A DNA stretch of 64,000 bases, from the NCBI RefSeq assembly GCF_000621805.1, contig NZ_JHXH01000011.1:1-64000 (forward strand), given 5' to 3'. A program made the position numbers and the translations under genes. Shown one piece after another: positions 1-64,000 of this stretch (within the stretch, counting starts at the first letter, position 1; every line of letters starts with the position of its first letter). The DNA comes from Ruminococcus sp. FC2018 (lineage in GTDB: Bacteria > Bacillota > Clostridia > Oscillospirales > Ruminococcaceae). Below the pieces are notes generated by a model, which saw only the letters and a program-made list of their open reading frames with translations, did not search any database and had not been told where the DNA came from.

Positions 1-4
1 AAAC

Positions 5-16
5 TGCATATTCCGC
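5..16 (+). repeat. IS21 left terminal inverted repeat
   Basis: TGCATATTCCGC matches the reverse complement of 2789-2800 (TGAATATTCCGC) at 11 of 12 positions. Further copies of the TGTGCAT/CGTGCAC motif follow up to about position 95. Confidence 0.85.
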
Positions 17-115
17 TCCGTGAGTGCACATAAACCGTTCGTTTTGTGCATGGTTTCCGCTGAAACCGTGCACGGAGAACGCTTGAATTGTGCATGGATT
101 CCGCGCGGTTGAGTA

Positions 116-145
116 TTGACAATATACATTGTGCCATGGTATCAT
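116..145 (+). promoter_or_regulatory. promoter of the IS21-internal RNA candidate
   Basis: A -35 TTGACA (116-121) and a -10 TATCAT (140-145) are separated by 18 bp on the plus strand. Transcription would start near 152 and run toward the 3' end of istB, opposite to istAB. No open reading frame with a ribosome site follows; a terminator hairpin does. Confidence 0.55.
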
Positions 146-151
146 TAGTAT

Positions 152-254
152 GCTTTTAGCCGTACAGGAGGATAAGGCAACGCAGGAGTGCGACCTGAGC
201 GCCTGATACGGGGTTTAGCAAGGAGAGTGATGCCGGGTGCGTCACTCTTTTTTT
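152..254 (+). ncRNA. candidate structured RNA inside the IS21 element
   Basis: This stretch lies between a sigma-70-like promoter (116-145) and a terminator, and it folds on paper. CCGTACAGG (160-168) pairs with CCTGATACGG (202-211) with one bulged A, enclosing a hairpin CGCA/TGCG with a GGAG loop (181-192). It ends with AGAGTGA (224-230) pairing TCACTCT (242-248), then seven T. A second 11-bp inverted repeat (219-229 with 272-282) overlaps the terminator stem, and a 12-bp palindrome lies at 255-266. No coding potential was seen. It could be an RNA regulating istAB, a transposition-associated RNA, or a passenger. It was not recognised as a known family. Confidence 0.45.
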
Positions 255-305
255 ATGCTTAAGCATAGACCCACTCTCCTTGGAAAACCTTAATGCGTTA
301 AACTC

Positions 306-325
306 ATGACCGACGCAAGTCGGTC
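306..325. other. hairpin with GCAA tetraloop downstream of istB
   Basis: ACCGAC and GTCGGT enclose a GCAA loop about 25 nt past the istB stop codon. There is no T-run on either strand, so it is more likely a stability or processing hairpin than a full terminator. A 10-bp direct repeat (GCAACGCAGG at 177-186 and 334-343) lies on either side of this stretch. Confidence 0.35.
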
Positions 326-350
326 TGTTTGATGCAACGCAGGTGCCATA

Positions 351-1100
351 TCAACCCTCTTCGTTCACACCTTTTCTCTTTCTCATCGATTCCTTGCAGT
401 CGATAACTATCGTGTAAGAGTCGTGAACAATGCGGTCACATATCGCATCAGCCATTATTGGATCACCGATCTTTTCTCTCCAGCCCGGGATATCAAATTG
501 AGAACAGAATATCGTAGATGCTTTCTTGTATCTGGTCTCAACTATCTCAAGGATATCTCTCGCCTCTGTTTCCCGAAGCGGATACAGTAGCCACTCGTCT
601 ATTATCAGAAGCGCCGGCTTTTTGAATTGCTGCATCGTTCTTGGAAAGGTTCCGTTGTTTCTTGCGATCGATAATTCCACGAGCAAGTCAGGCAGACGAA
701 TGTATCTCACACTCATAAAATTCCTTGCTGCCGCCATTCCCAATGCACATGCAAGATAAGTCTTGCCCGAACCTGTGGCGCCAAGGAGAATAACATTGTG
801 ATGCTGTGTAATGTAATTGCAGGCAGCCAGCCTTGTTATCTGGGCTTTATCGAGATTTCTGTCACTGTGATATTCAACATTCTCTATGCAAGCCTCTGTG
901 TCAGAGAATCCGGCATTTTTGATCAGACGCTTCAAGTGATTGCTTTTCCTTGAAGTCCATTCACGGTCGACGATAAGTCCTATCCTGTCCTCAAAACTCA
1001 ACGAGTTCATCTCTGGATCAGTTAGCTGCTCCCTTAGCGCCTTTGCCATCATTGTCATATGCATTTCCTGCAGCTTTGTGATCGTATTTCCTGTAAGCAT
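351..1100 (-). CDS. istB: IS21-family helper ATPase IstB
   Basis: This 249-residue AAA+ ATPase assists the IstA transposase in target selection. It shows the Walker A motif GATGSGKT around residue 109, a Walker B LLIIDEW around 165, and the usual IstB N terminus (MLTGNTITKL). The ATG at 1100 overlaps the istA stop as TGATG. A GTG at 1103 is the alternative start, and a GGAGG ribosome site sits a few bases upstream of both. Length and motifs look intact, so this half of the element appears functional. Such proteins are often misannotated as DnaC- or DnaA-like replication ATPases, but the pairing with istA and the IS ends settle the identity. Confidence 0.93.
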   Translation of the reverse strand: MLTGNTITKLQEMHMTMMAKALREQLTDPEMNSLSFEDRIGLIVDREWTSRKSNHLKRLIKNAGFSDTEACIENVEYHSDRNLDKAQITRLAACNYITQHHNVILLGATGSGKTYLACALGMAAARNFMSVRYIRLPDLLVELSIARNNGTFPRTMQQFKKPALLIIDEWLLYPLRETEARDILEIVETRYKKASTIFCSQFDIPGWREKIGDPIMADAICDRIVHDSYTIVIDCKESMRKRKGVNEEG

Positions 1101-2629
1101 CACTTTTTACCTCCATAATACTCGTTTCCTCTTGTAAATCCGTATTTTGAAGAGTTAGTGACCGCCTGTGGCTTGTCTTGCTTGTCCTGCCCGGAGGCCA
1201 GAATAGCCTGAACATTTTTAAGCGATGGCCTCGGCGTAAAAGTTAATGCCTTTCTGCAGGCATTTTCAAGCCTTTGAGGAGTATACTTGTCAGATAGCTT
1301 CAATAGTCCCATACAAGCCTTGTAGCCTTGCTGTTCGACCTTGTACCCGGATAAGATGGCACAAACAACAGTTCTGGTGTTCTGACCGATCTTGCCTGCC
1401 CAGCTGATAAATCTTTCTGAGTTCCACTGCAGATACTGCTGATGCTTTTCAGGCATATGACTCTCGGTAGTACTGTACTGATTCTTCCTGCCATACAAAC
1501 GTATGTGTGAGCATATCCTGCTGCCATTGAAAAACACTTCAACAGCGCTGCGTGTGAGTCTGACATCGACCTTTTGCTTGATGTATTCATACGGGACAGA
1601 ATAATTCATACCGTCAACTGAGATATGATAATTCGGACCAACTGTTGCGACCTTCCACACCGACAATTCATAGGGATGTGCAGGCAGCGGCAGTAAAAAC
1701 GGCTTTTCCTGTTCATATTCGCTTGCTCTGCTGCCGTCTCTCTTCTGGAAAGGCTTATGATTGAACTCATAAAGCCTTTCATGGACAGCCTCATTCAATT
1801 CTGACAACGAAAGGAACTTTCGGTTTCTTAGTGCAGCCAATATGAATGTTGAAATGACGCCTACCGTGCCCTCTACCATAGCTTTATCCTTTGGAGCACG
1901 GACACGGGCCGGAAGAACAGCTGTACCATAATGCTCAGCCAGCTCCTGATAAGACTTGTTAAGTTCTATTTCATTTCGCCCATGATGCAGCACACCGGTT
2001 TTCAGGTTATCACACTGAATTATCCTTGCAACACCGCCGAAATACTTGTATGCATTCACATGTGCTGCTGTCCAGCTCTGCTGATCCATAGATAAAAAGC
2101 CTTCGACATAAGCATAACCGCTATATGGGAGTACAGCAACGAAAACGTACACCGGGATCAGTTCGCCTGTATCGGTATCAACAATAGATGCTGTATCTCC
2201 CGCCCAGTCTACCTGCATCATCTCACCGGGCTTATGGTTCAGATGCATAGACGGATTTGACTTTGCCAGATATTCTCTGTAATACTTGTTGAACTGTGTA
2301 GACTGATAAGGAACTTCACCTGATGACAGGCATTTTTCGCAGTATTCCAGCCACAGCAGGTTGAGTGTTACGCCGTCTTTCATCATTTCTTTTGCTACAT
2401 ACGCATAATCCGGCATTTTGTACACAGTCTTCATAGCTGCTGACGGGTACAAGGTTTGAGCAAGCATAACATCTGTCATTCCGGGTGGAAGCGGATATCT
2501 GAGCCCTTTTTCCTTTGCTCTGCGCAGCACTTCTGCAACTGTGTTCCTGGAACAGCCTACGCTTGCGGCTGTTTCCTATTTGTTCATCCCGAGTGATTGA
2601 AGCCTCAGGATCTCACGATAATTGGTCAT
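1100..2629 (-). pseudogene. istA: IS21-family transposase IstA, interrupted by an in-frame TAG
   Basis: The natural start is the ATG at 2629, preceded by GGAGG 8 bp upstream. The frame reads an N-terminal helix-turn-helix (MTNYREILRLQSLGMNK, then ETAASVGCSRNTV) that is interrupted by a TAG at 2576-2578, codon 18, where the family usually has Gln or another polar residue. A single C-to-T change from CAG would explain it. Downstream the frame is open to 1100 and keeps the catalytic DDE set: Asp in QVDWAGD, Asp in QCDNLKT and Glu in KAMVEGTV. An internal GTG at 2530 could start a 476-residue protein that lacks most of the DNA-binding helix-turn-helix. Unless amber suppression or internal initiation works, this copy should not transpose alone. 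Confidence 0.8.
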
Positions 2630-2654
2630 TTCTATGACCTCCTTTTGTTGAATT

Positions 2655-2669
2655 CACGCAATTTGCGTG
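2655..2669. promoter_or_regulatory. palindrome in the istA leader, possible operator
   Basis: CACGCAA and TTGCGTG form a perfect 7-bp inverted repeat around one T. GTTGA/TCAAC bases flank it and extend the symmetry. It sits between the istA -10 box and the ribosome site, where IstA or a host factor could bind DNA or where a leader hairpin could form. Confidence 0.4.
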
Positions 2670-2676
2670 TATCAAC

Positions 2677-2705
2677 ATTTTACCGCAGGATCTTTTGCCG
2701 TTCAA
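2677..2705 (-). promoter_or_regulatory. istAB promoter
   Basis: On the minus strand, TTGAAC (2700-2705) and TAAAAT (2677-2682) are separated by 17 bp, about 50 bp upstream of the istA ATG at 2629. The -35 box lies among the right-end terminal repeats, so IstA binding there could repress its own promoter. Confidence 0.6.
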
Positions 2706-2788
2706 CTATATGCACAATGGTGCGGCGAGCATGCACGGTTTAAGCGTTTTGTATGCACAATTCGTGCGGTTTTAACGCTCGTTTTTAT

Positions 2789-2800
2789 GCGGAATATTCA
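2789..2800 (-). repeat. IS21 right terminal inverted repeat
   Basis: This is the right end of the element, ending in CA. It pairs with 5-16 with one mismatch. Sub-terminal copies of the TTGTGCAT motif lie between 2710 and 2765 in the opposite orientation. Confidence 0.85.
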
Positions 2801-2806
2801 GCAAAC
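2801..2806 (+). repeat. probable 6-bp target-site duplication
   Basis: GCAAAC directly follows the right terminus. The last four bases, AAAC, are present at 1-4 before the left terminus, and the window starts there, so only four of six bases can be verified. Duplications of 4-8 bp are usual for IS21 elements. Confidence 0.6.
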
Positions 2807-3016
2807 GAACAAAACGATATAATAATTAAACAACTATATAAACAAAAACTACAAAACGAAGAAATAATACAACATCTAAGAACCATTACAAATAACAAAA
2901 CAGAACAGCCTACCGAACTGCAAAACAATAATATATATGACTTTAGAAATGAAATAAACGGATTTCAAAACTACTATAATGACAACACACTATACAACGA
3001 TCATATGCAACAATAG
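2801..3016 (+). pseudogene. 3' fragment of a gene truncated by the IS21 insertion
   Basis: An A+T-rich reading frame, open across the IS/chromosome junction, ends with TAA-type stop just before a strong terminator. The chromosomal part encodes about 71 residues starting ANEQND and rich in Asn, Gln and Tyr. It has a short helical stretch around QLYKQKLQNEEIIQHL that resembles coiled-coil or DNA-binding helices. An ATG at 2753 inside the IS end is in frame and could allow a short hybrid protein. Base composition is much more A+T-rich than the IS. The family was not recognised, and the rest of the gene lies left of the window. Confidence 0.6.
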
Positions 3017-3064
3017 CCCTGTGAGATAGTCAGCTGGCTACCCTTCACAGGGCTATTGTTTTAT
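3009..3064 (+). terminator. strong terminator shared by the truncated gene and cluster 1
   Basis: AACAATAGCCCTGTGA (3009-3024) pairs perfectly with TCACAGGGCTATTGTT (3045-3060) and is followed by T-rich sequence on the plus strand. It starts about 30 bp beyond the last gene of cluster 1 (stop at 3093), so it may also stop minus-strand transcription, although the T-run is weaker in that direction. Confidence 0.8.
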
Positions 3065-3092
3065 AAGGGTTTGCACGATATGATTTGAATTA

Positions 3093-4232
3093 TTATATCT
3101 TTCTTAATGCGCTAATCTCAGCTTTTGCACGGCTACGTTTGCTTGTAAATATAGATCCGATCCTGTAAAAGAACAGTAGCGGTAAGCGTGCTTTGCTCTT
3201 GTAAAACCACGGATAATAGCTTGCAAAGATTCTGTATTTTTCGTTCTTCTCTGAAACCGGCACCATTAAACGTTGGCAGATATACTTTATTTTCTCAAAG
3301 TGACCATTATTATTTTTTTTGATCGTATTGCTGACTATGTTATCGATTGTACCGTAAGTCCCTGAAAAAATGATGTAATCAAACATTTTGCACTCCCCTG
3401 CTGTGAGTTTCTTCCCACCGAGAAGATGTAAAGAAAGATCACGGGTTTGCTTTTCGTACTCTGCGATACCGAGTTTTTCACATTCATTTTCAATGTATTT
3501 CATATCAAGCTTACCAGCATAGTGATTCAAGTATACATATGTGTCAACAAGTGAACGAAGTCCTGTGCCGCCACTTGAATAATGCTTATAGTTATGGGCA
3601 GTTATGTAAATATAGAAATCCTCAACAGAAAGATGATATCCGTAGCCGTTTTCGCTGTCCTTTATTACCTTTTGAAATATATTGGAGAAATACGTATAAA
3701 ACTCTTCCTGGTGCCAATCACCAAACAATTCTGTATGTATCTCAAAATTACATACGGGCGATTTATAATATATATCATGATTTCCAGAATCGAAATTCTT
3801 GGTTTTAAACCCGAAGGACTGCATGATCGTGCGCACATCTTCAGCGCGAATCTTATCAAAAAGTATATCATTATCTGCCATTTGACGCATACCAATTTGT
3901 GGATACAGATCTTTGATAAGTATGCCTTTAAGTGGCATATACCAGATGCAAGCCTTTTCAAGCTCTGCAAGGACGTTTTCACGCTCTGCATCAAGGATGA
4001 TCGTTTTCCTAATCGCTTTGTTCTTCTCCTCTTCAAAGTCCTTGTCATAGATACCAGCGGACTCCAAAGCATACGCTGCAATAGCGGTCAGCGAATGCCC
4101 CTTTGCAACCACAAACAAGCCCGATAAGTCCATCTTATCGAGCTTTTCTTTTGCGGGTGTTTTTTTATTCAGTATACATCTGATAAGGTACATAAGATAG
4201 TATGCGTTTTGCTTGTAGTCGTGCTTGGTCAT
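3093..4232 (-). CDS. nucleotidyltransferase-like family protein (PF14907 type)
   Basis: This 379-residue protein resembles the uncharacterised nucleotidyltransferase family common at the ends of polysaccharide and lasso-peptide clusters. The core signature is near residues 98-125: MPLKGILIKDLYP, then R-x-M-x-D-N-D-ILF, in which the aspartates would bind metal and nucleotide. A His-rich middle part (residues 195-220) follows. It starts one base after the capF stop and is the last gene of cluster 1, so it is probably translated with the operon. Substrate unknown: it might modify a sugar, a lipid carrier or a protein. The family call rests on the K-G/D-x-D pattern and is fairly firm; the role is open. 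Confidence 0.7.
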   Translation of the reverse strand: MTKHDYKQNAYYLMYLIRCILNKKTPAKEKLDKMDLSGLFVVAKGHSLTAIAAYALESAGIYDKDFEEEKNKAIRKTIILDAERENVLAELEKACIWYMPLKGILIKDLYPQIGMRQMADNDILFDKIRAEDVRTIMQSFGFKTKNFDSGNHDIYYKSPVCNFEIHTELFGDWHQEEFYTYFSNIFQKVIKDSENGYGYHLSVEDFYIYITAHNYKHYSSGGTGLRSLVDTYVYLNHYAGKLDMKYIENECEKLGIAEYEKQTRDLSLHLLGGKKLTAGECKMFDYIIFSGTYGTIDNIVSNTIKKNNNGHFEKIKYICQRLMVPVSEKNEKYRIFASYYPWFYKSKARLPLLFFYRIGSIFTSKRSRAKAEISALRKI

Positions 4233-4233
4233 A

Positions 4234-5430
4234 TTACACTATCTCCCCAAACGTATCCGGCCTCTGCGGATCAAACAATTCATTCGCCCACATCACCGTG
4301 ACCAGATTCTCCGTCTCGGAAAGATTTATTATGTTGTGCGTATACCCTGGCAGCATATGTACCGTCTCAATCTTATCACCTGAAACCTCGAACTCAATGA
4401 CCTCATCGGAGCCGATCTTCCTCTCCTGGATAAGCCCGTGACCGGCAACAACTATGAAGAATTCCCACTTTGAGTTATGCCAATGCTGGCCTTTGGTGAT
4501 TCCCGGTTTCGAGATATTTACGCTGAACTGACCGCAGTTTGCGGTCTTAAGCATTTCAGTGAAGCTTCCTCTTTCATCGCAATTCATCTTCAGCGGGAAG
4601 CTGACCTTTTCCTTCGGAAGATAACTCAGATATGTTGAGTAAAGCTTTTTGGCAAAGCTGTTATTTGGTATCTGCGGCATTACGAGAGTATCAGGCTGTG
4701 CTTTGAAACTCTCAAGTAAATCAACGATCTCACCGAGTGTGACCTTGTGTGTTGTAGGTACAAAGCAGAACTTGCCGTCAGCATCTGCAGCGGGAACAAG
4801 TTCCTCATAATTGCAGCGGTTCGGCTTGCCCTCAAGGCAGTTGTACATCTCTTCAACGAGGTCATCTATGTACAGCAGCTCAAGCTGAGTGCTTCTGTCG
4901 TTGACTTGGATAGGCAGATCGTTTGCAATATTGTTGCAGAATGTCGCAACAGCACTGTTATAGTTAGGTCTGCACCACTTGCCGAACAGATTCGGGAAAC
5001 GGTACACATACACCTTCGCACCCGTCTCTTTAGCGTAGTCGAAGAACAGGTTCTCCCCTGCCAGCTTGCTTCTGCCGTACTCACCGTCATACCTGCCAAT
5101 AAGCGTCGCCTGCAAGGAACTTGACAGCATTATCGGGCACTTATTGTTGTGCTTTTTGAGTGTGTCGAGCAGCGTGCTTGCAAAGCCGAAATTGCCCTGC
5201 ATAAACTCCGCTGTGTCCTTTGGACGATTGACCCCTGCAAGGTTAAACACAAAGTCAGCTCTCTCGCAGTATGTGTCAAGCAGCACAGGCTCGGTGTCGA
5301 TATCGTACTCGTAGATCTCATCGATCTTGATGTTCGGACGAGTGCGATTCTTGTTTTCTTTTATGTTTTTGAGATTGGCAACAAGGTTCTTACCGACAAA
5401 ACCTTTTGCACCTGTAACGAGTATGTTCAT
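4234..5430 (-). CDS. capF: CapF-type bifunctional reductase/epimerase for UDP-L-FucNAc synthesis
   Basis: This 398-residue enzyme has an N-terminal short-chain dehydrogenase domain (VTGAKGFVGKN at the start, YGRSK as the Tyr/Lys pair near residue 125) and a C-terminal cupin domain with metal-ligand residues around GQHWHNSKWEFF. This is the architecture of CapF/WbjC/FnlB, which epimerises at C3 and reduces C4 of the CapE product to give UDP-2-acetamido-2,6-dideoxy-L-talose. CapG then makes UDP-N-acetyl-L-fucosamine. The ATG at 5430 has AAGGG upstream; a start at 5454 would overlap the previous gene. CapE and CapG are just upstream, so the pathway is complete, though a small unknown gene separates it from capG. 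Confidence 0.9.
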   Translation of the reverse strand: MNILVTGAKGFVGKNLVANLKNIKENKNRTRPNIKIDEIYEYDIDTEPVLLDTYCERADFVFNLAGVNRPKDTAEFMQGNFGFASTLLDTLKKHNNKCPIMLSSSLQATLIGRYDGEYGRSKLAGENLFFDYAKETGAKVYVYRFPNLFGKWCRPNYNSAVATFCNNIANDLPIQVNDRSTQLELLYIDDLVEEMYNCLEGKPNRCNYEELVPAADADGKFCFVPTTHKVTLGEIVDLLESFKAQPDTLVMPQIPNNSFAKKLYSTYLSYLPKEKVSFPLKMNCDERGSFTEMLKTANCGQFSVNISKPGITKGQHWHNSKWEFFIVVAGHGLIQERKIGSDEVIEFEVSGDKIETVHMLPGYTHNIINLSETENLVTVMWANELFDPQRPDTFGEIV

Positions 5431-5443
5431 AACTAATAAACCC

Positions 5444-5917
5444 TTATTCTTCATTAATAACTAAACTACAGTTTTCAAATATCTCACATTTTACATTTTC
5501 ATATATAATACTTTCATCAATAATCTTTGATATACAATCATCAATATGAAACACTATATTAGGAATTAATAAAGTAGCAACATAGATCAATTCATTCTTT
5601 GAAACTGTTGTTTGTAGTTCACAATTAAAGTTCGTATGGTGAATTGGCTTAGCACTTAAGCTCATTCCATTACTCGTCTTAATTAATGAAGTTTGACCAG
5701 CTGAAAACTCATCATTATCGACTTTGTTGATAGATAACTCATCAATATATAATGTTTGATTAGTACCTCTCATTCCATTTTTCAAAAGATCCCCTAATGT
5801 TTCCATTGATGCAGAATTAAAAATAAGATATTCAATTTCTATTTCTTTTCCACTGGTTTTTTTTATTGCCTTACCGTCAAACTGATTATTATCTAAATAT
5901 GCATAATTATAATTCAT
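5444..5917 (-). CDS. unknown 157-residue protein interleaved in the FucNAc genes
   Basis: The ATG at 5917 overlaps the capG stop as TGATG and has GGAG 9 bp upstream, so it should be translationally coupled to capG. The gene is visibly richer in A+T than capG and capF on either side. The product starts MNYNYAYLDNNQ, has no signal peptide or membrane segment, and looks like a mixed beta protein with alternating hydrophobic stretches (for example LIYVATLLIPNIVFHI near residue 117). No family was recognised. Its place inside an otherwise standard capE-capG-capF series suggests late insertion. It could be a small regulator, an immunity-type protein or a scaffold; nothing in the sequence decides this. 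Confidence 0.75.
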   Translation of the reverse strand: MNYNYAYLDNNQFDGKAIKKTSGKEIEIEYLIFNSASMETLGDLLKNGMRGTNQTLYIDELSINKVDNDEFSAGQTSLIKTSNGMSLSAKPIHHTNFNCELQTTVSKNELIYVATLLIPNIVFHIDDCISKIIDESIIYENVKCEIFENCSLVINEE

Positions 5918-7077
5918 CAATTCTTTCTCCAAACCATCTTATTGACAACGCCTGTGTACGACTGGATTATCTTAACGACCTTATCGGATACGTTCTCGTC
6001 AACATAATCGGGAACCGGGATTCCGAGGTCGCCGTTCTTGTTCATCTCAACAGCTGTGTCAACAGCCTGCAGCAGTGACTTTTCATCGATGCCTGCGAGC
6101 ACAAAACAAGCCTTGTCAAGAGCCTCGGGGCGCTCGGTGCTTGTCCTGATGCAAATTGCAGGGAACGGATGACCAACGCTTGTGAAGAAACTGCTTTCCT
6201 CAGGCAGCGTACCGCTGTCGGAAACTACCGCAAACGCATTCATCTGCAGGCAGTTATAATCGTGGAAACCGAGAGGCTCGTGCTGGATAACTCTCTTATC
6301 CAGCTTGAAGCCGCTTGCTTCAAGACGTTTTTTAGAGCGGGGGTGACAGCTGTAAAGTATCGGCATATCGTATTTTTCAGCCATCTTATTTATCGCATTG
6401 AAAAGACTCATAAAGTTCTTCTCAGTGTCGATGTTCTCCTCACGGTGAGCAGAAAGCAGAATGTACTTTCCTTTCTCCAGACCGAGCTTTTTATGAACTT
6501 CGCTTGCTTCAATCTTAGCAAGATTACTGTGCAGAACTTCCGCCATTGGCGAGCCTGTAACGTATGTGCGCTCCTTTGGCAGACCACAGTCGGCAAGGTA
6601 TCTTCTTGCGTGCTCGGAGTATGCCATATTCACATCGCTGATGATGTCAACGATTCGGCGGTTAGTTTCCTCAGGCAGGCACTCATCCTTGCATCTGTTG
6701 CCCGCTTCCATATGGAAAATGGGTATATGCAGACGCTTTGCACCGATGACCGACAGACAGCTGTTTGTGTCGCCGAGAACGAGCACAGCGTCAGGTTTTA
6801 TCTCAGCCATAAGCTGATAACTCTTTGCTATGATGTTGCCCATTGTCTCGCCGAGGTTGTTGCCCACAGCGTTCATATAAACCTCAGGATCATCAAGCTC
6901 AAGGTCATGGAAGAACACGCCGTTAAGGTTGTAATCGTAATTCTGACCTGTGTGAGCAAGTATGGTATCAAAGTATTTGCGGCACTTCTTGATAACAGCC
7001 GCAAGACGGATTATTTCAGGTCGGGTGCCGACTATTATCATTAGTTTGAGTTTGCCGTTATCTTTCCAAATTGTCAT
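5917..7077 (-). CDS. capG: CapG-type UDP-N-acetyl-sugar 2-epimerase (UDP-L-FucNAc forming)
   Basis: This 386-residue enzyme is of the WecB/CapG/WbjD epimerase family. Recognisable parts are VGTRPEIIR near the N terminus, LVLGDTNS near residue 100, HMEAGNRC, the PEETNRRI segment, and SDSGTLPEE with the binding-site Ser/Gly/Glu. It would convert UDP-2-acetamido-2,6-dideoxy-L-talose into UDP-N-acetyl-L-fucosamine by C2 epimerisation. The ATG at 7077 has AAAGGTGA upstream; a GTG at 7089 is a poorer start. Alone it could be a UDP-GlcNAc 2-epimerase, but the variant motifs and the capE/capF neighbours favour the FucNAc pathway. Confidence 0.9.
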   Translation of the reverse strand: MTIWKDNGKLKLMIIVGTRPEIIRLAAVIKKCRKYFDTILAHTGQNYDYNLNGVFFHDLELDDPEVYMNAVGNNLGETMGNIIAKSYQLMAEIKPDAVLVLGDTNSCLSVIGAKRLHIPIFHMEAGNRCKDECLPEETNRRIVDIISDVNMAYSEHARRYLADCGLPKERTYVTGSPMAEVLHSNLAKIEASEVHKKLGLEKGKYILLSAHREENIDTEKNFMSLFNAINKMAEKYDMPILYSCHPRSKKRLEASGFKLDKRVIQHEPLGFHDYNCLQMNAFAVVSDSGTLPEESSFFTSVGHPFPAICIRTSTERPEALDKACFVLAGIDEKSLLQAVDTAVEMNKNGDLGIPVPDYVDENVSDKVVKIIQSYTGVVNKMVWRKN

Positions 7078-7104
7078 AGAGCGTTTCACCTTTCAAAAGC
7101 AGCA

Positions 7105-7305
7105 TTAATCAAATCCAAGAGACACATAATTTCCGCATTCATCGCATAGAATCTTTATTTCTTTTATTTTTGATTCTTTATCATATTCATCATCTGAAAA
7201 GCGGAATCGCTTTGTATCAAGATAATCCCTAAATTGTATATATTTCTTTTTGGGGGCGGACATTGTAACTTCATTTCCGCATTCGCATTTTATAGTTAGT
7301 GTCAT
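7105..7305 (-). CDS. 66-residue Zn-ribbon-like small protein
   Basis: The ATG overlaps the capE stop as TAATG and is preceded by GGGGGAG, so translation is coupled to capE. The protein has a CxC motif near the N terminus (IKCECGNEV) and CDECG near the C terminus, separated by a charged, basic/acidic middle. This spacing fits one small zinc-binding ribbon. It is the second small unknown gene interleaved between the FucNAc genes (capE, this gene, capG, the 157-residue gene, capF). No function can be assigned. Confidence 0.75.
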   Translation of the reverse strand: MTLTIKCECGNEVTMSAPKKKYIQFRDYLDTKRFRFSDDEYDKESKIKEIKILCDECGNYVSLGFD

Positions 7306-8348
7306 TATTCTCCCCCCATCTTGGCAAGCTCGTCCTGTATGTATGGGAGTGAAGCTATTTTCGCCTTCGTTTCTTCTACATTCAAAATACGGGTATTATT
7401 GGAATTAAACTCCGAAAGCGTAACACGCTTTTCGTCTCCCTCCTTGAAATACTTATCGTAATTCAGTCCACGATTATCGGCAGGCACACGATAAAAATCA
7501 CCCATATCGATTGCTTTTGCACATTCCTCGTTGGTAAGAAGTGTTTCATACATCTTTTCACCGTGACGGATGCCTATAACCTTGATATCCTCTTTCTTTC
7601 CGCCAAACAGCTCGCAGACTGCTTCTGCCTGTGTCTGAATCGTGCAGGCAGGTGCTTTCTGGATAAGCAGATCGCCGTTTTCTCCGTGTTCAAAAGCAAA
7701 CAGAACAAGATCAACGGCCTCATCAAGAGACATTATGAAACGTGTCATTTTAGGCTCTGTAAGTGTAATAGGATTGCCGTTTCTTATCTGGTCGATCCAA
7801 AGCGGGATAACAGAACCACGGCTGCACATAACGTTGCCGTAACGGGTGCAACATATCTTTGTATTACCTGAGTATCTCGATTTTGCAACAGCAATTTTTT
7901 CCTCGATAGCTTTGGTGATTCCCATAGCATTTATCGGGTATGCTGCCTTGTCAGTCGAGAGACAAATGACGCTCTTTACGCCCGCCTCGATAGCGGCATT
8001 CAGCACGTTTTCTGTGCCAATGACATTGGTGCGAACAGCCTCCATCGGGAAAAACTCGCACGAAGGCACTTGCTTGAGCGCAGCTGCGTGGAATATGTAA
8101 TCAACGCCGTGCATAGCAGTACGGCAGCTCTCCAGCGAACGAACATCGCCAATGTAGAACTTGATCTTATCAGCTACTTCGGGATACTTAGCCTGATACT
8201 CGTGGCGCATATCGTCCTGCTTTTTCTCATCACGGCTGAATATCCTTATTTCACCGATATCGGTCTTCAAAAAACGGTTAAGAACAGCATTACCAAAACT
8301 GCCTGTTCCACCGGTTATCATTAGGGTTGAATCTTTAAATAGACTCAT
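7305..8348 (-). CDS. capE: CapE-type UDP-GlcNAc 4,6-dehydratase/5-epimerase
   Basis: This 347-residue short-chain dehydrogenase has the NAD(P)-binding GGTGSFG motif near residue 13 and the active-site segment STDKAAYPINAMGITK near residues 131-146. The usual catalytic Tyr is replaced by Met (M-x3-K), a known feature of the FlaA1/CapE dehydratases. It would catalyse the first step from UDP-GlcNAc to UDP-L-FucNAc: C4 oxidation, C6 dehydration and C5 inversion. No membrane segments precede it, so it is the soluble CapE type rather than the membrane-bound PglF type seen at 54161-56191. GGAGG lies 7 bp before the ATG. Confidence 0.93.
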   Translation of the reverse strand: MSLFKDSTLMITGGTGSFGNAVLNRFLKTDIGEIRIFSRDEKKQDDMRHEYQAKYPEVADKIKFYIGDVRSLESCRTAMHGVDYIFHAAALKQVPSCEFFPMEAVRTNVIGTENVLNAAIEAGVKSVICLSTDKAAYPINAMGITKAIEEKIAVAKSRYSGNTKICCTRYGNVMCSRGSVIPLWIDQIRNGNPITLTEPKMTRFIMSLDEAVDLVLFAFEHGENGDLLIQKAPACTIQTQAEAVCELFGGKKEDIKVIGIRHGEKMYETLLTNEECAKAIDMGDFYRVPADNRGLNYDKYFKEGDEKRVTLSEFNSNNTRILNVEETKAKIASLPYIQDELAKMGGE

Positions 8349-8366
8349 TATTATTCCTCCAAGAAA

Positions 8367-8975
8367 CTAAAATGAAAATGTATCTTTAATTCCCGACCAC
8401 TTCTGATCCTTATCACTCAGATTGAGCTTTGTCCCATCAGTCAGCGTATACCCTTCAGCACTTGCTGTGCCGTTATATTCACCTTTTACTTCGGGCCATT
8501 CAATAGCTATTTGTGGATCATTCCAAGCCATTCCACCCTCATCGTTGGGATGATAGAAGTCGTCACATTTGTAGCAGAACTCAGCCACATCAGATAGTAC
8601 AAGGAAACCGTGTGCAAAGCCCTTGGGTATAAGGAATTGCTTTTTGTTTTCCTCTGTCAGTTCAACTCCGTACCACTTGCCGTATGTATCACTGCCGCTT
8701 CGTAAGTCTACAGCTACATCAAATACCCTGCCCTTTATGACTCTTACAAGCTTTGTTTGCGGATACTGCTTCTGAAAATGCAGACCTCTGAGAACTCCCT
8801 TCGTTGAACAGCTCTGATTGTCTTGAACAAAGATAATGTCAATACCTGCCTCCTGCATATCTCGCTGGCTGTAGGTTTCCATAAAGTATCCCCTGTTATC
8901 ACCATGAACAGCGGGAGTTATTACGCAGAGTCCTTCAATTCCTCCAACATTCTTTTCTACTTTTATCTGTCCCAT
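8367..8975 (-). CDS. rfbC: dTDP-4-dehydrorhamnose 3,5-epimerase
   Basis: This 202-residue cupin enzyme has the RmlC core: the LRGLHFQ motif with the catalytic His, RVIKGRVFDVAVDLR and the IPKGFAHGFLVLSD segment. It inverts C3 and C5 of dTDP-4-keto-6-deoxyglucose in dTDP-L-rhamnose synthesis. It is the last of four contiguous genes (rmlA, B, D, C in reading order) and its ATG shares a base with the rfbD stop. Length is slightly above the usual 185, with a short extra C-terminal tail. Confidence 0.95.
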   Translation of the reverse strand: MGQIKVEKNVGGIEGLCVITPAVHGDNRGYFMETYSQRDMQEAGIDIIFVQDNQSCSTKGVLRGLHFQKQYPQTKLVRVIKGRVFDVAVDLRSGSDTYGKWYGVELTEENKKQFLIPKGFAHGFLVLSDVAEFCYKCDDFYHPNDEGGMAWNDPQIAIEWPEVKGEYNGTASAEGYTLTDGTKLNLSDKDQKWSGIKDTFSF

Positions 8976-9859
8976 CAGTACTCTATCTCCTTTAGATATC
9001 TTGAAAGTGCATCCTGCCAGGTAGGCAGGGTTTTAAAACCGTTATTTGTTAATTTTGACTTATCAAGTCTGCTGTTAAAAGGCCTTTTGGCTTTACTCAA
9101 TCCATATTCAGCTGTTGTAACAGGAGTTACTTTTGTGGTATAGCCTGCTTGCCTGTAGATCTCGCAAGTGAAATCGTACCAGCTTATATATCCACCTTCG
9201 TTTGTAGCATGATAATAACCGTACTTATCCGTTTCTGCCATATCAACAAGCAGCCTTGCAAGGTCAAATGTATATGTTGGCGTGCCAATCTGGTCGTTTA
9301 CTACACGAACCTCCGGGTGTTTCTTACCCACATTCAGCATAGTTTTGATAAAGTTCTTCCCGTTCTTGCCAAAGACCCAGGCAATACGAACAATGTAGTA
9401 CTTGTCCAGTGTTTGTGAAACTGCAAGTTCACCGTCAAGTTTAGACTGACCGTAAACGCAAAGCGGTGCGTAGTCCTTGCAATCAGGCTGCCAGGGCTCT
9501 GTGCCTTCGCCGTTGAAAACATAGTCGGTAGAAATGTATATCATCTTGCAGTCTGCTGCTTTGCAAGCTTCTGCTATAAACTTTGTGCCATTTGCATTTA
9601 TTGCAAAGACCTTGTCTTTGTTTTCAGCGTCCTCAGCTGCATCTACAGCTGTCCACGCAGCACAGTGGATGACTGCATCAGGCTTTGTTTCGGATATTAC
9701 CTTTTCTACAGCCTGTTTATCTGTAATGTCAAGCTTTATGTAGTTGTCGTCATCTTTATCAATGATATCGCTGCCAATTGCCTGATGTCCACGATTTTTA
9801 AGCTCGTTTATCACATCAAAGCCAAGCTGACCTCCAACACCTGTTACTAATACTTTCAT
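8975..9859 (-). CDS. rfbD: dTDP-4-dehydrorhamnose reductase
   Basis: This 294-residue short-chain dehydrogenase begins with VTGVGGQLG (NADPH binding) and carries the STDYVF motif and YGQSKLDGE with the catalytic Tyr and Lys near residues 130-134. It performs the last step to dTDP-L-rhamnose. Gene order and 2-bp spacing to rfbB show a single transcriptional unit. Nothing unusual in length or motifs. Confidence 0.95.
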   Translation of the reverse strand: MKVLVTGVGGQLGFDVINELKNRGHQAIGSDIIDKDDDNYIKLDITDKQAVEKVISETKPDAVIHCAAWTAVDAAEDAENKDKVFAINANGTKFIAEACKAADCKMIYISTDYVFNGEGTEPWQPDCKDYAPLCVYGQSKLDGELAVSQTLDKYYIVRIAWVFGKNGKNFIKTMLNVGKKHPEVRVVNDQIGTPTYTFDLARLLVDMAETDKYGYYHATNEGGYISWYDFTCEIYRQAGYTTKVTPVTTAEYGLSKAKRPFNSRLDKSKLTNNGFKTLPTWQDALSRYLKEIEY

Positions 9860-9861
9860 AT

Positions 9862-10884
9862 CTATTTTCTGTCTCCATACATCTTCTCATAGTAATTCCG
9901 GTACTCGCCGCTGATGATAGTTTCCCACCAATCACGGTTGTCAAGGTACCATTTGATTGTTTTCTTTATGCCGTCTTCAAACTTTGTTTCAGGCAGCCAG
10001 CCAAGTTCGTTATGTATCTTGGTCGGGTCGATAGCATATCGCATATCGTGTCCTTTTCTGTCCGTAACGTGGGTGATAAGGCTCTCGGGCTTGCCAAGCT
10101 CCTTACAGATCAGCTTGACGATGTCGATATTGCGCATCTCGTTATGGCCGCCAATATTATAGACCTCGCCTACTCTGCCCTTATGGATAACAAGGTCTAT
10201 CGCTTTGCAATGATCCTCAACGTACAGCCAATCCCTTACATTAAGTCCCTCGCCGTATACCGGAAGAGGTTTATCGTTAAGACAGTTTGCTATCATCAGT
10301 GGTATCAGTTTCTCGGGGAAATGATACGGACCGTAGTTGTTTGAACAGCGGCTGATCGTTACAGGCAGACCGTATGTCCTGTGATACGCAAGCACCAGAA
10401 GGTCTGCACCTGCTTTTGAACTGCTGTAAGGAGAACTTGTATGTATCGGAGTTTCCTCTGTAAAGAACAGATCCGGTCTGTCAATGGGCAGATCGCCGTA
10501 CACCTCATCTGTCGATACCTGGTGATAACGCTGTATGCCATACTTTCGACAAGCGTCCATAAGCGTTTGCGTTCCGATGATATTAGTCTGCAAAAAGATA
10601 CCCGGATCTTCGATCGACCTGTCAACATGGCTCTCCGCAGCGAAGTTCACCACGATATCTGGGTGCTCCTCCTCAAACAGCTTGTTGACCGCTTCCATGT
10701 CGCATATATCAGCCTTTACAAACCTGAAATTCGGATTATCCATTACAGGCGCAAGTGTACTCAGGTTCCCTGCGTATGTAAGCTTGTCCAGGCATATGAT
10801 CCTGTAATCAGGATATTTTTTCAGCATATGAAATACAAAATTGCTTCCGATAAATCCGGCTCCGCCGGTAACTATTATTGTCAT
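9862..10884 (-). CDS. rfbB: dTDP-glucose 4,6-dehydratase
   Basis: This 340-residue extended short-chain dehydrogenase has TGGAGFIGSNF at the N terminus, the STDEVYGDL segment with the catalytic Asp/Glu pair, and YSSSKAGAD with Tyr and Lys around residue 160. It converts dTDP-glucose into dTDP-4-keto-6-deoxyglucose. It follows rfbA by one base and precedes rfbD by two. Confidence 0.96.
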   Translation of the reverse strand: MTIIVTGGAGFIGSNFVFHMLKKYPDYRIICLDKLTYAGNLSTLAPVMDNPNFRFVKADICDMEAVNKLFEEEHPDIVVNFAAESHVDRSIEDPGIFLQTNIIGTQTLMDACRKYGIQRYHQVSTDEVYGDLPIDRPDLFFTEETPIHTSSPYSSSKAGADLLVLAYHRTYGLPVTISRCSNNYGPYHFPEKLIPLMIANCLNDKPLPVYGEGLNVRDWLYVEDHCKAIDLVIHKGRVGEVYNIGGHNEMRNIDIVKLICKELGKPESLITHVTDRKGHDMRYAIDPTKIHNELGWLPETKFEDGIKKTIKWYLDNRDWWETIISGEYRNYYEKMYGDRK

Positions 10885-10885
10885 A

Positions 10886-11773
10886 TCAATACCTCACCTT
10901 TCCCTCTGCAACAGCTTTAAGATGCGCACCGTACGGAGACTTGCCGTATCTCTGTGCAGACTCCATAAGCTTATCCTTATCGATCCACTTGTTTATGTAA
11001 GCAATCTCTTCGGGTGCAGAGATCGTGATGCCCTGTCTCTTGGATATCATCTGAACAAAGTCTGCAGCTTCAACAAGACTGTCCATCGTGCCGGTATCAA
11101 GCCATGCAAAACCACGACCAAGCAGCTGAACATCAAGCAGTTCATCGCCAAGGTACATATCATTGAGCGTCGTTATCTCAAGCTCACCTCGATCAGACGG
11201 CTTAACAGCGTTTGCTCTTGCAGATACTCCCTTGGGATAAAAATACAATCCCGTAACAGCATAATTAGACTTCGGCTGTGCAGGCTTTTCTTCAATGCTC
11301 AGAGCCTTGCCGTTCTCATCGAACTCAACAACACCGAAACGCTCGGGGTCGTTTACATAGTAGCCGAAGACAGTAGCACGATCATTCTCTTCCGCATTTT
11401 TCTTTGCAGCACGAAGTATCGTTCCAAAGCCGTTACCATAAAATATATTATCTCCAAGAACCATTGCACAAGCATCATCGCCGATGAATTCTTCACCAAG
11501 GATGAATGCCTGAGCAAGTCCGTCAGGAGACGGCTGGACCTTGTACTGCAAGCTGATACCAAACTGAGAACCGTCACCGAGAAGGTTCTCAAATCGTGGA
11601 GTATCCTCGCGTGTAGATATTATGAGAATGTCTTTGATCCCGGCAAGCATAAGCGTGCTCAAAGGGTAATATATCATTGGTTTGTCGTATACCGGCAACA
11701 ACTGCTTGCTTGTTACCATTGTCAACGGATAAAGCCGTGTGCCGGCACCGCCGGCGAGAATTATGCCTTTCAT
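10886..11773 (-). CDS. rfbA: glucose-1-phosphate thymidylyltransferase
   Basis: This 295-residue nucleotidyltransferase has the signature [11 protein letters not shown] followed by [18 protein letters not shown], and LGDNIFYG with the metal-binding Asp. It makes dTDP-glucose for rhamnose synthesis. The ATG at 11773 (MKGIILAGG) has GGGG 6 bp upstream; an in-frame ATG at 11821 would overlap the kinase gene before it. First gene of rmlABDC in reading order. Confidence 0.96.
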
Positions 11774-11786
11774 AAATTTCCCCATT

Positions 11787-12812
11787 TCATCTTTGAACTC
11801 GTCCGTTTCCGCCACTCTCAAGCAATTTATTTACATCTTCTATAGTTGTTCTGTTGTAATCGCCCTCAATAGTTTGCTTCAAACAACTAGCTGCAGTGGC
11901 AAACTCTATAGTTTCTTGGCAATTAAACCCTGATACTAATGCATATATGAGACCAGCTGCAAAACTGTCTCCTCCTCCAACCCTGTCAACTATCTGTATG
12001 TCATATTCTTTTGAAAAATAACTTTGTGATGTATTTGAATCATATAGCATAGCTCTCCATCCGTTCAAGCTAGCCGAATAACTCTTCCTTAATGTGGTAG
12101 CTACATATTTACAACCGTAAATGGAATGAATCATTTTTGCATTATTAATATAATCTGTTTCGCTCAAACATCCACAATCGACATTTGATTGATATGATTC
12201 TATTCCTAACGCTTTTTCAGAATCTTCTTCATTACATATGCACACATCAACATATTTCATTAATGGTTTCATATACCTTTGAGCTTTTTCAGGCGTCCAC
12301 AGCTTTGACCTATAATTCAGATCGCATGAAACAATCAAACCTTTTTCCTTTGCCTTTTTGCATGCATCTAAACAAACATCTGCGAGATTGTCTGACAATG
12401 CAGGATTAATGCCAGTCCAGTGAAACCAATTCGAAGATTCAAAGATTCCATCCCAATCGAACTCCTCTTTACTTGCTAATGAAATCGCAGAACCGACGCG
12501 ATCATATATTACCCTTGATGGACGTTGTGCTGCACCTTTTTCCAAATAGTACAACCCCATCCGTCCTTCTCCATAACTAATCTCTGAAGTGTCTACTTTG
12601 AAATAGTCAAGAGAATGTGCGGCCGCATGTCCTATGTCAGAATTTGGAAGTTTAGTAACAAACATCGAGTCAATTCCAAAGATAGATAGTGAAACAGCAA
12701 CATTAGCCTCTCCTCCACAAAATGTCGCTTCCAAACTATCCTTCTGAAAGAGCTTTGTATATCCTGGTGCTGCCAAACGAAGAAGGAGCTCACCAAATGT
12801 TACAACTTTCAT
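11787..12812 (-). CDS. PfkB-family sugar kinase (2-keto-3-deoxygluconate kinase-like)
   Basis: This 341-residue ribokinase-fold enzyme starts with [11 protein letters not shown] and has the glycine-rich substrate motif [12 protein letters not shown] near residue 32. Near residue 280 it has the PfkB signature [17 protein letters not shown], with the catalytic Asp. The N terminus most resembles KDG kinases. It follows an HMGL-type aldolase fusion and a KdsB-like cytidylyltransferase, so it may phosphorylate a precursor or salvaged form of a 2-keto-3-deoxy sugar acid, rather than serve central metabolism. Substrate assignment is inference from context; the kinase fold is firm. Confidence 0.85.
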
Positions 12813-12823
12813 ATTATCGTCTC

Positions 12824-14401
12824 CTATATCACAACGTATTTTGGCGTAGTAATTAATTCTATATCAATCTCTTTGCCCAACTCTTTCAATACAGACACTA
12901 TGCCGTTATTCTTTTTTTCAGCAAGTTCTTTTTCTGTATAATAATTCATTCTCTGATCCGCATAGTTTTCTTCTTGATTAACTGAATATCCATCCATACC
13001 AGCAATCAGGATTTTCTTCACTCCTAGTGTTAATAGCAGTTTTGCGAGCATGAGCCCAGCATTATCTTTTACTGCCTCAACAGTATTCAACAAATCCTTA
13101 TATCTAACCTGCAAAAAAACATCTACAGTTGGTATATTAGATGTAACAATACTCTTAAACCTCTTCCCAGCTGGAAGATCACGAAAACGTCTCAAATTAC
13201 TAACGAACAAATAATCCGTTATGTTTTCGTCATAATCATAATTTATGCTTATCACCACAACGTCGTCTTGATATGCATAACTAATAATCTTTTCTTTCTC
13301 AAATATTGAACTTTTTCCTGGCGCAATCATTAATACTCGTTTTCCTGCTAAGCGTTCCCTTAGTTCAGACAAATGCTCAACTTGAATGTGTTCTTTTGCT
13401 TGATATTTTAAATATAAATCTTCTATATATGACTTATCAAACGATGTTTTCTTTTCAACATCCATCATACCAAATATATCATTCATCTCTTCAAAAGTAA
13501 GTGTTTTTTTCGAATCAAGATACGCTGCATAATTTGGATGTGCATTGTATGATGCGGAAATATAATTGGGAAGAGAATATCCCCAATAATGCCTTTCATA
13601 GAATGGAGTTAGTATCTTATCAACAATAGACAACAAAGGATTAATAAAGTAGTCCTTTTCGGCATTTTCATTAAGATAACCTACAAATAATTCTGTATTT
13701 AGATTACCTGCACCGCGTCCCATACCCATTATTGAAGAATCAATTATGAGTCTACGATTGGTTTGTACCATAGTCAAGCTTTGAGCATTAGAAAATGCAA
13801 GTTGCATATTATTGTGGCAATGAAATCCAATACATATTTTATCATTCAAGTTATGTTCAACCATATAGAATAATCTTATCAAATCCTTTTTCTTCATCAT
13901 TCCAAAACTATCTACAATATAAAATGCATAGGGGTCAAATTCATTTACACAACGAATAAGCGATAAAAACTCTTCATCAGAGTAGCTAAGCGAGACCATG
14001 GCCTGAACAAAAACAAGATAACCTTTTTCTTTAATCCGTTTGCACACTTCTAATGCATCACGTAAATCTTTTTTGTGAAATGCTACTCGAATACCGTCAA
14101 CAGACGAACTATCATAATTTGGCAGATTATCAATATCATATTCACCATAATTCATCATTACAACGAATTTTTTACTTTCACGATTTTTAGGAATAATACT
14201 GGCTACCTCATTAAGACCATTGAATTTTGTTGAGTTTTGATCGTAAACCTCTTTACCAGAAATAAATCCACATTCGATAATCTCAACATTTGCTGTTACC
14301 AATCCGCTTACAATTTGTTTGGCATTCTCGAATCCAAAGTTCCAGTCATTACAATATCCTCCATCACGTAACGTACAATCTAAAACCTGTATTTTATTCA
14401 T
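12824..14401 (-). CDS. HMGL-type aldolase fused to an extra C-terminal domain
   Basis: This 525-residue protein has an N-terminal DRE-TIM/HMGL-like barrel (residues 1-300). It shows DCTLRDGGYCNDWNF (Arg/Asp catalytic and metal residues), GFHCHNNMQLAF (metal His pair) and MGMGRGAGNLNTE, most like pyruvate aldolases of the 4-hydroxy-2-oxovalerate type. Residues 350-525 form a separate Rossmann-like domain starting KRVLMIAPGKSS, with repeated beta-strand/helix units and a second Gly-rich segment (KKILIAGMDGY). Its shape recalls DUF115 or GT42 sialyltransferase-like folds, but this is a weak resemblance. The ATG at 14401 overlaps the kdsB-like stop (TGATG); the codon at 14404 is TTG. A pyruvate aldolase next to a CMP-ulosonate synthetase suggests synthesis of a 2-keto-3-deoxy sugar acid from pyruvate and an aldehyde. 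Confidence 0.8.
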   Translation of the reverse strand: MNKIQVLDCTLRDGGYCNDWNFGFENAKQIVSGLVTANVEIIECGFISGKEVYDQNSTKFNGLNEVASIIPKNRESKKFVVMMNYGEYDIDNLPNYDSSSVDGIRVAFHKKDLRDALEVCKRIKEKGYLVFVQAMVSLSYSDEEFLSLIRCVNEFDPYAFYIVDSFGMMKKKDLIRLFYMVEHNLNDKICIGFHCHNNMQLAFSNAQSLTMVQTNRRLIIDSSIMGMGRGAGNLNTELFVGYLNENAEKDYFINPLLSIVDKILTPFYERHYWGYSLPNYISASYNAHPNYAAYLDSKKTLTFEEMNDIFGMMDVEKKTSFDKSYIEDLYLKYQAKEHIQVEHLSELRERLAGKRVLMIAPGKSSIFEKEKIISYAYQDDVVVISINYDYDENITDYLFVSNLRRFRDLPAGKRFKSIVTSNIPTVDVFLQVRYKDLLNTVEAVKDNAGLMLAKLLLTLGVKKILIAGMDGYSVNQEENYADQRMNYYTEKELAEKKNNGIVSVLKELGKEIDIELITTPKYVVI

Positions 14402-15186
14402 CAAGCATCACTTTTGGCGGTATTATTCACCGCTATTTCTCCTTTTTGAAGTTTTGAGGCAACAATTGTCCTGACTCTTTCCAAATCATTCGGTGTGTCT
14501 ACGGCAACTGTCTCCGAATCCACCTCAACATACTGAACTTTATAGCCATTCTCAATGAACCGAAGGATTTCTATATCTTCAATAGCTTCTAATTTAGCCT
14601 TGCCATATTTAATACCATAATCGCAGTAGAAATTTAATGCTTCTGGTTTGAATCCATATACACAAACCTGCTTATAATATGAATAGTCAATACTACCTTT
14701 CGGATAAGGGGCAGTGGTACGAGTAAGGAAAACGCCTATCCCATCCTTATTTGTAAGAACCTTAGGAACTGTACAATTGACCAAATCCACAGGATCTTTA
14801 ATCTTGGTCATCAGGTTAGAAACCTGAAGATGAGAATTATTATAAAATGGTTCAATAGCCGCTTTAATTGTAGATGATTCAAGAAGCGGTTCATCGCCTT
14901 GAATATTTACTATTAAATCTGCAGGAATTCTTCTAGCTACTTCACCTATACGGTCAGTTCCTGTTTTGTGCGATTCCGAAGTCATTATTACTTCTATATT
15001 CAATGACATACACACATCAAAGATTTCCTGACTATCAGTTGCCACATATACTTCATGAAAATCATCTACTTTTTTACACTGTTGATATACCCACCATATC
15101 ATTGGTTTGCCACAAATATCAGCCAAAGGTTTACCCGGAAAGCGGGATGATTTATACCGTGCAGGGATAACGCCTATTATTTTCAT
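14401..15186 (-). CDS. KdsB-like CMP-ulosonate cytidylyltransferase
   Basis: This 261-residue protein has the 3-deoxy-manno-octulosonate cytidylyltransferase hallmarks. These are IPARYKSSRFPGKPLADICGKPMI at the start (residues 7-30), VNIQGDEPLL near residue 93, and VDTPNDLERVR near the C terminus. It would activate a 2-keto-3-deoxy sugar acid as its CMP derivative. No KDO-8-P synthase, arabinose-5-P isomerase or KDO-8-P phosphatase is visible nearby; an HMGL-type aldolase and a PfkB kinase follow instead, so the substrate may not be KDO itself. GGAG lies 6 bp before the ATG. KDO-type genes are unusual in Gram-positive bacteria. Confidence 0.85.
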   Translation of the reverse strand: MKIIGVIPARYKSSRFPGKPLADICGKPMIWWVYQQCKKVDDFHEVYVATDSQEIFDVCMSLNIEVIMTSESHKTGTDRIGEVARRIPADLIVNIQGDEPLLESSTIKAAIEPFYNNSHLQVSNLMTKIKDPVDLVNCTVPKVLTNKDGIGVFLTRTTAPYPKGSIDYSYYKQVCVYGFKPEALNFYCDYGIKYGKAKLEAIEDIEILRFIENGYKVQYVEVDSETVAVDTPNDLERVRTIVASKLQKGEIAVNNTAKSDA

Positions 15187-15274
15187 AACTAACTCCTATC
15201 TATACTTAATCACAAGTATTGTCAAATTAAACAGTTTTATTATCTAAAAAAACTTTTGAAATCATCCAAACAAT

Positions 15275-16390
15275 TTATAATATATTACTCATAAAATTCT
15301 GCTTATTCTCAATCGCCGTCGTCGTAGGTCTACCGAGGTCGTCCCTTGCACCTATCGAGCACTTGACCTCGATAAGCGAAAGCTCGTTTGCAGCCTTTGC
15401 CTTCTCAAGCTCCGCATCAAGCGCCTCGAAGCCATCTACGCTTACAGCGTTCGGATAACCGCAAGCCTTTGCCACACCAACCACGTCGATCTGACCTGCA
15501 ACAGTTGGCATACCGCCAACCGTTTCGTGCGCAGCGTTGTTGATAACGATATGTACAAAGTTACTCGGTTTGTTTGCACCAAGAACAGCCATGCTTCCCA
15601 TATGCATAAGCACAGCACCATCACCATCGATGCACCATATCTTTTTGTCAGGCTTGTTTATCGCAACACCCAGCGCAATCGACGAACTGTGTCCCATCGA
15701 TCCTACAGTCAGGAAATCATACTTGTGGCTCTGCCCGTTTGCCTCTCTGATTTCAAAAAGCTCTCTGCTCGCCTTGCCGGTTGTGGATACTATCGGGTCT
15801 TCTCCACTCACCTTTACGATGTGCCTGATTATCTCCTCACGCACCATTGTGTTGTCATTTTTGTACTCAACCTTTGGTGCATCAGTCAGCGCACCCTTGC
15901 GGATTATAAAGGCGACCTGCTTGCCATTTGCAAGTATGGCTTTGAAATTCTCCATAGCCACCTTAACTTCATCATCTGTCGTTTCCTTGCCAATGATGAA
16001 AGTAGCTATGTCCATATCCTCGAGCAGTTTTACAGTTACCTCACCCTGATAGATGTGCTGTGGCTCGTCGTGTATACCAGGCTCGCCTCTCCAACCTACA
16101 ATGAATATCATAGGAATAGCGTACACCTTGTCATTGAGCAGACTGGCAACAGGGTTTATGATGTTGCCCTCACCAGAGTTCTGCATATACACAACAGGTA
16201 CTTTTCCAGTCGCAAGATGGTATCCCGCAGCAAGTGCAGTGCAATTACCCTCGTTTGCAGCTATGATGTGGTGTTTCTGGTCAATGCCATACGTCGCCAT
16301 AAGATAGTTGCACAGCGCTTTGAGCTGGCTGTCCGGCACACCCGTGTAAAAATCCGCACCAATTATTTCAACAAGATTTTCTACTTTCAT
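15275..16390 (-). CDS. aepY: phosphonopyruvate decarboxylase
   Basis: This 371-residue thiamin-diphosphate enzyme decarboxylates phosphonopyruvate to phosphonoacetaldehyde, the irreversible step that drives C-P bond formation. Near the N terminus it has FYTGVPDSQLK and AANEGNCTALAAGYHLATG, with the Glu that activates ThDP. In the C-terminal half it has GSMGHSSSIALG and the ThDP motif from GDGAVLMHMG to VINN. The ATG at 16390 is chosen because GGAGAGG is 6 bp upstream; an ATG at 16411 has no such site. It belongs with the PEP mutase fusion (18679-20697) and the reductase (17567-18679), and a RES-domain gene lies between. Confidence 0.93.
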   Translation of the reverse strand: MKVENLVEIIGADFYTGVPDSQLKALCNYLMATYGIDQKHHIIAANEGNCTALAAGYHLATGKVPVVYMQNSGEGNIINPVASLLNDKVYAIPMIFIVGWRGEPGIHDEPQHIYQGEVTVKLLEDMDIATFIIGKETTDDEVKVAMENFKAILANGKQVAFIIRKGALTDAPKVEYKNDNTMVREEIIRHIVKVSGEDPIVSTTGKASRELFEIREANGQSHKYDFLTVGSMGHSSSIALGVAINKPDKKIWCIDGDGAVLMHMGSMAVLGANKPSNFVHIVINNAAHETVGGMPTVAGQIDVVGVAKACGYPNAVSVDGFEALDAELEKAKAANELSLIEVKCSIGARDDLGRPTTTAIENKQNFMSNIL

Positions 16391-16413
16391 AATATCCTCT
16401 CCAGTAGTCATTA

Positions 16414-17565
16414 TTATTCGCTCATGCCTAACAATTCGTAAAAATTCATATCCGATTCTTCCATGCATTCGTTTTTAAACAGTGCTTGTTCAATCAAACC
16501 ACATAGGCTGCTATGATAAGAAAAAGGTGAACCATCACGGGTATATAATATCCTTTTATCAGCATTTGCAAGGGATTCTTCGCAAGCAGTATTCCACTTA
16601 AGAGATGATTCATCACGACGAATTGTTTCTGCAATCATATATAGTTCTTTACCTGATCTATTATTTGTCGTGGTAAAGCAATTTGATAAGAACTTACATT
16701 TTGTATCTCTAGTGCTATCAGAACGAGCAGGGAACACATAATTCACATATGTAGTCCAATCTTCTGCTAATTGCTTAGCATTTATGCTTGAAACTTTAAT
16801 TGAAACATACTTTATTCCCATTAAGCTTCCTGCATTCTTTTTCCTCAAAATGTACTCCAAATATAACTGAGGGAAAATATATTCAGGTTTAAAACAATCA
16901 TTTTCATGCCTAACTTTAATTGAACACAATGCCATTAATGGCCAATACAAAAGATACTCATCTTCATCGAACCATTCTTCATTACTCAGTTCATTGATCT
17001 TCTCAGGAATATGGCTCAGGTCAACAACTTTCATTTCCAAGGCTTTTTCTGTGGGCTTCAAAGCAACTAATTGCATTGAATCAATTGTTGGTCGATTCAT
17101 TTCAACCCAAGATGTATATACTGATGCTCCAGCATATAAGCACGGCAGACCCGGTGAACTATATCTTTGCGTAGAGATAATAGTCCGCCTATTTAGTGGA
17201 ATGTGAAACATCTGATCATCAGTGTAATCATCAAGCTCATTATTTATTCTTCCTCTAAACATGCATTTTTCATCTAACGAACTATACAAAAGCGGCGATT
17301 CATCAATATCTAAAGCATTCAAAGCTCTTTCAAAATTATTATGTGCATTATAGTGATTCCCACGGAAATAGTTTGAAAGTACAAACATGCAAGATCTTTT
17401 GAATCTTGTTATTCGTTCTACTACTGATTTATTAGCACCATACATTTTTAATGCGATTACATAAGAATTTAAAAGCCTATTGACCTCATGTTTAAAATCA
17501 TCTGAATTAAATACAATTGGAAAATCTAGTATTCCTATGTCTTTTAAGTTTTCAATAATGCTCAT
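16414..17565 (-). CDS. RES-domain protein (NAD-phosphorylase-like fold) in the phosphonate module
   Basis: This 383-residue protein carries a pattern typical of RES domains: an early MFRGR (Arg104), then MFHIPLNRR, QRYSSPGLPCLYAGAS and TSWVEMNRP with a conserved Glu near 155. A Ser-containing segment near the C terminus is less certain. Characterised RES proteins are toxins that degrade NAD+ together with an Xre/MbcA-type antitoxin. No antitoxin gene is adjacent here, and there is a roughly 100-residue N-terminal extension. It starts one base after the reductase stop with no visible ribosome site, so it depends on coupling. It is more A+T-rich than aepY. It could be a domesticated enzyme of the glycan pathway or a defence or toxin gene carried in the operon. 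Confidence 0.65.
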   Translation of the reverse strand: MSIIENLKDIGILDFPIVFNSDDFKHEVNRLLNSYVIALKMYGANKSVVERITRFKRSCMFVLSNYFRGNHYNAHNNFERALNALDIDESPLLYSSLDEKCMFRGRINNELDDYTDDQMFHIPLNRRTIISTQRYSSPGLPCLYAGASVYTSWVEMNRPTIDSMQLVALKPTEKALEMKVVDLSHIPEKINELSNEEWFDEDEYLLYWPLMALCSIKVRHENDCFKPEYIFPQLYLEYILRKKNAGSLMGIKYVSIKVSSINAKQLAEDWTTYVNYVFPARSDSTRDTKCKFLSNCFTTTNNRSGKELYMIAETIRRDESSLKWNTACEESLANADKRILYTRDGSPFSYHSSLCGLIEQALFKNECMEESDMNFYELLGMSE

Positions 17566-17566
17566 A

Positions 17567-18679
17567 TCAAGTTATAATTGTCAAATATAGTTTTTCTATT
17601 ACATCATCACTTAATTTCACAGGGTTGTTCTTCAGTCTGTCGGGGTTTACCGACGTTTTCAGCACGTCTATGTCATTGGCGTCCTTGGCCTTTGGCGATT
17701 CTAGCTCAAGGCTGTCAACTATATGTGCAAGCTTTTCATCAGCCTTTTCAGCTGTCGGACAACCCATAGCAGCAGCTATTTCATTGAACGACTCTTTGAG
17801 ATACTGCTCTCCACGCTTATCTATGCACTTATCCGTGTTTGCAATCATATAAGGGAAAAGCACCTTATCACAAAGGGCAGCAGCATGACCGTGGGCTATT
17901 CCATAAAGGCTCGTCAGCTTATAGCACATAGCATGACCTGCTGTGGTTTGCGTGATGTTGATCGCCTTGCCTGCAATATTTGCAGCTTTAAGCATTTTTG
18001 CGTTTGCATTTTCGTCATTTGATAGATAATCGTCCATATTAGCAAGAATAAGCTGTATAGCTTCCTTTGAATACTGTTTGCTCTCATCTGTACTGTTAAC
18101 AGACCAGAAAGACTCTATTGCATGACAAAACGCATCCATCATAGTTGCTTTTTTCTGATATATCGGAAGTGTTTTCAGAACACTTGCATCAAAAAGCACA
18201 GTGCCTGGAATACAGCTATCGCTTGTTACGCTCTGCTTTTCTCCATTGTAATAAATAACTGCATAACGAGTCGCCTCGCTTCCGGTTCCGGCTGTTGTCG
18301 GAACTGCAAAGAGAACAATATCATTCGGAACTATCTCCTGTTTAAGATAATTCTCGCTGCTGTCCATATTAGAATACAGCTTGATGCATTTTGCAACATC
18401 TATAGCAGAACCGCCGCCAACAACAGCGATCATTTCACACGACTCTTTATGGAACAACTCAACACCCCTGACAACGCTTTCGTAATTGGGATTAGGCTCA
18501 AAGTCGCTGAAACGAACTACTTTAATGCCGGATCTGTTTTCAAGTGATTCAAAGTATTCATTAAGTCTTAGAAACCTTATTGAATTATCACATACAAGTA
18601 AGATCTTCTTTACTTTCTTTTCAGCAAAATACAAATCTAATTCTGCGTAATTCTCACTGGCATATAGTATGCTCTGCAT
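17567..18679 (-). CDS. iron-type alcohol dehydrogenase, probable phosphonoacetaldehyde reductase
   Basis: This 370-residue group III (iron-dependent) alcohol dehydrogenase has VVGGGSAIDVAKC near residue 90, PTTAGTGSEATRYAV near 129, and the metal-binding histidines in DAFCHAIESFWS and GIAHGHAAAL. It lies between aepY and the PEP mutase fusion with a 1-base overlap (TAATG) with the latter, so it most likely reduces phosphonoacetaldehyde to 2-hydroxyethylphosphonate, as PhpC-type enzymes do. No AEP transaminase is present in the window, which argues against 2-aminoethylphosphonate as the end product. The family is certain; the substrate is inferred from context. Confidence 0.87.
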   Translation of the reverse strand: MQSILYASENYAELDLYFAEKKVKKILLVCDNSIRFLRLNEYFESLENRSGIKVVRFSDFEPNPNYESVVRGVELFHKESCEMIAVVGGGSAIDVAKCIKLYSNMDSSENYLKQEIVPNDIVLFAVPTTAGTGSEATRYAVIYYNGEKQSVTSDSCIPGTVLFDASVLKTLPIYQKKATMMDAFCHAIESFWSVNSTDESKQYSKEAIQLILANMDDYLSNDENANAKMLKAANIAGKAINITQTTAGHAMCYKLTSLYGIAHGHAAALCDKVLFPYMIANTDKCIDKRGEQYLKESFNEIAAAMGCPTAEKADEKLAHIVDSLELESPKAKDANDIDVLKTSVNPDRLKNNPVKLSDDVIEKLYLTIIT

Positions 18680-20697
18680 TATACATCCTCCGGAATAAGT
18701 CTGATTATTTCCTTAAACGGCATACAGATATCATCGCATTCCTTGGCACGATGATGTTCAAGAATTATTTTAGCTGCGTTCTGCATTGCCGGGAAGCCGG
18801 TTCTTGTGAGTTGATTTGCATAAATAACAACGTTTACGCCACGCTCTTTGAACTCTTCTTCAGTAACAGTATTAAAAGAAGTTGGTACAACTACGATAGG
18901 TGTTGTTTTGTCTTTATTGCGGAACTTCTCAACAAACTCAAATATCTCTGCTGGATCTTTCTTTCGGCTATGAATCATGATCGCATCAGCGCCTGCATCC
19001 GTGAATGCAAACGCTCTTTCAAGAGCATCATCCATTCCCTGCTCAAGAATCAAGCTTTCTATTCTTGCACAGATCATAAATTCTTTGGTCTTCTGCGCTT
19101 TCTTACCGGCTTTTATCTTTTCACAGAAATCCGGGATAGAGGCTTGAGTCTGCTTTACCTCAGTTCCAAACAAACTATTCTTCTTTAATCCAGTCTTATC
19201 CTCAATAATGACCATTGACACGCCCATTCTTTCGAGTGTACGAACAGTATATACGAAGTGCTCAGTCAACCCGCCGGTATCGCCATCAAAAATGATCGGT
19301 TTTGTGGTAACTTCCATAATATCATCAATAGTACGGAAGCGGCTTGTCATATCTACAAGCTCTATATCAGGTTTACCTTTTGCAGTTGAATCACAAAGTG
19401 AGCTTACCCACATTGCGTCAAACTGTCTTGCACCGCCGTTTTCATTAACCACGGTGTTTTCAACGATAAGCCCAGTAAGACCGCTGTGTGCTTCCATTGC
19501 AGTTATTGTGCCTTTCATGGCAAGAACCTTACGGAGTCTTCCCCTTCTCATATCTGGTGTTGCAAGCTCTGAGCGAGAGCGGTTTTCAAGTTCCTTATAC
19601 TTTTCATCTGCTGAATACGGATATTCCACAAGCTTTCCGCCATATTCAGCGAGAACAGATACTACCTCATCTCGTATAGGCTTTTGGAATCCGCTTACCC
19701 AGTCATCACCGTGTACAACTATATCCGGCTTATACTTTTCAAGATTATCTTTATAGCTGAGCGTCTTTTGCTCAACTACGTTATGCACGCCTACGATGTT
19801 CTCAAACATTGCCTTGCGTTCAGCATAAGGCAGCAGAGGAAAACGTTTATAGCTTACAACTGCCTCGTCTGAGAGAACACCTATTGTGAGCTTGCCAAGT
19901 CTAGCAGCTTTTTTGATAATAGCTATATGACCGCTATGGATCATATCGGTTGAAAAGCACATATATACTTTTCTGTTCTCGATTTCCTTGAGCTTTGCAG
20001 ATACAACAGCAAGGTCTTCAGGATTGTCTATTTCTGCACAGAGTCTGTTTTCTACATCAAGAGGCTTGATCATACATTTATCTGACACTTCGTTGAATGC
20101 ATTTTCAGCATAGACTTTGCGTTTTGCCTCGTCACCGCTTTCACAGAATGCCGAGATATTATCCAGCCATATCTTCCAGTCATCACGCTTGATCTTATAC
20201 AAAGGCTGTGCTTCCATCGCATCATCAAAAATGTCGATGGAAACTTTAACTATATGATCATCCTTTATGACAGCTTTGAAATCTTTCTCAGGCAGTGGCA
20301 ATGTTGAGCTTACCGTCATACAGCTTGTTTCACTTGAAACAACATCATCAAAAACAGTATTCTCAAATACAAGATCACCATGCATGAGTATGATATCATC
20401 ATCAAGGTACTCTTTTGCACAGTAAATTGAGTATATGTAGTTGGTTTTATCATATACGGGGTTGTTCACAAATGTAAAATGCAATGGTAAATCGAGTGAG
20501 TTGCAGTAGTTAACAAGTACATCATCAAAGTATCCTGTAGTCATTACGACCTCGGTAATACCGGCTGATGAGATCAGTTTAAGCTGACGGCTGAGTATTG
20601 TTTCTGTTGCAGATACCTCGGTCATGCATTTCGGATGTTCTGAGGTCAACACACCCATACGGGTGCCAAGACCTGAGTTAAGGATTAGCGATTTCAT
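18679..20697 (-). CDS. three-domain phosphonate enzyme: NTP transferase, cytidylyltransferase and PEP mutase
   Basis: This 672-residue fusion has three parts. Residues 1-235 are a LicC/PntC-like sugar-phosphate type nucleotidyltransferase (LNSGLGTRMG, HPKCM, GDLVFE). Residues 243-370 are a TagD-like cytidylyltransferase (CFSTDMIHSGH with the HxGH motif at 254-257, and YAERKAMFENI). Residues 385-672 are phosphoenolpyruvate mutase, with DGDTGG near 471 and the diagnostic EDKTGLKKNS at 499-508 (EDK-x5-NS), which separates PEP mutases from other isocitrate-lyase relatives. It would form phosphonopyruvate from PEP and activate a phosphonate as a CMP derivative for transfer to the glycan. Two-domain fusions of PEP mutase with a cytidylyltransferase are known; having both kinds of nucleotidyltransferase in one chain is notable. 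All three domains look intact. Confidence 0.9.
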   Translation of the reverse strand: MKSLILNSGLGTRMGVLTSEHPKCMTEVSATETILSRQLKLISSAGITEVVMTTGYFDDVLVNYCNSLDLPLHFTFVNNPVYDKTNYIYSIYCAKEYLDDDIILMHGDLVFENTVFDDVVSSETSCMTVSSTLPLPEKDFKAVIKDDHIVKVSIDIFDDAMEAQPLYKIKRDDWKIWLDNISAFCESGDEAKRKVYAENAFNEVSDKCMIKPLDVENRLCAEIDNPEDLAVVSAKLKEIENRKVYMCFSTDMIHSGHIAIIKKAARLGKLTIGVLSDEAVVSYKRFPLLPYAERKAMFENIVGVHNVVEQKTLSYKDNLEKYKPDIVVHGDDWVSGFQKPIRDEVVSVLAEYGGKLVEYPYSADEKYKELENRSRSELATPDMRRGRLRKVLAMKGTITAMEAHSGLTGLIVENTVVNENGGARQFDAMWVSSLCDSTAKGKPDIELVDMTSRFRTIDDIMEVTTKPIIFDGDTGGLTEHFVYTVRTLERMGVSMVIIEDKTGLKKNSLFGTEVKQTQASIPDFCEKIKAGKKAQKTKEFMICARIESLILEQGMDDALERAFAFTDAGADAIMIHSRKKDPAEIFEFVEKFRNKDKTTPIVVVPTSFNTVTEEEFKERGVNVVIYANQLTRTGFPAMQNAAKIILEHHRAKECDDICMPFKEIIRLIPEDV

Positions 20698-20711
20698 TTC
20701 TTTCTCCCATA

Positions 20712-21947
20712 TTAAAATTTTGCTTTTTCTTTTATTCGATTATATATCCAATTCATATCTTTCGGATTATCATTAAAAAGGAACCGTTTGCACTGATCAT
20801 ATTTTTTACCAAATCTAACAAAATAGGTTTCGTAATCAGAAGCATTTTTAATTTGCATCTTCAACTCATCTGTCGTGTAAGATTTTTCGCCAGGATAGTA
20901 AGAATCATACGGTGAAACCAATCCTCTCTCTTGAGTGTTATACTGATCATAATCAGGGATAAACGAAACAACTGGAATTGAAAAATAGACAGCCTCCGCA
21001 GCAGTTGATGAATAATCTGTAACTAAAATATCTATGTATCTATATATTAAGTTAATATCAAAATCACTATCAATATACATAACATTTGGACTATCTATTT
21101 TTTCTACAGAAAATGTATTTGCAGAATGCCTTTTATCTATCCAGATATAATTATTATTCTCTATGAATTGCATAAATCCTGGTTGTAGTATCGGATTGAC
21201 AAATCTACTTTCCGTCTTATTCATCTCACGAAATGTAGGACAATATAGAATCAACTTATGCTTTTTCCTTAACGAGTCCAATTTCTCCAATAGTCTTTTT
21301 TCTTTCTTAGTAATAAAAGATGGATAGTTTAGCCTTGGGTAGCTTGCCTCAATTGCGTGATTACGCTTTACCCCGAAATCATAATAAGCTACTCTTGTTG
21401 ATTCAGGTGCGGTAGTTAAATGGAATCTGTTTTTCCAACAGCCAGGAGAGAAAAATGCAGCAGAAAAAACTAAATTCAGAAAATTACGAACTGAATGTTT
21501 TAACGAGTGATTGTTATTAATATCTGCTCTCATTTTTCCGCATGCTTTAATACTTAAACCATGCCATAACAGTATTTTTATTGCGCCACAAGAAAGATGT
21601 CCAATTATATCACCATTATGACTTTTCGAACTTGAATAAGTGTTACTAACAATATGAACACCGGACTTAAAATGCCAATAAACGCCTTTGATTGTATTTT
21701 TTCTGTATGCCTCAAATCCGTTTTCGTTCAACATTTTAACTACCTTCGGATTATCAGTTACCCATATTACTTTTTTCAATCCGTAAGCTTTTTTGTTTTT
21801 TGACAAGAACTCATATAAGCATCTAGAATTATCAGCATATCTTCTTCCCATCCAAGAACCAAACAACAGAATCCTTTTATCTCTTCTTATGAATAGGCAA
21901 ACAATAGAAGTAAGTATATTCATAAAGCAGTTGTATAAATATGACAT
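20712..21947 (-). CDS. CDP-glycerol glycerophosphotransferase-family protein, candidate phosphonate transferase
   Basis: This 411-residue TagB/TagF-type protein (PF04464) has LLWHGLSIKACG near residue 150, LILYCPTFRE near 240, KRHSAN, and the TDYSSTAAEAVYFSIPVVSF signature near 323. It begins with a hydrophobic segment that may attach it to the membrane. The ATG at 21947 follows AAAGGTG; an ATG at 21971 is possible but lacks a site. It sits directly upstream of the PEP mutase fusion in the same reading direction, and no gene for making CDP-glycerol alone is present. It may therefore move a CMP-activated hydroxyethylphosphonate, or glycerol phosphate, onto the cluster 1 polymer. Donor assignment is inference. 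Confidence 0.8.
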   Translation of the reverse strand: MSYLYNCFMNILTSIVCLFIRRDKRILLFGSWMGRRYADNSRCLYEFLSKNKKAYGLKKVIWVTDNPKVVKMLNENGFEAYRKNTIKGVYWHFKSGVHIVSNTYSSSKSHNGDIIGHLSCGAIKILLWHGLSIKACGKMRADINNNHSLKHSVRNFLNLVFSAAFFSPGCWKNRFHLTTAPESTRVAYYDFGVKRNHAIEASYPRLNYPSFITKKEKRLLEKLDSLRKKHKLILYCPTFREMNKTESRFVNPILQPGFMQFIENNNYIWIDKRHSANTFSVEKIDSPNVMYIDSDFDINLIYRYIDILVTDYSSTAAEAVYFSIPVVSFIPDYDQYNTQERGLVSPYDSYYPGEKSYTTDELKMQIKNASDYETYFVRFGKKYDQCKRFLFNDNPKDMNWIYNRIKEKAKF

Positions 21948-21972
21948 TAATACACACCTTTCAATCATCATA

Positions 21973-23439
21973 TTAACTATTGGTTATATCGTTTTTTCTT
22001 ATTCTAACAATTGTAACCACGGCATACTTTATCTTTTTATGGAATATCGCAGATGTTAATACAACTAATAAAATAACTATATATCTAAGGAACGTATTTG
22101 TGTATAGGAACAAAAAGAAAAATCCAACTAGAATAAAGATAACACTGATAACTAAAACTATTCTTGTATCGTACGGATAATCCTTCTCACAATAATTCCG
22201 ACAGACATATCTCATCAACAAATAATGAAACGAAGCAAAAATGATATAACAAATCAATGTTGTATATCCTGCTGCGATATATCCAAAAATACGAATGAAC
22301 ACAAGGTTTAAAACTATATTCATCATTGCTCCAATAATGCTTACAAGCATTATAATCTTGGTCTTTTCATAATAAAATGCATATTTAGCAAACAGGTCAT
22401 ACGAAAACAGGAAATAACAACTCATTGAAACTGGAGGAATAATCCAAACAGCCTCGTAATATTCTTTCGGAGCAAAAACTCTAATTACCTCTGGTGCAAA
22501 AACAATTAGCAAAAGATTTGCTATAGCTATTATTATTAAAGAAACATATGCAATTGGTGCTATTTCTTTATTCTTCTTTGCTTTTATTTTTTGATACATC
22601 CATGGTGTAACGGTTTGAGATAAAGCAGTACTAAATAGTGTCATAATTATAGCAACTGAATAAGCAAGATTATATATACCAGATTCACCTTCGCCTATCA
22701 TTTCCTTAATCATAATACGATCAGCACTATTAAGTATTGTAGCAGATAAGTAATGAGGAATTAACGGGATACTAAAAAGCAATGCATATCTCCAATATTT
22801 CCTTGAAAAAAAAGTCTTTCCTTTAATCAAATGAAACAAATGCATCCATGAATATGCCGCAAAATCTACTATCATCCAACCGAGCACTCTTGCCGTAACT
22901 TTTTCATTTGACTGAACTACCAACAAAAACTCAAAAACGGGTTTAATTATCGATACCAATAACGTTACTATTACCAGCGCTTTATAAGTGTATTTTAATC
23001 TTTGCTCATTCGCCCAAAAATTAAATATAGCAGTGGACCATATGATTACAACCATTGCCAATACTTGTGGTGTTGTCATCGATAATAGTTCATTCCAAAA
23101 GTTACGAAACAAAACATATATAATCATCCACACAGAGGCAAGCATCGTTGTTAATCCTTCGATTGATGAAGTAAACTTCTCATGTTCATCAGAGAATTTC
23201 ACAATACCTTGTGCATGAACACCAAGATACATATTTAAGCTTATAAGTATCGTTACTATTCCTAACCACGAACTAAAAGTACCATACTGTCCATATTCTT
23301 TCGTGGACATAATACGGGTAAAAACAGGGGTAGTAATCATTGAAACGCCTTTTTGCAAAAAAGAGCACAGCAAAAACCAAATTGAAGCTCTTAACTGAAT
23401 TGGCATTGAACGATACTTCTGTACAAACACTTTTACCAT
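21973..23439 (-). CDS. wzx: Wzx-type polysaccharide flippase (cluster 1)
   Basis: This 488-residue integral membrane protein of the MOP/PST family has about 14 hydrophobic segments, starting with SIWFLLCSFLQKGVSMITTPVFTRIMS, a typical first helix of O-unit and capsule flippases. It would move the undecaprenyl-linked repeat unit of cluster 1 across the membrane. The ATG at 23439 has AAAGGA upstream; the codon at 23445 is TTG. It lies 236 bp after the O-acetyltransferase stop in reading order, and that gap shows no clear promoter or terminator. Confidence 0.9.
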   Translation of the reverse strand: MVKVFVQKYRSMPIQLRASIWFLLCSFLQKGVSMITTPVFTRIMSTKEYGQYGTFSSWLGIVTILISLNMYLGVHAQGIVKFSDEHEKFTSSIEGLTTMLASVWMIIYVLFRNFWNELLSMTTPQVLAMVVIIWSTAIFNFWANEQRLKYTYKALVIVTLLVSIIKPVFEFLLVVQSNEKVTARVLGWMIVDFAAYSWMHLFHLIKGKTFFSRKYWRYALLFSIPLIPHYLSATILNSADRIMIKEMIGEGESGIYNLAYSVAIIMTLFSTALSQTVTPWMYQKIKAKKNKEIAPIAYVSLIIIAIANLLLIVFAPEVIRVFAPKEYYEAVWIIPPVSMSCYFLFSYDLFAKYAFYYEKTKIIMLVSIIGAMMNIVLNLVFIRIFGYIAAGYTTLICYIIFASFHYLLMRYVCRNYCEKDYPYDTRIVLVISVIFILVGFFFLFLYTNTFLRYIVILLVVLTSAIFHKKIKYAVVTIVRIRKNDITNS

Positions 23440-23675
23440 AATCAATCCTTTATTCTATTTCCCTTTTTGCAACTAAAACCTATCTATGAAGACCACTATT
23501 TGCTATTTCAATCATATCCACAAGCTGCTAAAATTTGTACTATACATTTTACCTCGACCCTGTGAACTTCGGAACAACCAATATAAGCTAGTAATAGATA
23601 AGTTGACCTCAAGAAATCATTTATGCTTATGTATATTCCAATTTATAACAACCGTTTACAAAGCAAAAAAATACA

Positions 23676-24401
23676 TTAAGGGTTGTTGCTTTTGGGCATC
23701 GATGATTTGCTGCTCAGTTTAGTTATTTTATTAACCTTATTGCAAAAATCATCAACAGATATGTAATTGTGTATTAAAGGCTGTAATTGATTAGGCGTAA
23801 GTTCATACCACCTTGACTCAATCAATCGTTTTCTTATACTTTCATCGAAACGATATCTTATTAATCGCGCAGGATTGCCAGCATAAACACCATATGGCTC
23901 AAGATCGTGCAATACAATTGAACCAGCACCAACTACCGCTCCATCACCAATCTTATGGCATTTATTGGTGATAATAGCATTTACACCAATCCAAACATCA
24001 TTTCCAATAATAAGCTTTGATGTTTCAAATCTATTCTCGTCACAACATCCAAAATCTTTTAAATGAAAAATCGGATGAGTGCTAGCATAATCCATCGGAT
24101 GATTAGCATATAGTCTTTCTATACCAGTAGCGAAAGAACAATAATTTCCAACTTTCACATGCGGTCTCCACCCGCCTTGAAAAATACCGCCATACGAGCC
24201 TATTCCAACATCTATATCATATAACTCACGAAAAATCTTACGTAGAGTTAATGAATAATACTGACCACCTTCAAAGCGATTAATATACGAGAAGAAAAAG
24301 TGCCTAGTTATTTTATTCTTTGAATACATTTTTTTGGCAAGCGCGTATAGTAGTCTGCTTCTAACACATGGTGCATTAGAATACTTTGAACGATACTTCA
24401 A
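23676..24401 (-). CDS. left-handed beta-helix O-acetyltransferase (CatB/Xat family)
   Basis: This 241-residue acetyltransferase has hexapeptide repeats between residues 75 and 195. It includes GNDVWIGVNAIITNKCHKIGDGAVVGAGSIVLHDLEPYGVYAGNPAR, the usual end of the beta-helix, and a catalytic-type His in YANHPMDYAS. It would O-acetylate a sugar of the cluster 1 repeat unit. The start used is a TTG at 24401 with AAGGGG 8 bp upstream, because the homologous N terminus begins before the first ATG. Confidence 0.85.
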   Translation of the reverse strand: MKYRSKYSNAPCVRSRLLYALAKKMYSKNKITRHFFFSYINRFEGGQYYSLTLRKIFRELYDIDVGIGSYGGIFQGGWRPHVKVGNYCSFATGIERLYANHPMDYASTHPIFHLKDFGCCDENRFETSKLIIGNDVWIGVNAIITNKCHKIGDGAVVGAGSIVLHDLEPYGVYAGNPARLIRYRFDESIRKRLIESRWYELTPNQLQPLIHNYISVDDFCNKVNKITKLSSKSSMPKSNNP

Positions 24402-24443
24402 AACTCCATCCCCTTAAAAATTTTTAATTTAAAGCAACCAACA

Positions 24444-25925
24444 CTACAATCTTGCTTTTCGTTTGGTATAATCGTAGTGTAGCTTTATCATAAAATGGAA
24501 AAGTAAAACGTAATACACATAATATCTTAGGAATGAAACTAAATCTGTTCTGATAGCAAAACATAATAACGAACTAATGTATACATATTTATATAAATAG
24601 AAATTATTATGCTTATTCTTAATATAAGACATCATAAGCTTTCCGACGCCGAATCCGATGAAAAGCATATATATAATAGAAAAATAGCCAAAGTTATGGT
24701 ACGATTCAGCAATAAAAGATGAACCCATTCCGATTTTTATTTCTTGTGTATATTGAGGAGAATACAATAAACTTGTACTGAGAGAATTAATATCAATTAC
24801 ATTTCGCAAAAACGATGGCAAAACCATGACAACTGCACCAATTATAGAAAAACCATATGAATATGGAACTATGTCAGGTGTTTTATACAATACAACATCC
24901 ACTACCTCAAATGTCGAACCAGTTTCAATTAAAACATTCGTCAAAAGGCCTTCATCGCTAATCTTGTCCCATGTTTTCGAGGCCATTTCACTAACGCTAC
25001 CAGAATTAGCAATAGCTTCTCTTGAATCTCTGACAATTGAAAAAACTGCCAGTATCGCCACTCCAATTATTATTAGTTTTATTAAATCTCGTCCTTTAAT
25101 CTGCTTTATCTTATCATTATATATCAAAACGATAGCTATTACAGACTCAAAGACTCTAAATCTCGAACCTGTCATTAGATATAAAACAACATAAACCAAA
25201 TAGATAAGAATTATCAGTGTCTTTTTCTTGCTATTAGAGTAGCTGATCAACAATAGATATATGCTTGGCAAAAAGAAGTAAGATAAAAAGTAGCAGATTT
25301 TCAACAGTGTAGAACCTGTTGTCATTCCCAAAGCTTCCGAATAACCATATTTGAATGTATTTACAACATCATTATAATACTTATACAATGTGGGAACTAC
25401 AACAATAGCTAATACAATCCAGGCAACTCTTTTAATTGATTCGCTGTAATAGTTATTCTGAGAAAAATTAAGTTCTTTTGAATCAATTTGTTTTGATTTT
25501 GAGTCGCATCCAAATAAAACACCAATATTAATTACTAGCATACATATCAAAACAAAGAAACTAGCTCCGATCCTACTTGTATCTGGAATCCTACCATCAA
25601 GAATAGATCTGTAGTATGTTTTAAGAACCCTCGCCTTTCCAAATAGAACAACAAGATGTTGCCCGAAGTAGAACAAAAAACTCATAAGGAGCATACAGCT
25701 GTATACATTAATCAATCCATTCTTTAATACTGAACAACAGTAGAACAGAAATACATAAACACCAATTGCAATCATTACACAAATTGATAAAGCAAACTCA
25801 AGATTTCCATTGTAAAGTCGTTCAAACACAATCCGCAAAACAACAAGAGCCATAATTAGTATTAATGATACAACTATACATAAAAACCTATTTTTATCGA
25901 TGCGAAATCTATTTGCCACTTTCAT
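24444..25925 (-). CDS. wzy: Wzy-type oligosaccharide repeat-unit polymerase (cluster 1)
   Basis: This 493-residue membrane protein has about 12 hydrophobic segments and a large extracytoplasmic loop near residues 290-390. It is A+T-rich and poorly conserved, as polymerases of this kind are. Its start overlaps the WbsX stop by 4 bp. The call rests on topology, length and its place between an O-acetyltransferase and glycosyltransferase genes, plus the separate identification of a flippase in the same cluster. Confidence 0.75.
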   Translation of the reverse strand: MKVANRFRIDKNRFLCIVVSLILIMALVVLRIVFERLYNGNLEFALSICVMIAIGVYVFLFYCCSVLKNGLINVYSCMLLMSFLFYFGQHLVVLFGKARVLKTYYRSILDGRIPDTSRIGASFFVLICMLVINIGVLFGCDSKSKQIDSKELNFSQNNYYSESIKRVAWIVLAIVVVPTLYKYYNDVVNTFKYGYSEALGMTTGSTLLKICYFLSYFFLPSIYLLLISYSNSKKKTLIILIYLVYVVLYLMTGSRFRVFESVIAIVLIYNDKIKQIKGRDLIKLIIIGVAILAVFSIVRDSREAIANSGSVSEMASKTWDKISDEGLLTNVLIETGSTFEVVDVVLYKTPDIVPYSYGFSIIGAVVMVLPSFLRNVIDINSLSTSLLYSPQYTQEIKIGMGSSFIAESYHNFGYFSIIYMLFIGFGVGKLMMSYIKNKHNNFYLYKYVYISSLLCFAIRTDLVSFLRYYVYYVLLFHFMIKLHYDYTKRKARL

Positions 25926-27007
25926 TTTGATACCACTCGTTTTATAGCTTCTAAATAACTATATGAATCTGTTGTAGTCGGTTCAAGCATACATCCTTCT
26001 CCCCACTCGTTCCAAGCATTGATATATATAAATGATTCATCTTCCGACATATCATATATGTGTTTTAATGAATTGTAAAACTTTTTCACCGTCGCTCCCT
26101 TGTAATATGAGCCCTTATATCCTCTTCTTGGTGTATTATCCCATTTAGGAAATGTACCTAAATATGTTTTCCTTTTATAAACACCTCCATTATTTATCGC
26201 TTTGTAAACACTGTCAATATTCTCGATTCTCTCCAGTCGCTTGTTATTTAATGCCTTATTACACAATACATTTTTCAATATAGATATTTTTCGTTTTACA
26301 GATTGAAATTGTGTGCTATTGTATTTCAGACTAAATCCAGGCTCAAAATTATAAAATGCATCTATGTTATCTATTCTCGTTTCTACACCCATAATCGTAT
26401 TCCCAGAAACAACATAAATCCCTGGAAACCCATGTTTAATCGCTAATTTTTTCCAGCAAAGAAGCATTTCATCCAAATGATGAATATATTTTGTTTTATA
26501 TATATTGATTACTGGCTTTCCATCAATCTTAATATACCGTTCATCTTCAAAGAACTTTGACATATAATTAAAATGATCAGTCCAGTCTTGTTCATCCCCA
26601 TAGGTCTGCTCTATCAATACCGTCGACTCAAGATTGTACCAAGTCTTGGTCCACGTTTCATTTGCCCATACAATACAATACTTTATATCGATTTCCTTGT
26701 GTTTCAAGAGAATCTCCATCGGTTTTTCTAAAAGCATTTTGCTATTACCAAACCAATAATGATATATAGCAAAACCATAAACACCATATTTTTTAGCCAG
26801 TTCACTCTGCCATTTCCACGTCGCTGCATCTTCTTCAGATAAATCATAATAATTGTGATTTAATGGTATAACAGGTTGTTTATGTCCCTTAAATAACGGC
26901 TTGGCTTTACGTACAGCTGTCCACTCTGTATATCCTTCACCCCACCACTTGTCATTTTCAGGGATAGAGTGAAACTGAGGCAAGTATAGACATAAAATCT
27001 TTTTCAT
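25922..27007 (-). CDS. WbsX-like glycan-modifying protein (GH99-related)
   Basis: This 361-residue protein shows the PF14307 pattern: LYLPQFHSIPENDKWWGEGYTEWTAVRKAKPLFKGHKQP at the N terminus, YGVYGFAIYHYWF near 95, YCIVWANETWTKTW near 133, and INAWNEWGEGCMLEP near the C terminus. WbsX proteins occur in many O-antigen and capsule loci. They are named glycosyltransferases but resemble GH99/endo-mannosidase-type folds, so the reaction is unsettled. The ATG at 27007 has GGAG 6 bp upstream; the alternative at 27019 is TTG. Confidence 0.85.
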   Translation of the reverse strand: MKKILCLYLPQFHSIPENDKWWGEGYTEWTAVRKAKPLFKGHKQPVIPLNHNYYDLSEEDAATWKWQSELAKKYGVYGFAIYHYWFGNSKMLLEKPMEILLKHKEIDIKYCIVWANETWTKTWYNLESTVLIEQTYGDEQDWTDHFNYMSKFFEDERYIKIDGKPVINIYKTKYIHHLDEMLLCWKKLAIKHGFPGIYVVSGNTIMGVETRIDNIDAFYNFEPGFSLKYNSTQFQSVKRKISILKNVLCNKALNNKRLERIENIDSVYKAINNGGVYKRKTYLGTFPKWDNTPRRGYKGSYYKGATVKKFYNSLKHIYDMSEDESFIYINAWNEWGEGCMLEPTTTDSYSYLEAIKRVVSK

Positions 27008-27341
27008 AGTAATCTCCAAAGCGGGCGGTACCGCACAAATTGAAATAAAAAAACGAATGCCGCAATATTTTATTCGTTTTAGAGTGAATTATCTTGCGAG
27101 TCAAACAACCTCATTACAACACTAGCATATAAACGTATTATAATAATCAAAAAAACTGGCCATAATTACACGTTGAAGATAGATTCTACATTTTCCGTTT
27201 TGTTATATCAAAAGAAGTCTTAAGATAAGAATCAAATCGTCTACTTATTTGGCTATTTTCATTTTGCTATTTCAAGGCCATAATTAATGTGCTTTTTCGA
27301 CATCATATTTTCTACTATTAACTCCAAGCCTAACATATGGT
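27008..27341. other. 334-bp gap inside cluster 1, A+T-rich, no gene seen
   Basis: This gap holds a terminator-like hairpin (27044-27080) and an 11-bp direct repeat, GGCCATAATTA, at 27158-27168 and 27276-27286. A TATAAT lies on the minus strand near 27138, but with no good -35 box. No open frame was supported. It splits cluster 1 into an upstream part (32.3-27.3 kb) and a downstream part that might have its own weak promoter here. Confidence 0.5.
27044..27080 (-). terminator. terminator-like hairpin between the two halves of cluster 1
   Basis: AAACGAAT (27051-27058) pairs with ATTCGTTT (27072-27079), and on the minus strand the hairpin is followed by a run of seven T. It lies about 260 bp after the transferase stop at 27342. 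It would reduce or stop transcription into the WbsX-to-nucleotidyltransferase part unless read-through occurs. Confidence 0.6.
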
Positions 27342-28733
27342 TTAAACTGTTTTCTCCCCGACTACTCGAAACAATTCTTCTAAACCTGCAGAGAGGCTCT
27401 CAACAGAATCATATCTATTAATTCTTGCATCTGATAGAGAAGGAAATGATTCAAATATCTCTCTGTCTTTATTGTTTTCCAAAATAGCTATCGAATCAGA
27501 ATCATTATACAATGCCTCAATCAGTACTGTAGATTTTCTAGCAATACAATAAGAATTCGATATAGCCTCAATAAAGTCATTAACAACAACAACGTCATCA
27601 ATAATTGCGCTATAGTTTTTCAAATCATCTGCAGGATGAAACTTTAAATATAATGTCACAGTGTGCTTTTTAAAAACCGGCAAAATGGCTTGAATAATCC
27701 TAACATTAATATATGGCTCTCTCGACTCAGTAAAAAAAACAAATTTCTTGCCAGGAATAAGACTATGCGAGACATAAAACATTTTTTTTGCTATACTATT
27801 GTCAAACAAAAACTTGTTACAATTGTATTTTTTATTCAAATAAACTGCGGAGTACTCACTGGTTGTATAGAAAATGTCACCAGTAAAACAATGAGGAAGC
27901 ATGAAGCCATACTCAATCCCATGAGGTATACATACCAATGTGTTATTATGCTTTTTGGCAATCCGTTCCTGAATTAGAGCAAATCTATCTAGATTTTCTG
28001 CAGTATAATAACGCTTCCCCTTAAATTCAGCAGCAATTCTATCAACAAAGAGCTCGTACGCAGATGTCTGAACTACTCTTATAGAATAATATCGCCTTGC
28101 ATCATTTGAGCAATTTGCACCATACTTTTGCTTAATATGGTCGCAATAACCATTCAAGATCGAATTTGCACTCACTAGTGCTTTACACAGTATTTTAAAT
28201 CTTTCCAGTTTGCTAAAACACAAATAAAACGAGCCCTTATCATTATAAGTGTCAAACAACTGGAGCACTGGTTGCTCCGACAAAACATTAATCATTTTTC
28301 TTCCTGCTTTTGTCCTACATACGAAAAAGCCCTCATATTGATCAGCTTTTCTTTCGACTTTTTTGCCACGCAATACTTTAAATGTTAGAAACAAAAATGT
28401 TCCTAAAACCATAAACCTTTGATAAATGAAGCTAAACAGTCTCTTGATAATTGGACATTTTCTTCTATCAATTGCATCAGCAACACAGGATAATAGAACC
28501 CTATTTCCTTTTTTTGACGCAACAGATTTAACACCGTTCTCTTTAACCAAGTATTCAGATGCTTTAAGTAAATGAGCATATTTAATAAAAGCTTCATTAA
28601 CTATTGGAGAATCATCCATATAGCTCTTAATATTTTTTGCAAAGAAGTCCTCTATTTCTTTAGTATCCATAGTCTCTATTGAGTATTCAGACTGTCCTAT
28701 AACAAGTGTTTGTTCTAGGATTCTTGCTTTCAT
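27342..28733 (-). CDS. GT-B-like transferase with an HP motif, candidate CMP-sugar transferase
   Basis: This protein of about 463 residues has a C-terminal half resembling GT-B enzymes of the polysialyl-/sialyltransferase kind. It shows CIPHGIEYGF near residue 280, YLKFHPADD near 365 (HP motif), and a Ser/Thr segment KSTVLIEALYND near 400. Such HP and S/T motifs are shared by several bacterial CMP-sialic/ulosonic acid transferases, so it could use the CMP sugar made by the KdsB-like enzyme. The family was not recognised with certainty. ATG 28733 is chosen as start because the 41 residues before it look unlike a folded N terminus; ATG 28856 is the alternative. Confidence 0.6.
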   Translation of the reverse strand: MKARILEQTLVIGQSEYSIETMDTKEIEDFFAKNIKSYMDDSPIVNEAFIKYAHLLKASEYLVKENGVKSVASKKGNRVLLSCVADAIDRRKCPIIKRLFSFIYQRFMVLGTFLFLTFKVLRGKKVERKADQYEGFFVCRTKAGRKMINVLSEQPVLQLFDTYNDKGSFYLCFSKLERFKILCKALVSANSILNGYCDHIKQKYGANCSNDARRYYSIRVVQTSAYELFVDRIAAEFKGKRYYTAENLDRFALIQERIAKKHNNTLVCIPHGIEYGFMLPHCFTGDIFYTTSEYSAVYLNKKYNCNKFLFDNSIAKKMFYVSHSLIPGKKFVFFTESREPYINVRIIQAILPVFKKHTVTLYLKFHPADDLKNYSAIIDDVVVVNDFIEAISNSYCIARKSTVLIEALYNDSDSIAILENNKDREIFESFPSLSDARINRYDSVESLSAGLEELFRVVGEKTV

Positions 28734-28862
28734 TATCAATATCACCCTAACATGATTTTGTTTTATTTGTTTATTCAATGATTGAAATCTTAATAGCAAG
28801 TAAGATGAACTCATAATCATAATAGTCTTTTCAAAATGAAAATTTCTGCCAATCATCTCTAT

Positions 28863-30080
28863 TCATTTGCAACTATGACAAAGAATTCTCTCAAGCTTAT
28901 CCATTACAATCCCAACTTCAAAATGATCCTTATAATACGCTTTTGCTTTCTTACCAAGTTCATTTCTATTAGAATCATTTATAAATAAACTAATCTTATC
29001 TACCAAATCTTTTTCATCATTAGCTTTCGCACAGTAACCACAATTACTATCTTTTAGTACGTTAGGTATTTCACCGTTTGCGGATGCTATGATTGGCTTG
29101 CCTGCTGCCATATAACTCTGAACCTTTGCAGGGAGAGTTAGTGAGATCAAAGGATCAGGAGTCAAGGTGACTATCATCGCATCTGCTAATGAATAGTATC
29201 TTGGCATTTCTTCTGTAGGCTTTCTGCCGTGAAAAACAACATTGTTAATCTTTTGCTGATTGGCAAAAGCCTTCAGATTATCAAGCTCTTGTCCGTCACC
29301 AATGATGTTAAAAATGATTTTTTTCCCTTTATCTGTAAGATTATCTCTTTGAATAATCTCTGCAGCTCGCAAAATCACTCCAATATTTTGGGCAGTTCCT
29401 ATATTACCAGCAAATACAAAATCAGTCGTATCTTTATCTTGGGATTGTGGAGTCTCCTCAAATTCTGAAAGAGCATACTGCGGAAGATATTCAATCCTTG
29501 CCGGACTGATTCCAAATTCATTGACAAAATACTCTTTAAACATTCTTGAAGTAACCAATATGATGTCAACGCTTCTGTATATTTTTTTTGAGATATGATA
29601 ATAGAATTTGTAGATTGATGAATCTTTTTTTACTCCGCCGACACATAGACTTGCCGGCCAAAGGTCCATGCAATACATAACTACTCTTTTATGGTATTTC
29701 CTTGCATATGCAATTGCAGGCTCTACCATCATAACAGGAGAAGATTGATTAGCAAAAACTACATCATAATCGTTACTAAGTTCAAGGATTCTTTTCTTTG
29801 CTGTTATCGGATAACTGTGATAATTCAATAACCGATGAACGCTGTCCTGCTTTCTTGCGATAACAGGAACGTGTGTAATGTGAATACCATTGTGCGTTTC
29901 TTCCATGATTTTATTATGTTCGTATCCTTTGAAGACCGTTCCCATAGGATAATTTGGAGTACCTGTTATGGCATGAACATAATGACCACGTTTTGCCATT
30001 TCTTCCATAGGATATAAGGAAGGATAAGGTTCAGGCCAGCCATATTGACAGGTTGCAAGAATATGCATTTTTTTTGTCAT
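28863..30080 (-). CDS. GT4-family glycosyltransferase (WbuB-like)
   Basis: This 405-residue GT-B enzyme begins MHILATCQYGWPEPYPSLYPMEEMAKRGHYVHAITGTPNYP, like the WbuB/WcaI group that moves L-FucNAc or L-fucose in capsules. Near residue 222 it has FVFAGNIGTAQN, GDGQELDNLK, and LPAKVQSYMAAGKPIIAS with the donor-binding pattern. GAGGG lies 7 bp before the ATG. The operon makes UDP-L-FucNAc, so a FucNAc transferase is a reasonable inference. Confidence 0.87.
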   Translation of the reverse strand: MTKKMHILATCQYGWPEPYPSLYPMEEMAKRGHYVHAITGTPNYPMGTVFKGYEHNKIMEETHNGIHITHVPVIARKQDSVHRLLNYHSYPITAKKRILELSNDYDVVFANQSSPVMMVEPAIAYARKYHKRVVMYCMDLWPASLCVGGVKKDSSIYKFYYHISKKIYRSVDIILVTSRMFKEYFVNEFGISPARIEYLPQYALSEFEETPQSQDKDTTDFVFAGNIGTAQNIGVILRAAEIIQRDNLTDKGKKIIFNIIGDGQELDNLKAFANQQKINNVVFHGRKPTEEMPRYYSLADAMIVTLTPDPLISLTLPAKVQSYMAAGKPIIASANGEIPNVLKDSNCGYCAKANDEKDLVDKISLFINDSNRNELGKKAKAYYKDHFEVGIVMDKLERILCHSCK

Positions 30081-30094
30081 GAATCATCCCTCGA

Positions 30095-30922
30095 TTACTT
30101 TTCGGTCAACTCCATACTTTCATAGAAGTTGTATTTATTTATTATATCTGTACCGTCGTAGGTTAAATTGCCAAAAACTTTCTTGATGATCGATATCCTG
30201 AAAAGATAAATAAACGGATTAAATATATGGGGCATAAACAGCTTTCTACCCTTAAAACTTGCAACAGTTCTTATCATCTCTGAACTGTTTACATAAGCTG
30301 AATTCTGAGGGAAGTACAGCCCGTGCCTTTCATCATCAATAACATTCTTCACAAACTCACAAAGATTTCCGATATACACCATTGACCTCTGATTAGGATA
30401 ATTAGGGAAGATAGGTGACTTTAACGCAAAGCTTCTGAGCCTCTGATAATTACCCTTACAGTCCTTACCGTAAACCATCGGCGGTCTGAGGATAGCGACC
30501 TTGAATGAATCACAATCAAGTTTAACTATCTTTTCGTCAGCCTGAAGCTTTGATTTGCCGTAATGACTCTTCGGATGCGGAACCGTTTTCTTGGTTATCA
30601 CACCGGTTTCCACCCCATAAACATTCATAGAGCTAAGCAGAATAAACTGCTTAACTCCATCTCGTTTAGCCTTTTTGGCTGTTGCTATTGCAAGATTGCG
30701 GTTCACCTCATAGTAAAGATGCGCATTTTCAAGCGTTTCCTTCTGATGCGCAATTCCTGCGACATGAAAAACACAGTCATAGCCGGAAAAGCTTTTGCTC
30801 TTCCAGCTATCACCGATCATATCAACTGTATCAACAGAGTAGTCATTTCCGAACTGCTCCATATAATTTTCAAACGAGGTGCCTATGTAGCTGTTTGCAC
30901 CCGTGATGAGTATTTTTTTCAT
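30095..30922 (-). CDS. NAD-dependent sugar epimerase/reductase (extended SDR)
   Basis: This 275-residue protein has ITGANSYIGTSFENYM (nucleotide binding), SSMNVYG and YGKSK (catalytic Ser, Tyr, Lys near residues 97 and 125), and LRPPMVYGKDCKGNYQRL. It resembles the short SDRs that reduce or epimerise UDP-4-keto-6-deoxy-HexNAc (WbpV/QuiNAc-type) and often sit next to the initiating PGT. It overlaps the PGT gene by 4 bp. Exact product unresolved. Confidence 0.8.
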   Translation of the reverse strand: MKKILITGANSYIGTSFENYMEQFGNDYSVDTVDMIGDSWKSKSFSGYDCVFHVAGIAHQKETLENAHLYYEVNRNLAIATAKKAKRDGVKQFILLSSMNVYGVETGVITKKTVPHPKSHYGKSKLQADEKIVKLDCDSFKVAILRPPMVYGKDCKGNYQRLRSFALKSPIFPNYPNQRSMVYIGNLCEFVKNVIDDERHGLYFPQNSAYVNSSEMIRTVASFKGRKLFMPHIFNPFIYLFRISIIKKVFGNLTYDGTDIINKYNFYESMELTEK

Positions 30923-31806
30923 AACATCTTCGCCTTTTCAAATTCTTTAGCCATCTGACCTGTGCCGCCCTCAACTACGCCCTGACTTCTAAGTACAGCG
31001 TATACAGAGCCAAGCAAAATCTTTGTATCCATCTGGAGGCCTGATATGCTGGATGCCTTAATTGCATTAGCATAAAGTCCATCAAGCTTTGCCTTTTCGG
31101 GGATCTCAAGCTCATCTCTACCCTTGATCTGTGCGAGACCTGTAAGTCCGGGCTTGATATCGTTTGCACCGTACTTGTCTCTTTCAGCGGTCAGGAAATC
31201 CTGATTCCACAGAGCCGGTCTTGGTCCGATAATGCTCATATTGCCTATGAAGATGTTCCACAGCTGCGGGAGCTCATCTATTGACAGCTTTCTGATTATC
31301 TTTCCGCTCTTGAGTATGTACTGGTCGGGGTTATCGAGCATATGTGTCGGCACATTCTTCGGTGTGTCAAGTCTCATAGATCTGAACTTGAACAGTTTGA
31401 AGTACCTCTTATCCTCGCCGACTCTCTTCTGGCAGAAGATCGCCGGGCCGGGATCGTCCTTCTTGATGCAGAGTGCTGTCACCGCATAAACAGGAGCTAG
31501 ACAAACCATACCGAAGAACGAAAGCACCACATCAAATCCACGCTTTATGAACTTCTCATAGAAGGTCGGATAGTGATTTGTGTTACCTGTTGATTCGAGG
31601 TGACCCTGCTTACCGTCTGCATTGACCTCGTCGTCCTCGTCTTCAACAAAAACAACGCTCTTGCCCTGCATATCGTTCTGCTCAAGCGGCTCGTCTTCAT
31701 AGTATGTAGCTGCTTTCTGCTTTTTTGCGATCATCCTCATGATGAAGAATGCAACTCCGAGAATTATTGCGGAGACTTTGATAAATTTTCTGAACTTCTT
31801 ACCCAT
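30919..31806 (-). CDS. initiating phosphoglycosyl transferase (cluster 1)
   Basis: This 295-residue monotopic PGT of the PglC/WcaJ C-terminal type would transfer a sugar phosphate to undecaprenyl phosphate and so start the cluster 1 repeat unit. It has an unusual N-terminal helix (residues 10-26) and an acidic linker (27-65). The catalytic domain follows, with KRGFDVVLSFFGMVCLAPVYAVTALCI as re-entrant helix, KLFKFRSM, and SIDELPQLWNIFIGNMSIIGPRP with the Asp-Glu dyad near residue 180. The overlap with the SDR suggests coupled production. Confidence 0.9.
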   Translation of the reverse strand: MGKKFRKFIKVSAIILGVAFFIMRMIAKKQKAATYYEDEPLEQNDMQGKSVVFVEDEDDEVNADGKQGHLESTGNTNHYPTFYEKFIKRGFDVVLSFFGMVCLAPVYAVTALCIKKDDPGPAIFCQKRVGEDKRYFKLFKFRSMRLDTPKNVPTHMLDNPDQYILKSGKIIRKLSIDELPQLWNIFIGNMSIIGPRPALWNQDFLTAERDKYGANDIKPGLTGLAQIKGRDELEIPEKAKLDGLYANAIKASSISGLQMDTKILLGSVYAVLRSQGVVEGGTGQMAKEFEKAKML

Positions 31807-31829
31807 AACAAAGATCCTCGTGCTTTAAG

Positions 31830-32327
31830 TTATTTATTTCTGAATACTACGCCGTAGTCCACCTTTGTCCTCGGCGGAACAGTTGTGTTTGAACAAACCG
31901 TTGAATTGCAGTCGAGATGACAGCCCTCACCGACAAACGAGTTGTGGTTGACGACAGCACCGCTGGAAACTATCGTGCATTTGCCGACCTCAACGGCAGT
32001 ACCGATGACTGACATCGGCTCAATAACACAGCCCTCAGCAATTTTCGCCGACTGGCTGACATAAGCTCTGCGGCTGATGAACGAAACTATCTCATAGCCT
32101 GCCTCTTTGAGTTTTTCTGTGGTTTCAACACGAACGTCAGCGTTACCGATAGCAACTATCGCACACCTATATGTGTCCGTGAATTTCTTATACTCGTCTA
32201 TCTTTCCGACAGCAAGCTCACTGTTGTCGTCAAGAAAATCTATTTTGTCATACAGATTGAGCGCTCTGGCAGATTCTTTTATCATTGCGCCGTACTGCCC
32301 TGCGCCGATTATCAATAGGTTGTTCAT
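31830..32327 (-). CDS. PglD/NeuD-like sugar acetyltransferase
   Basis: This 165-residue protein has an N-terminal Rossmann-like part (NLLIIGAGQYGAMIKESA), then a left-handed beta-helix (RAYVSQSAKIAEGCVIEPMSVIGTAVEVGKCTIVSSGAVVNHNSFVGEGCHLDCNSTV) with a likely catalytic His in VVNHNS. It would N-acetylate an amino sugar. It is the first gene after the cluster 1 promoter. ATG 32327 is chosen over 32393 because family members start at the nucleotide-binding strand and AGG lies upstream. Confidence 0.82.
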   Translation of the reverse strand: MNNLLIIGAGQYGAMIKESARALNLYDKIDFLDDNSELAVGKIDEYKKFTDTYRCAIVAIGNADVRVETTEKLKEAGYEIVSFISRRAYVSQSAKIAEGCVIEPMSVIGTAVEVGKCTIVSSGAVVNHNSFVGEGCHLDCNSTVCSNTTVPPRTKVDYGVVFRNK

Positions 32328-32459
32328 AACCGACCTGCTTTCAATTTTTTTGCTACCTTCCCTGACTTGTCCATCATACCTTACTTTTCGCAAAACATAG
32401 CATTTTGTTAAAAGCTTTAAAATTTATATATAGTTTTATTGCATAATTTCACACATTCT

Positions 32460-32488
32460 ATTATAACAAACAAAATGGTAGATGTCAA
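32460..32488 (-). promoter_or_regulatory. consensus promoter of polysaccharide cluster 1
   Basis: On the minus strand a perfect TTGACA (32483-32488) and a perfect TATAAT (32460-32465) are separated by 17 bp. The start would be near 32453, giving a leader of about 126 nt before the acetyltransferase ATG. The leader is A+T-rich, and no known leader motif was recognised. It would drive genes to at least 27342, and by read-through possibly to 3093. Confidence 0.88.
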
Positions 32489-32574
32489 CGAAAACATTTG
32501 AAATTTGGCAAAATGGCAATTATTTGCAATGCTTAACGACAAAAACTGAATATTTCAACGAAGGAAAGTTGATT

Positions 32575-32652
32575 ATGGCATATACTGGTGTTTACAGGCG
32601 CAAGGACGGTAGAAGAAAAGCAAAGTTAATACTCGATTGTTATGATAGATAA
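32575..32652 (+). CDS. possible 25-residue small protein in the divergent intergenic region
   Basis: ATG 32575 has GGAAAG 8 bp upstream and opens a 25-codon frame encoding a basic peptide starting MAYTGVYRRKDGRRKAKL. The GVYRRKDG pattern resembles the N-terminal strand of phage-type integrases, so it may be a remnant rather than a functional peptide. The rest of the 526-bp gap (32328-32853) holds the two divergent promoters and no other gene was seen. Confidence 0.25.
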   Translation: MAYTGVYRRKDGRRKAKLILDCYDR

Positions 32653-32779
32653 AAGTGCGTCAACAGGTCATTCATTGGCAAGACTGCCGATAATGCATGA
32701 TATTTGGCGCTTTTCTTTTATTTTGATTAGTATTATATTCTGACAACACCACATCAATATTCTGAAAAACAATAAATAG

Positions 32780-32808
32780 TTGACTATTGCTATATGTTGT
32801 GATATACT
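32780..32808 (+). promoter_or_regulatory. promoter of the second aldolase gene
   Basis: TTGACT (32780-32785) and TATACT (32803-32808) are separated by 17 bp, about 45 bp before the ATG at 32854. It is divergent from the cluster 1 promoter, with about 290 bp between the two -35 boxes. Confidence 0.75.
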
Positions 32809-32853
32809 GTCTAATATGACAATAATCAATAGTGACTAAGGAGAAATGACGCT

Positions 32854-33828
32854 ATGAAAGAAATATCCAAGCTTATGTCATACAGAGAAAGCATCAGGGT
32901 CGTTGAAGCAACACTTCGCGACGGAGGACTTGTAAACGACTTTTTCTTTGAAGATGATTTTGTAAAAAGCCTTTATCTTACGAACATCAAGTCGGGCGTT
33001 GACTATATGGAATTCGGCTACAGGGGTGACAAGGAGATGTTTGACCCCGAAAAGTTCGGCAAATGGAAATTCTGCGATGATGACGATATAAGAGCTATCG
33101 TTGGCGATAATGAATCTGATCTCAAGATCGCTATTATGGCTGACGTGGGAAGATGCAACTACAAGCAGGACATCAGACCAAAGAGCGAAAGCCCTGTTGA
33201 CCTTATTCGCGTTGCGACATACATCAACCAGATACCGACGGCGGTTGATATGATAGAGCACGCAAAGAACAACGGATACGAGGTCAGCTGCAACATTATG
33301 GCGATATCTTCCGCACAGGAGGGCGATGTACGTGCAGCGCTTGATATTCTCGGTCAGACGGCTGTTGATGTTATTTACATAGTTGACAGCTTTGGTGCGC
33401 TGTATCCCGAGCAGCTTCAACGTGTTGCTGCGCTGTATATGGAATACGGTGAGAAGTACAACAAAAAGATAGGCATTCACGCTCACAACAATCAGCAGCT
33501 TGCATTTGCTAACACTATTGAAGCTGTCGGTGATGGTGTTGACTGGCTCGATGCGACATATTCCGCAATAGACAGAGGTGCTGGCAACTGCGCTATGGAG
33601 CTTCTTCTTGGTTTCCTTAAAAACCCGAAATACAAGGTCTTCCCTGTTATCAAGTTTATTGATGAACATATGAACAAGCTCCGTGAAAACGGTGTAAAAT
33701 GGGGATATGATCTTCAGTATCTTATGACAGGTCTGCTCAATCAGCATCCGAGAACGGCGATAGAGTTTACAAAGAAAGACCGCAAGGACTACGCAGAATT
33801 CTACAAAGAGATAGTTGCACTTGACTGA
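32854..33828 (+). CDS. stand-alone HMGL-type aldolase/lyase
   Basis: This 324-residue DRE-TIM barrel enzyme has VVEATLRDGGLVNDF near residue 17, a YMEFGYRG strand, IYIVDSFGALYP near 168, GIHAHNNQQLAF with the metal His pair near 210, and DRGAGNCAMELLLGF near 245. It is a paralogue of the N-terminal barrel at 12824-14401 but has no C-terminal domain. It is the only plus-strand gene in this region, with its own promoter and terminator, so it is expressed separately from cluster 1. AAGGAG lies 10 bp before the ATG. It may supply a keto-deoxy acid precursor for the polymer; the substrate is unknown. Confidence 0.85.
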   Translation: MKEISKLMSYRESIRVVEATLRDGGLVNDFFFEDDFVKSLYLTNIKSGVDYMEFGYRGDKEMFDPEKFGKWKFCDDDDIRAIVGDNESDLKIAIMADVGRCNYKQDIRPKSESPVDLIRVATYINQIPTAVDMIEHAKNNGYEVSCNIMAISSAQEGDVRAALDILGQTAVDVIYIVDSFGALYPEQLQRVAALYMEYGEKYNKKIGIHAHNNQQLAFANTIEAVGDGVDWLDATYSAIDRGAGNCAMELLLGFLKNPKYKVFPVIKFIDEHMNKLRENGVKWGYDLQYLMTGLLNQHPRTAIEFTKKDRKDYAEFYKEIVALD

Positions 33829-33845
33829 TAATTACTGCTTATAAA

Positions 33846-33882
33846 CGAAAATGAGCCGTCACAAAGACGACTCATTTTTTTA
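33846..33882 (+). terminator. terminator after the second aldolase
   Basis: AAATGAGCCGTC (33849-33860) pairs with GACGACTCATTT (33866-33877) with one mismatch and is followed by a T-run on the plus strand, 20 bp past the stop codon. Confidence 0.85.
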
Positions 33883-33963
33883 TCCAGCACTGCAACAGAC
33901 CATTGTCTATCATATATCTGTTGCGTAATTATTTGCGAAGGGTGAGTTCTCACAGGCTTTTTT

Positions 33964-34813
33964 AAGTCTTGGGTTTGATACGTGAGTATAAATCTGCGTT
34001 CATTAAAGTAGTGGCAGTGTGTCTTTATTTGTGCGTTGTGATATCCAGATTACCAAGCCCGGCTCTTTCAAGGGTCTCGTCTACTATTTGCTGCACTCTC
34101 CTTTTATGTATGCGGTTTCCTGTATTTGAAAGGAATAACGCTCTTGAACTATCTTTTCTGCTGTCGATGTATTTTTTTAAGACATATTCGCAAGAATCGT
34201 TCAGATAGACTATGCGTTCCTTATTCCCCTTTCCAAGAAGTCTTAAATACCTTTCTTCCTCGTTGTAGTCGTTTATATCAAGCCCGACAAGCTCACTCAA
34301 TCTCATACCACAGCTTAAAAAGAGCAACAATATGCACAAATCTCTTAATCTGTGCTTTGAATCTATGCTGTTTAACAGCTTTATACTTTGCTGCTTCGTA
34401 AGGTGTTTTGGAACAGTAGGTCGGTACTTTGGAACTTCAAGATTTATAACAGTCTTATTATTAAAATTATCATAGTTAAGGGTGAGATAGAGGTATAATT
34501 GCTTTAAAGAACATATTATTCTTGCTCTCGTTCTTGGGCTATTTCCTCTACTATTTGAAGTGAAGTTGAGAAATCTGCACATTTCTCCAGTTTTAACCTC
34601 GTTGAGCCATTCCAGCGGTACATCAGTTATTGATATTTTATCAAAGCTATCCTCTGATGTCTGCTGGTGGTTCATCTTTAAGTATCTCAAAAAAACTCTG
34701 ATGTCATTGAAATATCCGTCAATAGTTGTGTCGCTTCTTGCCTTGACGACACTCAAATAGTCAAAGTATTCTTTGAGATACTTCGGACTTTGCTTGTAGT
34801 ACCTCTCGTTCAT
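33964..34813 (-). pseudogene. tyrosine recombinase broken at the HxLRH box
   Basis: The frame begins at ATG 34813 with AAGGAGG 9 bp upstream. It encodes an N-terminal SAM-like core-binding domain and a catalytic domain with SCGMRLSELVGL (first catalytic Arg) and GKGNKERIVYL (Lys). At 34025-34027 a TAA falls where the family has Leu in the THK-L-RHT box. The frame then continues RHTATTLMN and soon loses similarity, ending at 33964, so the second Arg, His and the nucleophilic Tyr are missing. A single base change plus a deletion explains this. It lies beside the cluster 1 boundary and was probably a XerC/D-like integrase or invertase. The intact open part ends at 34025. Confidence 0.8.
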
Positions 34814-34891
34814 TTTAATGAACCTCCTTATATTTTTTTCCTTTCCGAAAAGGTAAGGTAATTTATTTATGTGATATTTTAAGAAAAAACA

Positions 34892-34921
34892 CAAGAAAAA
34901 ATCGCTCTTTGGAGAGCGATT
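34892..34921 (-). terminator. terminator upstream of the recombinase remnant
   Basis: AATCGCTCT (34900-34908) and AGAGCGATT (34913-34921) form a 9-bp stem with a 4-nt loop. It is followed on the minus strand by a T-rich run, so it should end transcription coming from the DUF4143 ATPase gene. A-rich sequence on the other side makes it partly bidirectional. Confidence 0.8.
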
Positions 34922-35177
34922 CTGAAAAAAATGTAGGAATATATAATTCAACAAAATATCAAGAGCTGAATAATGTGCAAATGTTACAATTTGTTAATTG
35001 GCAAAACTATAGATAAATAACTGCTGATATTTCCACAGGCAAAGATATATTAAGTCCGTTATACGGTACAGGGTTGTTTGGAATCCCATACTGTTTCCCA
35101 TTATATCCATATCCGGACACCTTGTCAATGCTCGGGGCTGATTTTGTTAAGTATAAGGTGACATAAGTCGGGGAATA

Positions 35178-36374
35178 TCACCATTTCTCCCTTAGCAGAA
35201 AATCTATGATGTTAACGATCTCTATCCCGTTATCATTTCCGCCTGCAAGGCTGTCATAGCATACAACATACTTGTGATAATGATCCTTTATCTCCATAAG
35301 GTTTGCAGTCTCTCTGTCAGAATCCTCAGGGATCTTTACACACACCTGAACATAGATCCTCTCCTCACGCCTTTTGGCAATAAAGTCGATCTCCTTATCC
35401 TTGTTTTTGCCGATATAGACATCATAGCCTCTGCGTTTCATTTCGAGAAATACAATGTTTTCAAGCATAGCTGATAACATTTTGCTGTCAAATCCCATCT
35501 GGCTGTATTTGAGAGAAATATCGGAAAGATAGTATTTTTCAAATGTTTTCAGCACAGCTTTGCCTTGAATATCATAACGCTGACAGGGATAAATAATGAA
35601 TGCCTCTTCAAGCCATTTGATATAGTTATAAACCGTCTCAACAGACAATTCACGCTTTTCGTTTTTCAGAAACTTAACAACGGTATTGGCAGAAAAAGTC
35701 TTGCCGACATTCTCTATAATATATTTTACGACCCTGTCAAAAAGCTCCTTGTTTCTGATTTTATGACGCTTTGAAATATCCCTTGTGATGACAGAAGAAT
35801 AAATACCATCGACCACCTGGTATGCAGTCCTGGGTTCAAAGCTGCTTATTGCAATAACCGGGAAACCGCCGTATTTGATGTACTCATCAAACATATCCTT
35901 TCCGGCATAGACATCCTTTCCCTTGAAATCAAGATACTCCCGCAGTGAAAGAGTGTAGGCAGGTATTGAAACATAACGCCCTGTCAGATATGTTGAGATC
36001 TCACCGGACATAAGCTTTGAATTTGAGCCTGTCACATAAATGTCAACATCAGCATTTTCGAGAAGATCATTGAGCACCTTTTCCCAGCCCTTGATCTCCT
36101 GCACCTCGTCGAGTATCAGATAGCATCTGCCCTTGCCTGATATTGCAGCCTTGATATCACTATACATATCCTTTGCCGACATATCATCATATTCCATTTC
36201 GCTGTACCTGCGGACAATGATATTGTCACTTGCAATACCTCTGGTGAGCAGCTCATCTCTGAACATTTCAAGTATAGTCGATTTTCCGCAGCGGCGCACA
36301 CCCGAAACGATCTTTACAAGCGGTGTGTCGATGTACTTGAGTATTTCATTTACATAATCCGGACGAAGTATCAT
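35178..36374 (-). CDS. AAA-type ATPase with DUF4143 domain
   Basis: This 398-residue protein has an N-terminal P-loop (SGVRRCGKST, Walker A near residue 32; CYLILDEVQE, Walker B near 92) and TGSNSKLM. The C-terminal DUF4143 part is nuclease-like, with KEIDFIA and YVQV near residues 345-360. Such proteins are abundant in Clostridia and Bacteroidetes and have no settled function. ATG 36374 is the start (MILRPDYV); the codon at 36389 is TTG. It is monocistronic, with its own promoter and a terminator 260 bp downstream. Confidence 0.88.
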   Translation of the reverse strand: MILRPDYVNEILKYIDTPLVKIVSGVRRCGKSTILEMFRDELLTRGIASDNIIVRRYSEMEYDDMSAKDMYSDIKAAISGKGRCYLILDEVQEIKGWEKVLNDLLENADVDIYVTGSNSKLMSGEISTYLTGRYVSIPAYTLSLREYLDFKGKDVYAGKDMFDEYIKYGGFPVIAISSFEPRTAYQVVDGIYSSVITRDISKRHKIRNKELFDRVVKYIIENVGKTFSANTVVKFLKNEKRELSVETVYNYIKWLEEAFIIYPCQRYDIQGKAVLKTFEKYYLSDISLKYSQMGFDSKMLSAMLENIVFLEMKRRGYDVYIGKNKDKEIDFIAKRREERIYVQVCVKIPEDSDRETANLMEIKDHYHKYVVCYDSLAGGNDNGIEIVNIIDFLLREKW

Positions 36375-36401
36375 ATTATCACCCACCAAAAGTTTTTCTC
36401 C

Positions 36402-36430
36402 ATTATACCAAATAAGTTTCTCAAAGTCAA
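36402..36430 (-). promoter_or_regulatory. promoter of the DUF4143 ATPase gene
   Basis: On the minus strand TTGACT (36425-36430) and TATAAT (36402-36407) are separated by 17 bp, leaving a leader of about 20 nt before ATG 36374. The rest of the 319-bp gap (36375-36693) holds only a G+C-rich hairpin near 36548-36588. Confidence 0.8.
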
Positions 36431-36547
36431 GAGTTTTTTCGATATGGAAGAAAAAATTATTATTCGGAACATTTTATAGGTTTAGAATTATTGTTATGAT
36501 GCAGGAACAACAAAATTCAACTCAGACCACATATAAAGAACCGCAGA

Positions 36548-36588
36548 AACCGCCTTTCCCGTATTATTATTTACCGGGAGGGGCGGTT
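36548..36588. terminator. G+C-rich hairpin after glgX, possible terminator
   Basis: AACCGCC (36548-36554) pairs GGCGGTT (36582-36588), with an inner CCCG/CGGG pair. It lies about 105 bp past the glgX stop on the minus strand. T-runs are poor on both sides, so termination is uncertain. Confidence 0.4.
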
Positions 36589-36693
36589 CTTATCTTTGTG
36601 TCATTTGATAGTGGACTTAAGCCGGAACTGCTTCGTTAAGGCAACACCGCACATCCACCGCTTGATAGATTTTTTCATTTTCTGCTTGCTTTT

Positions 36694-38778
36694 TTATTTG
36701 TTGATCTTAAGCGATGCTACAACAACGCTCCTTGGTGCAAGAGTTATCTTATTCAGCTGGCGGTCGACCATTTTATTGTAGTCAGTTGCTTTTTTATGCG
36801 GAACATCAGTATAAAAATCAATATTCCAGCTGTATCCCGACGGCAGATCTGGCATCTGCACGGGGCATTTCTCCCAGTATGCATTTATCCCAATAAAAAC
36901 AGTGTCTTCCCTGCCCTTTTTGTCCGTCCCGGCAAACATAACACCGATAACATGATCGTGGTCGTTGAATTCATTGTTCCATGCCCAGGTATTATGTACG
37001 CTTATATCCGGAAAACCAATTGACGACGGGTTTGTTGCATGACGAACACAGGCGTGTTTTTTTCTGAAAGCTATCAGATCGCTTACAAAGTCATGGACTT
37101 CCTTGTATTTTTTCAGCCTTGTCCAATCAAGCCAGGATATCTCATTGTCCTGACAGTAGGCGTTGTTATTGCCGAACTGGGTGTTGCAAAACTCATCGCC
37201 TGCGTAGAACATTGCTGCTCCCCTGCTGCATAATAGAGTTGCAAATGCATTTTTAACCATTCTGATACGAAGATCGTTGACCGATTTGTTATCAGTCTCA
37301 CCTTCCACACCACAATTCCAGCTTGTATTGCTGTTATCGCCGTCGGTGTTGTTCCAGCCGTTCTCAAGATTATGCTTTACATTGTAAGAATAAAGATCAT
37401 ACATTGTAAATCCGTCGTGACAGGTGAGAAAGTTTACCGAAGCGTTGTGCCACCGTTCATAAGGATAAAGATCGGAGGAACCTGTGATCCTTTGAACAGC
37501 CGCCCAAGCCATACCGTTGTCGCCTTTAAGAAAACAGCGGAGATCATCCCTGAAACGACCATTCCATTCCGCCCAGCGGTTCCATGATGGAAAGCTTCCT
37601 ACCTGGTAAAGACCGCCTGCGTCCCAGGCTTCGGCTATAAGCTTTACACCGCTCAGAATAGGGTCAAAAGCAATCATTTTTAACAGCGGCGGATTTTCCA
37701 GCGGCGTTCCGTCCTCGCTGCGTCCAAGTATTGAAGCAAGGTCAAATCTGAAGCCGTCCACACGGTACTCTATGACCCAGTATCTCAGACAATCAATAAT
37801 AAACTGCTGTACAACAGGATGATTGCAGTTCATTGTGTTTCCGCAACCGCTGAAATTAACATACTTTCCTTCAGGAGTAAGCATATAATAAACGTTGTTG
37901 TCCAGTCCCTTGAATGAAAAAATCGAGCCGTCCTCATTGCCCTCGGATGTGTGATTAAAGACTACATCAAGGAAAACCAGGATACCATTTTCATTGCAGG
38001 TCTTTATCAGATTTTTAAGCTCATCGCCCTCATGGTTGTATTCTATTCCAGACGTATAGCTTGTATTTGGGGCAAAAAAGCAGGTGGTATTATATCCCCA
38101 GTAGTTCAATAGCTTTTTGCCGTTATATTCACGCTCTTCATACAATTCATCAAACTCAAATATAGGCATAAGCTCTATCGCATTTACACCAAGTTTTTTC
38201 AGGTAAGGGATCTTTTCAACTACACCGTTAAATGTTCCGGGGTTTTTAACACCCGAGGTCAAACTTTTGGTAAATCCACGCACATGGAGCTCGTAAATTA
38301 TCAGGTCACTGAAATTTATATTGATCTTCTCAAAGTTGCCCCAGTCAAACAGATTGGTACAGATTCTGCCGTGATAACAGTCCTGTGCGCCTGAACGTTT
38401 GCCCCAGACGCTTTGACCGGTCACGGCACGTGCATAGGGATCGAGAATATTTGTTTCGCTATTGAAAAGCATTCCCTTTTCCGGAGCATACTCACCTGAC
38501 AGCCTGAAACAATACTCTACCTCATAAATATCAATATCAAAAACGATAATGGACCAGGTGTCCCCTATTCTGTAGCTGTCCGGGATAGGTATTTCCACAA
38601 AAGGTTCGGTCTCTCCCCTTTTGAAAAGCACAACAGAGCAAGCCGTTGCATTTGAGGAATGAACGGTGAAGTTAACGCCATGAGAGCCTGCCGATGCGCC
38701 GTTCATACTGTATACTCCCGGACGGCATTTATAGCCTGATATTACGTCTGTTGCTTTGTATATATCATAGTTTTTCAA
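36694..38778 (-). CDS. glgX: glycogen debranching enzyme (isoamylase type)
   Basis: This 694-residue GH13 enzyme hydrolyses alpha-1,6 branches of glycogen or starch fragments. It has an N-terminal CBM48-like domain (residues 15-125) and then the GH13 barrel with IELMPIFEF, LDVVFNHT, VDGFRFDLAS (nucleophile Asp), LIAEAWDAGG (acid/base Glu) and NFLTCHDGFT (third acidic residue region). The start is a TTG at 38778, with AAGGTGA just upstream overlapping the stop of the CAP gene. No signal peptide, so cytoplasmic. Pairing with a surface CAP protein in one operon is odd. Confidence 0.93.
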   Translation of the reverse strand: MKNYDIYKATDVISGYKCRPGVYSMNGASAGSHGVNFTVHSSNATACSVVLFKRGETEPFVEIPIPDSYRIGDTWSIIVFDIDIYEVEYCFRLSGEYAPEKGMLFNSETNILDPYARAVTGQSVWGKRSGAQDCYHGRICTNLFDWGNFEKININFSDLIIYELHVRGFTKSLTSGVKNPGTFNGVVEKIPYLKKLGVNAIELMPIFEFDELYEEREYNGKKLLNYWGYNTTCFFAPNTSYTSGIEYNHEGDELKNLIKTCNENGILVFLDVVFNHTSEGNEDGSIFSFKGLDNNVYYMLTPEGKYVNFSGCGNTMNCNHPVVQQFIIDCLRYWVIEYRVDGFRFDLASILGRSEDGTPLENPPLLKMIAFDPILSGVKLIAEAWDAGGLYQVGSFPSWNRWAEWNGRFRDDLRCFLKGDNGMAWAAVQRITGSSDLYPYERWHNASVNFLTCHDGFTMYDLYSYNVKHNLENGWNNTDGDNSNTSWNCGVEGETDNKSVNDLRIRMVKNAFATLLCSRGAAMFYAGDEFCNTQFGNNNAYCQDNEISWLDWTRLKKYKEVHDFVSDLIAFRKKHACVRHATNPSSIGFPDISVHNTWAWNNEFNDHDHVIGVMFAGTDKKGREDTVFIGINAYWEKCPVQMPDLPSGYSWNIDFYTDVPHKKATDYNKMVDRQLNKITLAPRSVVVASLKINK

Positions 38779-38782
38779 AAAA

Positions 38783-40525
38783 TCACCTTGACTTTGATTT
38801 CTTAACAGCGTACACTATCGCAGCAACAGCCAGCAATCCTCCTGCTGAACCGGCTGCTACGGGTATTACGGGGAATTTGTTGTCTTTGTCTTCTTTGTCA
38901 TCTGCATTGCTGTTATTATCACTTGTGCCTTCCCGGTCTTGTTCCTCTTCAGCTTCCGAGACAGTATCCTCAGTGACTTTGTCCGCCCTGTCATCGTCTT
39001 TGTCTTTTTCAGCAATCATATCGTCGCTTTCCTTATCAGTGACATCATTTTCATTTGAAAGCTTTTCATTGCTTATTTCTCCGCCGTTAACAGAGGAAGA
39101 ATCTGTCTTGCTATCGGAATTATCCTTGTTGTCGGAGCTGTTCTTGCTGTCAGTTGACTTGTTATCCGAAGCCGACTTACTGCTGTCACTTTTCTTATCA
39201 GCGGTGCTGACTGTACTGCTGTCGGACTTTTGTGTCTGCTGTGCAGCAGTTTGGGGCTTTGGTGTGATCTTAAAGGTAAGGACCTTTGAATTTTTATAGC
39301 TTCCCTTTCCTGTTATTGTGACAGTTGCCGTGCCTGCATTCACATTTGATGAATAAGAAACAGTGTAATCAGTGCCGTTTGAAAGGGTTTTTGAACTGTC
39401 CTTAACAGTTACAGCAGGAGTTTTAGCCTGACCGTCATAAACGTAGGAAGCTGTGCTCAGAGATGCTGTACATTTTGAAATGTCCTTGTAAGGAACACTT
39501 ATTGTTACCGTTTTGGAAAGACTGCCAAGACTTGCAGTTATAACAGCACTTCCCGGAGCTTTTGCTGTGACTTTTCCGTACTTATCAACAGATGCAACAG
39601 CTGCATTTGACGATTTCCATGATGCTTCATACAGCAAAACAGGAGAAGCGGTGTATGCGGTATCACATTTTACATTTGCCCACATTTCATATGATACTGT
39701 GCCGCCAACAGAAAGATTCTGACTTCCAGAAATATTCACAATTTTAAATTCACCATCATTTTTATCTATAGCTGCCACATGAGTAATTGAAGGTCTGCTA
39801 AGCTGGGACAGCTTAACCTGAACCGGAACATAGCAGTTGTTTATAGCGGCGGAAGCAGCACTTCCGGAGCTTCCCTGTGATGAGCTGAAACGTCCGCAAA
39901 GGGCACTTTTATAGGATACAGTTACATCAGCGTAAAAACAGCCAAGTCCCATATATTTGTTGGAAGGGTTTATCATTGAGGTGTAGTGACCTGTTACGCC
40001 GCGGGTCTTATTCACCCAATCAGATTTTTCATCGTAAAACTGGTTTATTCCGCTAACCATATTTTTGTTCCAGTTCCAGGCAAGGACCTCGCTGTTACCT
40101 GTGGTCTTGATACCGGGGAAAGTAACGGTAAAACAGCTCTTTCCGTTTGGTCTTGTATGGCTTACATTTAAGGCAGCCTCGGCTGCACGAAGTCTTGCCA
40201 CTTCCTCAAGGTCGTGTGACCATTGGATCGGCACATAATCGCTTGGAGTAAGCTTTCTGCTGCTGTTTCTTGGGTCCGGAACACCTTGATCGCATGCTTC
40301 TTTTCTGATCGCATTAACTCTGTTTATTGCGTTCTGGACATCGTTGATATAGCTTCCGTGCAAACCCACATTTACTACATCTGATGATTTGGTCATCTCA
40401 TAATTTCTGATAATGTTTGTTGACGAATCATAAGCATATACACAAACAGAAAGAGATAATGAGAATAAAACAGTGATAATAAAGCTCAATGACAACTTTA
40501 TACTTTTGTTTTTCAAGAGTTTCAT
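38783..40525 (-). CDS. membrane-anchored surface protein with CAP and Ig-like domains
   Basis: This 580-residue protein has a signal peptide (residues 1-31, cleaved near VYAYD) and a CAP/SCP-like domain (55-225; WSHDLEEVARLRAAEAA, VSHTRPNGKSCF). A Big_2-type Ig-like domain follows (255-345; SSNAAVASVDKYGKVTAKAPGSAVITA), then an MBG-like beta domain (350-425; YDGQAKTPAVTVKD). A long Ser/Lys then Asp/Glu-rich spacer (428-545) leads to a C-terminal membrane helix with a KKSKSR tail. There is no LPXTG motif, so it is membrane-held rather than sortase-linked. CAP-domain function here is unknown; the spacer would carry the domains through the cell wall. Own promoter. Confidence 0.88.
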   Translation of the reverse strand: MKLLKNKSIKLSLSFIITVLFSLSLSVCVYAYDSSTNIIRNYEMTKSSDVVNVGLHGSYINDVQNAINRVNAIRKEACDQGVPDPRNSSRKLTPSDYVPIQWSHDLEEVARLRAAEAALNVSHTRPNGKSCFTVTFPGIKTTGNSEVLAWNWNKNMVSGINQFYDEKSDWVNKTRGVTGHYTSMINPSNKYMGLGCFYADVTVSYKSALCGRFSSSQGSSGSAASAAINNCYVPVQVKLSQLSRPSITHVAAIDKNDGEFKIVNISGSQNLSVGGTVSYEMWANVKCDTAYTASPVLLYEASWKSSNAAVASVDKYGKVTAKAPGSAVITASLGSLSKTVTISVPYKDISKCTASLSTASYVYDGQAKTPAVTVKDSSKTLSNGTDYTVSYSSNVNAGTATVTITGKGSYKNSKVLTFKITPKPQTAAQQTQKSDSSTVSTADKKSDSSKSASDNKSTDSKNSSDNKDNSDSKTDSSSVNGGEISNEKLSNENDVTDKESDDMIAEKDKDDDRADKVTEDTVSEAEEEQDREGTSDNNSNADDKEDKDNKFPVIPVAAGSAGGLLAVAAIVYAVKKSKSR

Positions 40526-40559
40526 TGTACAACACCTTATCTCCGGATTTATTTATAGT

Positions 40560-40588
40560 ATTTTATCATATTCTTGTCGAAATTTCAA
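40560..40588 (-). promoter_or_regulatory. promoter of the CAP-glgX operon
   Basis: On the minus strand TTGAAA (40583-40588) and TAAAAT (40560-40565) are separated by 17 bp, about 35 bp before the CAP-protein ATG at 40525. CCGGAG in the leader is the ribosome site. Confidence 0.7.
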
Positions 40589-40616
40589 TAGAAATTGTGT
40601 AAATTTACATGAGATG

Positions 40617-40646
40617 GCAAAAAAATGATCCCGAACGAGTCGGGAC
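40617..40646 (-). terminator. terminator of polysaccharide cluster 2
   Basis: TCCCGA (40629-40634) and TCGGGA (40640-40645) form the stem, followed by seven T on the minus strand, 7 bp past the last cluster 2 stop codon. It separates cluster 2 from the CAP-glgX operon. Confidence 0.85.
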
Positions 40647-40652
40647 CTTAAA

Positions 40653-41762
40653 TTACTGTTTTAGATCATTTACAACTTTTTGTGCTCTGCATATCCAGAG
40701 ATTCTCTTTTTTGGCATCTATACATTTTCTATTTTTTTCAGCCAATAGTGTGGGATCGCTTATAATTCTGTTCAAAAGATCACAGATCTCGTTCTCATCG
40801 TATGAAACTACCCAACCGTTTTGGTTTTGTTCGGTAAATCGTCCGATTGCAGTACCTTTTGTAGCAATAACAGGTTTCTCGTGGCCAAGATATTCAAAAG
40901 CCTTATACGGCATAGCCATCTCTCTATATTTATCCGATTTGAAAACAAGAGAGCATATATCTGTTTCTTGATAGTAAGGCTCTAACTCATCGCCATTTTT
41001 GTGAATGATATGTATTCTATCATTCAGCCATTTTTCATAGTTATGTTTTTCATTGTTCCACTCAGTATCACGGCAGCATAAAGTAAGTATACAGTTTTTT
41101 GTTTTAGAAACAGCTTCAACAAGCACTGCTATCTGATAATGATTTCCGATTCCTCCAACATAGAAAATTTGAAGCGGATTTTTACTGAAATCCCTGTCCG
41201 ACGATGATTTAACTGTTACTTCTATATTCTCTGCGCCCGGCGGAAGTATCTCAGCGATACTTCTTAATTTTTGGGATTTTAAATAATCAAGCATCTTTAA
41301 ATCGGGAACATAAAATTTATCAAGAAGCTGCTTGTACTTTTGGATATCATATTCATAGTTTTTTAGAGCGACCAAACGCTTTGGCGTTGAAAGCTCCTGT
41401 CCGTAAGTGTCAAATTTCCAATAGATATCACAGTAAAACAAGCCTATCTTGATCCCTTGTTTTTTAATATACTTAAAGAACCCAAAGTCAAGAAAAGGAT
41501 GTGTAGGCAGATGATTTGGATTAGTAAGCAACGTAGGCTCTGTACTGCTTTCGGTATACATAAAATCGTATTTTTCCCCACGCTTTATGCTTTCTTTTAG
41601 CTTACGTATCAGTTTTCTTCGTTCACCGGAGTAACCCTGTATCACAAATACATTATATCCAATTTTTTCAAATGCCTCTATCATTTTTTTTGGGCGCATC
41701 ATTCTTGCACCTGTTCCGTGCTCAAGCAGTTCATAAGGCAAATAAAAAATACACTTCTTCAT
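40653..41762 (-). CDS. GT-B glycosyltransferase (GT4-like)
   Basis: This 369-residue protein begins KKCIFYLPYELLEHGTGARMMRPKKM, with a Rossmann-like N domain and a C-terminal donor domain (IFYVGGIGNHYQ near residue 205; MPYKAFEYLGHEKPVIATKGTA near 300, with the Glu/Gly donor site). It would add one sugar to the cluster 2 repeat unit. Its start touches the stop of the next glycosyltransferase upstream, and it is the last gene before the terminator. Sugar specificity not readable. Confidence 0.82.
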   Translation of the reverse strand: MKKCIFYLPYELLEHGTGARMMRPKKMIEAFEKIGYNVFVIQGYSGERRKLIRKLKESIKRGEKYDFMYTESSTEPTLLTNPNHLPTHPFLDFGFFKYIKKQGIKIGLFYCDIYWKFDTYGQELSTPKRLVALKNYEYDIQKYKQLLDKFYVPDLKMLDYLKSQKLRSIAEILPPGAENIEVTVKSSSDRDFSKNPLQIFYVGGIGNHYQIAVLVEAVSKTKNCILTLCCRDTEWNNEKHNYEKWLNDRIHIIHKNGDELEPYYQETDICSLVFKSDKYREMAMPYKAFEYLGHEKPVIATKGTAIGRFTEQNQNGWVVSYDENEICDLLNRIISDPTLLAEKNRKCIDAKKENLWICRAQKVVNDLKQ

Positions 41763-42844
41763 TATTTTCTCTCCAATATCTTTTCATAGTAGTTTTCTAT
41801 CTTTTTAAAACATCTGTTAAGCTCATAATTGTGTATAGCAAATCGTCTTCCGTAAGCACCCATTTCAAGTCGTTTTTCATTGTTGTAATACATATCTTTA
41901 ATAGCTTCTGCTATCTGATGATGATCTTTTCTATTAACGACTATGGAAGATTTGCCCGGATCAGTAGCTTCCATCAGTCCGGGAATATCTGAAATAATGA
42001 CCGGAGTCCCACAGGCTTGTGCCTCAACAGCTGAAACACCAAATGATTCATTTATTGACGGGATGACGGCTAAATCCATGTTTGCCCACTCTATCGCAGC
42101 TTGTTCCTGGGAAATATAACCCAGCCAATTTGTAATATCGTCAATACCAAGTTCTTTTGCAAGATCACGATATTCCTGTTCTTTATCTCCTTTTCCGGCA
42201 ATTCTTAGCTTAAGATTGATTTGAGTATTGTTTACTACTTCGGATGCAGCCATAAGTATATATTTTATTCCATAATTGTCATTCAATCCTTTTACTGTAC
42301 CAATTATAAAGGTGTCGTCACTATTTGAACGTGTTCTTTTAATTGGTGAAAAAAGATCCATATCAACGCCAAAGGGAGTAATATAAAACTTTCTATTAAC
42401 ATATTTTCTTGCTTCATCAGACATAGCCCGGCTTGTAGAGAAAAGATATGGAGCATTTTTAAGACTGAACTTTAAAAGTGCCTTGTGTAAAGGACTTTTT
42501 TGAGGAAACTCAAATATATCCGATCCCCATATGGAAAGAACATAATTCTTAACACCTGAAAGAGCCATTGCAACACCATAACTTGTAGCATAGTGTGCAT
42601 TTATTACATCAGGTTTAATCTCTTCAACTATTTTTTTTATTTTCTTGCCGGTCAGCATATATTTTATTTTCTGGAGCTCATTTCCATTAGGATCAACACC
42701 TATATTGATCGTATGTACATTAGCTGAATCAATTTTGTGATTTGTAAAAGAAATAACGTGTACTTCATGCCCTTGGTTATTAAACCAATCGCACCATTTA
42801 ATAATGTGTGAGCTTTCTGAAGGACCTACAAAACAAATTCGCAT
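41762..42844 (-). CDS. GT4-family glycosyltransferase
   Basis: This 360-residue GT-B enzyme has an N-terminal acceptor domain (ICFVGPSESSHIIKWCDWFNNQGHEVHVIS) and the GT4 donor signature ESFGVSAVEAQACGTPVIISDIPGL near residue 270. Near 190 it has IGTVKGLNDNYGIKYIL. ATG 42844 has GGAG 9 bp upstream; the codon at 42859 is TTG. Member of the cluster 2 operon. Confidence 0.9.
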   Translation of the reverse strand: MRICFVGPSESSHIIKWCDWFNNQGHEVHVISFTNHKIDSANVHTINIGVDPNGNELQKIKYMLTGKKIKKIVEEIKPDVINAHYATSYGVAMALSGVKNYVLSIWGSDIFEFPQKSPLHKALLKFSLKNAPYLFSTSRAMSDEARKYVNRKFYITPFGVDMDLFSPIKRTRSNSDDTFIIGTVKGLNDNYGIKYILMAASEVVNNTQINLKLRIAGKGDKEQEYRDLAKELGIDDITNWLGYISQEQAAIEWANMDLAVIPSINESFGVSAVEAQACGTPVIISDIPGLMEATDPGKSSIVVNRKDHHQIAEAIKDMYYNNEKRLEMGAYGRRFAIHNYELNRCFKKIENYYEKILERK

Positions 42845-42877
42845 ATTAAAAAACTCCAATTCTAAATATAATAGAAA

Positions 42878-44143
42878 CTATTGTACATTTTCACTATCGG
42901 TTCTTATAACATGAATAACAAATGGGAATGACATGGCTGCAGCAAGAATTGTAACGATAAGCGTGGCGTACGCTGCACCGATTGAACCAAATTTAATTGT
43001 TAGGATCACATCAAGTATGATGTTTGAAACACCCGTAACGATACTTACTATCAGCGTATAACCGGCTCTCTTTAAGCCAAGAAGAATATTTGTACTGGTT
43101 ACTCTGAAAGTGGACAGGACTATAAAACTAACAGATAGTATACGCATACACGGAACAGAATCCAAATATTGTTCACCCCAAAGTATCTTAACGATCAGCG
43201 GGGCAAAAATAATAATTATCGCTCCAATCGTTACACTTATTGCGCCAACTAATAAGTAGATTTGTTTAACCTTATTTTTAAGCCATGCTTTATCAGAAGC
43301 ATTTTGGATCAATATCGGCAAAAAGTATATCATCACACACTGGGGAATAAAATTCAGGTTTTCAGGGAGCGTAGTTCCTGTTTTATATGAGGCAAGTACT
43401 GAAGCATCAACAACGACTATTGCAATTATAGCAACATCAAGTCTATAGAGAATTACATTCAGTGCACTTGTAATTCCGGCTTTAAATGAATAAAAAGTAA
43501 GATCTTTTTTCTTATCTTTAGATAGTATTTCTTTTGTACTTGCAATGAACGGTTTACAGTAGTACCATCCGATAATACCTGTAATGATATATGCAGCATA
43601 ACGTCCGATAATAGTTCCGGCGATGCCTCCAACAAAAGCTCCGGCTGAACCAAATGCAAGATACAGCAACGAATTTATATTCATTAGTTTTGAATACTTT
43701 ATATTGCTTTTTTCAGCTCTTAAAATTATAGAAAAATAATCAAATACAAATGCAATAAAAGGCATTCCTGCAAGAGATATAATATATGGTCTGGTTTCTT
43801 CAATTCCGACATTCCCGAATAAGCCATATAAAACAAGTGCTAATGATAGTATAATTTCAGATATAAGACCGAATTTAAAGGAGTAATGATAGTATATGGA
43901 TTTTTCGTCTTTACTTATGTCCTTAGAGCAAAAATAAAGAATACCGCTTGTAATTCCCATCCCCGAAAAAAGGAATATAATGAAAAAGGCATTAAAAGCA
44001 CCTGTAAAAACTCCAAAATCATTTTTTGAAAGAATTCTTACTAAGATTATGTTGGTTATGAATGCGATACACTTATTGATAAACGATGAGCCTAAAATAT
44101 GGAAAAACCCATCTTTAAATAAGTGTTTGATCCGTTCACCCAT
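42878..44143 (-). CDS. wzx: Wzx-type polysaccharide flippase (cluster 2)
   Basis: This 421-residue multi-pass protein of the MOP family begins FFHILGSSFINKCIAFITNIILVRILSKNDFGVF, typical of capsule flippases, with about 12 hydrophobic segments. It is distinct from the cluster 1 flippase and shorter. It would export the lipid-linked repeat unit containing the ManNAc3NAcA-type sugar. Confidence 0.9.
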   Translation of the reverse strand: MGERIKHLFKDGFFHILGSSFINKCIAFITNIILVRILSKNDFGVFTGAFNAFFIIFLFSGMGITSGILYFCSKDISKDEKSIYYHYSFKFGLISEIILSLALVLYGLFGNVGIEETRPYIISLAGMPFIAFVFDYFSIILRAEKSNIKYSKLMNINSLLYLAFGSAGAFVGGIAGTIIGRYAAYIITGIIGWYYCKPFIASTKEILSKDKKKDLTFYSFKAGITSALNVILYRLDVAIIAIVVVDASVLASYKTGTTLPENLNFIPQCVMIYFLPILIQNASDKAWLKNKVKQIYLLVGAISVTIGAIIIIFAPLIVKILWGEQYLDSVPCMRILSVSFIVLSTFRVTSTNILLGLKRAGYTLIVSIVTGVSNIILDVILTIKFGSIGAAYATLIVTILAAAMSFPFVIHVIRTDSENVQ

Positions 44144-44164
44144 TATAATCCCCTTCCGTGAGTA

Positions 44165-45559
44165 TCATTTTTTTGTGGTTACTCTTTTACGATAAAAAAA
44201 TCTTAGTTTAGATAGCTTTGTATTATACTTTTGATCTGACATACCGGTAATAAAGTATATAAAAAATGTAATAGCAATAACAAACACTGATGAAGCAGTA
44301 TAGAATATATCTACAAATCCACCTTCAACTATTGTGACAAATAGCAAAGTAAACTGTGCATATAGTAGTATTGATGCAGGAGTTTTTTTCAGATTTGGAA
44401 GCAAATATGCAAATAATCCTATGATAATTCCAAATATAACCGGTGCGATCAAAGCACCTATTGTTCCGAAATTTGCATATGATTCACCAATGAAAATAGT
44501 ATTCATTACACCGGCTGTACCATCCTGAACGCCTCTTGAATTGTAGATGGTCATGACAACTCTTCCGGATCTGGTTCCATCTGCTAAAGGGATAAAGAAT
44601 GACATCCACGAATTAAAACTTGCACCATCTAAAAAAGCATGGTTTGCCGGGAAAGCATCAATGTGTAAGAAAAGTGTAGCGATCTGAGTAAACAGTATTC
44701 TACCTACCGGACCTGTATAAATTGAAAATATTGAACTGCCTGTATTCATCATTACTAAATAGAAGAAAAGGATCAGAACGGCAGCTGCAATTACAAGTCT
44801 GCTGAACCATTTATTGGAATTTATGTTTCCAATCATTACTTCAAGTAAATACAAACCAAGTAAATAAGTAATGATGGGTGATTTAGAGAAATCATATGTT
44901 AAAACAACAACGCTCAAAAGAGCCATGTATATAAACATCAACGCCCATTTTTTTGAATGTGTAAATCTGAAGTAAATGTAAGTCAGATATGAAACAAAAG
45001 GTGTAAGCGTTGTCATAAACAGATTTTTTATATATTGATTTCCCTGAAAAAATCTGCTTCCGCTCTGACGAAGTACGTTTAAATCATCGCCCTTAATAAT
45101 GGAGAGAAACGGAATATATCCTAAGTTCATAAATACATAAGCTGTTGCGAGAGTACAGACCGCCATAAGTATAACAACAAAGCCCTGAATCTGTACCATG
45201 TTGCTGTTATAGTTTATACCTCCTGATATATAATCTCCCATACTTTTGGGCTGAAAAAACTTGTTTATTATTTTTTTCATGATTATCAAAACAAGCGGAA
45301 AAACTATAACACAGTATGCAAGAAAAAAGTAGGTTTTATTGATGGTTGATTGCTGAGTTATTTTTTGAATAAGGTAATGCTTTCGCAATCCTATAAAAAC
45401 TAATGAACCACCGATAAGACTAAAAACAAGGATAAAGTAGTATATAGTGCTTATCATATTTAGTCTTTTAATTTTAAGACTATCCGCTGCAAAATGGAAA
45501 AGTACCGTAGATACGATCAATACAATAATAGCAATTAAAGAACGTATTATAATTCCCAT
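44165..45559 (-). CDS. wzy: Wzy-type oligosaccharide polymerase (cluster 2)
   Basis: This 464-residue protein has about 10-12 membrane segments and an extracytoplasmic loop around residues 270-350 with Gly/Asn-rich stretches (NHAFLDGASFNSW, NSRGVQDGTAGVM), as in O-antigen polymerase-like families. ATG 45559 has GGGAG 8 bp upstream. A stable hairpin lies just before it (45582-45621). Placed beside the flippase, it is the cluster 2 polymerase. Confidence 0.8.
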   Translation of the reverse strand: MGIIIRSLIAIIVLIVSTVLFHFAADSLKIKRLNMISTIYYFILVFSLIGGSLVFIGLRKHYLIQKITQQSTINKTYFFLAYCVIVFPLVLIIMKKIINKFFQPKSMGDYISGGINYNSNMVQIQGFVVILMAVCTLATAYVFMNLGYIPFLSIIKGDDLNVLRQSGSRFFQGNQYIKNLFMTTLTPFVSYLTYIYFRFTHSKKWALMFIYMALLSVVVLTYDFSKSPIITYLLGLYLLEVMIGNINSNKWFSRLVIAAAVLILFFYLVMMNTGSSIFSIYTGPVGRILFTQIATLFLHIDAFPANHAFLDGASFNSWMSFFIPLADGTRSGRVVMTIYNSRGVQDGTAGVMNTIFIGESYANFGTIGALIAPVIFGIIIGLFAYLLPNLKKTPASILLYAQFTLLFVTIVEGGFVDIFYTASSVFVIAITFFIYFITGMSDQKYNTKLSKLRFFYRKRVTTKK

Positions 45560-45581
45560 CTGATACACTCCCATTCATATA

Positions 45582-45621
45582 TTTAAAATACAGGTCTGAT
45601 GTTTTCGACCTGTATTTTAAA
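45582..45621. terminator. 15-bp perfect hairpin between the dehydrogenase and wzy
   Basis: TTTAAAATACAGGTC (45582-45596) pairs perfectly with GACCTGTATTTTAAA (45607-45621) around a 10-nt loop. It lies inside the operon, 32 bp past the dehydrogenase stop and 23 bp before the wzy start. It could be a partial terminator lowering wzy/wzx expression, or an mRNA-processing hairpin. Confidence 0.6.
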
Positions 45622-45652
45622 ATAATTATTATAATAACTAAATGGATAAAAA

Positions 45653-46981
45653 TTAAAGTCTCCAGAATCTCATCTTGCTTGCTTTTAGCTCGTCCATTCT
45701 GTAAAGGCTCTTAACATCAATCAGAACTTTTTCCTCATCCGGAAGATCTGATTTAAACAGTTCCTTTATCTGCATCATTGACAGTGAACGATATTCGTTA
45801 TGACCTACTGCAATTATAACACAGTCTGCCTTGGGGATATCCTCCCACGCAGTCAATTCTACACCATACTCCTGCTTTGCAACTTCTGCATCTGCCCAAG
45901 AATCGGTTACAACAGGCTGGATATCAAATTCCTTTAATCTGTTAATTATATCAACAACTTTACTGTTTCTTGTATCGGGACAATTCTCTTTGAAGGTCAG
46001 ACCCATTATTACAACCGTAGCCTTCTTAGGTGCCATTCCGGCTTCGATCATCTCTTTGATTGCAGCATCAGCAACAAATGCACCCATACTATCGTTGACC
46101 TGTCTTCCGTTAAGAATGATCTGGCTATGATATCCAAGCTTTTCCGATACATTTGTAAGGTAGTACGGGTCAACTCCAATGCAGTGTCCGCCAACAAGAC
46201 CGGGTTTGAAACCGAGGGCGTTCCATTTGGTATTCATACCCTGAAGTACCTCGTCTGTATCTATCTTCAATTTGTCGCAGATTATAGCGATCTCATTCAT
46301 AAATGCGATGTTAATATCACGCTGGCTGTTTTCAACGACCTTAACAGCCTCAGCAGTTTTAATATTGGAAACAGGGAATGTACCTGCCTTTATAACGATA
46401 TCATAAACCTTTTTGATTTCCTTTGCAGACTCATCGTCCATTCCGGAAACGACTTTACGGATAGATGTAAGAGTATGAACTCTGTCACCCGGATTGATTC
46501 TTTCAGGGCTATAGCCGATTTTCCAGTCAACTCCGCACTTAAGTCCAGATTCTTTCTCGATGATAGGAATACAAATATCTTCTGTAACTCCCGGATAAAC
46601 AGTAGATTCAAATACAACTATTGTTCCGGGTGCAAGATTCTGACCAACAGTGCGTGAAGCTCCCTCAACCGGTCTGAGGTCAGGACTATTATCATCATTT
46701 ACAGGTGTGGGAACAGCAACAACAATGAATCTTGCTTCTTTCAAACGAGTGGGATCGGCGGTAAAATCTACAGTTGTATCCTTTATTGCCTCGCCAACTT
46801 CATTTGTTGAGTCGATTCCGTTTGCATATTCGTTTACCCTTTTCTCGTTTATATCAAAGCCTATAACTTTAATATGCTTTGCAAACTCAACTGCAATAGG
46901 CATACCTACGTATCCAAGTCCTACGAGTGCGAGTTTTTCAGTTCCGTTAATGAGTCCCTGATAAATGTTGTTGAATTCCAT
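45653..46981 (-). CDS. wbpA: UDP-N-acetyl-D-glucosamine 6-dehydrogenase (WbpA type)
   Basis: This 442-residue UDP-sugar dehydrogenase has ALVGLGYVGMPIAVEFAK (NAD binding), FESTVYPGVTED, and the catalytic Cys in GGHCIGVDPYYL near residue 265. It would oxidise UDP-GlcNAc to UDP-GlcNAcA, the first step to UDP-2,3-diacetamido-2,3-dideoxy-D-mannuronic acid. The genes for the remaining steps (WbpB, E, D and I types) precede it in reading order. GAGG lies upstream of the ATG. TviB/WbpO-type proteins are similar, but the neighbours favour WbpA. Confidence 0.92.
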   Translation of the reverse strand: MEFNNIYQGLINGTEKLALVGLGYVGMPIAVEFAKHIKVIGFDINEKRVNEYANGIDSTNEVGEAIKDTTVDFTADPTRLKEARFIVVAVPTPVNDDNSPDLRPVEGASRTVGQNLAPGTIVVFESTVYPGVTEDICIPIIEKESGLKCGVDWKIGYSPERINPGDRVHTLTSIRKVVSGMDDESAKEIKKVYDIVIKAGTFPVSNIKTAEAVKVVENSQRDINIAFMNEIAIICDKLKIDTDEVLQGMNTKWNALGFKPGLVGGHCIGVDPYYLTNVSEKLGYHSQIILNGRQVNDSMGAFVADAAIKEMIEAGMAPKKATVVIMGLTFKENCPDTRNSKVVDIINRLKEFDIQPVVTDSWADAEVAKQEYGVELTAWEDIPKADCVIIAVGHNEYRSLSMMQIKELFKSDLPDEEKVLIDVKSLYRMDELKASKMRFWRL

Positions 46982-47003
46982 TTTAGTATTCCTCGATTCT
47001 TAT

Positions 47004-48134
47004 TTATATATTTATTTTTAAAGCCTCAGCTACCGCGTTTATATCCTCTTTAGTAATATAAGGATGCATAGGTAAGCTAAGAACTGCTTTACACAGTTTT
47101 TCTGTAACAGGACAATCAGCATTAACGCTGTCTGTACCTGCAAATGCACCTTGAATATGCATTGGTTTCATATAGTAAACCATTGAGGGTATTCCCTGCT
47201 CTTTTAACTTAGTCTGCAAAGCATTTCTGTCAACACTAGTCGGAAGCTGTACAGTATACTGCGCCCAGCTGCTCACAAAGTTTTCCTTTACAAGCGGAAG
47301 AACAAGGTTGGTATCCTTAAGAGCTTCGTTATACATCTGAGCTGCCTTGTTTACATCATTAAGCTCATACTCTCTGAATGCTTTAAGTTTAACTTCAAGT
47401 ATAGCCGCTTGAATGGTATCAAGTCTGCTGTTCATACCAAGTCGGATGTTATCGTACTTGTTCTCAGCATTTTTACCATGTACTGCAAGGCTTCTTAGCA
47501 TAGCAGCCCACTCATCGTTATTGGTAAAAATTGCACCACCGTCACCGTAGCAACCAAGAGGTTTTGCAGGAAAAAAGCTGGTTGTGGAGATATCTCCGAA
47601 GCTGCATGCCATTTTGCCGTTTATTGAACCGCCGAAGCCTTGTGCTCCGTCTTCAAGAAGAAGCAGGTCATGTTTCTTGCATATCTCTTTTATCCTTGGA
47701 TAATCAGCAGGCTGACCAAACAAATCAACTGCTGCAACCACTTTTGGGGTGTACTTACCCTCACTCTTGACCTTAATTATTGCCAGCTCCAGCTTATCGG
47801 GATCAATGTTAAATGTGCGTTCATCAACATCAACAAAAATAGGTGTAGCACCCTCTGCTGCCGGACATTCACCTGTTGAGAAGAACGTGAAATCGGGAAC
47901 GAATACAGCATCGTCCTTACCGATCCCCCACGCTTTGAGCGCAAGGGTCAGCGCATCGGTACCGTTGGCACAGGTAACACAGTGTTTAACGCCCACATAT
48001 TCTGCAAGCTGCTGTTCAAGCTCCTTGACTTGCGGTCCGGATATGTAACGAGCTGATGAGCAGACTTCTGATATATTTTTGTCGATTTCTTCTTTTAGTA
48101 CAGCGTACTGATGTTTTAGATCACGAAATTCCAT
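47004..48134 (-). CDS. wbpE: WbpE-type UDP-3-keto-GlcNAcA aminotransferase
   Basis: This 376-residue DegT/DnrJ/EryC1 PLP enzyme has CANGTDALTLALKAWG near residue 55, the LLLEDGAQGFGGSINGK segment with the PLP-binding Asp, and SFFPAKPLGCYGDGG with the Schiff-base Lys near 185. It would transaminate UDP-3-keto-GlcNAcA to the 3-amino sugar in the ManNAc3NAcA pathway. The ATG directly abuts the stop of the acetyltransferase gene upstream. Confidence 0.93.
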   Translation of the reverse strand: MEFRDLKHQYAVLKEEIDKNISEVCSSARYISGPQVKELEQQLAEYVGVKHCVTCANGTDALTLALKAWGIGKDDAVFVPDFTFFSTGECPAAEGATPIFVDVDERTFNIDPDKLELAIIKVKSEGKYTPKVVAAVDLFGQPADYPRIKEICKKHDLLLLEDGAQGFGGSINGKMACSFGDISTTSFFPAKPLGCYGDGGAIFTNNDEWAAMLRSLAVHGKNAENKYDNIRLGMNSRLDTIQAAILEVKLKAFREYELNDVNKAAQMYNEALKDTNLVLPLVKENFVSSWAQYTVQLPTSVDRNALQTKLKEQGIPSMVYYMKPMHIQGAFAGTDSVNADCPVTEKLCKAVLSLPMHPYITKEDINAVAEALKINI

Positions 48135-48701
48135 TTATTTCACCTCTGAAAGCTTGTCATCTTTCATTTCATATTTCCTATTACAATCGGGGCAGCAAAG
48201 TTCTTTATCAAGGACCTGCCCGCACTCGCAAACCCAACCGATCTGTCTTGCAGGAACACCAGCCATAAGTGCATGTGCAGGAACATTTTTTGTTACAACT
48301 GCGCCGGCTGCGATCGTACAGTATTCACCCAGTTCATGACCGCAGACGATAGTAGCATTAGCACCGATAGTCGCATTGCTTCTGACTATAGTTTTCTTGT
48401 ACCCGGCATGACCCTTAGGATACTGAGCCCTTGGTGTAAGATCATTGGTGAATACACACGATGGACCACAGAAAACATAGTCCTCCAGCTCCAAGCCCTC
48501 ATAAAGAGACACATTATTCTGAACTTTTACACCATTGCCGATCTTTACATTGTTAGATACATTTACGTTTTGACCAAAAGAACAGTTTTCTCCAATAACA
48601 GCACCGGTCTGAATATGACAAAAATGCCATATCTTTGTACCTTTGCCAATCTCAACACCGTCATCTATGTAGCTACTTTCATGAACAAAGTAATCAGCCA
48701 T
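48135..48701 (-). CDS. wbpD: WbpD-type UDP-GlcNAc3NA N-acetyltransferase
   Basis: This 188-residue left-handed beta-helix acetyltransferase begins MADYFVHESSYIDDGVEIGKGTKIWHFCHIQTGAVIGENC, near-diagnostic for the WbpD family. It continues through hexapeptide repeats to AHALMAGVPARQIGWVCECG, followed by a small Zn-ribbon (CxC...CPDC) tail. It acetylates the 3-amino group. ATG 48701 has GGAGAG 7 bp upstream and overlaps the end of wbpB by 8 bp. Confidence 0.92.
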   Translation of the reverse strand: MADYFVHESSYIDDGVEIGKGTKIWHFCHIQTGAVIGENCSFGQNVNVSNNVKIGNGVKVQNNVSLYEGLELEDYVFCGPSCVFTNDLTPRAQYPKGHAGYKKTIVRSNATIGANATIVCGHELGEYCTIAAGAVVTKNVPAHALMAGVPARQIGWVCECGQVLDKELCCPDCNRKYEMKDDKLSEVK

Positions 48702-49779
48702 TGTTAAACTCTCCAATCATGTCAACGCTTGCAAAATCCTCAAGTGGCAGTTTCACAGGCTGTCCTGTTTTCACACTCTTATATATCGAAAGGATCATTT
48801 CAAGTGCATTTCTGCCTGCAACTGCATCAACATAGGGCTTTCTGTTATTCTTTATTGCATCCATAACATCTGCATAAAGGCTGGTATGACCGTTTCCATA
48901 TACATTGCTGGTTGCTTCTTCAAGCCCTTTGTTCTTCTGATCTGCGTCTGTTTCATCAGCAAAATCCCAGACATCAATGTTGTTTGTAGATTTGCCGCCC
49001 AGCTTTACTGTTCCATTCTCGCCAAAGAGATAGAGAGTTTCCTCAAGGTTCTTGGGGTAAACATTAGTCGTACCTTCGATCGTTGCAACCGCACCGTTCT
49101 TGAATGTAACCACAGCCATTCCAATGTCCTCAGCTTCAAGATAAGGATGTTGTTGCTGCCGGGTTACGCCGTAAACGCTGTCCACCTCATTTCCCATCAT
49201 CCATCTGAGCAGATCAATACCATGAATGCACTGATTCATAAGACATCCGCCGTCTTCAGCCCAAGTTCCTCTCCACGGTGCCTGATCATAATAGTCTTTG
49301 TTCCTATTCCAGCGAACATGAATGCTTCCGTGAGATAACTTACCAAAACGTCCTGCTTCAAGTGCCTTCCTCATCTGCTGAACAGCAATATTAAATCTGT
49401 TCTGATGGCAGGCAGAAACCTTAACACCTTTTGCTTCGCTTCTCTTGATAATCTCTTCGGCATCAGCCATACTCATTGCCATAGGCTTCTCAATAATTAC
49501 GTTGATGCCATGGTCAATGCAGTAAAGTGCGATCTTTGCATGGTCACCACTTGAAGTTGCAATAGCTACAAGCTCCAACTCAGGATGCTCGTCCACCATT
49601 GTTTTATAGTCTGTGTAACGCTCAACTTTATCTCTGTCAGCGTAGTTTGTCTTGTCAAATAAAATATCAATATTCTCCGGTACAAGATCACAAGCTGCGA
49701 TAAATTCAAGTTTATTATTTACAACTGCTTTTACATGGTTAACGGCTATACGACCGCATCCGATAAGTGCGTATTTCAT
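48694..49779 (-). CDS. wbpB: WbpB-type UDP-GlcNAcA 3-dehydrogenase (Gfo/Idh/MocA)
   Basis: This 361-residue oxidoreductase begins ALIGCGRIAVNHVKAVV and has NVIIEKPMAMSMADAEE near residue 90, CHQNRFNIAVQ, and GGCLMNQCIHGIDLLRWMMG near 175 with the catalytic-type Lys/His positions of the family. It oxidises C3 of UDP-GlcNAcA, giving the substrate of the WbpE aminotransferase. Confidence 0.93.
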   Translation of the reverse strand: MKYALIGCGRIAVNHVKAVVNNKLEFIAACDLVPENIDILFDKTNYADRDKVERYTDYKTMVDEHPELELVAIATSSGDHAKIALYCIDHGINVIIEKPMAMSMADAEEIIKRSEAKGVKVSACHQNRFNIAVQQMRKALEAGRFGKLSHGSIHVRWNRNKDYYDQAPWRGTWAEDGGCLMNQCIHGIDLLRWMMGNEVDSVYGVTRQQQHPYLEAEDIGMAVVTFKNGAVATIEGTTNVYPKNLEETLYLFGENGTVKLGGKSTNNIDVWDFADETDADQKNKGLEEATSNVYGNGHTSLYADVMDAIKNNRKPYVDAVAGRNALEMILSIYKSVKTGQPVKLPLEDFASVDMIGEFNNG

Positions 49780-49780
49780 T

Positions 49781-50866
49781 TTAAACCCTCCGCAAAAATC
49801 TGTTTTCTAAAGCAGAAACTATTTTTTCTGCCGAATGTCCATCACCAAACGGCTTATATGCCGAATCTATCTTTTGTTTGTTATTAAGCTTTTCTATGAT
49901 ATCCGAAGCTTTAGGCTTGGCAAGTTCATTTCGATTATCGACCATCGTTTCAGGCCACACCACAAAATCTAATATTGTTACACATTTTATACCTGCGAAA
50001 AAAGCTTCTCTTTGTAATCCACCTGAGTCAGTAACTATTTTCTTTGCATTATTTACAAGGCAAACACTATCAAGGTAGCCAACAGGCTCGCAAAGAATAA
50101 TGTTGTTGAAATTGTATCTCTCTTGTAATCTTTTGGCTCTGGCTTTATTTCTTGGATGAACAGAATATACTGTAGGCGCATCAAGCTGTTGCATTGCATT
50201 AAATATCTCCAGCAGATCTTTATCGTCGTTTGTATTTTCCTCTCTGTGACATGTAAGATAATAAAAAACAGCTGGCAAACTTCTCTTTTCACCGTTCAAC
50301 AGTAAAAGTTCAACATCTTCTTTTTTGCGGATCTTACTGTATTCAAGGAAAGCGTCATACATAGGATCTCCTACTAAAACTCCCCTTTCAGCGAGACCTT
50401 CCTTGGACATTGAATCAATACCACTTTGTGTACTTGCAAGAAGCAGCGTGGAAACATGATCCGTACATATACGGTTTATTTCCTCAGGATTGGTCATACA
50501 ATGAGTCCTTGCTCCGGCTTCAACATGACATATCGGAATATGTAATTTTGCTGCAGCCAACGCCGCAGCCAATGTTGAATTAGTATCTCCGTAAACAAGC
50601 AAACAATCAGGTTCTTCTTTCATAAGAACTTCCTCAATAGAAACCATCATTTTTGCTGTCATTTGGGCATGTGAGCCTCCGGATATACCAAGATTATAGT
50701 CAGGTGCCGGAATGTTCAATTCATTAAAGAACTGTTCAGACATATTATAATCATAATGCTGACCGGTGTGAACAAGTATTTCAGTGTGTTCCTTTCTTAT
50801 GATATGTGAAACGACCGCTGCTTTTATAAACTGCGGACGGGCACCGACAACAGTAACGACTTTCAT
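49781..50866 (-). CDS. wbpI: WbpI-type UDP-sugar 2-epimerase
   Basis: This 361-residue protein is of the WecB/WbpI epimerase family, with VVGARPQFIKAAVVSHI, LVYGDTNSTLAAALAAAKL, HVEAGARTHCMTNPEEINR and TDSGGLQREAFFAGIKCVTI. It would convert UDP-GlcNAc3NAcA to UDP-ManNAc3NAcA, completing the WbpA-B-E-D-I route. The co-located genes make this more likely than an ordinary UDP-GlcNAc 2-epimerase. Confidence 0.92.
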   Translation of the reverse strand: MKVVTVVGARPQFIKAAVVSHIIRKEHTEILVHTGQHYDYNMSEQFFNELNIPAPDYNLGISGGSHAQMTAKMMVSIEEVLMKEEPDCLLVYGDTNSTLAAALAAAKLHIPICHVEAGARTHCMTNPEEINRICTDHVSTLLLASTQSGIDSMSKEGLAERGVLVGDPMYDAFLEYSKIRKKEDVELLLLNGEKRSLPAVFYYLTCHREENTNDDKDLLEIFNAMQQLDAPTVYSVHPRNKARAKRLQERYNFNNIILCEPVGYLDSVCLVNNAKKIVTDSGGLQREAFFAGIKCVTILDFVVWPETMVDNRNELAKPKASDIIEKLNNKQKIDSAYKPFGDGHSAEKIVSALENRFLRRV

Positions 50867-50868
50867 AT

Positions 50869-52104
50869 TTAGTACTCCTTAAAAAGCCTTTGAAATTTTT
50901 GCGCTAATTTATCGTATGTGTAATAGCGTAATATCGCTCTTTTTCCTCGATCACCAAGGTCCTTTCTTTGTTCTTCAGACATGCTTTGTAAAACTATTAA
51001 TGCTTTGACAGCCGAATCCATATCTGTCGGACTGAATTGAAAACCACAATTATATTTTTTTACAAGCGAATCAGGAGCATCAAAAGAAAGCAGCACAGGC
51101 AAGCCCGCCATCATAGAATCATACATTTTATTAAGACATAATCCAAACCGATACAGCGGAGAATTTAATCCTGTCATATACGAACAATCAAAATGATTTA
51201 ATAAATCGGGTATTGACTCTTTCGGAACAGGCGGCAAAAAATATACATTTGTAATATTTTCATTCTGCGTTCTTTGGATAAGTTTATTCTTTTCAACACC
51301 ATCGCCTACAAAAACAAATACTGTTCTTTTGTCCTGAGGTTCTGACATTATTCGTTTCGCAAGATCAAGTCCATTGTCAAGTGCATTTGACAATGCGTGA
51401 CCTCCAAAATAACCAACAATAAAATCGTTATTATGTTCCTCAAAAAAAGCCCGGTGTTCCTCAGGGATCTTATAATTATTTGACCATTCATCCAGTTGAA
51501 CGCCGTTTTGAATATTGCAAAATTTGCTTGGTTTCAATCCGTGCTTGACCATATAATCCTTTGAATAAGGAAGGAGAGAAACACATTTATCGCAATGCTT
51601 ATATGCTGAATTTTCAGCTAATTGCATCATAATAACAAACGGATTATATTTAGACATTCCACCAACTTCATATAAAGTAGACGGCCACATATCATGAACT
51701 TCGTGAATATATTTAGCTTTAGAAAGCTTTGCTATCCTTTGTGCAGCATATGTGTCAAGCGGATATGTTGACGAGGCTATCACAACATCCGGTTTCCATT
51801 TTTTTGATATTGCTTTTGCTTGGGAAAAGAGCTTCCCAACGAATTTAAACATCGTTAATGCTCTTTTAATACCATTGCCCTCATATTCTCCGGTTTTCAA
51901 GAATGTATACTTAATACCATCTATTGTTTTGGTTTGAAAATCTTTTTTTACCTTTGGATTCTTGGTTCTTAAATGTGAAAAATCACCTGCCAGAATCCTT
52001 ACATTATGACCCTGTTTTACCCACTCACGAGACAAATAATATGGACGGAATTCCATTCCCATTTGTGGGGAACCGGCATAGTGATTAATATAGAGAATGT
52101 TCAT
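50869..52104 (-). CDS. GT4-family glycosyltransferase (WbuB-like, cluster 2)
   Basis: This 411-residue GT-B enzyme begins NILYINHYAGSPQMGMEFRPYYLSREWVKQGHNVRILAG, close in style to WbuB/FucNAc transferases. Near residue 130 it has IHEVHDMWPSTLYEVGGMSKYNP, and the donor domain has VGYFGGHALSNAL and FVGDGVEKNKL. It overlaps the PGT stop by 4 bp, suggesting it adds the second sugar after the PGT. Confidence 0.88.
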   Translation of the reverse strand: MNILYINHYAGSPQMGMEFRPYYLSREWVKQGHNVRILAGDFSHLRTKNPKVKKDFQTKTIDGIKYTFLKTGEYEGNGIKRALTMFKFVGKLFSQAKAISKKWKPDVVIASSTYPLDTYAAQRIAKLSKAKYIHEVHDMWPSTLYEVGGMSKYNPFVIMMQLAENSAYKHCDKCVSLLPYSKDYMVKHGLKPSKFCNIQNGVQLDEWSNNYKIPEEHRAFFEEHNNDFIVGYFGGHALSNALDNGLDLAKRIMSEPQDKRTVFVFVGDGVEKNKLIQRTQNENITNVYFLPPVPKESIPDLLNHFDCSYMTGLNSPLYRFGLCLNKMYDSMMAGLPVLLSFDAPDSLVKKYNCGFQFSPTDMDSAVKALIVLQSMSEEQRKDLGDRGKRAILRYYTYDKLAQKFQRLFKEY

Positions 52105-52799
52105 ACTTCTTCTTTCCCGGCAACTGCAAAAACCGTTTTTATCATTGTTTTAATATCATTAAAAAAACTATAGTTTTTTATTGAAGAAAGATTGTACTTC
52201 ATTTTTTCAGGAAGAACTTTATTAACATAAACTGAGTCAGCATCAGATGCAGAACTCAATAGTTTGTCTTCGTCCTTATATTTGATCGATGCTTCCGATG
52301 TGATACCGGCAGGCATAAGCAGCGTTGCAAACATTTCGTCCGAATAGCGTTTAACATATTTTGTGGATTCAGGTCTGGTACCGACAAAACTCATATCTCC
52401 GGACAACACATCAATGAGCTGCGGAAGTTCGTCAATTCTAAGCCTTCTAAGCTTTTTACCGACATTTGTTATTCTTGCATCATCATTGACCGTAACACCG
52501 GTTCCAATTTTATCTGCATGGTTGACCATAGTACGGAATTTATGGATATAAAACTTCCTTCCGTACATTGTAACTCTTTCCTGCCTGAAAAACACAGGTC
52601 CCTTTGAATCGAGTTTTATCATTATGGCAATTATAAGCATCGGAACAAAAAGTAAAACAAGCATTATAAGTGCCACGACAAAGTCAAATGCTCTTTTAAG
52701 CTTTAGTGAGAATGTTTTTTTACTTAGGCAGTCATAATAAGGTCGAACTTTTTCGTTTTTCATAAAGCGAGGAAGCTCATTCCATTTTTTTAAATACAT
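52101..52799 (-). CDS. initiating phosphoglycosyl transferase (cluster 2)
   Basis: This 232-residue monotopic PGT has one re-entrant/membrane helix (FDFVVALIMLVLLFVPMLIIAIMI, residues 38-61). It also has GPVFFRQERVTMYGRKFYIHKFRTM and RRLRIDELPQLIDVLSGDMSFVGTRPE with the Asp-Glu dyad near residue 137. It starts the cluster 2 repeat unit on undecaprenyl phosphate, probably with a 6-deoxy amino sugar made by the two enzymes encoded just upstream. The C-terminal part after residue 165 is somewhat divergent from PglC. Confidence 0.9.
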   Translation of the reverse strand: MYLKKWNELPRFMKNEKVRPYYDCLSKKTFSLKLKRAFDFVVALIMLVLLFVPMLIIAIMIKLDSKGPVFFRQERVTMYGRKFYIHKFRTMVNHADKIGTGVTVNDDARITNVGKKLRRLRIDELPQLIDVLSGDMSFVGTRPESTKYVKRYSDEMFATLLMPAGITSEASIKYKDEDKLLSSASDADSVYVNKVLPEKMKYNLSSIKNYSFFNDIKTMIKTVFAVAGKEEV

Positions 52800-52814
52800 A
52801 AATTCATCCCTTAA

Positions 52815-54134
52815 TTATTTATACTGAGAGATAATCGTTTTAAAGTTATCGATAATATAATCCACGTCTTCGTCGGTCAAAAGTGTATGAAGCGGAAGTG
52901 TTATCAGATTTTCATAGTATTTGTATGAATTCGGGAAATCCGCAATATTATTGCCCAGCTGTTTATATGCAGTCATCATCGGCAAAGGCTTATAATGCAC
53001 ATTTGTGGCGATACCTTGTTGCGCAAACTTAGTTATAATATCTCTTCTTTTCTCATCATCGATGCCCGGGATTCTCACAATATAAAGATGACCATTTGAA
53101 TAAAAATGTTCGGAAGAATGATAAAGGTGGAAAACGCCCAATTCATAACACATTTTATCATATTTTTCAATGATTTTATGCCTTCTGCTCAAAAGGTCAG
53201 GATACCTGTTCAACTGACACAATCCCAAAGCAGCCATAATATCAGTCATATTGCACTTGTAATATGGTGCAATAATATCATATTCCCACGATCCGATCTT
53301 TGTTTTTGCAAGTGCATCTTTGTTTTGACCATGCAGTGAAAGCAACTGGAACGCTTTATAAATATCAGCATCATCCACACCGCTGATCTTCTTCCACGTA
53401 GATGCACCGCCCTCGGCAGTAGTGAAATTCTTAACTGCGTGAAAGCTGAAACTTGAAAAATCTCCCATCCTACCACAGTATTGCTTCTCACCATTTTGTA
53501 TCACATAAGCCCCAAGGCTATGTGCACAATCCGAAATAACGGCTATGCGACCGATTGACTTTTGGATAGCCGATGAGAGGTCGCCAAGAAAAGTGCCGTC
53601 ACTTTCTTTGGGTTTGAATAGATGTCGTTTTTGGTTGATGATGTTATATATTTTTTCATAATCACATGGGATACCATATATATCCACAGGAATGATGGCT
53701 TTAGTCTTCTCTGATATAAGGGTTTCAAGCATATCATAATCCATCTCGGGAGAATGATTGGTACTATTCCCATTTCTTATAATATCCACGAATTTAACGG
53801 TTGCACCACAATGGATCGCAGAAGAAGCAGTTGCGGAATAGGTAAAAGCCGGGACTATAACTTCGTCCCCACATCCTATCCCTAATACTCGTAAATTCAA
53901 TTCCTCCGCAGCTGTTCCGGAATTAAGACATACAACACGATTACTCCATCGATCAGAATCTTCGTTAACATCAATATCGTTTTTCCCGGTTTCAATATAT
54001 GCTGCTAATCTTTTTTCCAGCAATTTGGTTCGTGGACCGGTAGTTATCCATCCGGAACGAAGTGCCTCGGATACTTCCTGTATTTCTGCCTCGGATATGT
54101 CCGGAGGACTGAATTTTATCATTCTTTTATCCAT
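52815..54134 (-). CDS. PglE-like UDP-4-amino-sugar aminotransferase, enlarged
   Basis: This 439-residue DegT/DnrJ/EryC1 enzyme starts MDKRMIKFSPPDISEAEI and has SGWITTGPRTKLLE, LNSGTAAEELNLRVLG, a PLP-contact DCAHSLGAYV segment and SFSFHAVKNFTTAEGG with the Schiff-base Lys. It is longer than the usual 370-390 because of two insertions, near residues 50-65 and 175-205. With the FlaA1/PglF-like dehydratase beside it, it would make UDP-4-amino-4,6-dideoxy-GlcNAc or its galacto isomer. ATG 54134 has GGTGA upstream; ATG 54164 is an alternative with poorer context. Confidence 0.87.
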   Translation of the reverse strand: MDKRMIKFSPPDISEAEIQEVSEALRSGWITTGPRTKLLEKRLAAYIETGKNDIDVNEDSDRWSNRVVCLNSGTAAEELNLRVLGIGCGDEVIVPAFTYSATASSAIHCGATVKFVDIIRNGNSTNHSPEMDYDMLETLISEKTKAIIPVDIYGIPCDYEKIYNIINQKRHLFKPKESDGTFLGDLSSAIQKSIGRIAVISDCAHSLGAYVIQNGEKQYCGRMGDFSSFSFHAVKNFTTAEGGASTWKKISGVDDADIYKAFQLLSLHGQNKDALAKTKIGSWEYDIIAPYYKCNMTDIMAALGLCQLNRYPDLLSRRHKIIEKYDKMCYELGVFHLYHSSEHFYSNGHLYIVRIPGIDDEKRRDIITKFAQQGIATNVHYKPLPMMTAYKQLGNNIADFPNSYKYYENLITLPLHTLLTDEDVDYIIDNFKTIISQYK

Positions 54135-54160
54135 ATATTTCACCGTATTTCTTTTCTTAT

Positions 54161-56191
54161 TCAATCAACGATACTTGCCACCAACTGCTTGTAGGTCTCG
54201 CTTTTCTTGCCCTCAACACCGTCCTGGTGATAGGTAGTAACGATCTTTGCGACAATTTCACGAATATTCTTATCGTTAGCATATGCTGCATCCATTAAAG
54301 GACCAAGCTGCTGCAGGAATTCATCCGTGTCAAACGGAATAGGACAACCTATATGGATCTTGTCGTTTTCCGTTTTTCTTAATCCTTCTTCTGCCATAAG
54401 CTTTTCTTCGTAAAGCTTCTCTCCGGGTCTTAATCCTGTGTACTCGATCTTTATATCAATATCAGGTTTAAATCCGGAAAGCCTGATAAGGTTTCTTGCG
54501 AGAGTATCTATCTTTACAGGTGAACCCATATCAAGAACAAAGATCTCTCCGCCTTTAGCATAAGTTCCTGCCAGAAGGACAAGGCTTACAGCCTCGGGGA
54601 TAGTCATAAAATAACGGATTATATCAGGATGAGTTACCGTTACCGGACCGCCCTTTTCAATTTGTTTTTTGAATATCGGGATCACACTTCCGTTTGAGCC
54701 GAGAACATTGCCAAATCTTAAAGCAACAAATTCAGTGTTAATGTTTTCAAATAATTCCCTGTTCGTTTTTAAGTTTGCTTTTTCAAGACCTGTTTCGGTA
54801 TGATGCGTAAAAAGCTGAGGTATCTCGTAAGCTTTACCTGCTTTGATCTTAGCATCAAAGCTCTGTATTATCATCTCACACAGCCTTTTGCTCGCACCCA
54901 TTATATTTGTTGGATTAACAGCTTTGTCTGTGGAGATAAGCACAAATCTTTTGCATCCGTGAAGCATTGCCGCATAGGCAGTTTTATAGGTACCTATTGC
55001 ATTATTCTTTATCGCTTCACAGGGACTGTCTTCCATGAGAGGAACATGCTTGTGGGCAGCTGCATGATAAACAATATCAGGTCTGTATCTGTCAAACACC
55101 TGGAACATCTTTCTTGAATCTCTTACTGATCCTATCAGAGTGACAAGATCAAGCTCGGGATGTTTTTCTCTTAATTCCAGCTGAATATCGTATGCATTAT
55201 TCTCATATACATCAAAGATAATGAGTCTTTTGGGATTGTGACTTGCTACCTGTCTGCATAGTTCAGAGCCAATCGAACCGCCGCCGCCTGTTACAAGGAC
55301 TGTTTTTCCGTGAATGAAATCGAAAACCTCATTCATTTCAACTTTTATTGGTTCTCTGCCTAAAAGATCTTCGATAGAAACATTTTTAAGATTTGATACG
55401 GTCACTTCGCCGTTAACAAGCTGATACATTCCCGGCAGATTTTTCAGCTGACAAGAAGTTTCTTTACATATACTCAGTATATCTCTGCGTTCTTCCATAG
55501 ATGCTGAAGGAAGAGCAACGTATATCTTCTGTATATTAAATTTTTCCACATTTTCAAGGATAGTATCTCTGCCGCCAACTATAGGAATGCCATCAATGAA
55601 TCTATTCCACTTATTCTCGCTGTCATCGATTATACATACTACCCTATCGTTAAGCTCTTTAGCTCTGTTGACATCACGAAGTATCATCTGACCTGCATTG
55701 CCAGCACCGATAAGCATAACGTTATTGCTGCTCTTGCCTGTATGGCTTGCATTTTTAACAAATAATACAAAACGATAAGAAAAACGCACCGTGAAAACAG
55801 CACAAAACTGTATGATAGATCCGATAATATAATATGATATCGGCATACGAATTACGAATACCGTAATAAAAACGGCATGGAAAACACCTGTAATTATCGA
55901 AGCGAGAGTTATTCGTAACAACTCACTATAGCTTGCGAATCTCCACATACTTCTGTACAATCTCATAAAATAAAAGCATGCAATCGAGAATAAGGCATAG
56001 TACGGAGAAAACTTAAGCCAGCCGTTTAAATATTCAGCCGGGATCAAAGAATACTTACAGTCAAACCTCAGCCACAATGCAACAAAATATGACATAAATA
56101 CAACTATGATATCAAATATCCCGATCAGTAAAGCGATAACCTTCCATTGCTCAAAATGGAAAAATCGAGTTGTTTTTTGTTTCGATTTCAT
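54161..56191 (-). CDS. membrane-bound UDP-GlcNAc C4,6-dehydratase (PglF/FlaA1/CapD type)
   Basis: This 676-residue protein has four N-terminal membrane helices (residues 12-115), a CoA-binding-like Rossmann domain (150-270; NVMLIGAGNAGQMILRD) and a catalytic SDR domain (290-580). The last shows VTGGGGSIGSELCRQ and STDKAVNPTNIMGASKR, where Met replaces the usual Tyr as in the PglF/FlaA1 group. It would make UDP-4-keto-6-deoxy-HexNAc for the aminotransferase that follows. It is the first gene after the cluster 2 promoter. No ribosome site lies within 15 bp of the ATG; AAAGGAAAA is about 35 bp upstream, separated by a small hairpin. Confidence 0.93.
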   Translation of the reverse strand: MKSKQKTTRFFHFEQWKVIALLIGIFDIIVVFMSYFVALWLRFDCKYSLIPAEYLNGWLKFSPYYALFSIACFYFMRLYRSMWRFASYSELLRITLASIITGVFHAVFITVFVIRMPISYYIIGSIIQFCAVFTVRFSYRFVLFVKNASHTGKSSNNVMLIGAGNAGQMILRDVNRAKELNDRVVCIIDDSENKWNRFIDGIPIVGGRDTILENVEKFNIQKIYVALPSASMEERRDILSICKETSCQLKNLPGMYQLVNGEVTVSNLKNVSIEDLLGREPIKVEMNEVFDFIHGKTVLVTGGGGSIGSELCRQVASHNPKRLIIFDVYENNAYDIQLELREKHPELDLVTLIGSVRDSRKMFQVFDRYRPDIVYHAAAHKHVPLMEDSPCEAIKNNAIGTYKTAYAAMLHGCKRFVLISTDKAVNPTNIMGASKRLCEMIIQSFDAKIKAGKAYEIPQLFTHHTETGLEKANLKTNRELFENINTEFVALRFGNVLGSNGSVIPIFKKQIEKGGPVTVTHPDIIRYFMTIPEAVSLVLLAGTYAKGGEIFVLDMGSPVKIDTLARNLIRLSGFKPDIDIKIEYTGLRPGEKLYEEKLMAEEGLRKTENDKIHIGCPIPFDTDEFLQQLGPLMDAAYANDKNIREIVAKIVTTYHQDGVEGKKSETYKQLVASIVD

Positions 56192-56307
56192 TTATTTTAA
56201 AGCTGTTGCTTATATAAAATAGCAACTTTTCCTTTCTCATAGAAATTTTCACACAATTATAATGTGCAATATTTGCGCAAAAACAATGGCATAAACCAAC
56301 ATTTTAT

Positions 56308-56336
56308 ATTATACCAAAAACACACCATAATGTCAA
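56308..56336 (-). promoter_or_regulatory. consensus promoter of polysaccharide cluster 2
   Basis: On the minus strand a perfect TTGACA (56331-56336) and TATAAT (56308-56313) are separated by 17 bp. The predicted leader of about 110 nt includes a hairpin with a GTTGC/GCAAC stem near 56205-56226. The remainder of the 301-bp gap up to the Wzz gene holds only the terminator at 56444-56481 and A+T-rich DNA. Confidence 0.88.
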
Positions 56337-56443
56337 CTATTTGACCGCTTTTTCAGCAAATATGCAACTATTTGAAATAATTTGTTTAAAAATAATAAAT
56401 TATTGCCAAAAACTTAAATCGCATTATAGATTAAGTAGTAAAA

Positions 56444-56481
56444 ATAATAAAAAACCATTGAAAACAATGGTTTTTTATTAT
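56444..56481 (-). terminator. bidirectional terminator after the Wzz-like gene
   Basis: A perfect 17-bp inverted repeat (56444-56460 and 56465-56481, core ACCATTG/CAATGGT) around an AAAA loop is flanked by A-runs and T-runs on both sides. It lies 12 bp past the Wzz-like stop codon and insulates the cluster 2 promoter. Confidence 0.93.
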
Positions 56482-56492
56482 CTATAACACGA

Positions 56493-57680
56493 CTAATTAT
56501 GTTTGGAGTTAATGATGATCGCTCCTAAAATATCCTTACCTGACTTGAGCATCTCATTTAATGAAAAATCAAATTCTTTGATCGTGGTAGAACCGTATTT
56601 AACAACAAGTACGATTCCATCTGTTTTTTGTGCATTAATTACAGCTTCCGGGGTTGACTTAACACAATCCGATTTGATAAATTCACTGTTGTTATTATTG
56701 TCTTTTAATATAGCTGAAACATTATCAACTATTGAATCAATTTTTGTTTTCTCATCAGCAGGAATCAAGAATATCTTTTTACTCTCGTTTTTAGCAATAA
56801 GATTATAAGCTATTCTTTTGTACTCATTATCACGCTGCTTAGACTTACATGGAATAACACCATAAGTATCAACACCGAAATACTCAAGATCTTTAATGGT
56901 CCAGATCCTATCCGTAAGTATAAAGAGAAGGAAATACAGACCAAATATAAAGATAATACCCAGTACGAAACCGACAACAGAATACTTTATGATTGTTGAA
57001 TAGCTGGTTTTATACTCAATATTTGTATTATCTATAAAGATACTTGGTTCATTCAGAGACTTAACTGAATTGAAAGCTTCATAACTATTGTTTTCTTTAA
57101 TAAAAATTTCGTTAAGTGCTTTTGCAATATCAAGTGCTCTGTCTGGATCTATATCTGTAACAGAGTAATGTAAAATATTTGCACCGCTAAAATTGATATT
57201 GATAAGCCAACGAAGTTCATCGGCTGAAATTGATTTTTTTATATTCTTGTAACTGGATGAATTGACATTATCAGCAATTTTATAAATCGTAGTATCTCTT
57301 ATAAAAAGAGAGATTGCATCTGACTGAAATCTATTTACCATTGAACTGTAGTCCAGATTAGAATTACCCTCAATGCTTTTAAAATCAAAATCAATAAAGA
57401 TATCGCCCCTAATGTTGCAGCTGCCTGGGACTTCTTCTTTTTCTGTGTTTCTAACAACTTGTCCTGCATTTGGATAGTAGGCAGATTTGTTTCTTGTGAT
57501 TATTTCTTTTAGTGTCTTCTCAGAATTATTATTATTCTTTTGATTTGTATAGCTATAACATGAAAGCAGACAAGCAAAGATGACACCAACGATGATCGCT
57601 ACAATGCAATGATCTAAAACAAAAAATAAGCATTGTTTAAAATCAAGTTCCCTGCGCTTTTTTTCGGTCAATTCATCCAT
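56493..57680 (-). CDS. Wzz/CpsC-like chain-length protein with a kinase-like C-terminal tail
   Basis: This 395-residue protein has a short cytoplasmic N terminus, a membrane helix (residues 24-44), an extracytoplasmic domain with a Wzz-like fold (50-235) and a second helix (236-260). A C-terminal cytoplasmic domain (265-395) follows. The last part resembles the layout of a CpsD/BY-kinase domain (IFLIPADEKTKIDSIVDNVSAIL, GIVLVVKYGSTTIKEFD), but the Walker A GxxxxGKS/T motif is absent, as is a Tyr-rich tail. It may be an inactive partner. It has its own promoter upstream of cluster 2. No separate CpsD-like kinase or CpsB phosphatase was seen in the window. Confidence 0.75.
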   Translation of the reverse strand: MDELTEKKRRELDFKQCLFFVLDHCIVAIIVGVIFACLLSCYSYTNQKNNNNSEKTLKEIITRNKSAYYPNAGQVVRNTEKEEVPGSCNIRGDIFIDFDFKSIEGNSNLDYSSMVNRFQSDAISLFIRDTTIYKIADNVNSSSYKNIKKSISADELRWLININFSGANILHYSVTDIDPDRALDIAKALNEIFIKENNSYEAFNSVKSLNEPSIFIDNTNIEYKTSYSTIIKYSVVGFVLGIIFIFGLYFLLFILTDRIWTIKDLEYFGVDTYGVIPCKSKQRDNEYKRIAYNLIAKNESKKIFLIPADEKTKIDSIVDNVSAILKDNNNNSEFIKSDCVKSTPEAVINAQKTDGIVLVVKYGSTTIKEFDFSLNEMLKSGKDILGAIIINSKHN

Positions 57681-57718
57681 TTATGGTTACTCCCTTCAAA
57701 ATTGATCTAGACAGACTA

Positions 57719-57747
57719 ATTATATCAAAAACCGTCGTTTTTGTCAA
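57719..57747 (-). promoter_or_regulatory. promoter of the Wzz-like gene
   Basis: On the minus strand TTGACA (57742-57747) and TATAAT (57719-57724) are separated by 17 bp, 38 bp before ATG 57680. GGGAG in the leader is the ribosome site. It is divergent from the GH3 promoter. Confidence 0.85.
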
Positions 57748-57862
57748 GTAAAATAATAAGTAATGAAAGAACATGTCTTTGAGCGATTATGCCTTTGATT
57801 GCTTTCAATTTATTTGATTTAGATCAATTAATCTGTAGGACTCAAAATATGAAACAATGTAA

Positions 57863-57891
57863 TTGACGGAATAAATAATATGTGATATAAT
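57863..57891 (+). promoter_or_regulatory. promoter of the GH3 lipoprotein gene
   Basis: TTGACG (57863-57868) and TATAAT (57886-57891) are separated by 17 bp, 28 bp before ATG 57920. The ribosome site is inside a tract of eight G (57908-57915). Confidence 0.85.
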
Positions 57892-57919
57892 CTTTGCAAG
57901 ATATTAAGGGGGGGGTAAT

Positions 57920-59818
57920 ATGAAAAGGAAACTTCTGGCACTTGTTGTCAGCCTGTCAATAGTCTTATCAACATCATCCTGTGCAGACAGTTCATCTCAA
58001 AGTGATGAAAGCTCTTCGTCTTCATCTGTATCAGAACAGCCGTCCTCATCACAAAGCGGCACCTGGGGTTCTGAAAGCAGCTCGTCTGAACCGGTATATA
58101 ACTACAAGAAATATGATGGTTTAACAGCTGATCAGATAGTAGAAAAAATGACTTTGGAACAAAAGGTCAGTCAGATGGTACTTCCCGAGCTCAAAGAGAT
58201 AGACAGCGAAAAATTGAAGCAGAACTGCTATGGCGGTGTACTTTCAAAGACTCAGCCTTTAACATCCGCTCAGTGGAGGCAGACTGTTGACGATCTGCAA
58301 AAGGGTGCAATATCCTCTGAATGCGGTATCCCGATAATATACGGTCAGGACGATGTTCACGGTGTATATGCCTGCCTTAACGCAGTAATTTTCCCGCATA
58401 ATATTGGTCTTGCAGCTGCGAACGACAAGGATCTTATGTATAAAATGGGGCAGATCACAGCAGACGAAGCAAAGCTTTGTCATATGCTTTGGAACTACTC
58501 CCCTGTTATTGCACAATCCGTTGATCCACGCTGGGGACGCACATATGAATGCCTCGGAAGCGATCTTGGCACTATAACCGAGCTTAGCACCGCCTATTCA
58601 AAGGGTCTGCTTGACGGTGGTCTGATCGTTTGCGCCAAGCATTTCTTTGGTGACGGAAATGTAGGCTATGGCACAGGTGAACAGGGCAATGTTAAAATGC
58701 TTATTGACAGAGGCGATGCCAAGCTTACAGATGAACAGATCAACGACCTTCTGAAAGTATACAAAGCTCAGATAGATGCCGGAGTCCAGACGATCATGAT
58801 ATCCCATTCTGCTGTGAACGGCGTAAAAATGCATGAAAATAAGAAATACATAGATAAGCTTAAAAACGAGATGGGCTTTAAAGGGTTCATAGTAAGCGAC
58901 TGGAATTCTGTTCAGAACACATCACCCAGCACTTACGAGGAGCAGATCATTACCTCGGTGAATGCAGGAATAGATATGTTCATGGAAGTTGATACTTTTG
59001 AGCAGGTAAAAAATATCATTGTAAGTTCTGTAAATATCGGTAAAATATCACAGGAGCGTATTGATGATGCGGCAAAGCGTATTGTCAAAGTCAAGCTTGA
59101 TGCAGGAGTTTTCAGCGATCCGCTTTTTGAAAGCACAAAGACAAAACAATCCGAAACAGGCTCGGAGGAATACAGGAAAGTTGCTCAGCAGCTTGTTGAA
59201 AAAAGCCTTGTGCTTGTGAAAAACGATAACAAGGTACTGCCTCTCAAAAAAGGAACTTCGGTATATATCACCGGTCCTGCGGCAGACAATGCTCAGGCAC
59301 AATGCGGTGGCTGGACCCTTGACTGGAACAGCAGTCCTGAAAAGAACATTGACGGTGTTACGACTATTCTTGCAGGATTTAAACAGATCGCCGAGAAAAA
59401 CGGAATAAAGGTAATTACAGATAAAAACGAGGCTTCAAAGGCAGACGTTGTCCTGCTTTGCGTAGGCGAACAGTCATACGCGGAATGGAACGGCGACACG
59501 GAGGATCTTGCGCTGTGCGGAAAACTGGGACTTGAGGGCAACACAGAGGCAATAAACGAAGTAAAATCCCTTGGCAAACCAACTGTTGCGTGTATTGTAG
59601 CCGGAAGAAATGTTATTTTAGATGAACAAAGCATAAAGAACTGGGACAGTATTGTAATGTGCTATCTGCCGGGCTCTGAAGGACAGGGCGTTGCTAATGT
59701 GCTCTGCGGAAACAGCGGATTTTCCGGCAAGCTGCCAAGCCCGTGGTATAGCGATCTGAAGCAGATAGGGACTAATGAATGCTGGCTTAAACGGGGCTTT
59801 GGTCTTAATTATCAATAA
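57920..59818 (+). CDS. secreted glycoside hydrolase family 3 lipoprotein
   Basis: This 632-residue protein has an N-terminal signal with a lipobox-like LSTSSC at the Cys near residue 21, then a Ser-rich spacer (22-58). A GH3 catalytic barrel follows (65-375) with GQDDVHGVYA, CAKHFFGDG (Lys/His pair) and GFIVSDWNSV (nucleophile Asp near 323), and then the C-terminal alpha/beta sandwich domain. GH3 members act on beta-glucosides, xylosides or N-acetylglucosaminides; the KHF-x-GDG-type pattern here fits beta-glucosidase-like enzymes more than NagZ. It is likely anchored outside the cell and used for glycan degradation. It shares a short operon with a 65-residue membrane protein. Confidence 0.93.
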   Translation: MKRKLLALVVSLSIVLSTSSCADSSSQSDESSSSSSVSEQPSSSQSGTWGSESSSSEPVYNYKKYDGLTADQIVEKMTLEQKVSQMVLPELKEIDSEKLKQNCYGGVLSKTQPLTSAQWRQTVDDLQKGAISSECGIPIIYGQDDVHGVYACLNAVIFPHNIGLAAANDKDLMYKMGQITADEAKLCHMLWNYSPVIAQSVDPRWGRTYECLGSDLGTITELSTAYSKGLLDGGLIVCAKHFFGDGNVGYGTGEQGNVKMLIDRGDAKLTDEQINDLLKVYKAQIDAGVQTIMISHSAVNGVKMHENKKYIDKLKNEMGFKGFIVSDWNSVQNTSPSTYEEQIITSVNAGIDMFMEVDTFEQVKNIIVSSVNIGKISQERIDDAAKRIVKVKLDAGVFSDPLFESTKTKQSETGSEEYRKVAQQLVEKSLVLVKNDNKVLPLKKGTSVYITGPAADNAQAQCGGWTLDWNSSPEKNIDGVTTILAGFKQIAEKNGIKVITDKNEASKADVVLLCVGEQSYAEWNGDTEDLALCGKLGLEGNTEAINEVKSLGKPTVACIVAGRNVILDEQSIKNWDSIVMCYLPGSEGQGVANVLCGNSGFSGKLPSPWYSDLKQIGTNECWLKRGFGLNYQ

Positions 59819-59835
59819 TTTTGCAAGGTGATACA

Positions 59836-60033
59836 ATGAAATTGGACAAACTTGATGTTGTATGGTTTATATGCCTTATAATTATCGGACTCGGTGTACT
59901 AATAGTTTCTATAAACAATGTTTTTGATATGGGCTTCCCTGCCACAATGATAAAGCCGATCGGGATAGTTGATCTTATCACACTTCCTGTACTGGCGTTT
60001 ACATCGGTGAAAAAACTGAAAAGCAAACAATAG
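59836..60033 (+). CDS. 65-residue membrane protein after the GH3 gene
   Basis: ATG 59836 follows AAGGTGA and lies 17 bp past the GH3 stop. The product has two hydrophobic segments (VVWFICLIIIGLGVLIVSI and IGIVDLITLPVLAFTSV) with a short loop and a basic C terminus. No family was recognised. A strong terminator follows immediately. Confidence 0.75.
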   Translation: MKLDKLDVVWFICLIIIGLGVLIVSINNVFDMGFPATMIKPIGIVDLITLPVLAFTSVKKLKSKQ

Positions 60034-60034
60034 C

Positions 60035-60074
60035 AAAAAGCCTGACCTGCAACTTGAACAGGTCAGGCTTTTTT
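60035..60074 (+). terminator. terminator between the GH3 operon and ribU
   Basis: AAAAAGCCTGACCTG (60035-60049) pairs with CAGGTCAGGCTTTTT (60059-60073), a 15-bp perfect stem with T/A flanks. It can terminate both the GH3 operon and the convergent ribU gene, whose stop is at 60084. Confidence 0.95.
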
Positions 60075-60083
60075 ATGCGTACA

Positions 60084-60692
60084 CTATGATTTGCTGCTCT
60101 TTATAATGGGTGAAAGAGGTTTATATACAAAAATTGTAATTAGTGAACACAACAGTCCCTTTACAAATGTAAACGGCAGATTAAACAGGCAAAGCGCCAT
60201 AAACGTGTTGTCAACACCCGGCATTATGGCCTGATAAGCTTTTAGGACAGTTTCTTCTCCACCGAAAGCTTTGAAGTATATAGGATAAACGATAAAATAA
60301 TTCAAAGGCAAGCTTATAAATGTAAAGCCTAACATACCCACAAAAGTAGCAAAGATGGCTCCTTTTTTGGTCTTTTTTCTGCGATAGATCGTTGCTGAAA
60401 CAAGAACAAAGAAAGCACTTGTAACAAAATCAAAAATATCACCTATACCCATAGTTGTTCCAAAGCCTTTTATCAGCAAATGGATAAGATTTTTCAGCAG
60501 ACAGACAATAACACCTTCCACAGGTCCCATTGCAAAACCGGCAAGAAGGGATATGACATTGGAAAAATCAAGCTTTATAAACGACGGCATTATGCCCGGT
60601 ATAGGAAAATCAAGGTAGTAAACAACAGATGCAACTGCTGTCATCATACCGATAATAACGATCTTTCTTGTTGTGAAATTTTTTTGAGTCAT
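60084..60692 (-). CDS. ribU: riboflavin ECF transporter S component
   Basis: This 202-residue membrane protein has six hydrophobic segments, a RibU-type N terminus (IVIIGMMTAVASVVYYLDFPIPGIMPSFIKLDFSNVISLLAGFAMGPVEG) and CLLKNLIHLLIKG. It binds riboflavin and works with the shared EcfAA'T energy-coupling module encoded elsewhere. ATG 60692 has GGAGG 7 bp upstream. An FMN riboswitch and a terminator precede it, which supports the substrate. Confidence 0.95.
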   Translation of the reverse strand: MTQKNFTTRKIVIIGMMTAVASVVYYLDFPIPGIMPSFIKLDFSNVISLLAGFAMGPVEGVIVCLLKNLIHLLIKGFGTTMGIGDIFDFVTSAFFVLVSATIYRRKKTKKGAIFATFVGMLGFTFISLPLNYFIVYPIYFKAFGGEETVLKAYQAIMPGVDNTFMALCLFNLPFTFVKGLLCSLITIFVYKPLSPIIKSSKS

Positions 60693-60741
60693 AATAATTC
60701 CTCCAATAATCAATTATTGGGAGAAACAGCGCAAGGACAAA

Positions 60742-60772
60742 TAAAAAAGCCCTGAAAACGTGATCAGGGCTT
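60742..60772 (-). terminator. riboswitch-controlled terminator before ribU
   Basis: AAGCCCTGA (60747-60755) pairs with TCAGGGCTT (60764-60772) and is followed on the minus strand by six T. It lies between the FMN aptamer and the ribU ribosome site and would form when FMN is bound. Confidence 0.88.
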
Positions 60773-60788
60773 GAAAAATCTTCTTGTG

Positions 60789-60912
60789 TCATTTCTTCCA
60801 TCCGGACTTTACCGTTGGTATCGGGATCTCACCGATTCAGCGCCGTTAAGCGGTCGTGGACTAAAGCAAAAGCTTATTACCACCAGTGTGGAATTTCACC
60901 ACCCCTGAAATA
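60789..60912 (-). promoter_or_regulatory. FMN riboswitch (RFN element)
   Basis: On the minus strand the conserved RFN blocks appear in order: GGGGTGGTGAAATTCCACA, AGTCCACGACCG, AATCGGTGAGATCCCGAT, and GTAAAGTCCGGATGGAAGA. The element lies directly upstream of ribU and is followed by a terminator, so FMN should stop transcription. Confidence 0.96.
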
Positions 60913-60947
60913 CATAATAAATATTAAGTTGTATAGTTTTATACGAA

Positions 60948-61361
60948 TTATTCCTCTGTCTGGTCGTCAAAGTCAAATTCAAGCTTTTCGCCGCAATTAG
61001 GGCAATCCATAGAGCCGTCTGCAAGAATGTTCTCGCCAAGCATTATCTTATCTCCACAGTTGGGACACACACATTCATACATGGTCTCGTCGTCATCACA
61101 GAAGTCACAGTCACATTCGTCATCGTCGTCGTCATCTTCTAGACCGTAGTAATCCTCTTCCAATGCGCCGAGATCTTCATCGATAACGTCAACAAGCTCA
61201 ACTGTCTCGTCAACTTCAACAGCCATATCCTCAATGGTATCAGCCATCTCTTCAAGGACTTCTGACATGAGCTTGAGTATTTTGCCTTCGTTAGTGGAGT
61301 CGTCTATTTTCAGACCGTCCATAAGACCTTTAAGGTAAGCTACCTTTTTTGTCAATTCCAT
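60948..61361 (-). CDS. CD1247-like acidic Zn-ribbon protein
   Basis: This 137-residue protein has a helical N terminus (TKKVAYLKGLMDGLKIDDSTNEGKILKLMSEVLEEMADTIEDM), a very acidic Asp/Glu stretch with CDCDFC near residues 78-88, and a C-terminal zinc ribbon (CVCPNCGDK ... DCPNCGEKLEF). This layout is that of conserved clostridial proteins of unknown function near efp. It follows efp by 34 bp in the same direction. Its role is not known. Confidence 0.82.
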   Translation of the reverse strand: MELTKKVAYLKGLMDGLKIDDSTNEGKILKLMSEVLEEMADTIEDMAVEVDETVELVDVIDEDLGALEEDYYGLEDDDDDDECDCDFCDDDETMYECVCPNCGDKIMLGENILADGSMDCPNCGEKLEFDFDDQTEE

Positions 61362-61395
61362 AGCTATCCCTCCGTTACAATAATTATTTTATGTT

Positions 61396-61953
61396 TTACG
61401 CTCTTTCCATGTACTCACAGGTACGGGTATCGATCCTGATCTTGTCACCTGTATTGATAAACAAAGGAACTCTGATCTCTGCACCGGTCTCAACAGTAGC
61501 AGGCTTTGTTGCGTTAGTTGCAGTATCGCCCTTGATGCCCGGTTCAGTTTCGGTCACTTCAAGATCTACAAAGTAAGGAGGCTCTACACCAAATACCTGT
61601 CCCTTGTAGGAGAGGACCTTACAGATCATATTTTCCTTAACAAACTTGAAGTTGTCGGAAAGCTCTTTGCTGTTTACAGGGATAAGCTCATAGGACTCAG
61701 GATCCATGAAATAATAAAGATCTCCGTCGTTATAAGAATACTCCATATCCTTTCTCTCAACATAAGCTGTAGGGAACTTAGCTGTAGGATTGTAAGTTTT
61801 TTCAATTACAGATCCGGTAATAACATTCTTGACCTTTGCTCTTACAAATGCAGCACCCTTGCCAGGCTTAACGTGCTGGAACTCAACGATCTGCATTACA
61901 TTTCCTTCTTCTTCAAAAGTCATACCATTTCTGAAATCGCCTGCTGTTACCAT
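61396..61953 (-). CDS. efp: translation elongation factor P
   Basis: This 185-residue three-domain protein has [43 protein letters not shown], with the loop Lys (PGKGAA) near residue 32, and the C-terminal [17 protein letters not shown]. It relieves ribosome stalling at polyproline. ATG 61953 has GGAGG 8 bp upstream. The lysine loop is the type that, in Firmicutes, may be modified or left bare; no modifying enzyme is in the window. Confidence 0.97.
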
Positions 61954-62021
61954 ATTTAAAACCTCCAAATATTGATCTTATCCACACGCATGCCACAATA
62001 TAGGCACACATTTACACAATA

Positions 62022-62050
62022 ATATTATCACATTTCATTCTTTTTTGCAA
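62022..62050 (-). promoter_or_regulatory. probable efp promoter
   Basis: On the minus strand TTGCAA (62045-62050) and TAATAT (62022-62027) are separated by 17 bp, about 65 bp before the efp ATG. Confidence 0.55.
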
Positions 62051-62102
62051 GTCTTTTAGCAATATTTATCTCATTTTAATACTTTTTTAACAAGATAGGC
62101 GC

Positions 62103-62771
62103 TTAAATATAGTTCTTTGTTCTTTCCATATCTGTTTCGAGGTCTGGATAATCTGCTCTAAGGTTTTCAAGCAGTACAGGTACAAGGTCCCTATTTTCCT
62201 TGACTTTCAAAAATTCTTCGGTAGTGATACCTACAAGCTGGACAAAATCAAGCTTTCCGTAAATAGTATCTCTTCCCTTTATCTCTGTATCTTGTGCAAT
62301 GAGCAATGATGTGATCTTGGAATCTGGTTTGCTCAGGTTGATAGACTCGGGATTGTTAGCACTTCCCACATACTGCCCGGGCTCAAACCATCTTTCGCTC
62401 TGGAATGTGTATCTTGCAAGGTTGCTCATCATATTCATTGCCCAAACACAGCTTTTAGGGTCTGTATCCTTGAGTTTTATAGTCATTTCGTAGCCCCATT
62501 TGCTGAATTCTCCGCCGAAGCTTTCCTCATCGTAATACAGCTCGCTCATACCAAAAGTAACGATATGTGAATAACCTTTTGGAGAGGGATAAGCGCTGAA
62601 ACCGTCAAGGTATTCGTTGCCGCCAAACATTGCACGGCTGGTGATAGTTGTTCCGTAATGCTCGGGTTTGGTGTTTCCATATACCTCAGAAAAAGCAGCT
62701 TCGATCTCATCCCATCCCGGTGCAAATTCATCATCGTCTTTTTTTGCTTTGAACTCTTCAAGTGTCATCAT
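62103..62771 (-). CDS. Suppressor-of-fused (SUFU) domain protein
   Basis: This 222-residue protein matches the bacterial SUFU domain pattern. It shows HYGTTITSRAMFGGNEYLDGFSAYPSPKGYSHIVTFGMSELYYDEESFGGEFSKWGYEMTIKL at residues 38-100, FQSERWFEPGQYVG near 133, and DTIYGKLDFVQLVGIT near 170. Bacterial SUFU proteins occur widely and often lie near immunity or stress genes; their role is unclear. ATG 62771 has GGGAG 6 bp upstream. It lies 23 bp past the peptidase stop and 150 bp before efp. Confidence 0.85.
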   Translation of the reverse strand: MMTLEEFKAKKDDDEFAPGWDEIEAAFSEVYGNTKPEHYGTTITSRAMFGGNEYLDGFSAYPSPKGYSHIVTFGMSELYYDEESFGGEFSKWGYEMTIKLKDTDPKSCVWAMNMMSNLARYTFQSERWFEPGQYVGSANNPESINLSKPDSKITSLLIAQDTEIKGRDTIYGKLDFVQLVGITTEEFLKVKENRDLVPVLLENLRADYPDLETDMERTKNYI

Positions 62772-62793
62772 AATATCTCCCACTTTTGATCGG

Positions 62794-63858
62794 TCAAACT
62801 ATTATCAGTTTCTTTTCAGCCAGTGTCATATTCTCACAGCCGTTATTCTTAACAACAACAAAGTCTTCTATTCTTACCCCGAACTCATTTTCAATATAGA
62901 TACCGGGTTCTATTGTTACTATTGAGTTATGTTCAAGAATGTCATCTTTGTTTGGAGATGCGTACGGTGATTCATGTATCTCCATGCCAACTCCATGTCC
63001 CAGAGAATGTCCGAACTCATTGCCGTGACCTGCGCTTTCTATTATATCACGGGCGATCTTGTCAAGCTCTTTGCCTGACATCCCGGCTTTTACGGCATTA
63101 AGAGCAGCAAGCTGGGCATCAAGTACAGTTTCATAGACAGACCGCATCTTATCTGTTGGCTCTCCCACACAGAAAGTTCTTGTCATGTCACTGTGGTAGC
63201 CTTTGACGACTGCACCAAAATCCAGAAGCACAAATTCTCCCTTTTCAACGGGTTTGTCAGAAGGGACACCGTGTGGAAGCGAGGTGTTTTTACCGCTTAA
63301 AGCAATTGTATCAAAGGAAAGATCTTCGGCGCCGTTTTTAAGCATAAAAAAGTCAAGCTCAAGCTGAACTTCCTTTTCGGTCATGCCGGGTCTGATAAAA
63401 TCAAGTATATGATCATAGCCCTTTTCCGCAATCCGCTGGGCTTGGATCATAAGACCGATCTCATCCTGAGTCTTTATCATTCTTATCTTTCTTATGAGTT
63501 TTGAAAATGTATTGTCTGATGACAGCTGCACTTTGAGAGCACTTTTCATCAGGCTGAACTGCTCCAATGTACAGCTTTCTGTATTCACAGCGGCTGTTTT
63601 AGCATCATGCTTTTTGATAAGCTCATTTATCTGGTGATATAGTCTGCCCTGCAAAATAACTTCACAATCGAAAACGGTTTTTCTTGCTTTTTCGATATAT
63701 CTGAAATCAATTATAAGATAAGCCTTATCCTTAAATACAACAAGGGTCCCGTCACTGGATTTCATGCCTGTAAAGTATCTTCGGTTGACATCGTCATTTA
63801 TTATACCGCAGTCGCAGATACCTTCAATTCCGCTCATCAGCTGTTCCAAGCGAGTCAT
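62794..63858 (-). CDS. M24 Xaa-Pro aminopeptidase
   Basis: This 354-residue metallopeptidase of the PepP/PepQ group has a short N-terminal creatinase-like domain (1-125) and the pita-bread catalytic domain. Metal ligands are visible: Asp in LLDFGAVVKGYHSDMTRTF, His in HSLGHGVGMEIHE, Glu in VTIEPGIYI and Glu in GVRIEDFVV. It removes N-terminal residues before proline. The ATG overlaps the aroQ stop (TAATG), so the two are cotranslated. Confidence 0.95.
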   Translation of the reverse strand: MTRLEQLMSGIEGICDCGIINDDVNRRYFTGMKSSDGTLVVFKDKAYLIIDFRYIEKARKTVFDCEVILQGRLYHQINELIKKHDAKTAAVNTESCTLEQFSLMKSALKVQLSSDNTFSKLIRKIRMIKTQDEIGLMIQAQRIAEKGYDHILDFIRPGMTEKEVQLELDFFMLKNGAEDLSFDTIALSGKNTSLPHGVPSDKPVEKGEFVLLDFGAVVKGYHSDMTRTFCVGEPTDKMRSVYETVLDAQLAALNAVKAGMSGKELDKIARDIIESAGHGNEFGHSLGHGVGMEIHESPYASPNKDDILEHNSIVTIEPGIYIENEFGVRIEDFVVVKNNGCENMTLAEKKLIIV

Positions 63859-64000
63859 TATGCTTCGGCTGCCTCCTCGTTTTCCCAGCGGTAATAAAGT
63901 GCATCAACAGCAAGAATATAAGAATCCTTGCCAAATCCGCAGATAGAACCTACACATACCGGTGCAATGACCGATCTGGAGCGAAATTCATCTCTTGCAT
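63858..64000 (-). CDS. aroQ: type II 3-dehydroquinate dehydratase, C-terminal part
   Basis: The last 46 codons of the gene are visible, running off the window edge. The frame reads [17 protein letters not shown] and then [20 protein letters not shown], the conserved C terminus of AroQ (REEFR..S and GFG..SY.LA..AL). It is the shikimate-pathway enzyme. An acidic tail ends in NEEAAEA. Confidence 0.9.

Follow-up and report, generated by a model that had tools for sequence, protein, structure and literature searches.

The established pathways to ulosonic acids activated with CMP begin with a PEP-dependent synthase. Among them are the KDO pathway of Gram-negative lipopolysaccharide (KdsA-KdsC-KdsB) and the nonulosonate pathways (NeuB-NeuA and PseI-PseF). 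Single parts of the locus reported here also resemble the class II pyruvate aldolases DmpG/BphI (1nvm, 4lrs, 8ih7) and the 2-keto-3-deoxygluconate (KDG) kinases of T. maritima and T. thermophilus (2afb, 1v19), and relatives of its aldolase have a setting like that of the branched-sugar clusters of the YerE/ErwE type.

The window, a stretch of 64,000 nucleotides from Ruminococcus sp. FC2018, contains three adjacent ORFs, all on the minus strand: a KdsB-type CMP-ulosonate synthetase (14401..15186, 261 aa), a long aldolase of the HMGL type, AldL (12824..14404; 525 aa from the likely start ATG at 14401), and a KDG-kinase-like PfkB (11787..12812). The tight coupling claimed in the first-pass annotation is borne out: the stop codon of kdsB and the likely ATG of the aldolase gene have one base in common (TGATG, 14403-14399, minus strand), and the gap between the aldolase and PfkB ORFs is 11 bp. 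Searches for a promoter or terminator bounding the cassette gave counts similar to those in shuffled sequence. It is likely, judging from the sequences, that AldL makes a 2-keto-3-deoxy sugar acid from pyruvate and an aldehyde, and that the KdsB-like enzyme then activates this acid with CMP for the surface polysaccharide whose genes surround the trio.

The KdsB-type synthetase is shared with the KDO pathway, and the predicted product is of the same class, a 2-keto-3-deoxy sugar acid. The window protein matches PF02348 (160.7 bits) and PRK13368 (278.8, above the cut-off of 255), and the CTP/metal residues R10, R15, D100, R157, R213 and D235 (E. coli numbers) are kept in all 32 KdsBs of the surveyed cassettes. 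The sugar-site signature is QQCYFEIF in the window versus QHGYYEQV in E. coli KdsB; the positions of His181 and Gln211, which we take to be KDO-contact residues, are occupied by Gln and Ile. Across the 32 cassette KdsBs, which depart from E. coli in a class-specific manner, Gln211 is kept in none and His181 in 12. The window signature is also found in eight other loci and in Leisingera, where the KdsB gene sits between those of AldL and a HAD hydrolase. The altered site supports the earlier idea, and the window sugar is probably not KDO. The cassette KdsBs of loci L171 and L165 have sugar sites near that of E. coli, so KDO may be the substrate there.

The window KdsB could also act on KDO or a nonulosonate that is scavenged or made elsewhere, the aldolase being unrelated. 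One curated kdsB cut-off is indeed narrowly passed (TIGR00466, 159.3 vs 155.2), but another KdsB equivalog model is missed (PRK05450.1-1, 173.2 vs 281). Together with the replaced residues at the presumed KDO contacts, and with neither KdsA nor NeuB encoded in the same genome, this makes such ordinary activation highly improbable.

That lack, which the idea of the first-pass annotation requires, was confirmed in the genome of the window (99.6% complete), where the sole DAHP_synth_1 match is a DAHP synthase (485.9 bits vs 335; 113 vs the cut-off of 314 on the KdsA model) and the sole NeuB match is a cross-match on the same gene (31.4 bits). No KdsA above the TIGR01362 cut-off was found in 44 genomes with a cassette of the CMP type, whereas four of 14 control genomes were positive. 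Two members of this set, G1109 and G460, are probably one genome, and the set omits the genomes of five CMP-type loci (L007, L008, L009, L178 and L185). KdsA is present in the genomes of L007 and L009 (titled Tannerellaceae and Prevotellaceae), and a strong NeuB is encoded elsewhere in 11 of the 44 genomes. Comparison supports the proposed route in the recurrence of the aldolase-CMP synthetase pair (48 of 69 loci, see below) and in the absence of KdsA above cut-off from the 44 genomes; the NeuB of those 11 and the KdsA of those two count against it.

The place of the PEP-dependent synthase would be taken by AldL, whose N-terminal part (residues 1-344, 13373..14404, minus strand) is a DmpG-like TIM barrel matching PF00682 (77.2 bits, residues 4-244). 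Its closest named family is 4-hydroxy-2-oxovalerate aldolase, far under the cut-off (98.8 vs 229), as it also is for a second curated DmpG-family model (91 vs 286). The closest solved relative of the barrel is 3dxi (E 3.4e-32), the putative aldolase BVU_2661 of Bacteroides vulgatus, which is known by structure only, its entry naming no function; DmpG-type aldolases are also close. With DmpG/BphI the barrel shares the fold and the Arg/Asp and His-x-His site: R13, D14, H195 and H197 align with residues which we take to be the pyruvate/metal site of DmpG. R13 and D14 are present in 68 of 69 AldLs (the remaining one has a gap), H195 and H197 in all 69. AldL differs in that DmpG His21, presumably catalytic, is replaced by a tyrosine (Tyr17 in the window, Tyr in 61 of 69 AldLs), in that the trio includes no acetaldehyde dehydrogenase, and in an extra C-terminal domain of about 180 aa (residues 345-526, 12827..13372, minus strand). 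This domain has no match in Pfam; hhalign tentatively relates it to the MptE-like family PF01973 (probability 55%, E 1.2e-4), and its best Foldseek match is the MptE-type HPPK 8sd5 (E 4.5e-4, TM 0.47). The full-length AldL model is of modest quality (pLDDT 73.6). BVU_2661 seems to have a C-terminal part too, since the title of 3dxi refers to an N-terminal domain.

From the barrel and its conserved site we infer that AldL is a metal-dependent pyruvate aldolase. A different donor or a Claisen-type reaction, as in isopropylmalate and homocitrate synthases, would give a product that is not a 2-keto-3-deoxy acid, and the barrel does match both of these synthases, though less strongly. With 3dxi and the DmpG-type aldolases as closest solved relatives, and with 2-oxo acids as the expected substrates of both partner classes of AldL (the acetolactate-synthase-like ThDP enzymes as well as the CMP-ulosonate synthetases), we regard this as unlikely.

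The survey of AldL loci comprised 31 of 57 match places (including the window and L045), 29 of 34 (including L003) and 10 others, both match-place tallies, and one of those behind the 10 others, counting the centre genome too; those left aside were weaker, had no locus or came from genomes already represented, and removal of L132 as a copy of L006 left 69 loci. The loci were chosen by score and include many close kin, forming 44 clusters at 70% identity; a CMP synthetase is present in 28 of these. Genes were mechanical ORFs labelled mostly by profiles built on the loci themselves, with Pfam/NCBIfam used for representatives only. A CMP-ulosonate-type synthetase lies immediately upstream of AldL in 48 of the 69 loci (32 KdsB-type and 16 NeuA/PseF-type), at a median gap of 2 bp and within 30 bp in 43 of the 48. 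No CMP synthetase was found in 17 stretches around the short aldolase paralogue, the stretch for the window's own copy being 25001-42000, which ends short of the trio. The remaining 21 loci comprise 14 of the ThDP type, three IspD-type fusions and four others. In titles and the beginnings of abstracts in the literature, no description of the aldolase-KdsB pair was found.

The restriction of the idea to a Gram-positive proved too narrow. Bacillota, assigned by the titles of nearest relatives, are joined by a plasmid of Leisingera (Alphaproteobacteria) and by Bacteroidota-titled MAG contigs (Tannerellaceae, Prevotellaceae and Bacteroidetes). In Leisingera sp. NJS204 the AldL gene lies with those of KdsB and the HAD enzyme on NZ_CP035420.1.

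Twelve swaps between KdsB-type and NeuA-type partners were counted on the aldolase tree (a quick tree with SH-aLRT support only), even between aldolases as close as those of L004 and L005, and in three loci the aldolase has a cytidylyltransferase of the IspD type as a fusion partner (L181 by Pfam, L182 and L183 by their N-terminal letters). CTP enzymes of several kinds therefore repeatedly occupy one place beside AldL. With the nonulosonate pathways the cassettes share CMP activation, the NeuA/PseF-type partners and the sialyltransferase-like genes near many of them: in 35 of the 48 CMP-type loci a gene of a GT52-like, polysialyltransferase-like or MptE-like cluster (Pfam for representatives) lies at most three genes upstream. 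The difference is the condensation step, PEP-dependent there and by a predicted pyruvate aldolase here, and the window genome lacks NeuB. No dedicated glycosyltransferase could be named in the window; a 504-aa ORF (27342-28856) considered for this role had no Pfam match, and none of the survey stretches contained a relative of it at E 1e-3.

Of the 48 CMP-type loci, 25 have a phosphatase behind AldL (KdsC-like or of another HAD type), eight, limited to one clade, have a KDG-kinase-like PfkB there, and 15, including two truncated at the end of a contig, have neither nearby; PfkB and a phosphatase never occur together. A KdsC-like phosphatase directly follows AldL in 12 of the 32 KdsB-type loci, a further likeness to the KDO pathway, and that of L165 scores 147.8 bits on TIGR01670 (vs 106.95). 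In the window no KdsC phosphatase was found within 6 kb downstream of AldL; it has PfkB in its stead, a DmpG-like barrel instead of KdsA, and the altered KdsB site. The third gene varies while the pair recurs, so the trio was ruled out as the unit, and the predicted functional unit is the aldolase-CMP synthetase pair with a changeable third gene. An aldolase plus a kinase, as first proposed, survives as one variant, phosphatases behind AldL being commoner.

The best solved relative of the window PfkB, over its entire length, is 2afb, annotated as '2-keto-3-deoxygluconate kinase' (E 4.6e-106), although it stays under the curated KDG-kinase cut-offs (222.3 vs 440, 118.4 vs 400 and 43.2 vs 400) and under that of the fusion model NF041633 (506.6 vs 700). 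Tyr103, Arg105 and Arg168 are present in all eight cassette PfkBs, the first two bearing the numbers of residues that we take to bind KDG in the T. thermophilus kinase. Since these residues are retained, KDG or an epimer is tentatively placed first among the candidate sugars of the window. PfkB is ill-suited to the simplest scheme, as phosphorylation of KDG at O6 would prevent the pyranose form, presumably the one activated by KdsB-type enzymes.

The same kinase likeness would fit a catabolic module in which PfkB phosphorylates uronate-derived KDG and AldL cleaves the product, as in the Entner-Doudoroff pathway, next to an unrelated KdsB-like gene. The KDPG aldolase PF01081 is absent from the window genome (eight of 14 controls are positive), so AldL could take its place. 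The window PfkB differs from the known KDG kinases in this absence and in its apparently biosynthetic locus, however; coupling of AldL to a CMP synthetase (48 of 69 loci) is commoner than to PfkB (eight), the loci inspected gene by gene are polysaccharide clusters, and the 25 phosphatases behind AldL would be senseless in catabolism. We consider a catabolic module improbable, and KDG catabolism was dropped as the sole reading in view of the missing KDPG aldolase and of the phosphatases in sister loci.

The trio is flanked on one side by dTDP-rhamnose ORFs (8367..11821, minus strand), presumably rmlA, rmlB, rmlD and rmlC, and on the other by a phosphonate gene set, also on the minus strand: a phosphonopyruvate decarboxylase (15275..16468; TIGR03297, 463 bits vs 312.5), a weak RES-domain-like protein (16414..17565; PF08808, 21.3 bits, under the cut-off of 23.2), an iron-containing alcohol dehydrogenase (17567..18679; PF00465), probably a phosphonoacetaldehyde reductase to judge from its neighbours, and a triple fusion of NTP_transf_3, CTP_transf_like and PEP mutase domains (18679..20697; TIGR02320, 406.6 bits vs 319.55) of a type already described. 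AldL might accordingly build phosphonopyruvate or phosphonoacetaldehyde into a phosphonate-bearing sugar acid for activation by KdsB. PEP mutase and Ppd do occur within seven genes of AldL in three loci (the window, L131 and L138), but PEP mutase is absent from the examined stretch of the other 66, and that of the window has its own CTP-transferase domains, common in phosphonate tailoring; this reading is very unlikely, and we treat the set as a separate phosphonate branch.

We return to the synthesis of a CMP-activated sugar acid. In a first step AldL, standing in for KdsA or NeuB, would form a 4-hydroxy-2-oxo acid, that is, the 2-keto-3-deoxy sugar acid, by condensing an aldehyde and pyruvate. 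The partner enzyme, a KdsC-like or HAD phosphatase in many sister cassettes and the KDG-kinase-like PfkB in the window, may set the phosphorylation state; the KdsB-like enzyme would couple CMP to the sugar acid, and a sialyltransferase-type enzyme would hand the sugar to a glycan.

A second AldL branch is consistent with this supply of 4-hydroxy-2-oxo acids. There, as in clusters of the YerE/ErwE type, AldL relatives adjoin acetolactate-synthase-like ThDP enzymes, several loci also having RfbF/RfbH genes; the window trio has neither a ThDP enzyme of this kind nor genes for CDP-dideoxysugars beside it. ErwE, a ThDP enzyme of branched-sugar clusters, uses 4-hydroxy-2-oxo acids as donors (PMC12247030). 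These are the compounds such an aldolase would make.

In the surveyed loci where a partner was found, the sugar-site classes QQCYFEIF, NHGLYNEF and MIGQFDLF have one partner each. There is perhaps an even chance that the cassettes form a modular family of pathways to CMP-activated 2-keto-3-deoxy sugar acids, independent of KdsA and NeuB, in which the aldolase supplies the acid, the CTP enzymes (KdsB, NeuA/PseF, fused IspD) and the phosphate enzymes (PfkB, HAD, KdsC-like) are exchangeable, and the three classes mark at least three sugars, that of the window being short, such as CMP-KDG. We know of no description of CMP-KDG as a nucleotide sugar. An aldolase route, if true, would be a second chemical solution for CMP-activated ulosonic acids, would account for KdsB-like genes in genomes that lack KdsA, and would lead one to expect acidic sugars at the cell surface that are as yet undescribed. 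For annotation, the label 'KDO cytidylyltransferase' in cassette genomes need not imply KDO. As a minor observation, the KdsC-like genes of L151-L153 lie under antisense ORFs.

The three genes singled out by the first-pass annotation were confirmed as an adjacent, tightly spaced trio on the minus strand, in transcription order a KdsB-like synthetase (14401-15186), AldL (12824-14404), a long aldolase of about 525 aa with a DmpG-like barrel and an extra C-terminal domain, and a PfkB-family protein (11787-12812). The KdsB stop codon and the likely aldolase ATG have one base in common, and the PfkB start lies 11 bp after the aldolase gene. Genomes with an aldolase match, in some cases to the barrel alone, number 54 of 297 in the window's family (E 1e-50 or better), 32 of 391 in the class of the genome carrying AldL locus L003, nine of 398 in the phylum (1e-40; six are short forms) and two of 395 in the phylum of the genome carrying locus L009. 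Many genomes of the genus are also matched by short aldolase forms.

Annotation of 69 distinct AldL loci identified a CMP-sugar synthetase gene directly upstream of AldL in most of them, of the KdsB type in 32 and of the NeuA/PseF type in 16, with a median gap of 2 bp (30 bp or less in 43 of these 48 CMP-type loci). The other 21 loci have a ThDP enzyme nearby (14), an IspD-type fusion (three) or neither (four). Clustered at 70% identity, the 69 loci fall into 44 groups, and 28 of these include a CMP synthetase. As a control we used the short aldolase paralogue of the window (32854-33828, plus strand, apart from the trio) and 16 further loci, and no KdsB or NeuA gene was found in these 17 stretches of 13-17 kb. 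In L164 the gene directly upstream of AldL (6297-6737) encodes a small protein of the CTP_transf_like type that resembles TagD by letters and is possibly another kind of CTP partner. Full-text searches of open-access journal papers, judged by titles and abstract beginnings, gave none that names the aldolase-KdsB pair. Comparison supports the putative aldolase route, a variant of the known CMP-ulosonate pathways.

The first-pass annotation had proposed that a pyruvate aldolase and a kinase make a sugar acid, which the KdsB-like enzyme activates with CMP, without KdsA or NeuB. The absence of both from the window extends to the whole genome: profile searches detected neither, and the sole DAHP_synth_1 match, which is also the only gene matched by the NeuB profile, is a DAHP synthase. 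Among 44 genomes with a CMP-type cassette (AldL with its partner genes), none had KdsA over its cut-off, versus four of 14 control genomes. Both L007 (titled Tannerellaceae) and L009 (Prevotellaceae) come from cassette genomes outside the 44 that do have KdsA, as expected of Gram-negatives. Strong NeuB matches (>200 bits) occur somewhere in 11 of the 44 genomes, and the remaining ones have none or weak matches (48 bits or less), mostly at the places of DAHP-type genes. Independence from both synthases therefore applies to the window's genome and most tested genomes, not to all. Comparison partly supports the earlier interpretation and widens it.

The HMGL-like profile matches AldL residues 4-244 (77.2 bits); the closest named family is 4-hydroxy-2-oxovalerate aldolase, with a score far under its cut-off, and among solved chains the closest is 3dxi, from Bacteroides vulgatus and described as a putative aldolase, followed by DmpG-type aldolases. 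All 69 relatives keep the His-x-His site and 68 keep the Arg-Asp site, the other having a gap there; the position of DmpG His21 is occupied by Tyr in 61. A Pfam scan of the last 180 residues gave no match. Modelled alone (pLDDT 86.1, pTM 0.85), the C-terminal part had one structural match below 0.001, the MptE-type HPPK 8sd5 (E 4.5e-4), while human ST8SiaIII ranked 27th and was not significant (E 0.078); profile comparison with the neighbouring MptE-like proteins gave 55%. We read the C-terminus as an MptE-like Rossmann domain and not as a proven transferase.

In 15 of the 69 loci, including one of the CMP type, a ThDP enzyme (about 600 aa in its complete copies) is encoded within three genes of AldL; a profile scan of one such enzyme showed it to be acetolactate-synthase-like (342 bits, under cut-off). 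Judged by neighbour genes, these loci are akin to YerE/ErwE clusters. A review describes ErwE as a YerE-like ThDP enzyme whose coupling substrates are hydroxylated 2-keto acids, among them 4-hydroxy-2-oxobutanoate, -pentanoate and -hexanoate, but not pyruvate (PMC12247030). Donors of this type are the products of a DmpG-like aldolase. In L181:7971-9710 the aldolase is fused to an IspD/ribitol-phosphate-type cytidylyltransferase (220 bits, cut-off 166) and followed by a D-2-hydroxyacid dehydrogenase; its product is perhaps a CDP-linked 3-deoxyaldonate. L182:7275-9014 and L183:1519-3249 carry similar fusions by letters, the profile scan covering L181. The three partner kinds (CMP synthetase, ThDP enzyme, IspD type) thus fit a single product class, which supports 4-hydroxy-2-oxo acids as the putative products of AldL.

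AldL near acetolactate-synthase-like ThDP enzymes was observed in L043, L146, L155, L161, L167, L172-L176 and L186, which are candidate clusters for erwiniose-like long-branched sugars. RfbF or RfbH is present in some ThDP loci (RfbH in L175, 712.9 versus cut-off 423; RfbF in L176, 374.7 versus 300.25). A plasmid of Desulfobaculum bizertense (L189:6846-11014) has an RfbH gene, a pair of transketolase genes and a relative of AldL side by side, possibly another branched-sugar cluster.

The cassette KdsBs were compared at eight sites near the presumed pocket for KDO (E. coli positions 98, 181, 183, 185, 187, 210, 211 and 214), which we take to be KDO contacts and which read QHGYYEQV in E. coli. 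Three classes account for most of the 32 proteins, QQCYFEIF (nine, including the window), NHGLYNEF (ten) and MIGQFDLF (eight); the other five are singletons, L171 (QHGYYEPA) and L165 (QHGYFEMY) being near E. coli. The classes differ in the downstream partner, which is PfkB in four of nine, HAD in five of ten and KdsC-like in eight of eight, respectively, and no crossing between classes was seen where a partner was found. A KdsB on a Leisingera plasmid has exactly the window's signature and lies between its own AldL (27% identity across 74% of the query) and a HAD hydrolase (weak profile match, 28 bits); hence the signature is not always joined to PfkB. All 32 proteins keep the CTP and metal residues unchanged. 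The main classes probably act on a changed sugar. The KDO-binding part of KdsB is its C-terminal domain (PMC3149649).

Within three genes after AldL, 25 of the 48 CMP-type loci have a HAD/KdsC-like phosphatase (including the KdsC-like genes of L151-L153), eight have PfkB, none has both and 15 have neither, two of which (L009 and L139) are cut off by the end of their contig. In L165 the KdsC-like protein scores above the cut-off for the KdsC-phosphatase subfamily (147.8 bits versus 106.95), and the remaining 11 KdsC-like proteins were assigned as its relatives by profile. In the aldolase tree PfkB is confined to a clade of 14 aldolases that includes the window's (SH-aLRT 85), inside which KdsB- and NeuA-type partners are intermingled. 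The window's PfkB is KDG-kinase-like along its full length, yet under the curated KDG-kinase cut-offs; Tyr103 and Arg105 are kept in all eight cassette PfkBs. The window's genome has no second close PfkB copy (next match 34 bits) and no KDPG aldolase (PF01081). A biosynthetic use of PfkB, near KDG, is therefore likely. Its phosphate may go onto the product of AldL, onto an aldehyde that precedes it or onto excess sugar acid, and the kinase is the weakest step of the scheme. A NeuA-type, AldL and PfkB trio (by letters) also lies close to one end of a contig from IMG/VR (L206:892-4218), beside repressor-like genes, as phage-borne cargo or host flank.

Downstream of the window's trio are genes that we take to be rmlA, B, D and C, with 43-47% G+C versus a lower 33-37% between positions 12 and 15 kb of the window. 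A 504-aa ORF of the glycan locus (27342-28856), possibly a glycosyltransferase, has no Pfam match and no relatives within the surveyed stretches. Upstream of the trio, a phosphonate set (15275-20697) encodes a triple fusion (NTP_transf_3, CTP_transf_like and PEP mutase), an iron alcohol dehydrogenase, a RES-like protein and phosphonopyruvate decarboxylase; farther upstream are polysaccharide flippase-type and CDP-glycerol-glycerophosphotransferase-type genes. The RES-domain-like protein (16414-17565) matches below the Pfam cut-off, its ORF overlaps that of the decarboxylase, and it is odd in this operon; RES domains are known to occur in toxins. The probable product of the phosphonate set is CMP-activated hydroxyethylphosphonate, which would serve the trio's polysaccharide. 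This kind of triple fusion is rare, being reported for 42 of 1485 PEP mutases (PMC6697681). PEP mutase and Ppd are found near AldL in L131 and L138 too.
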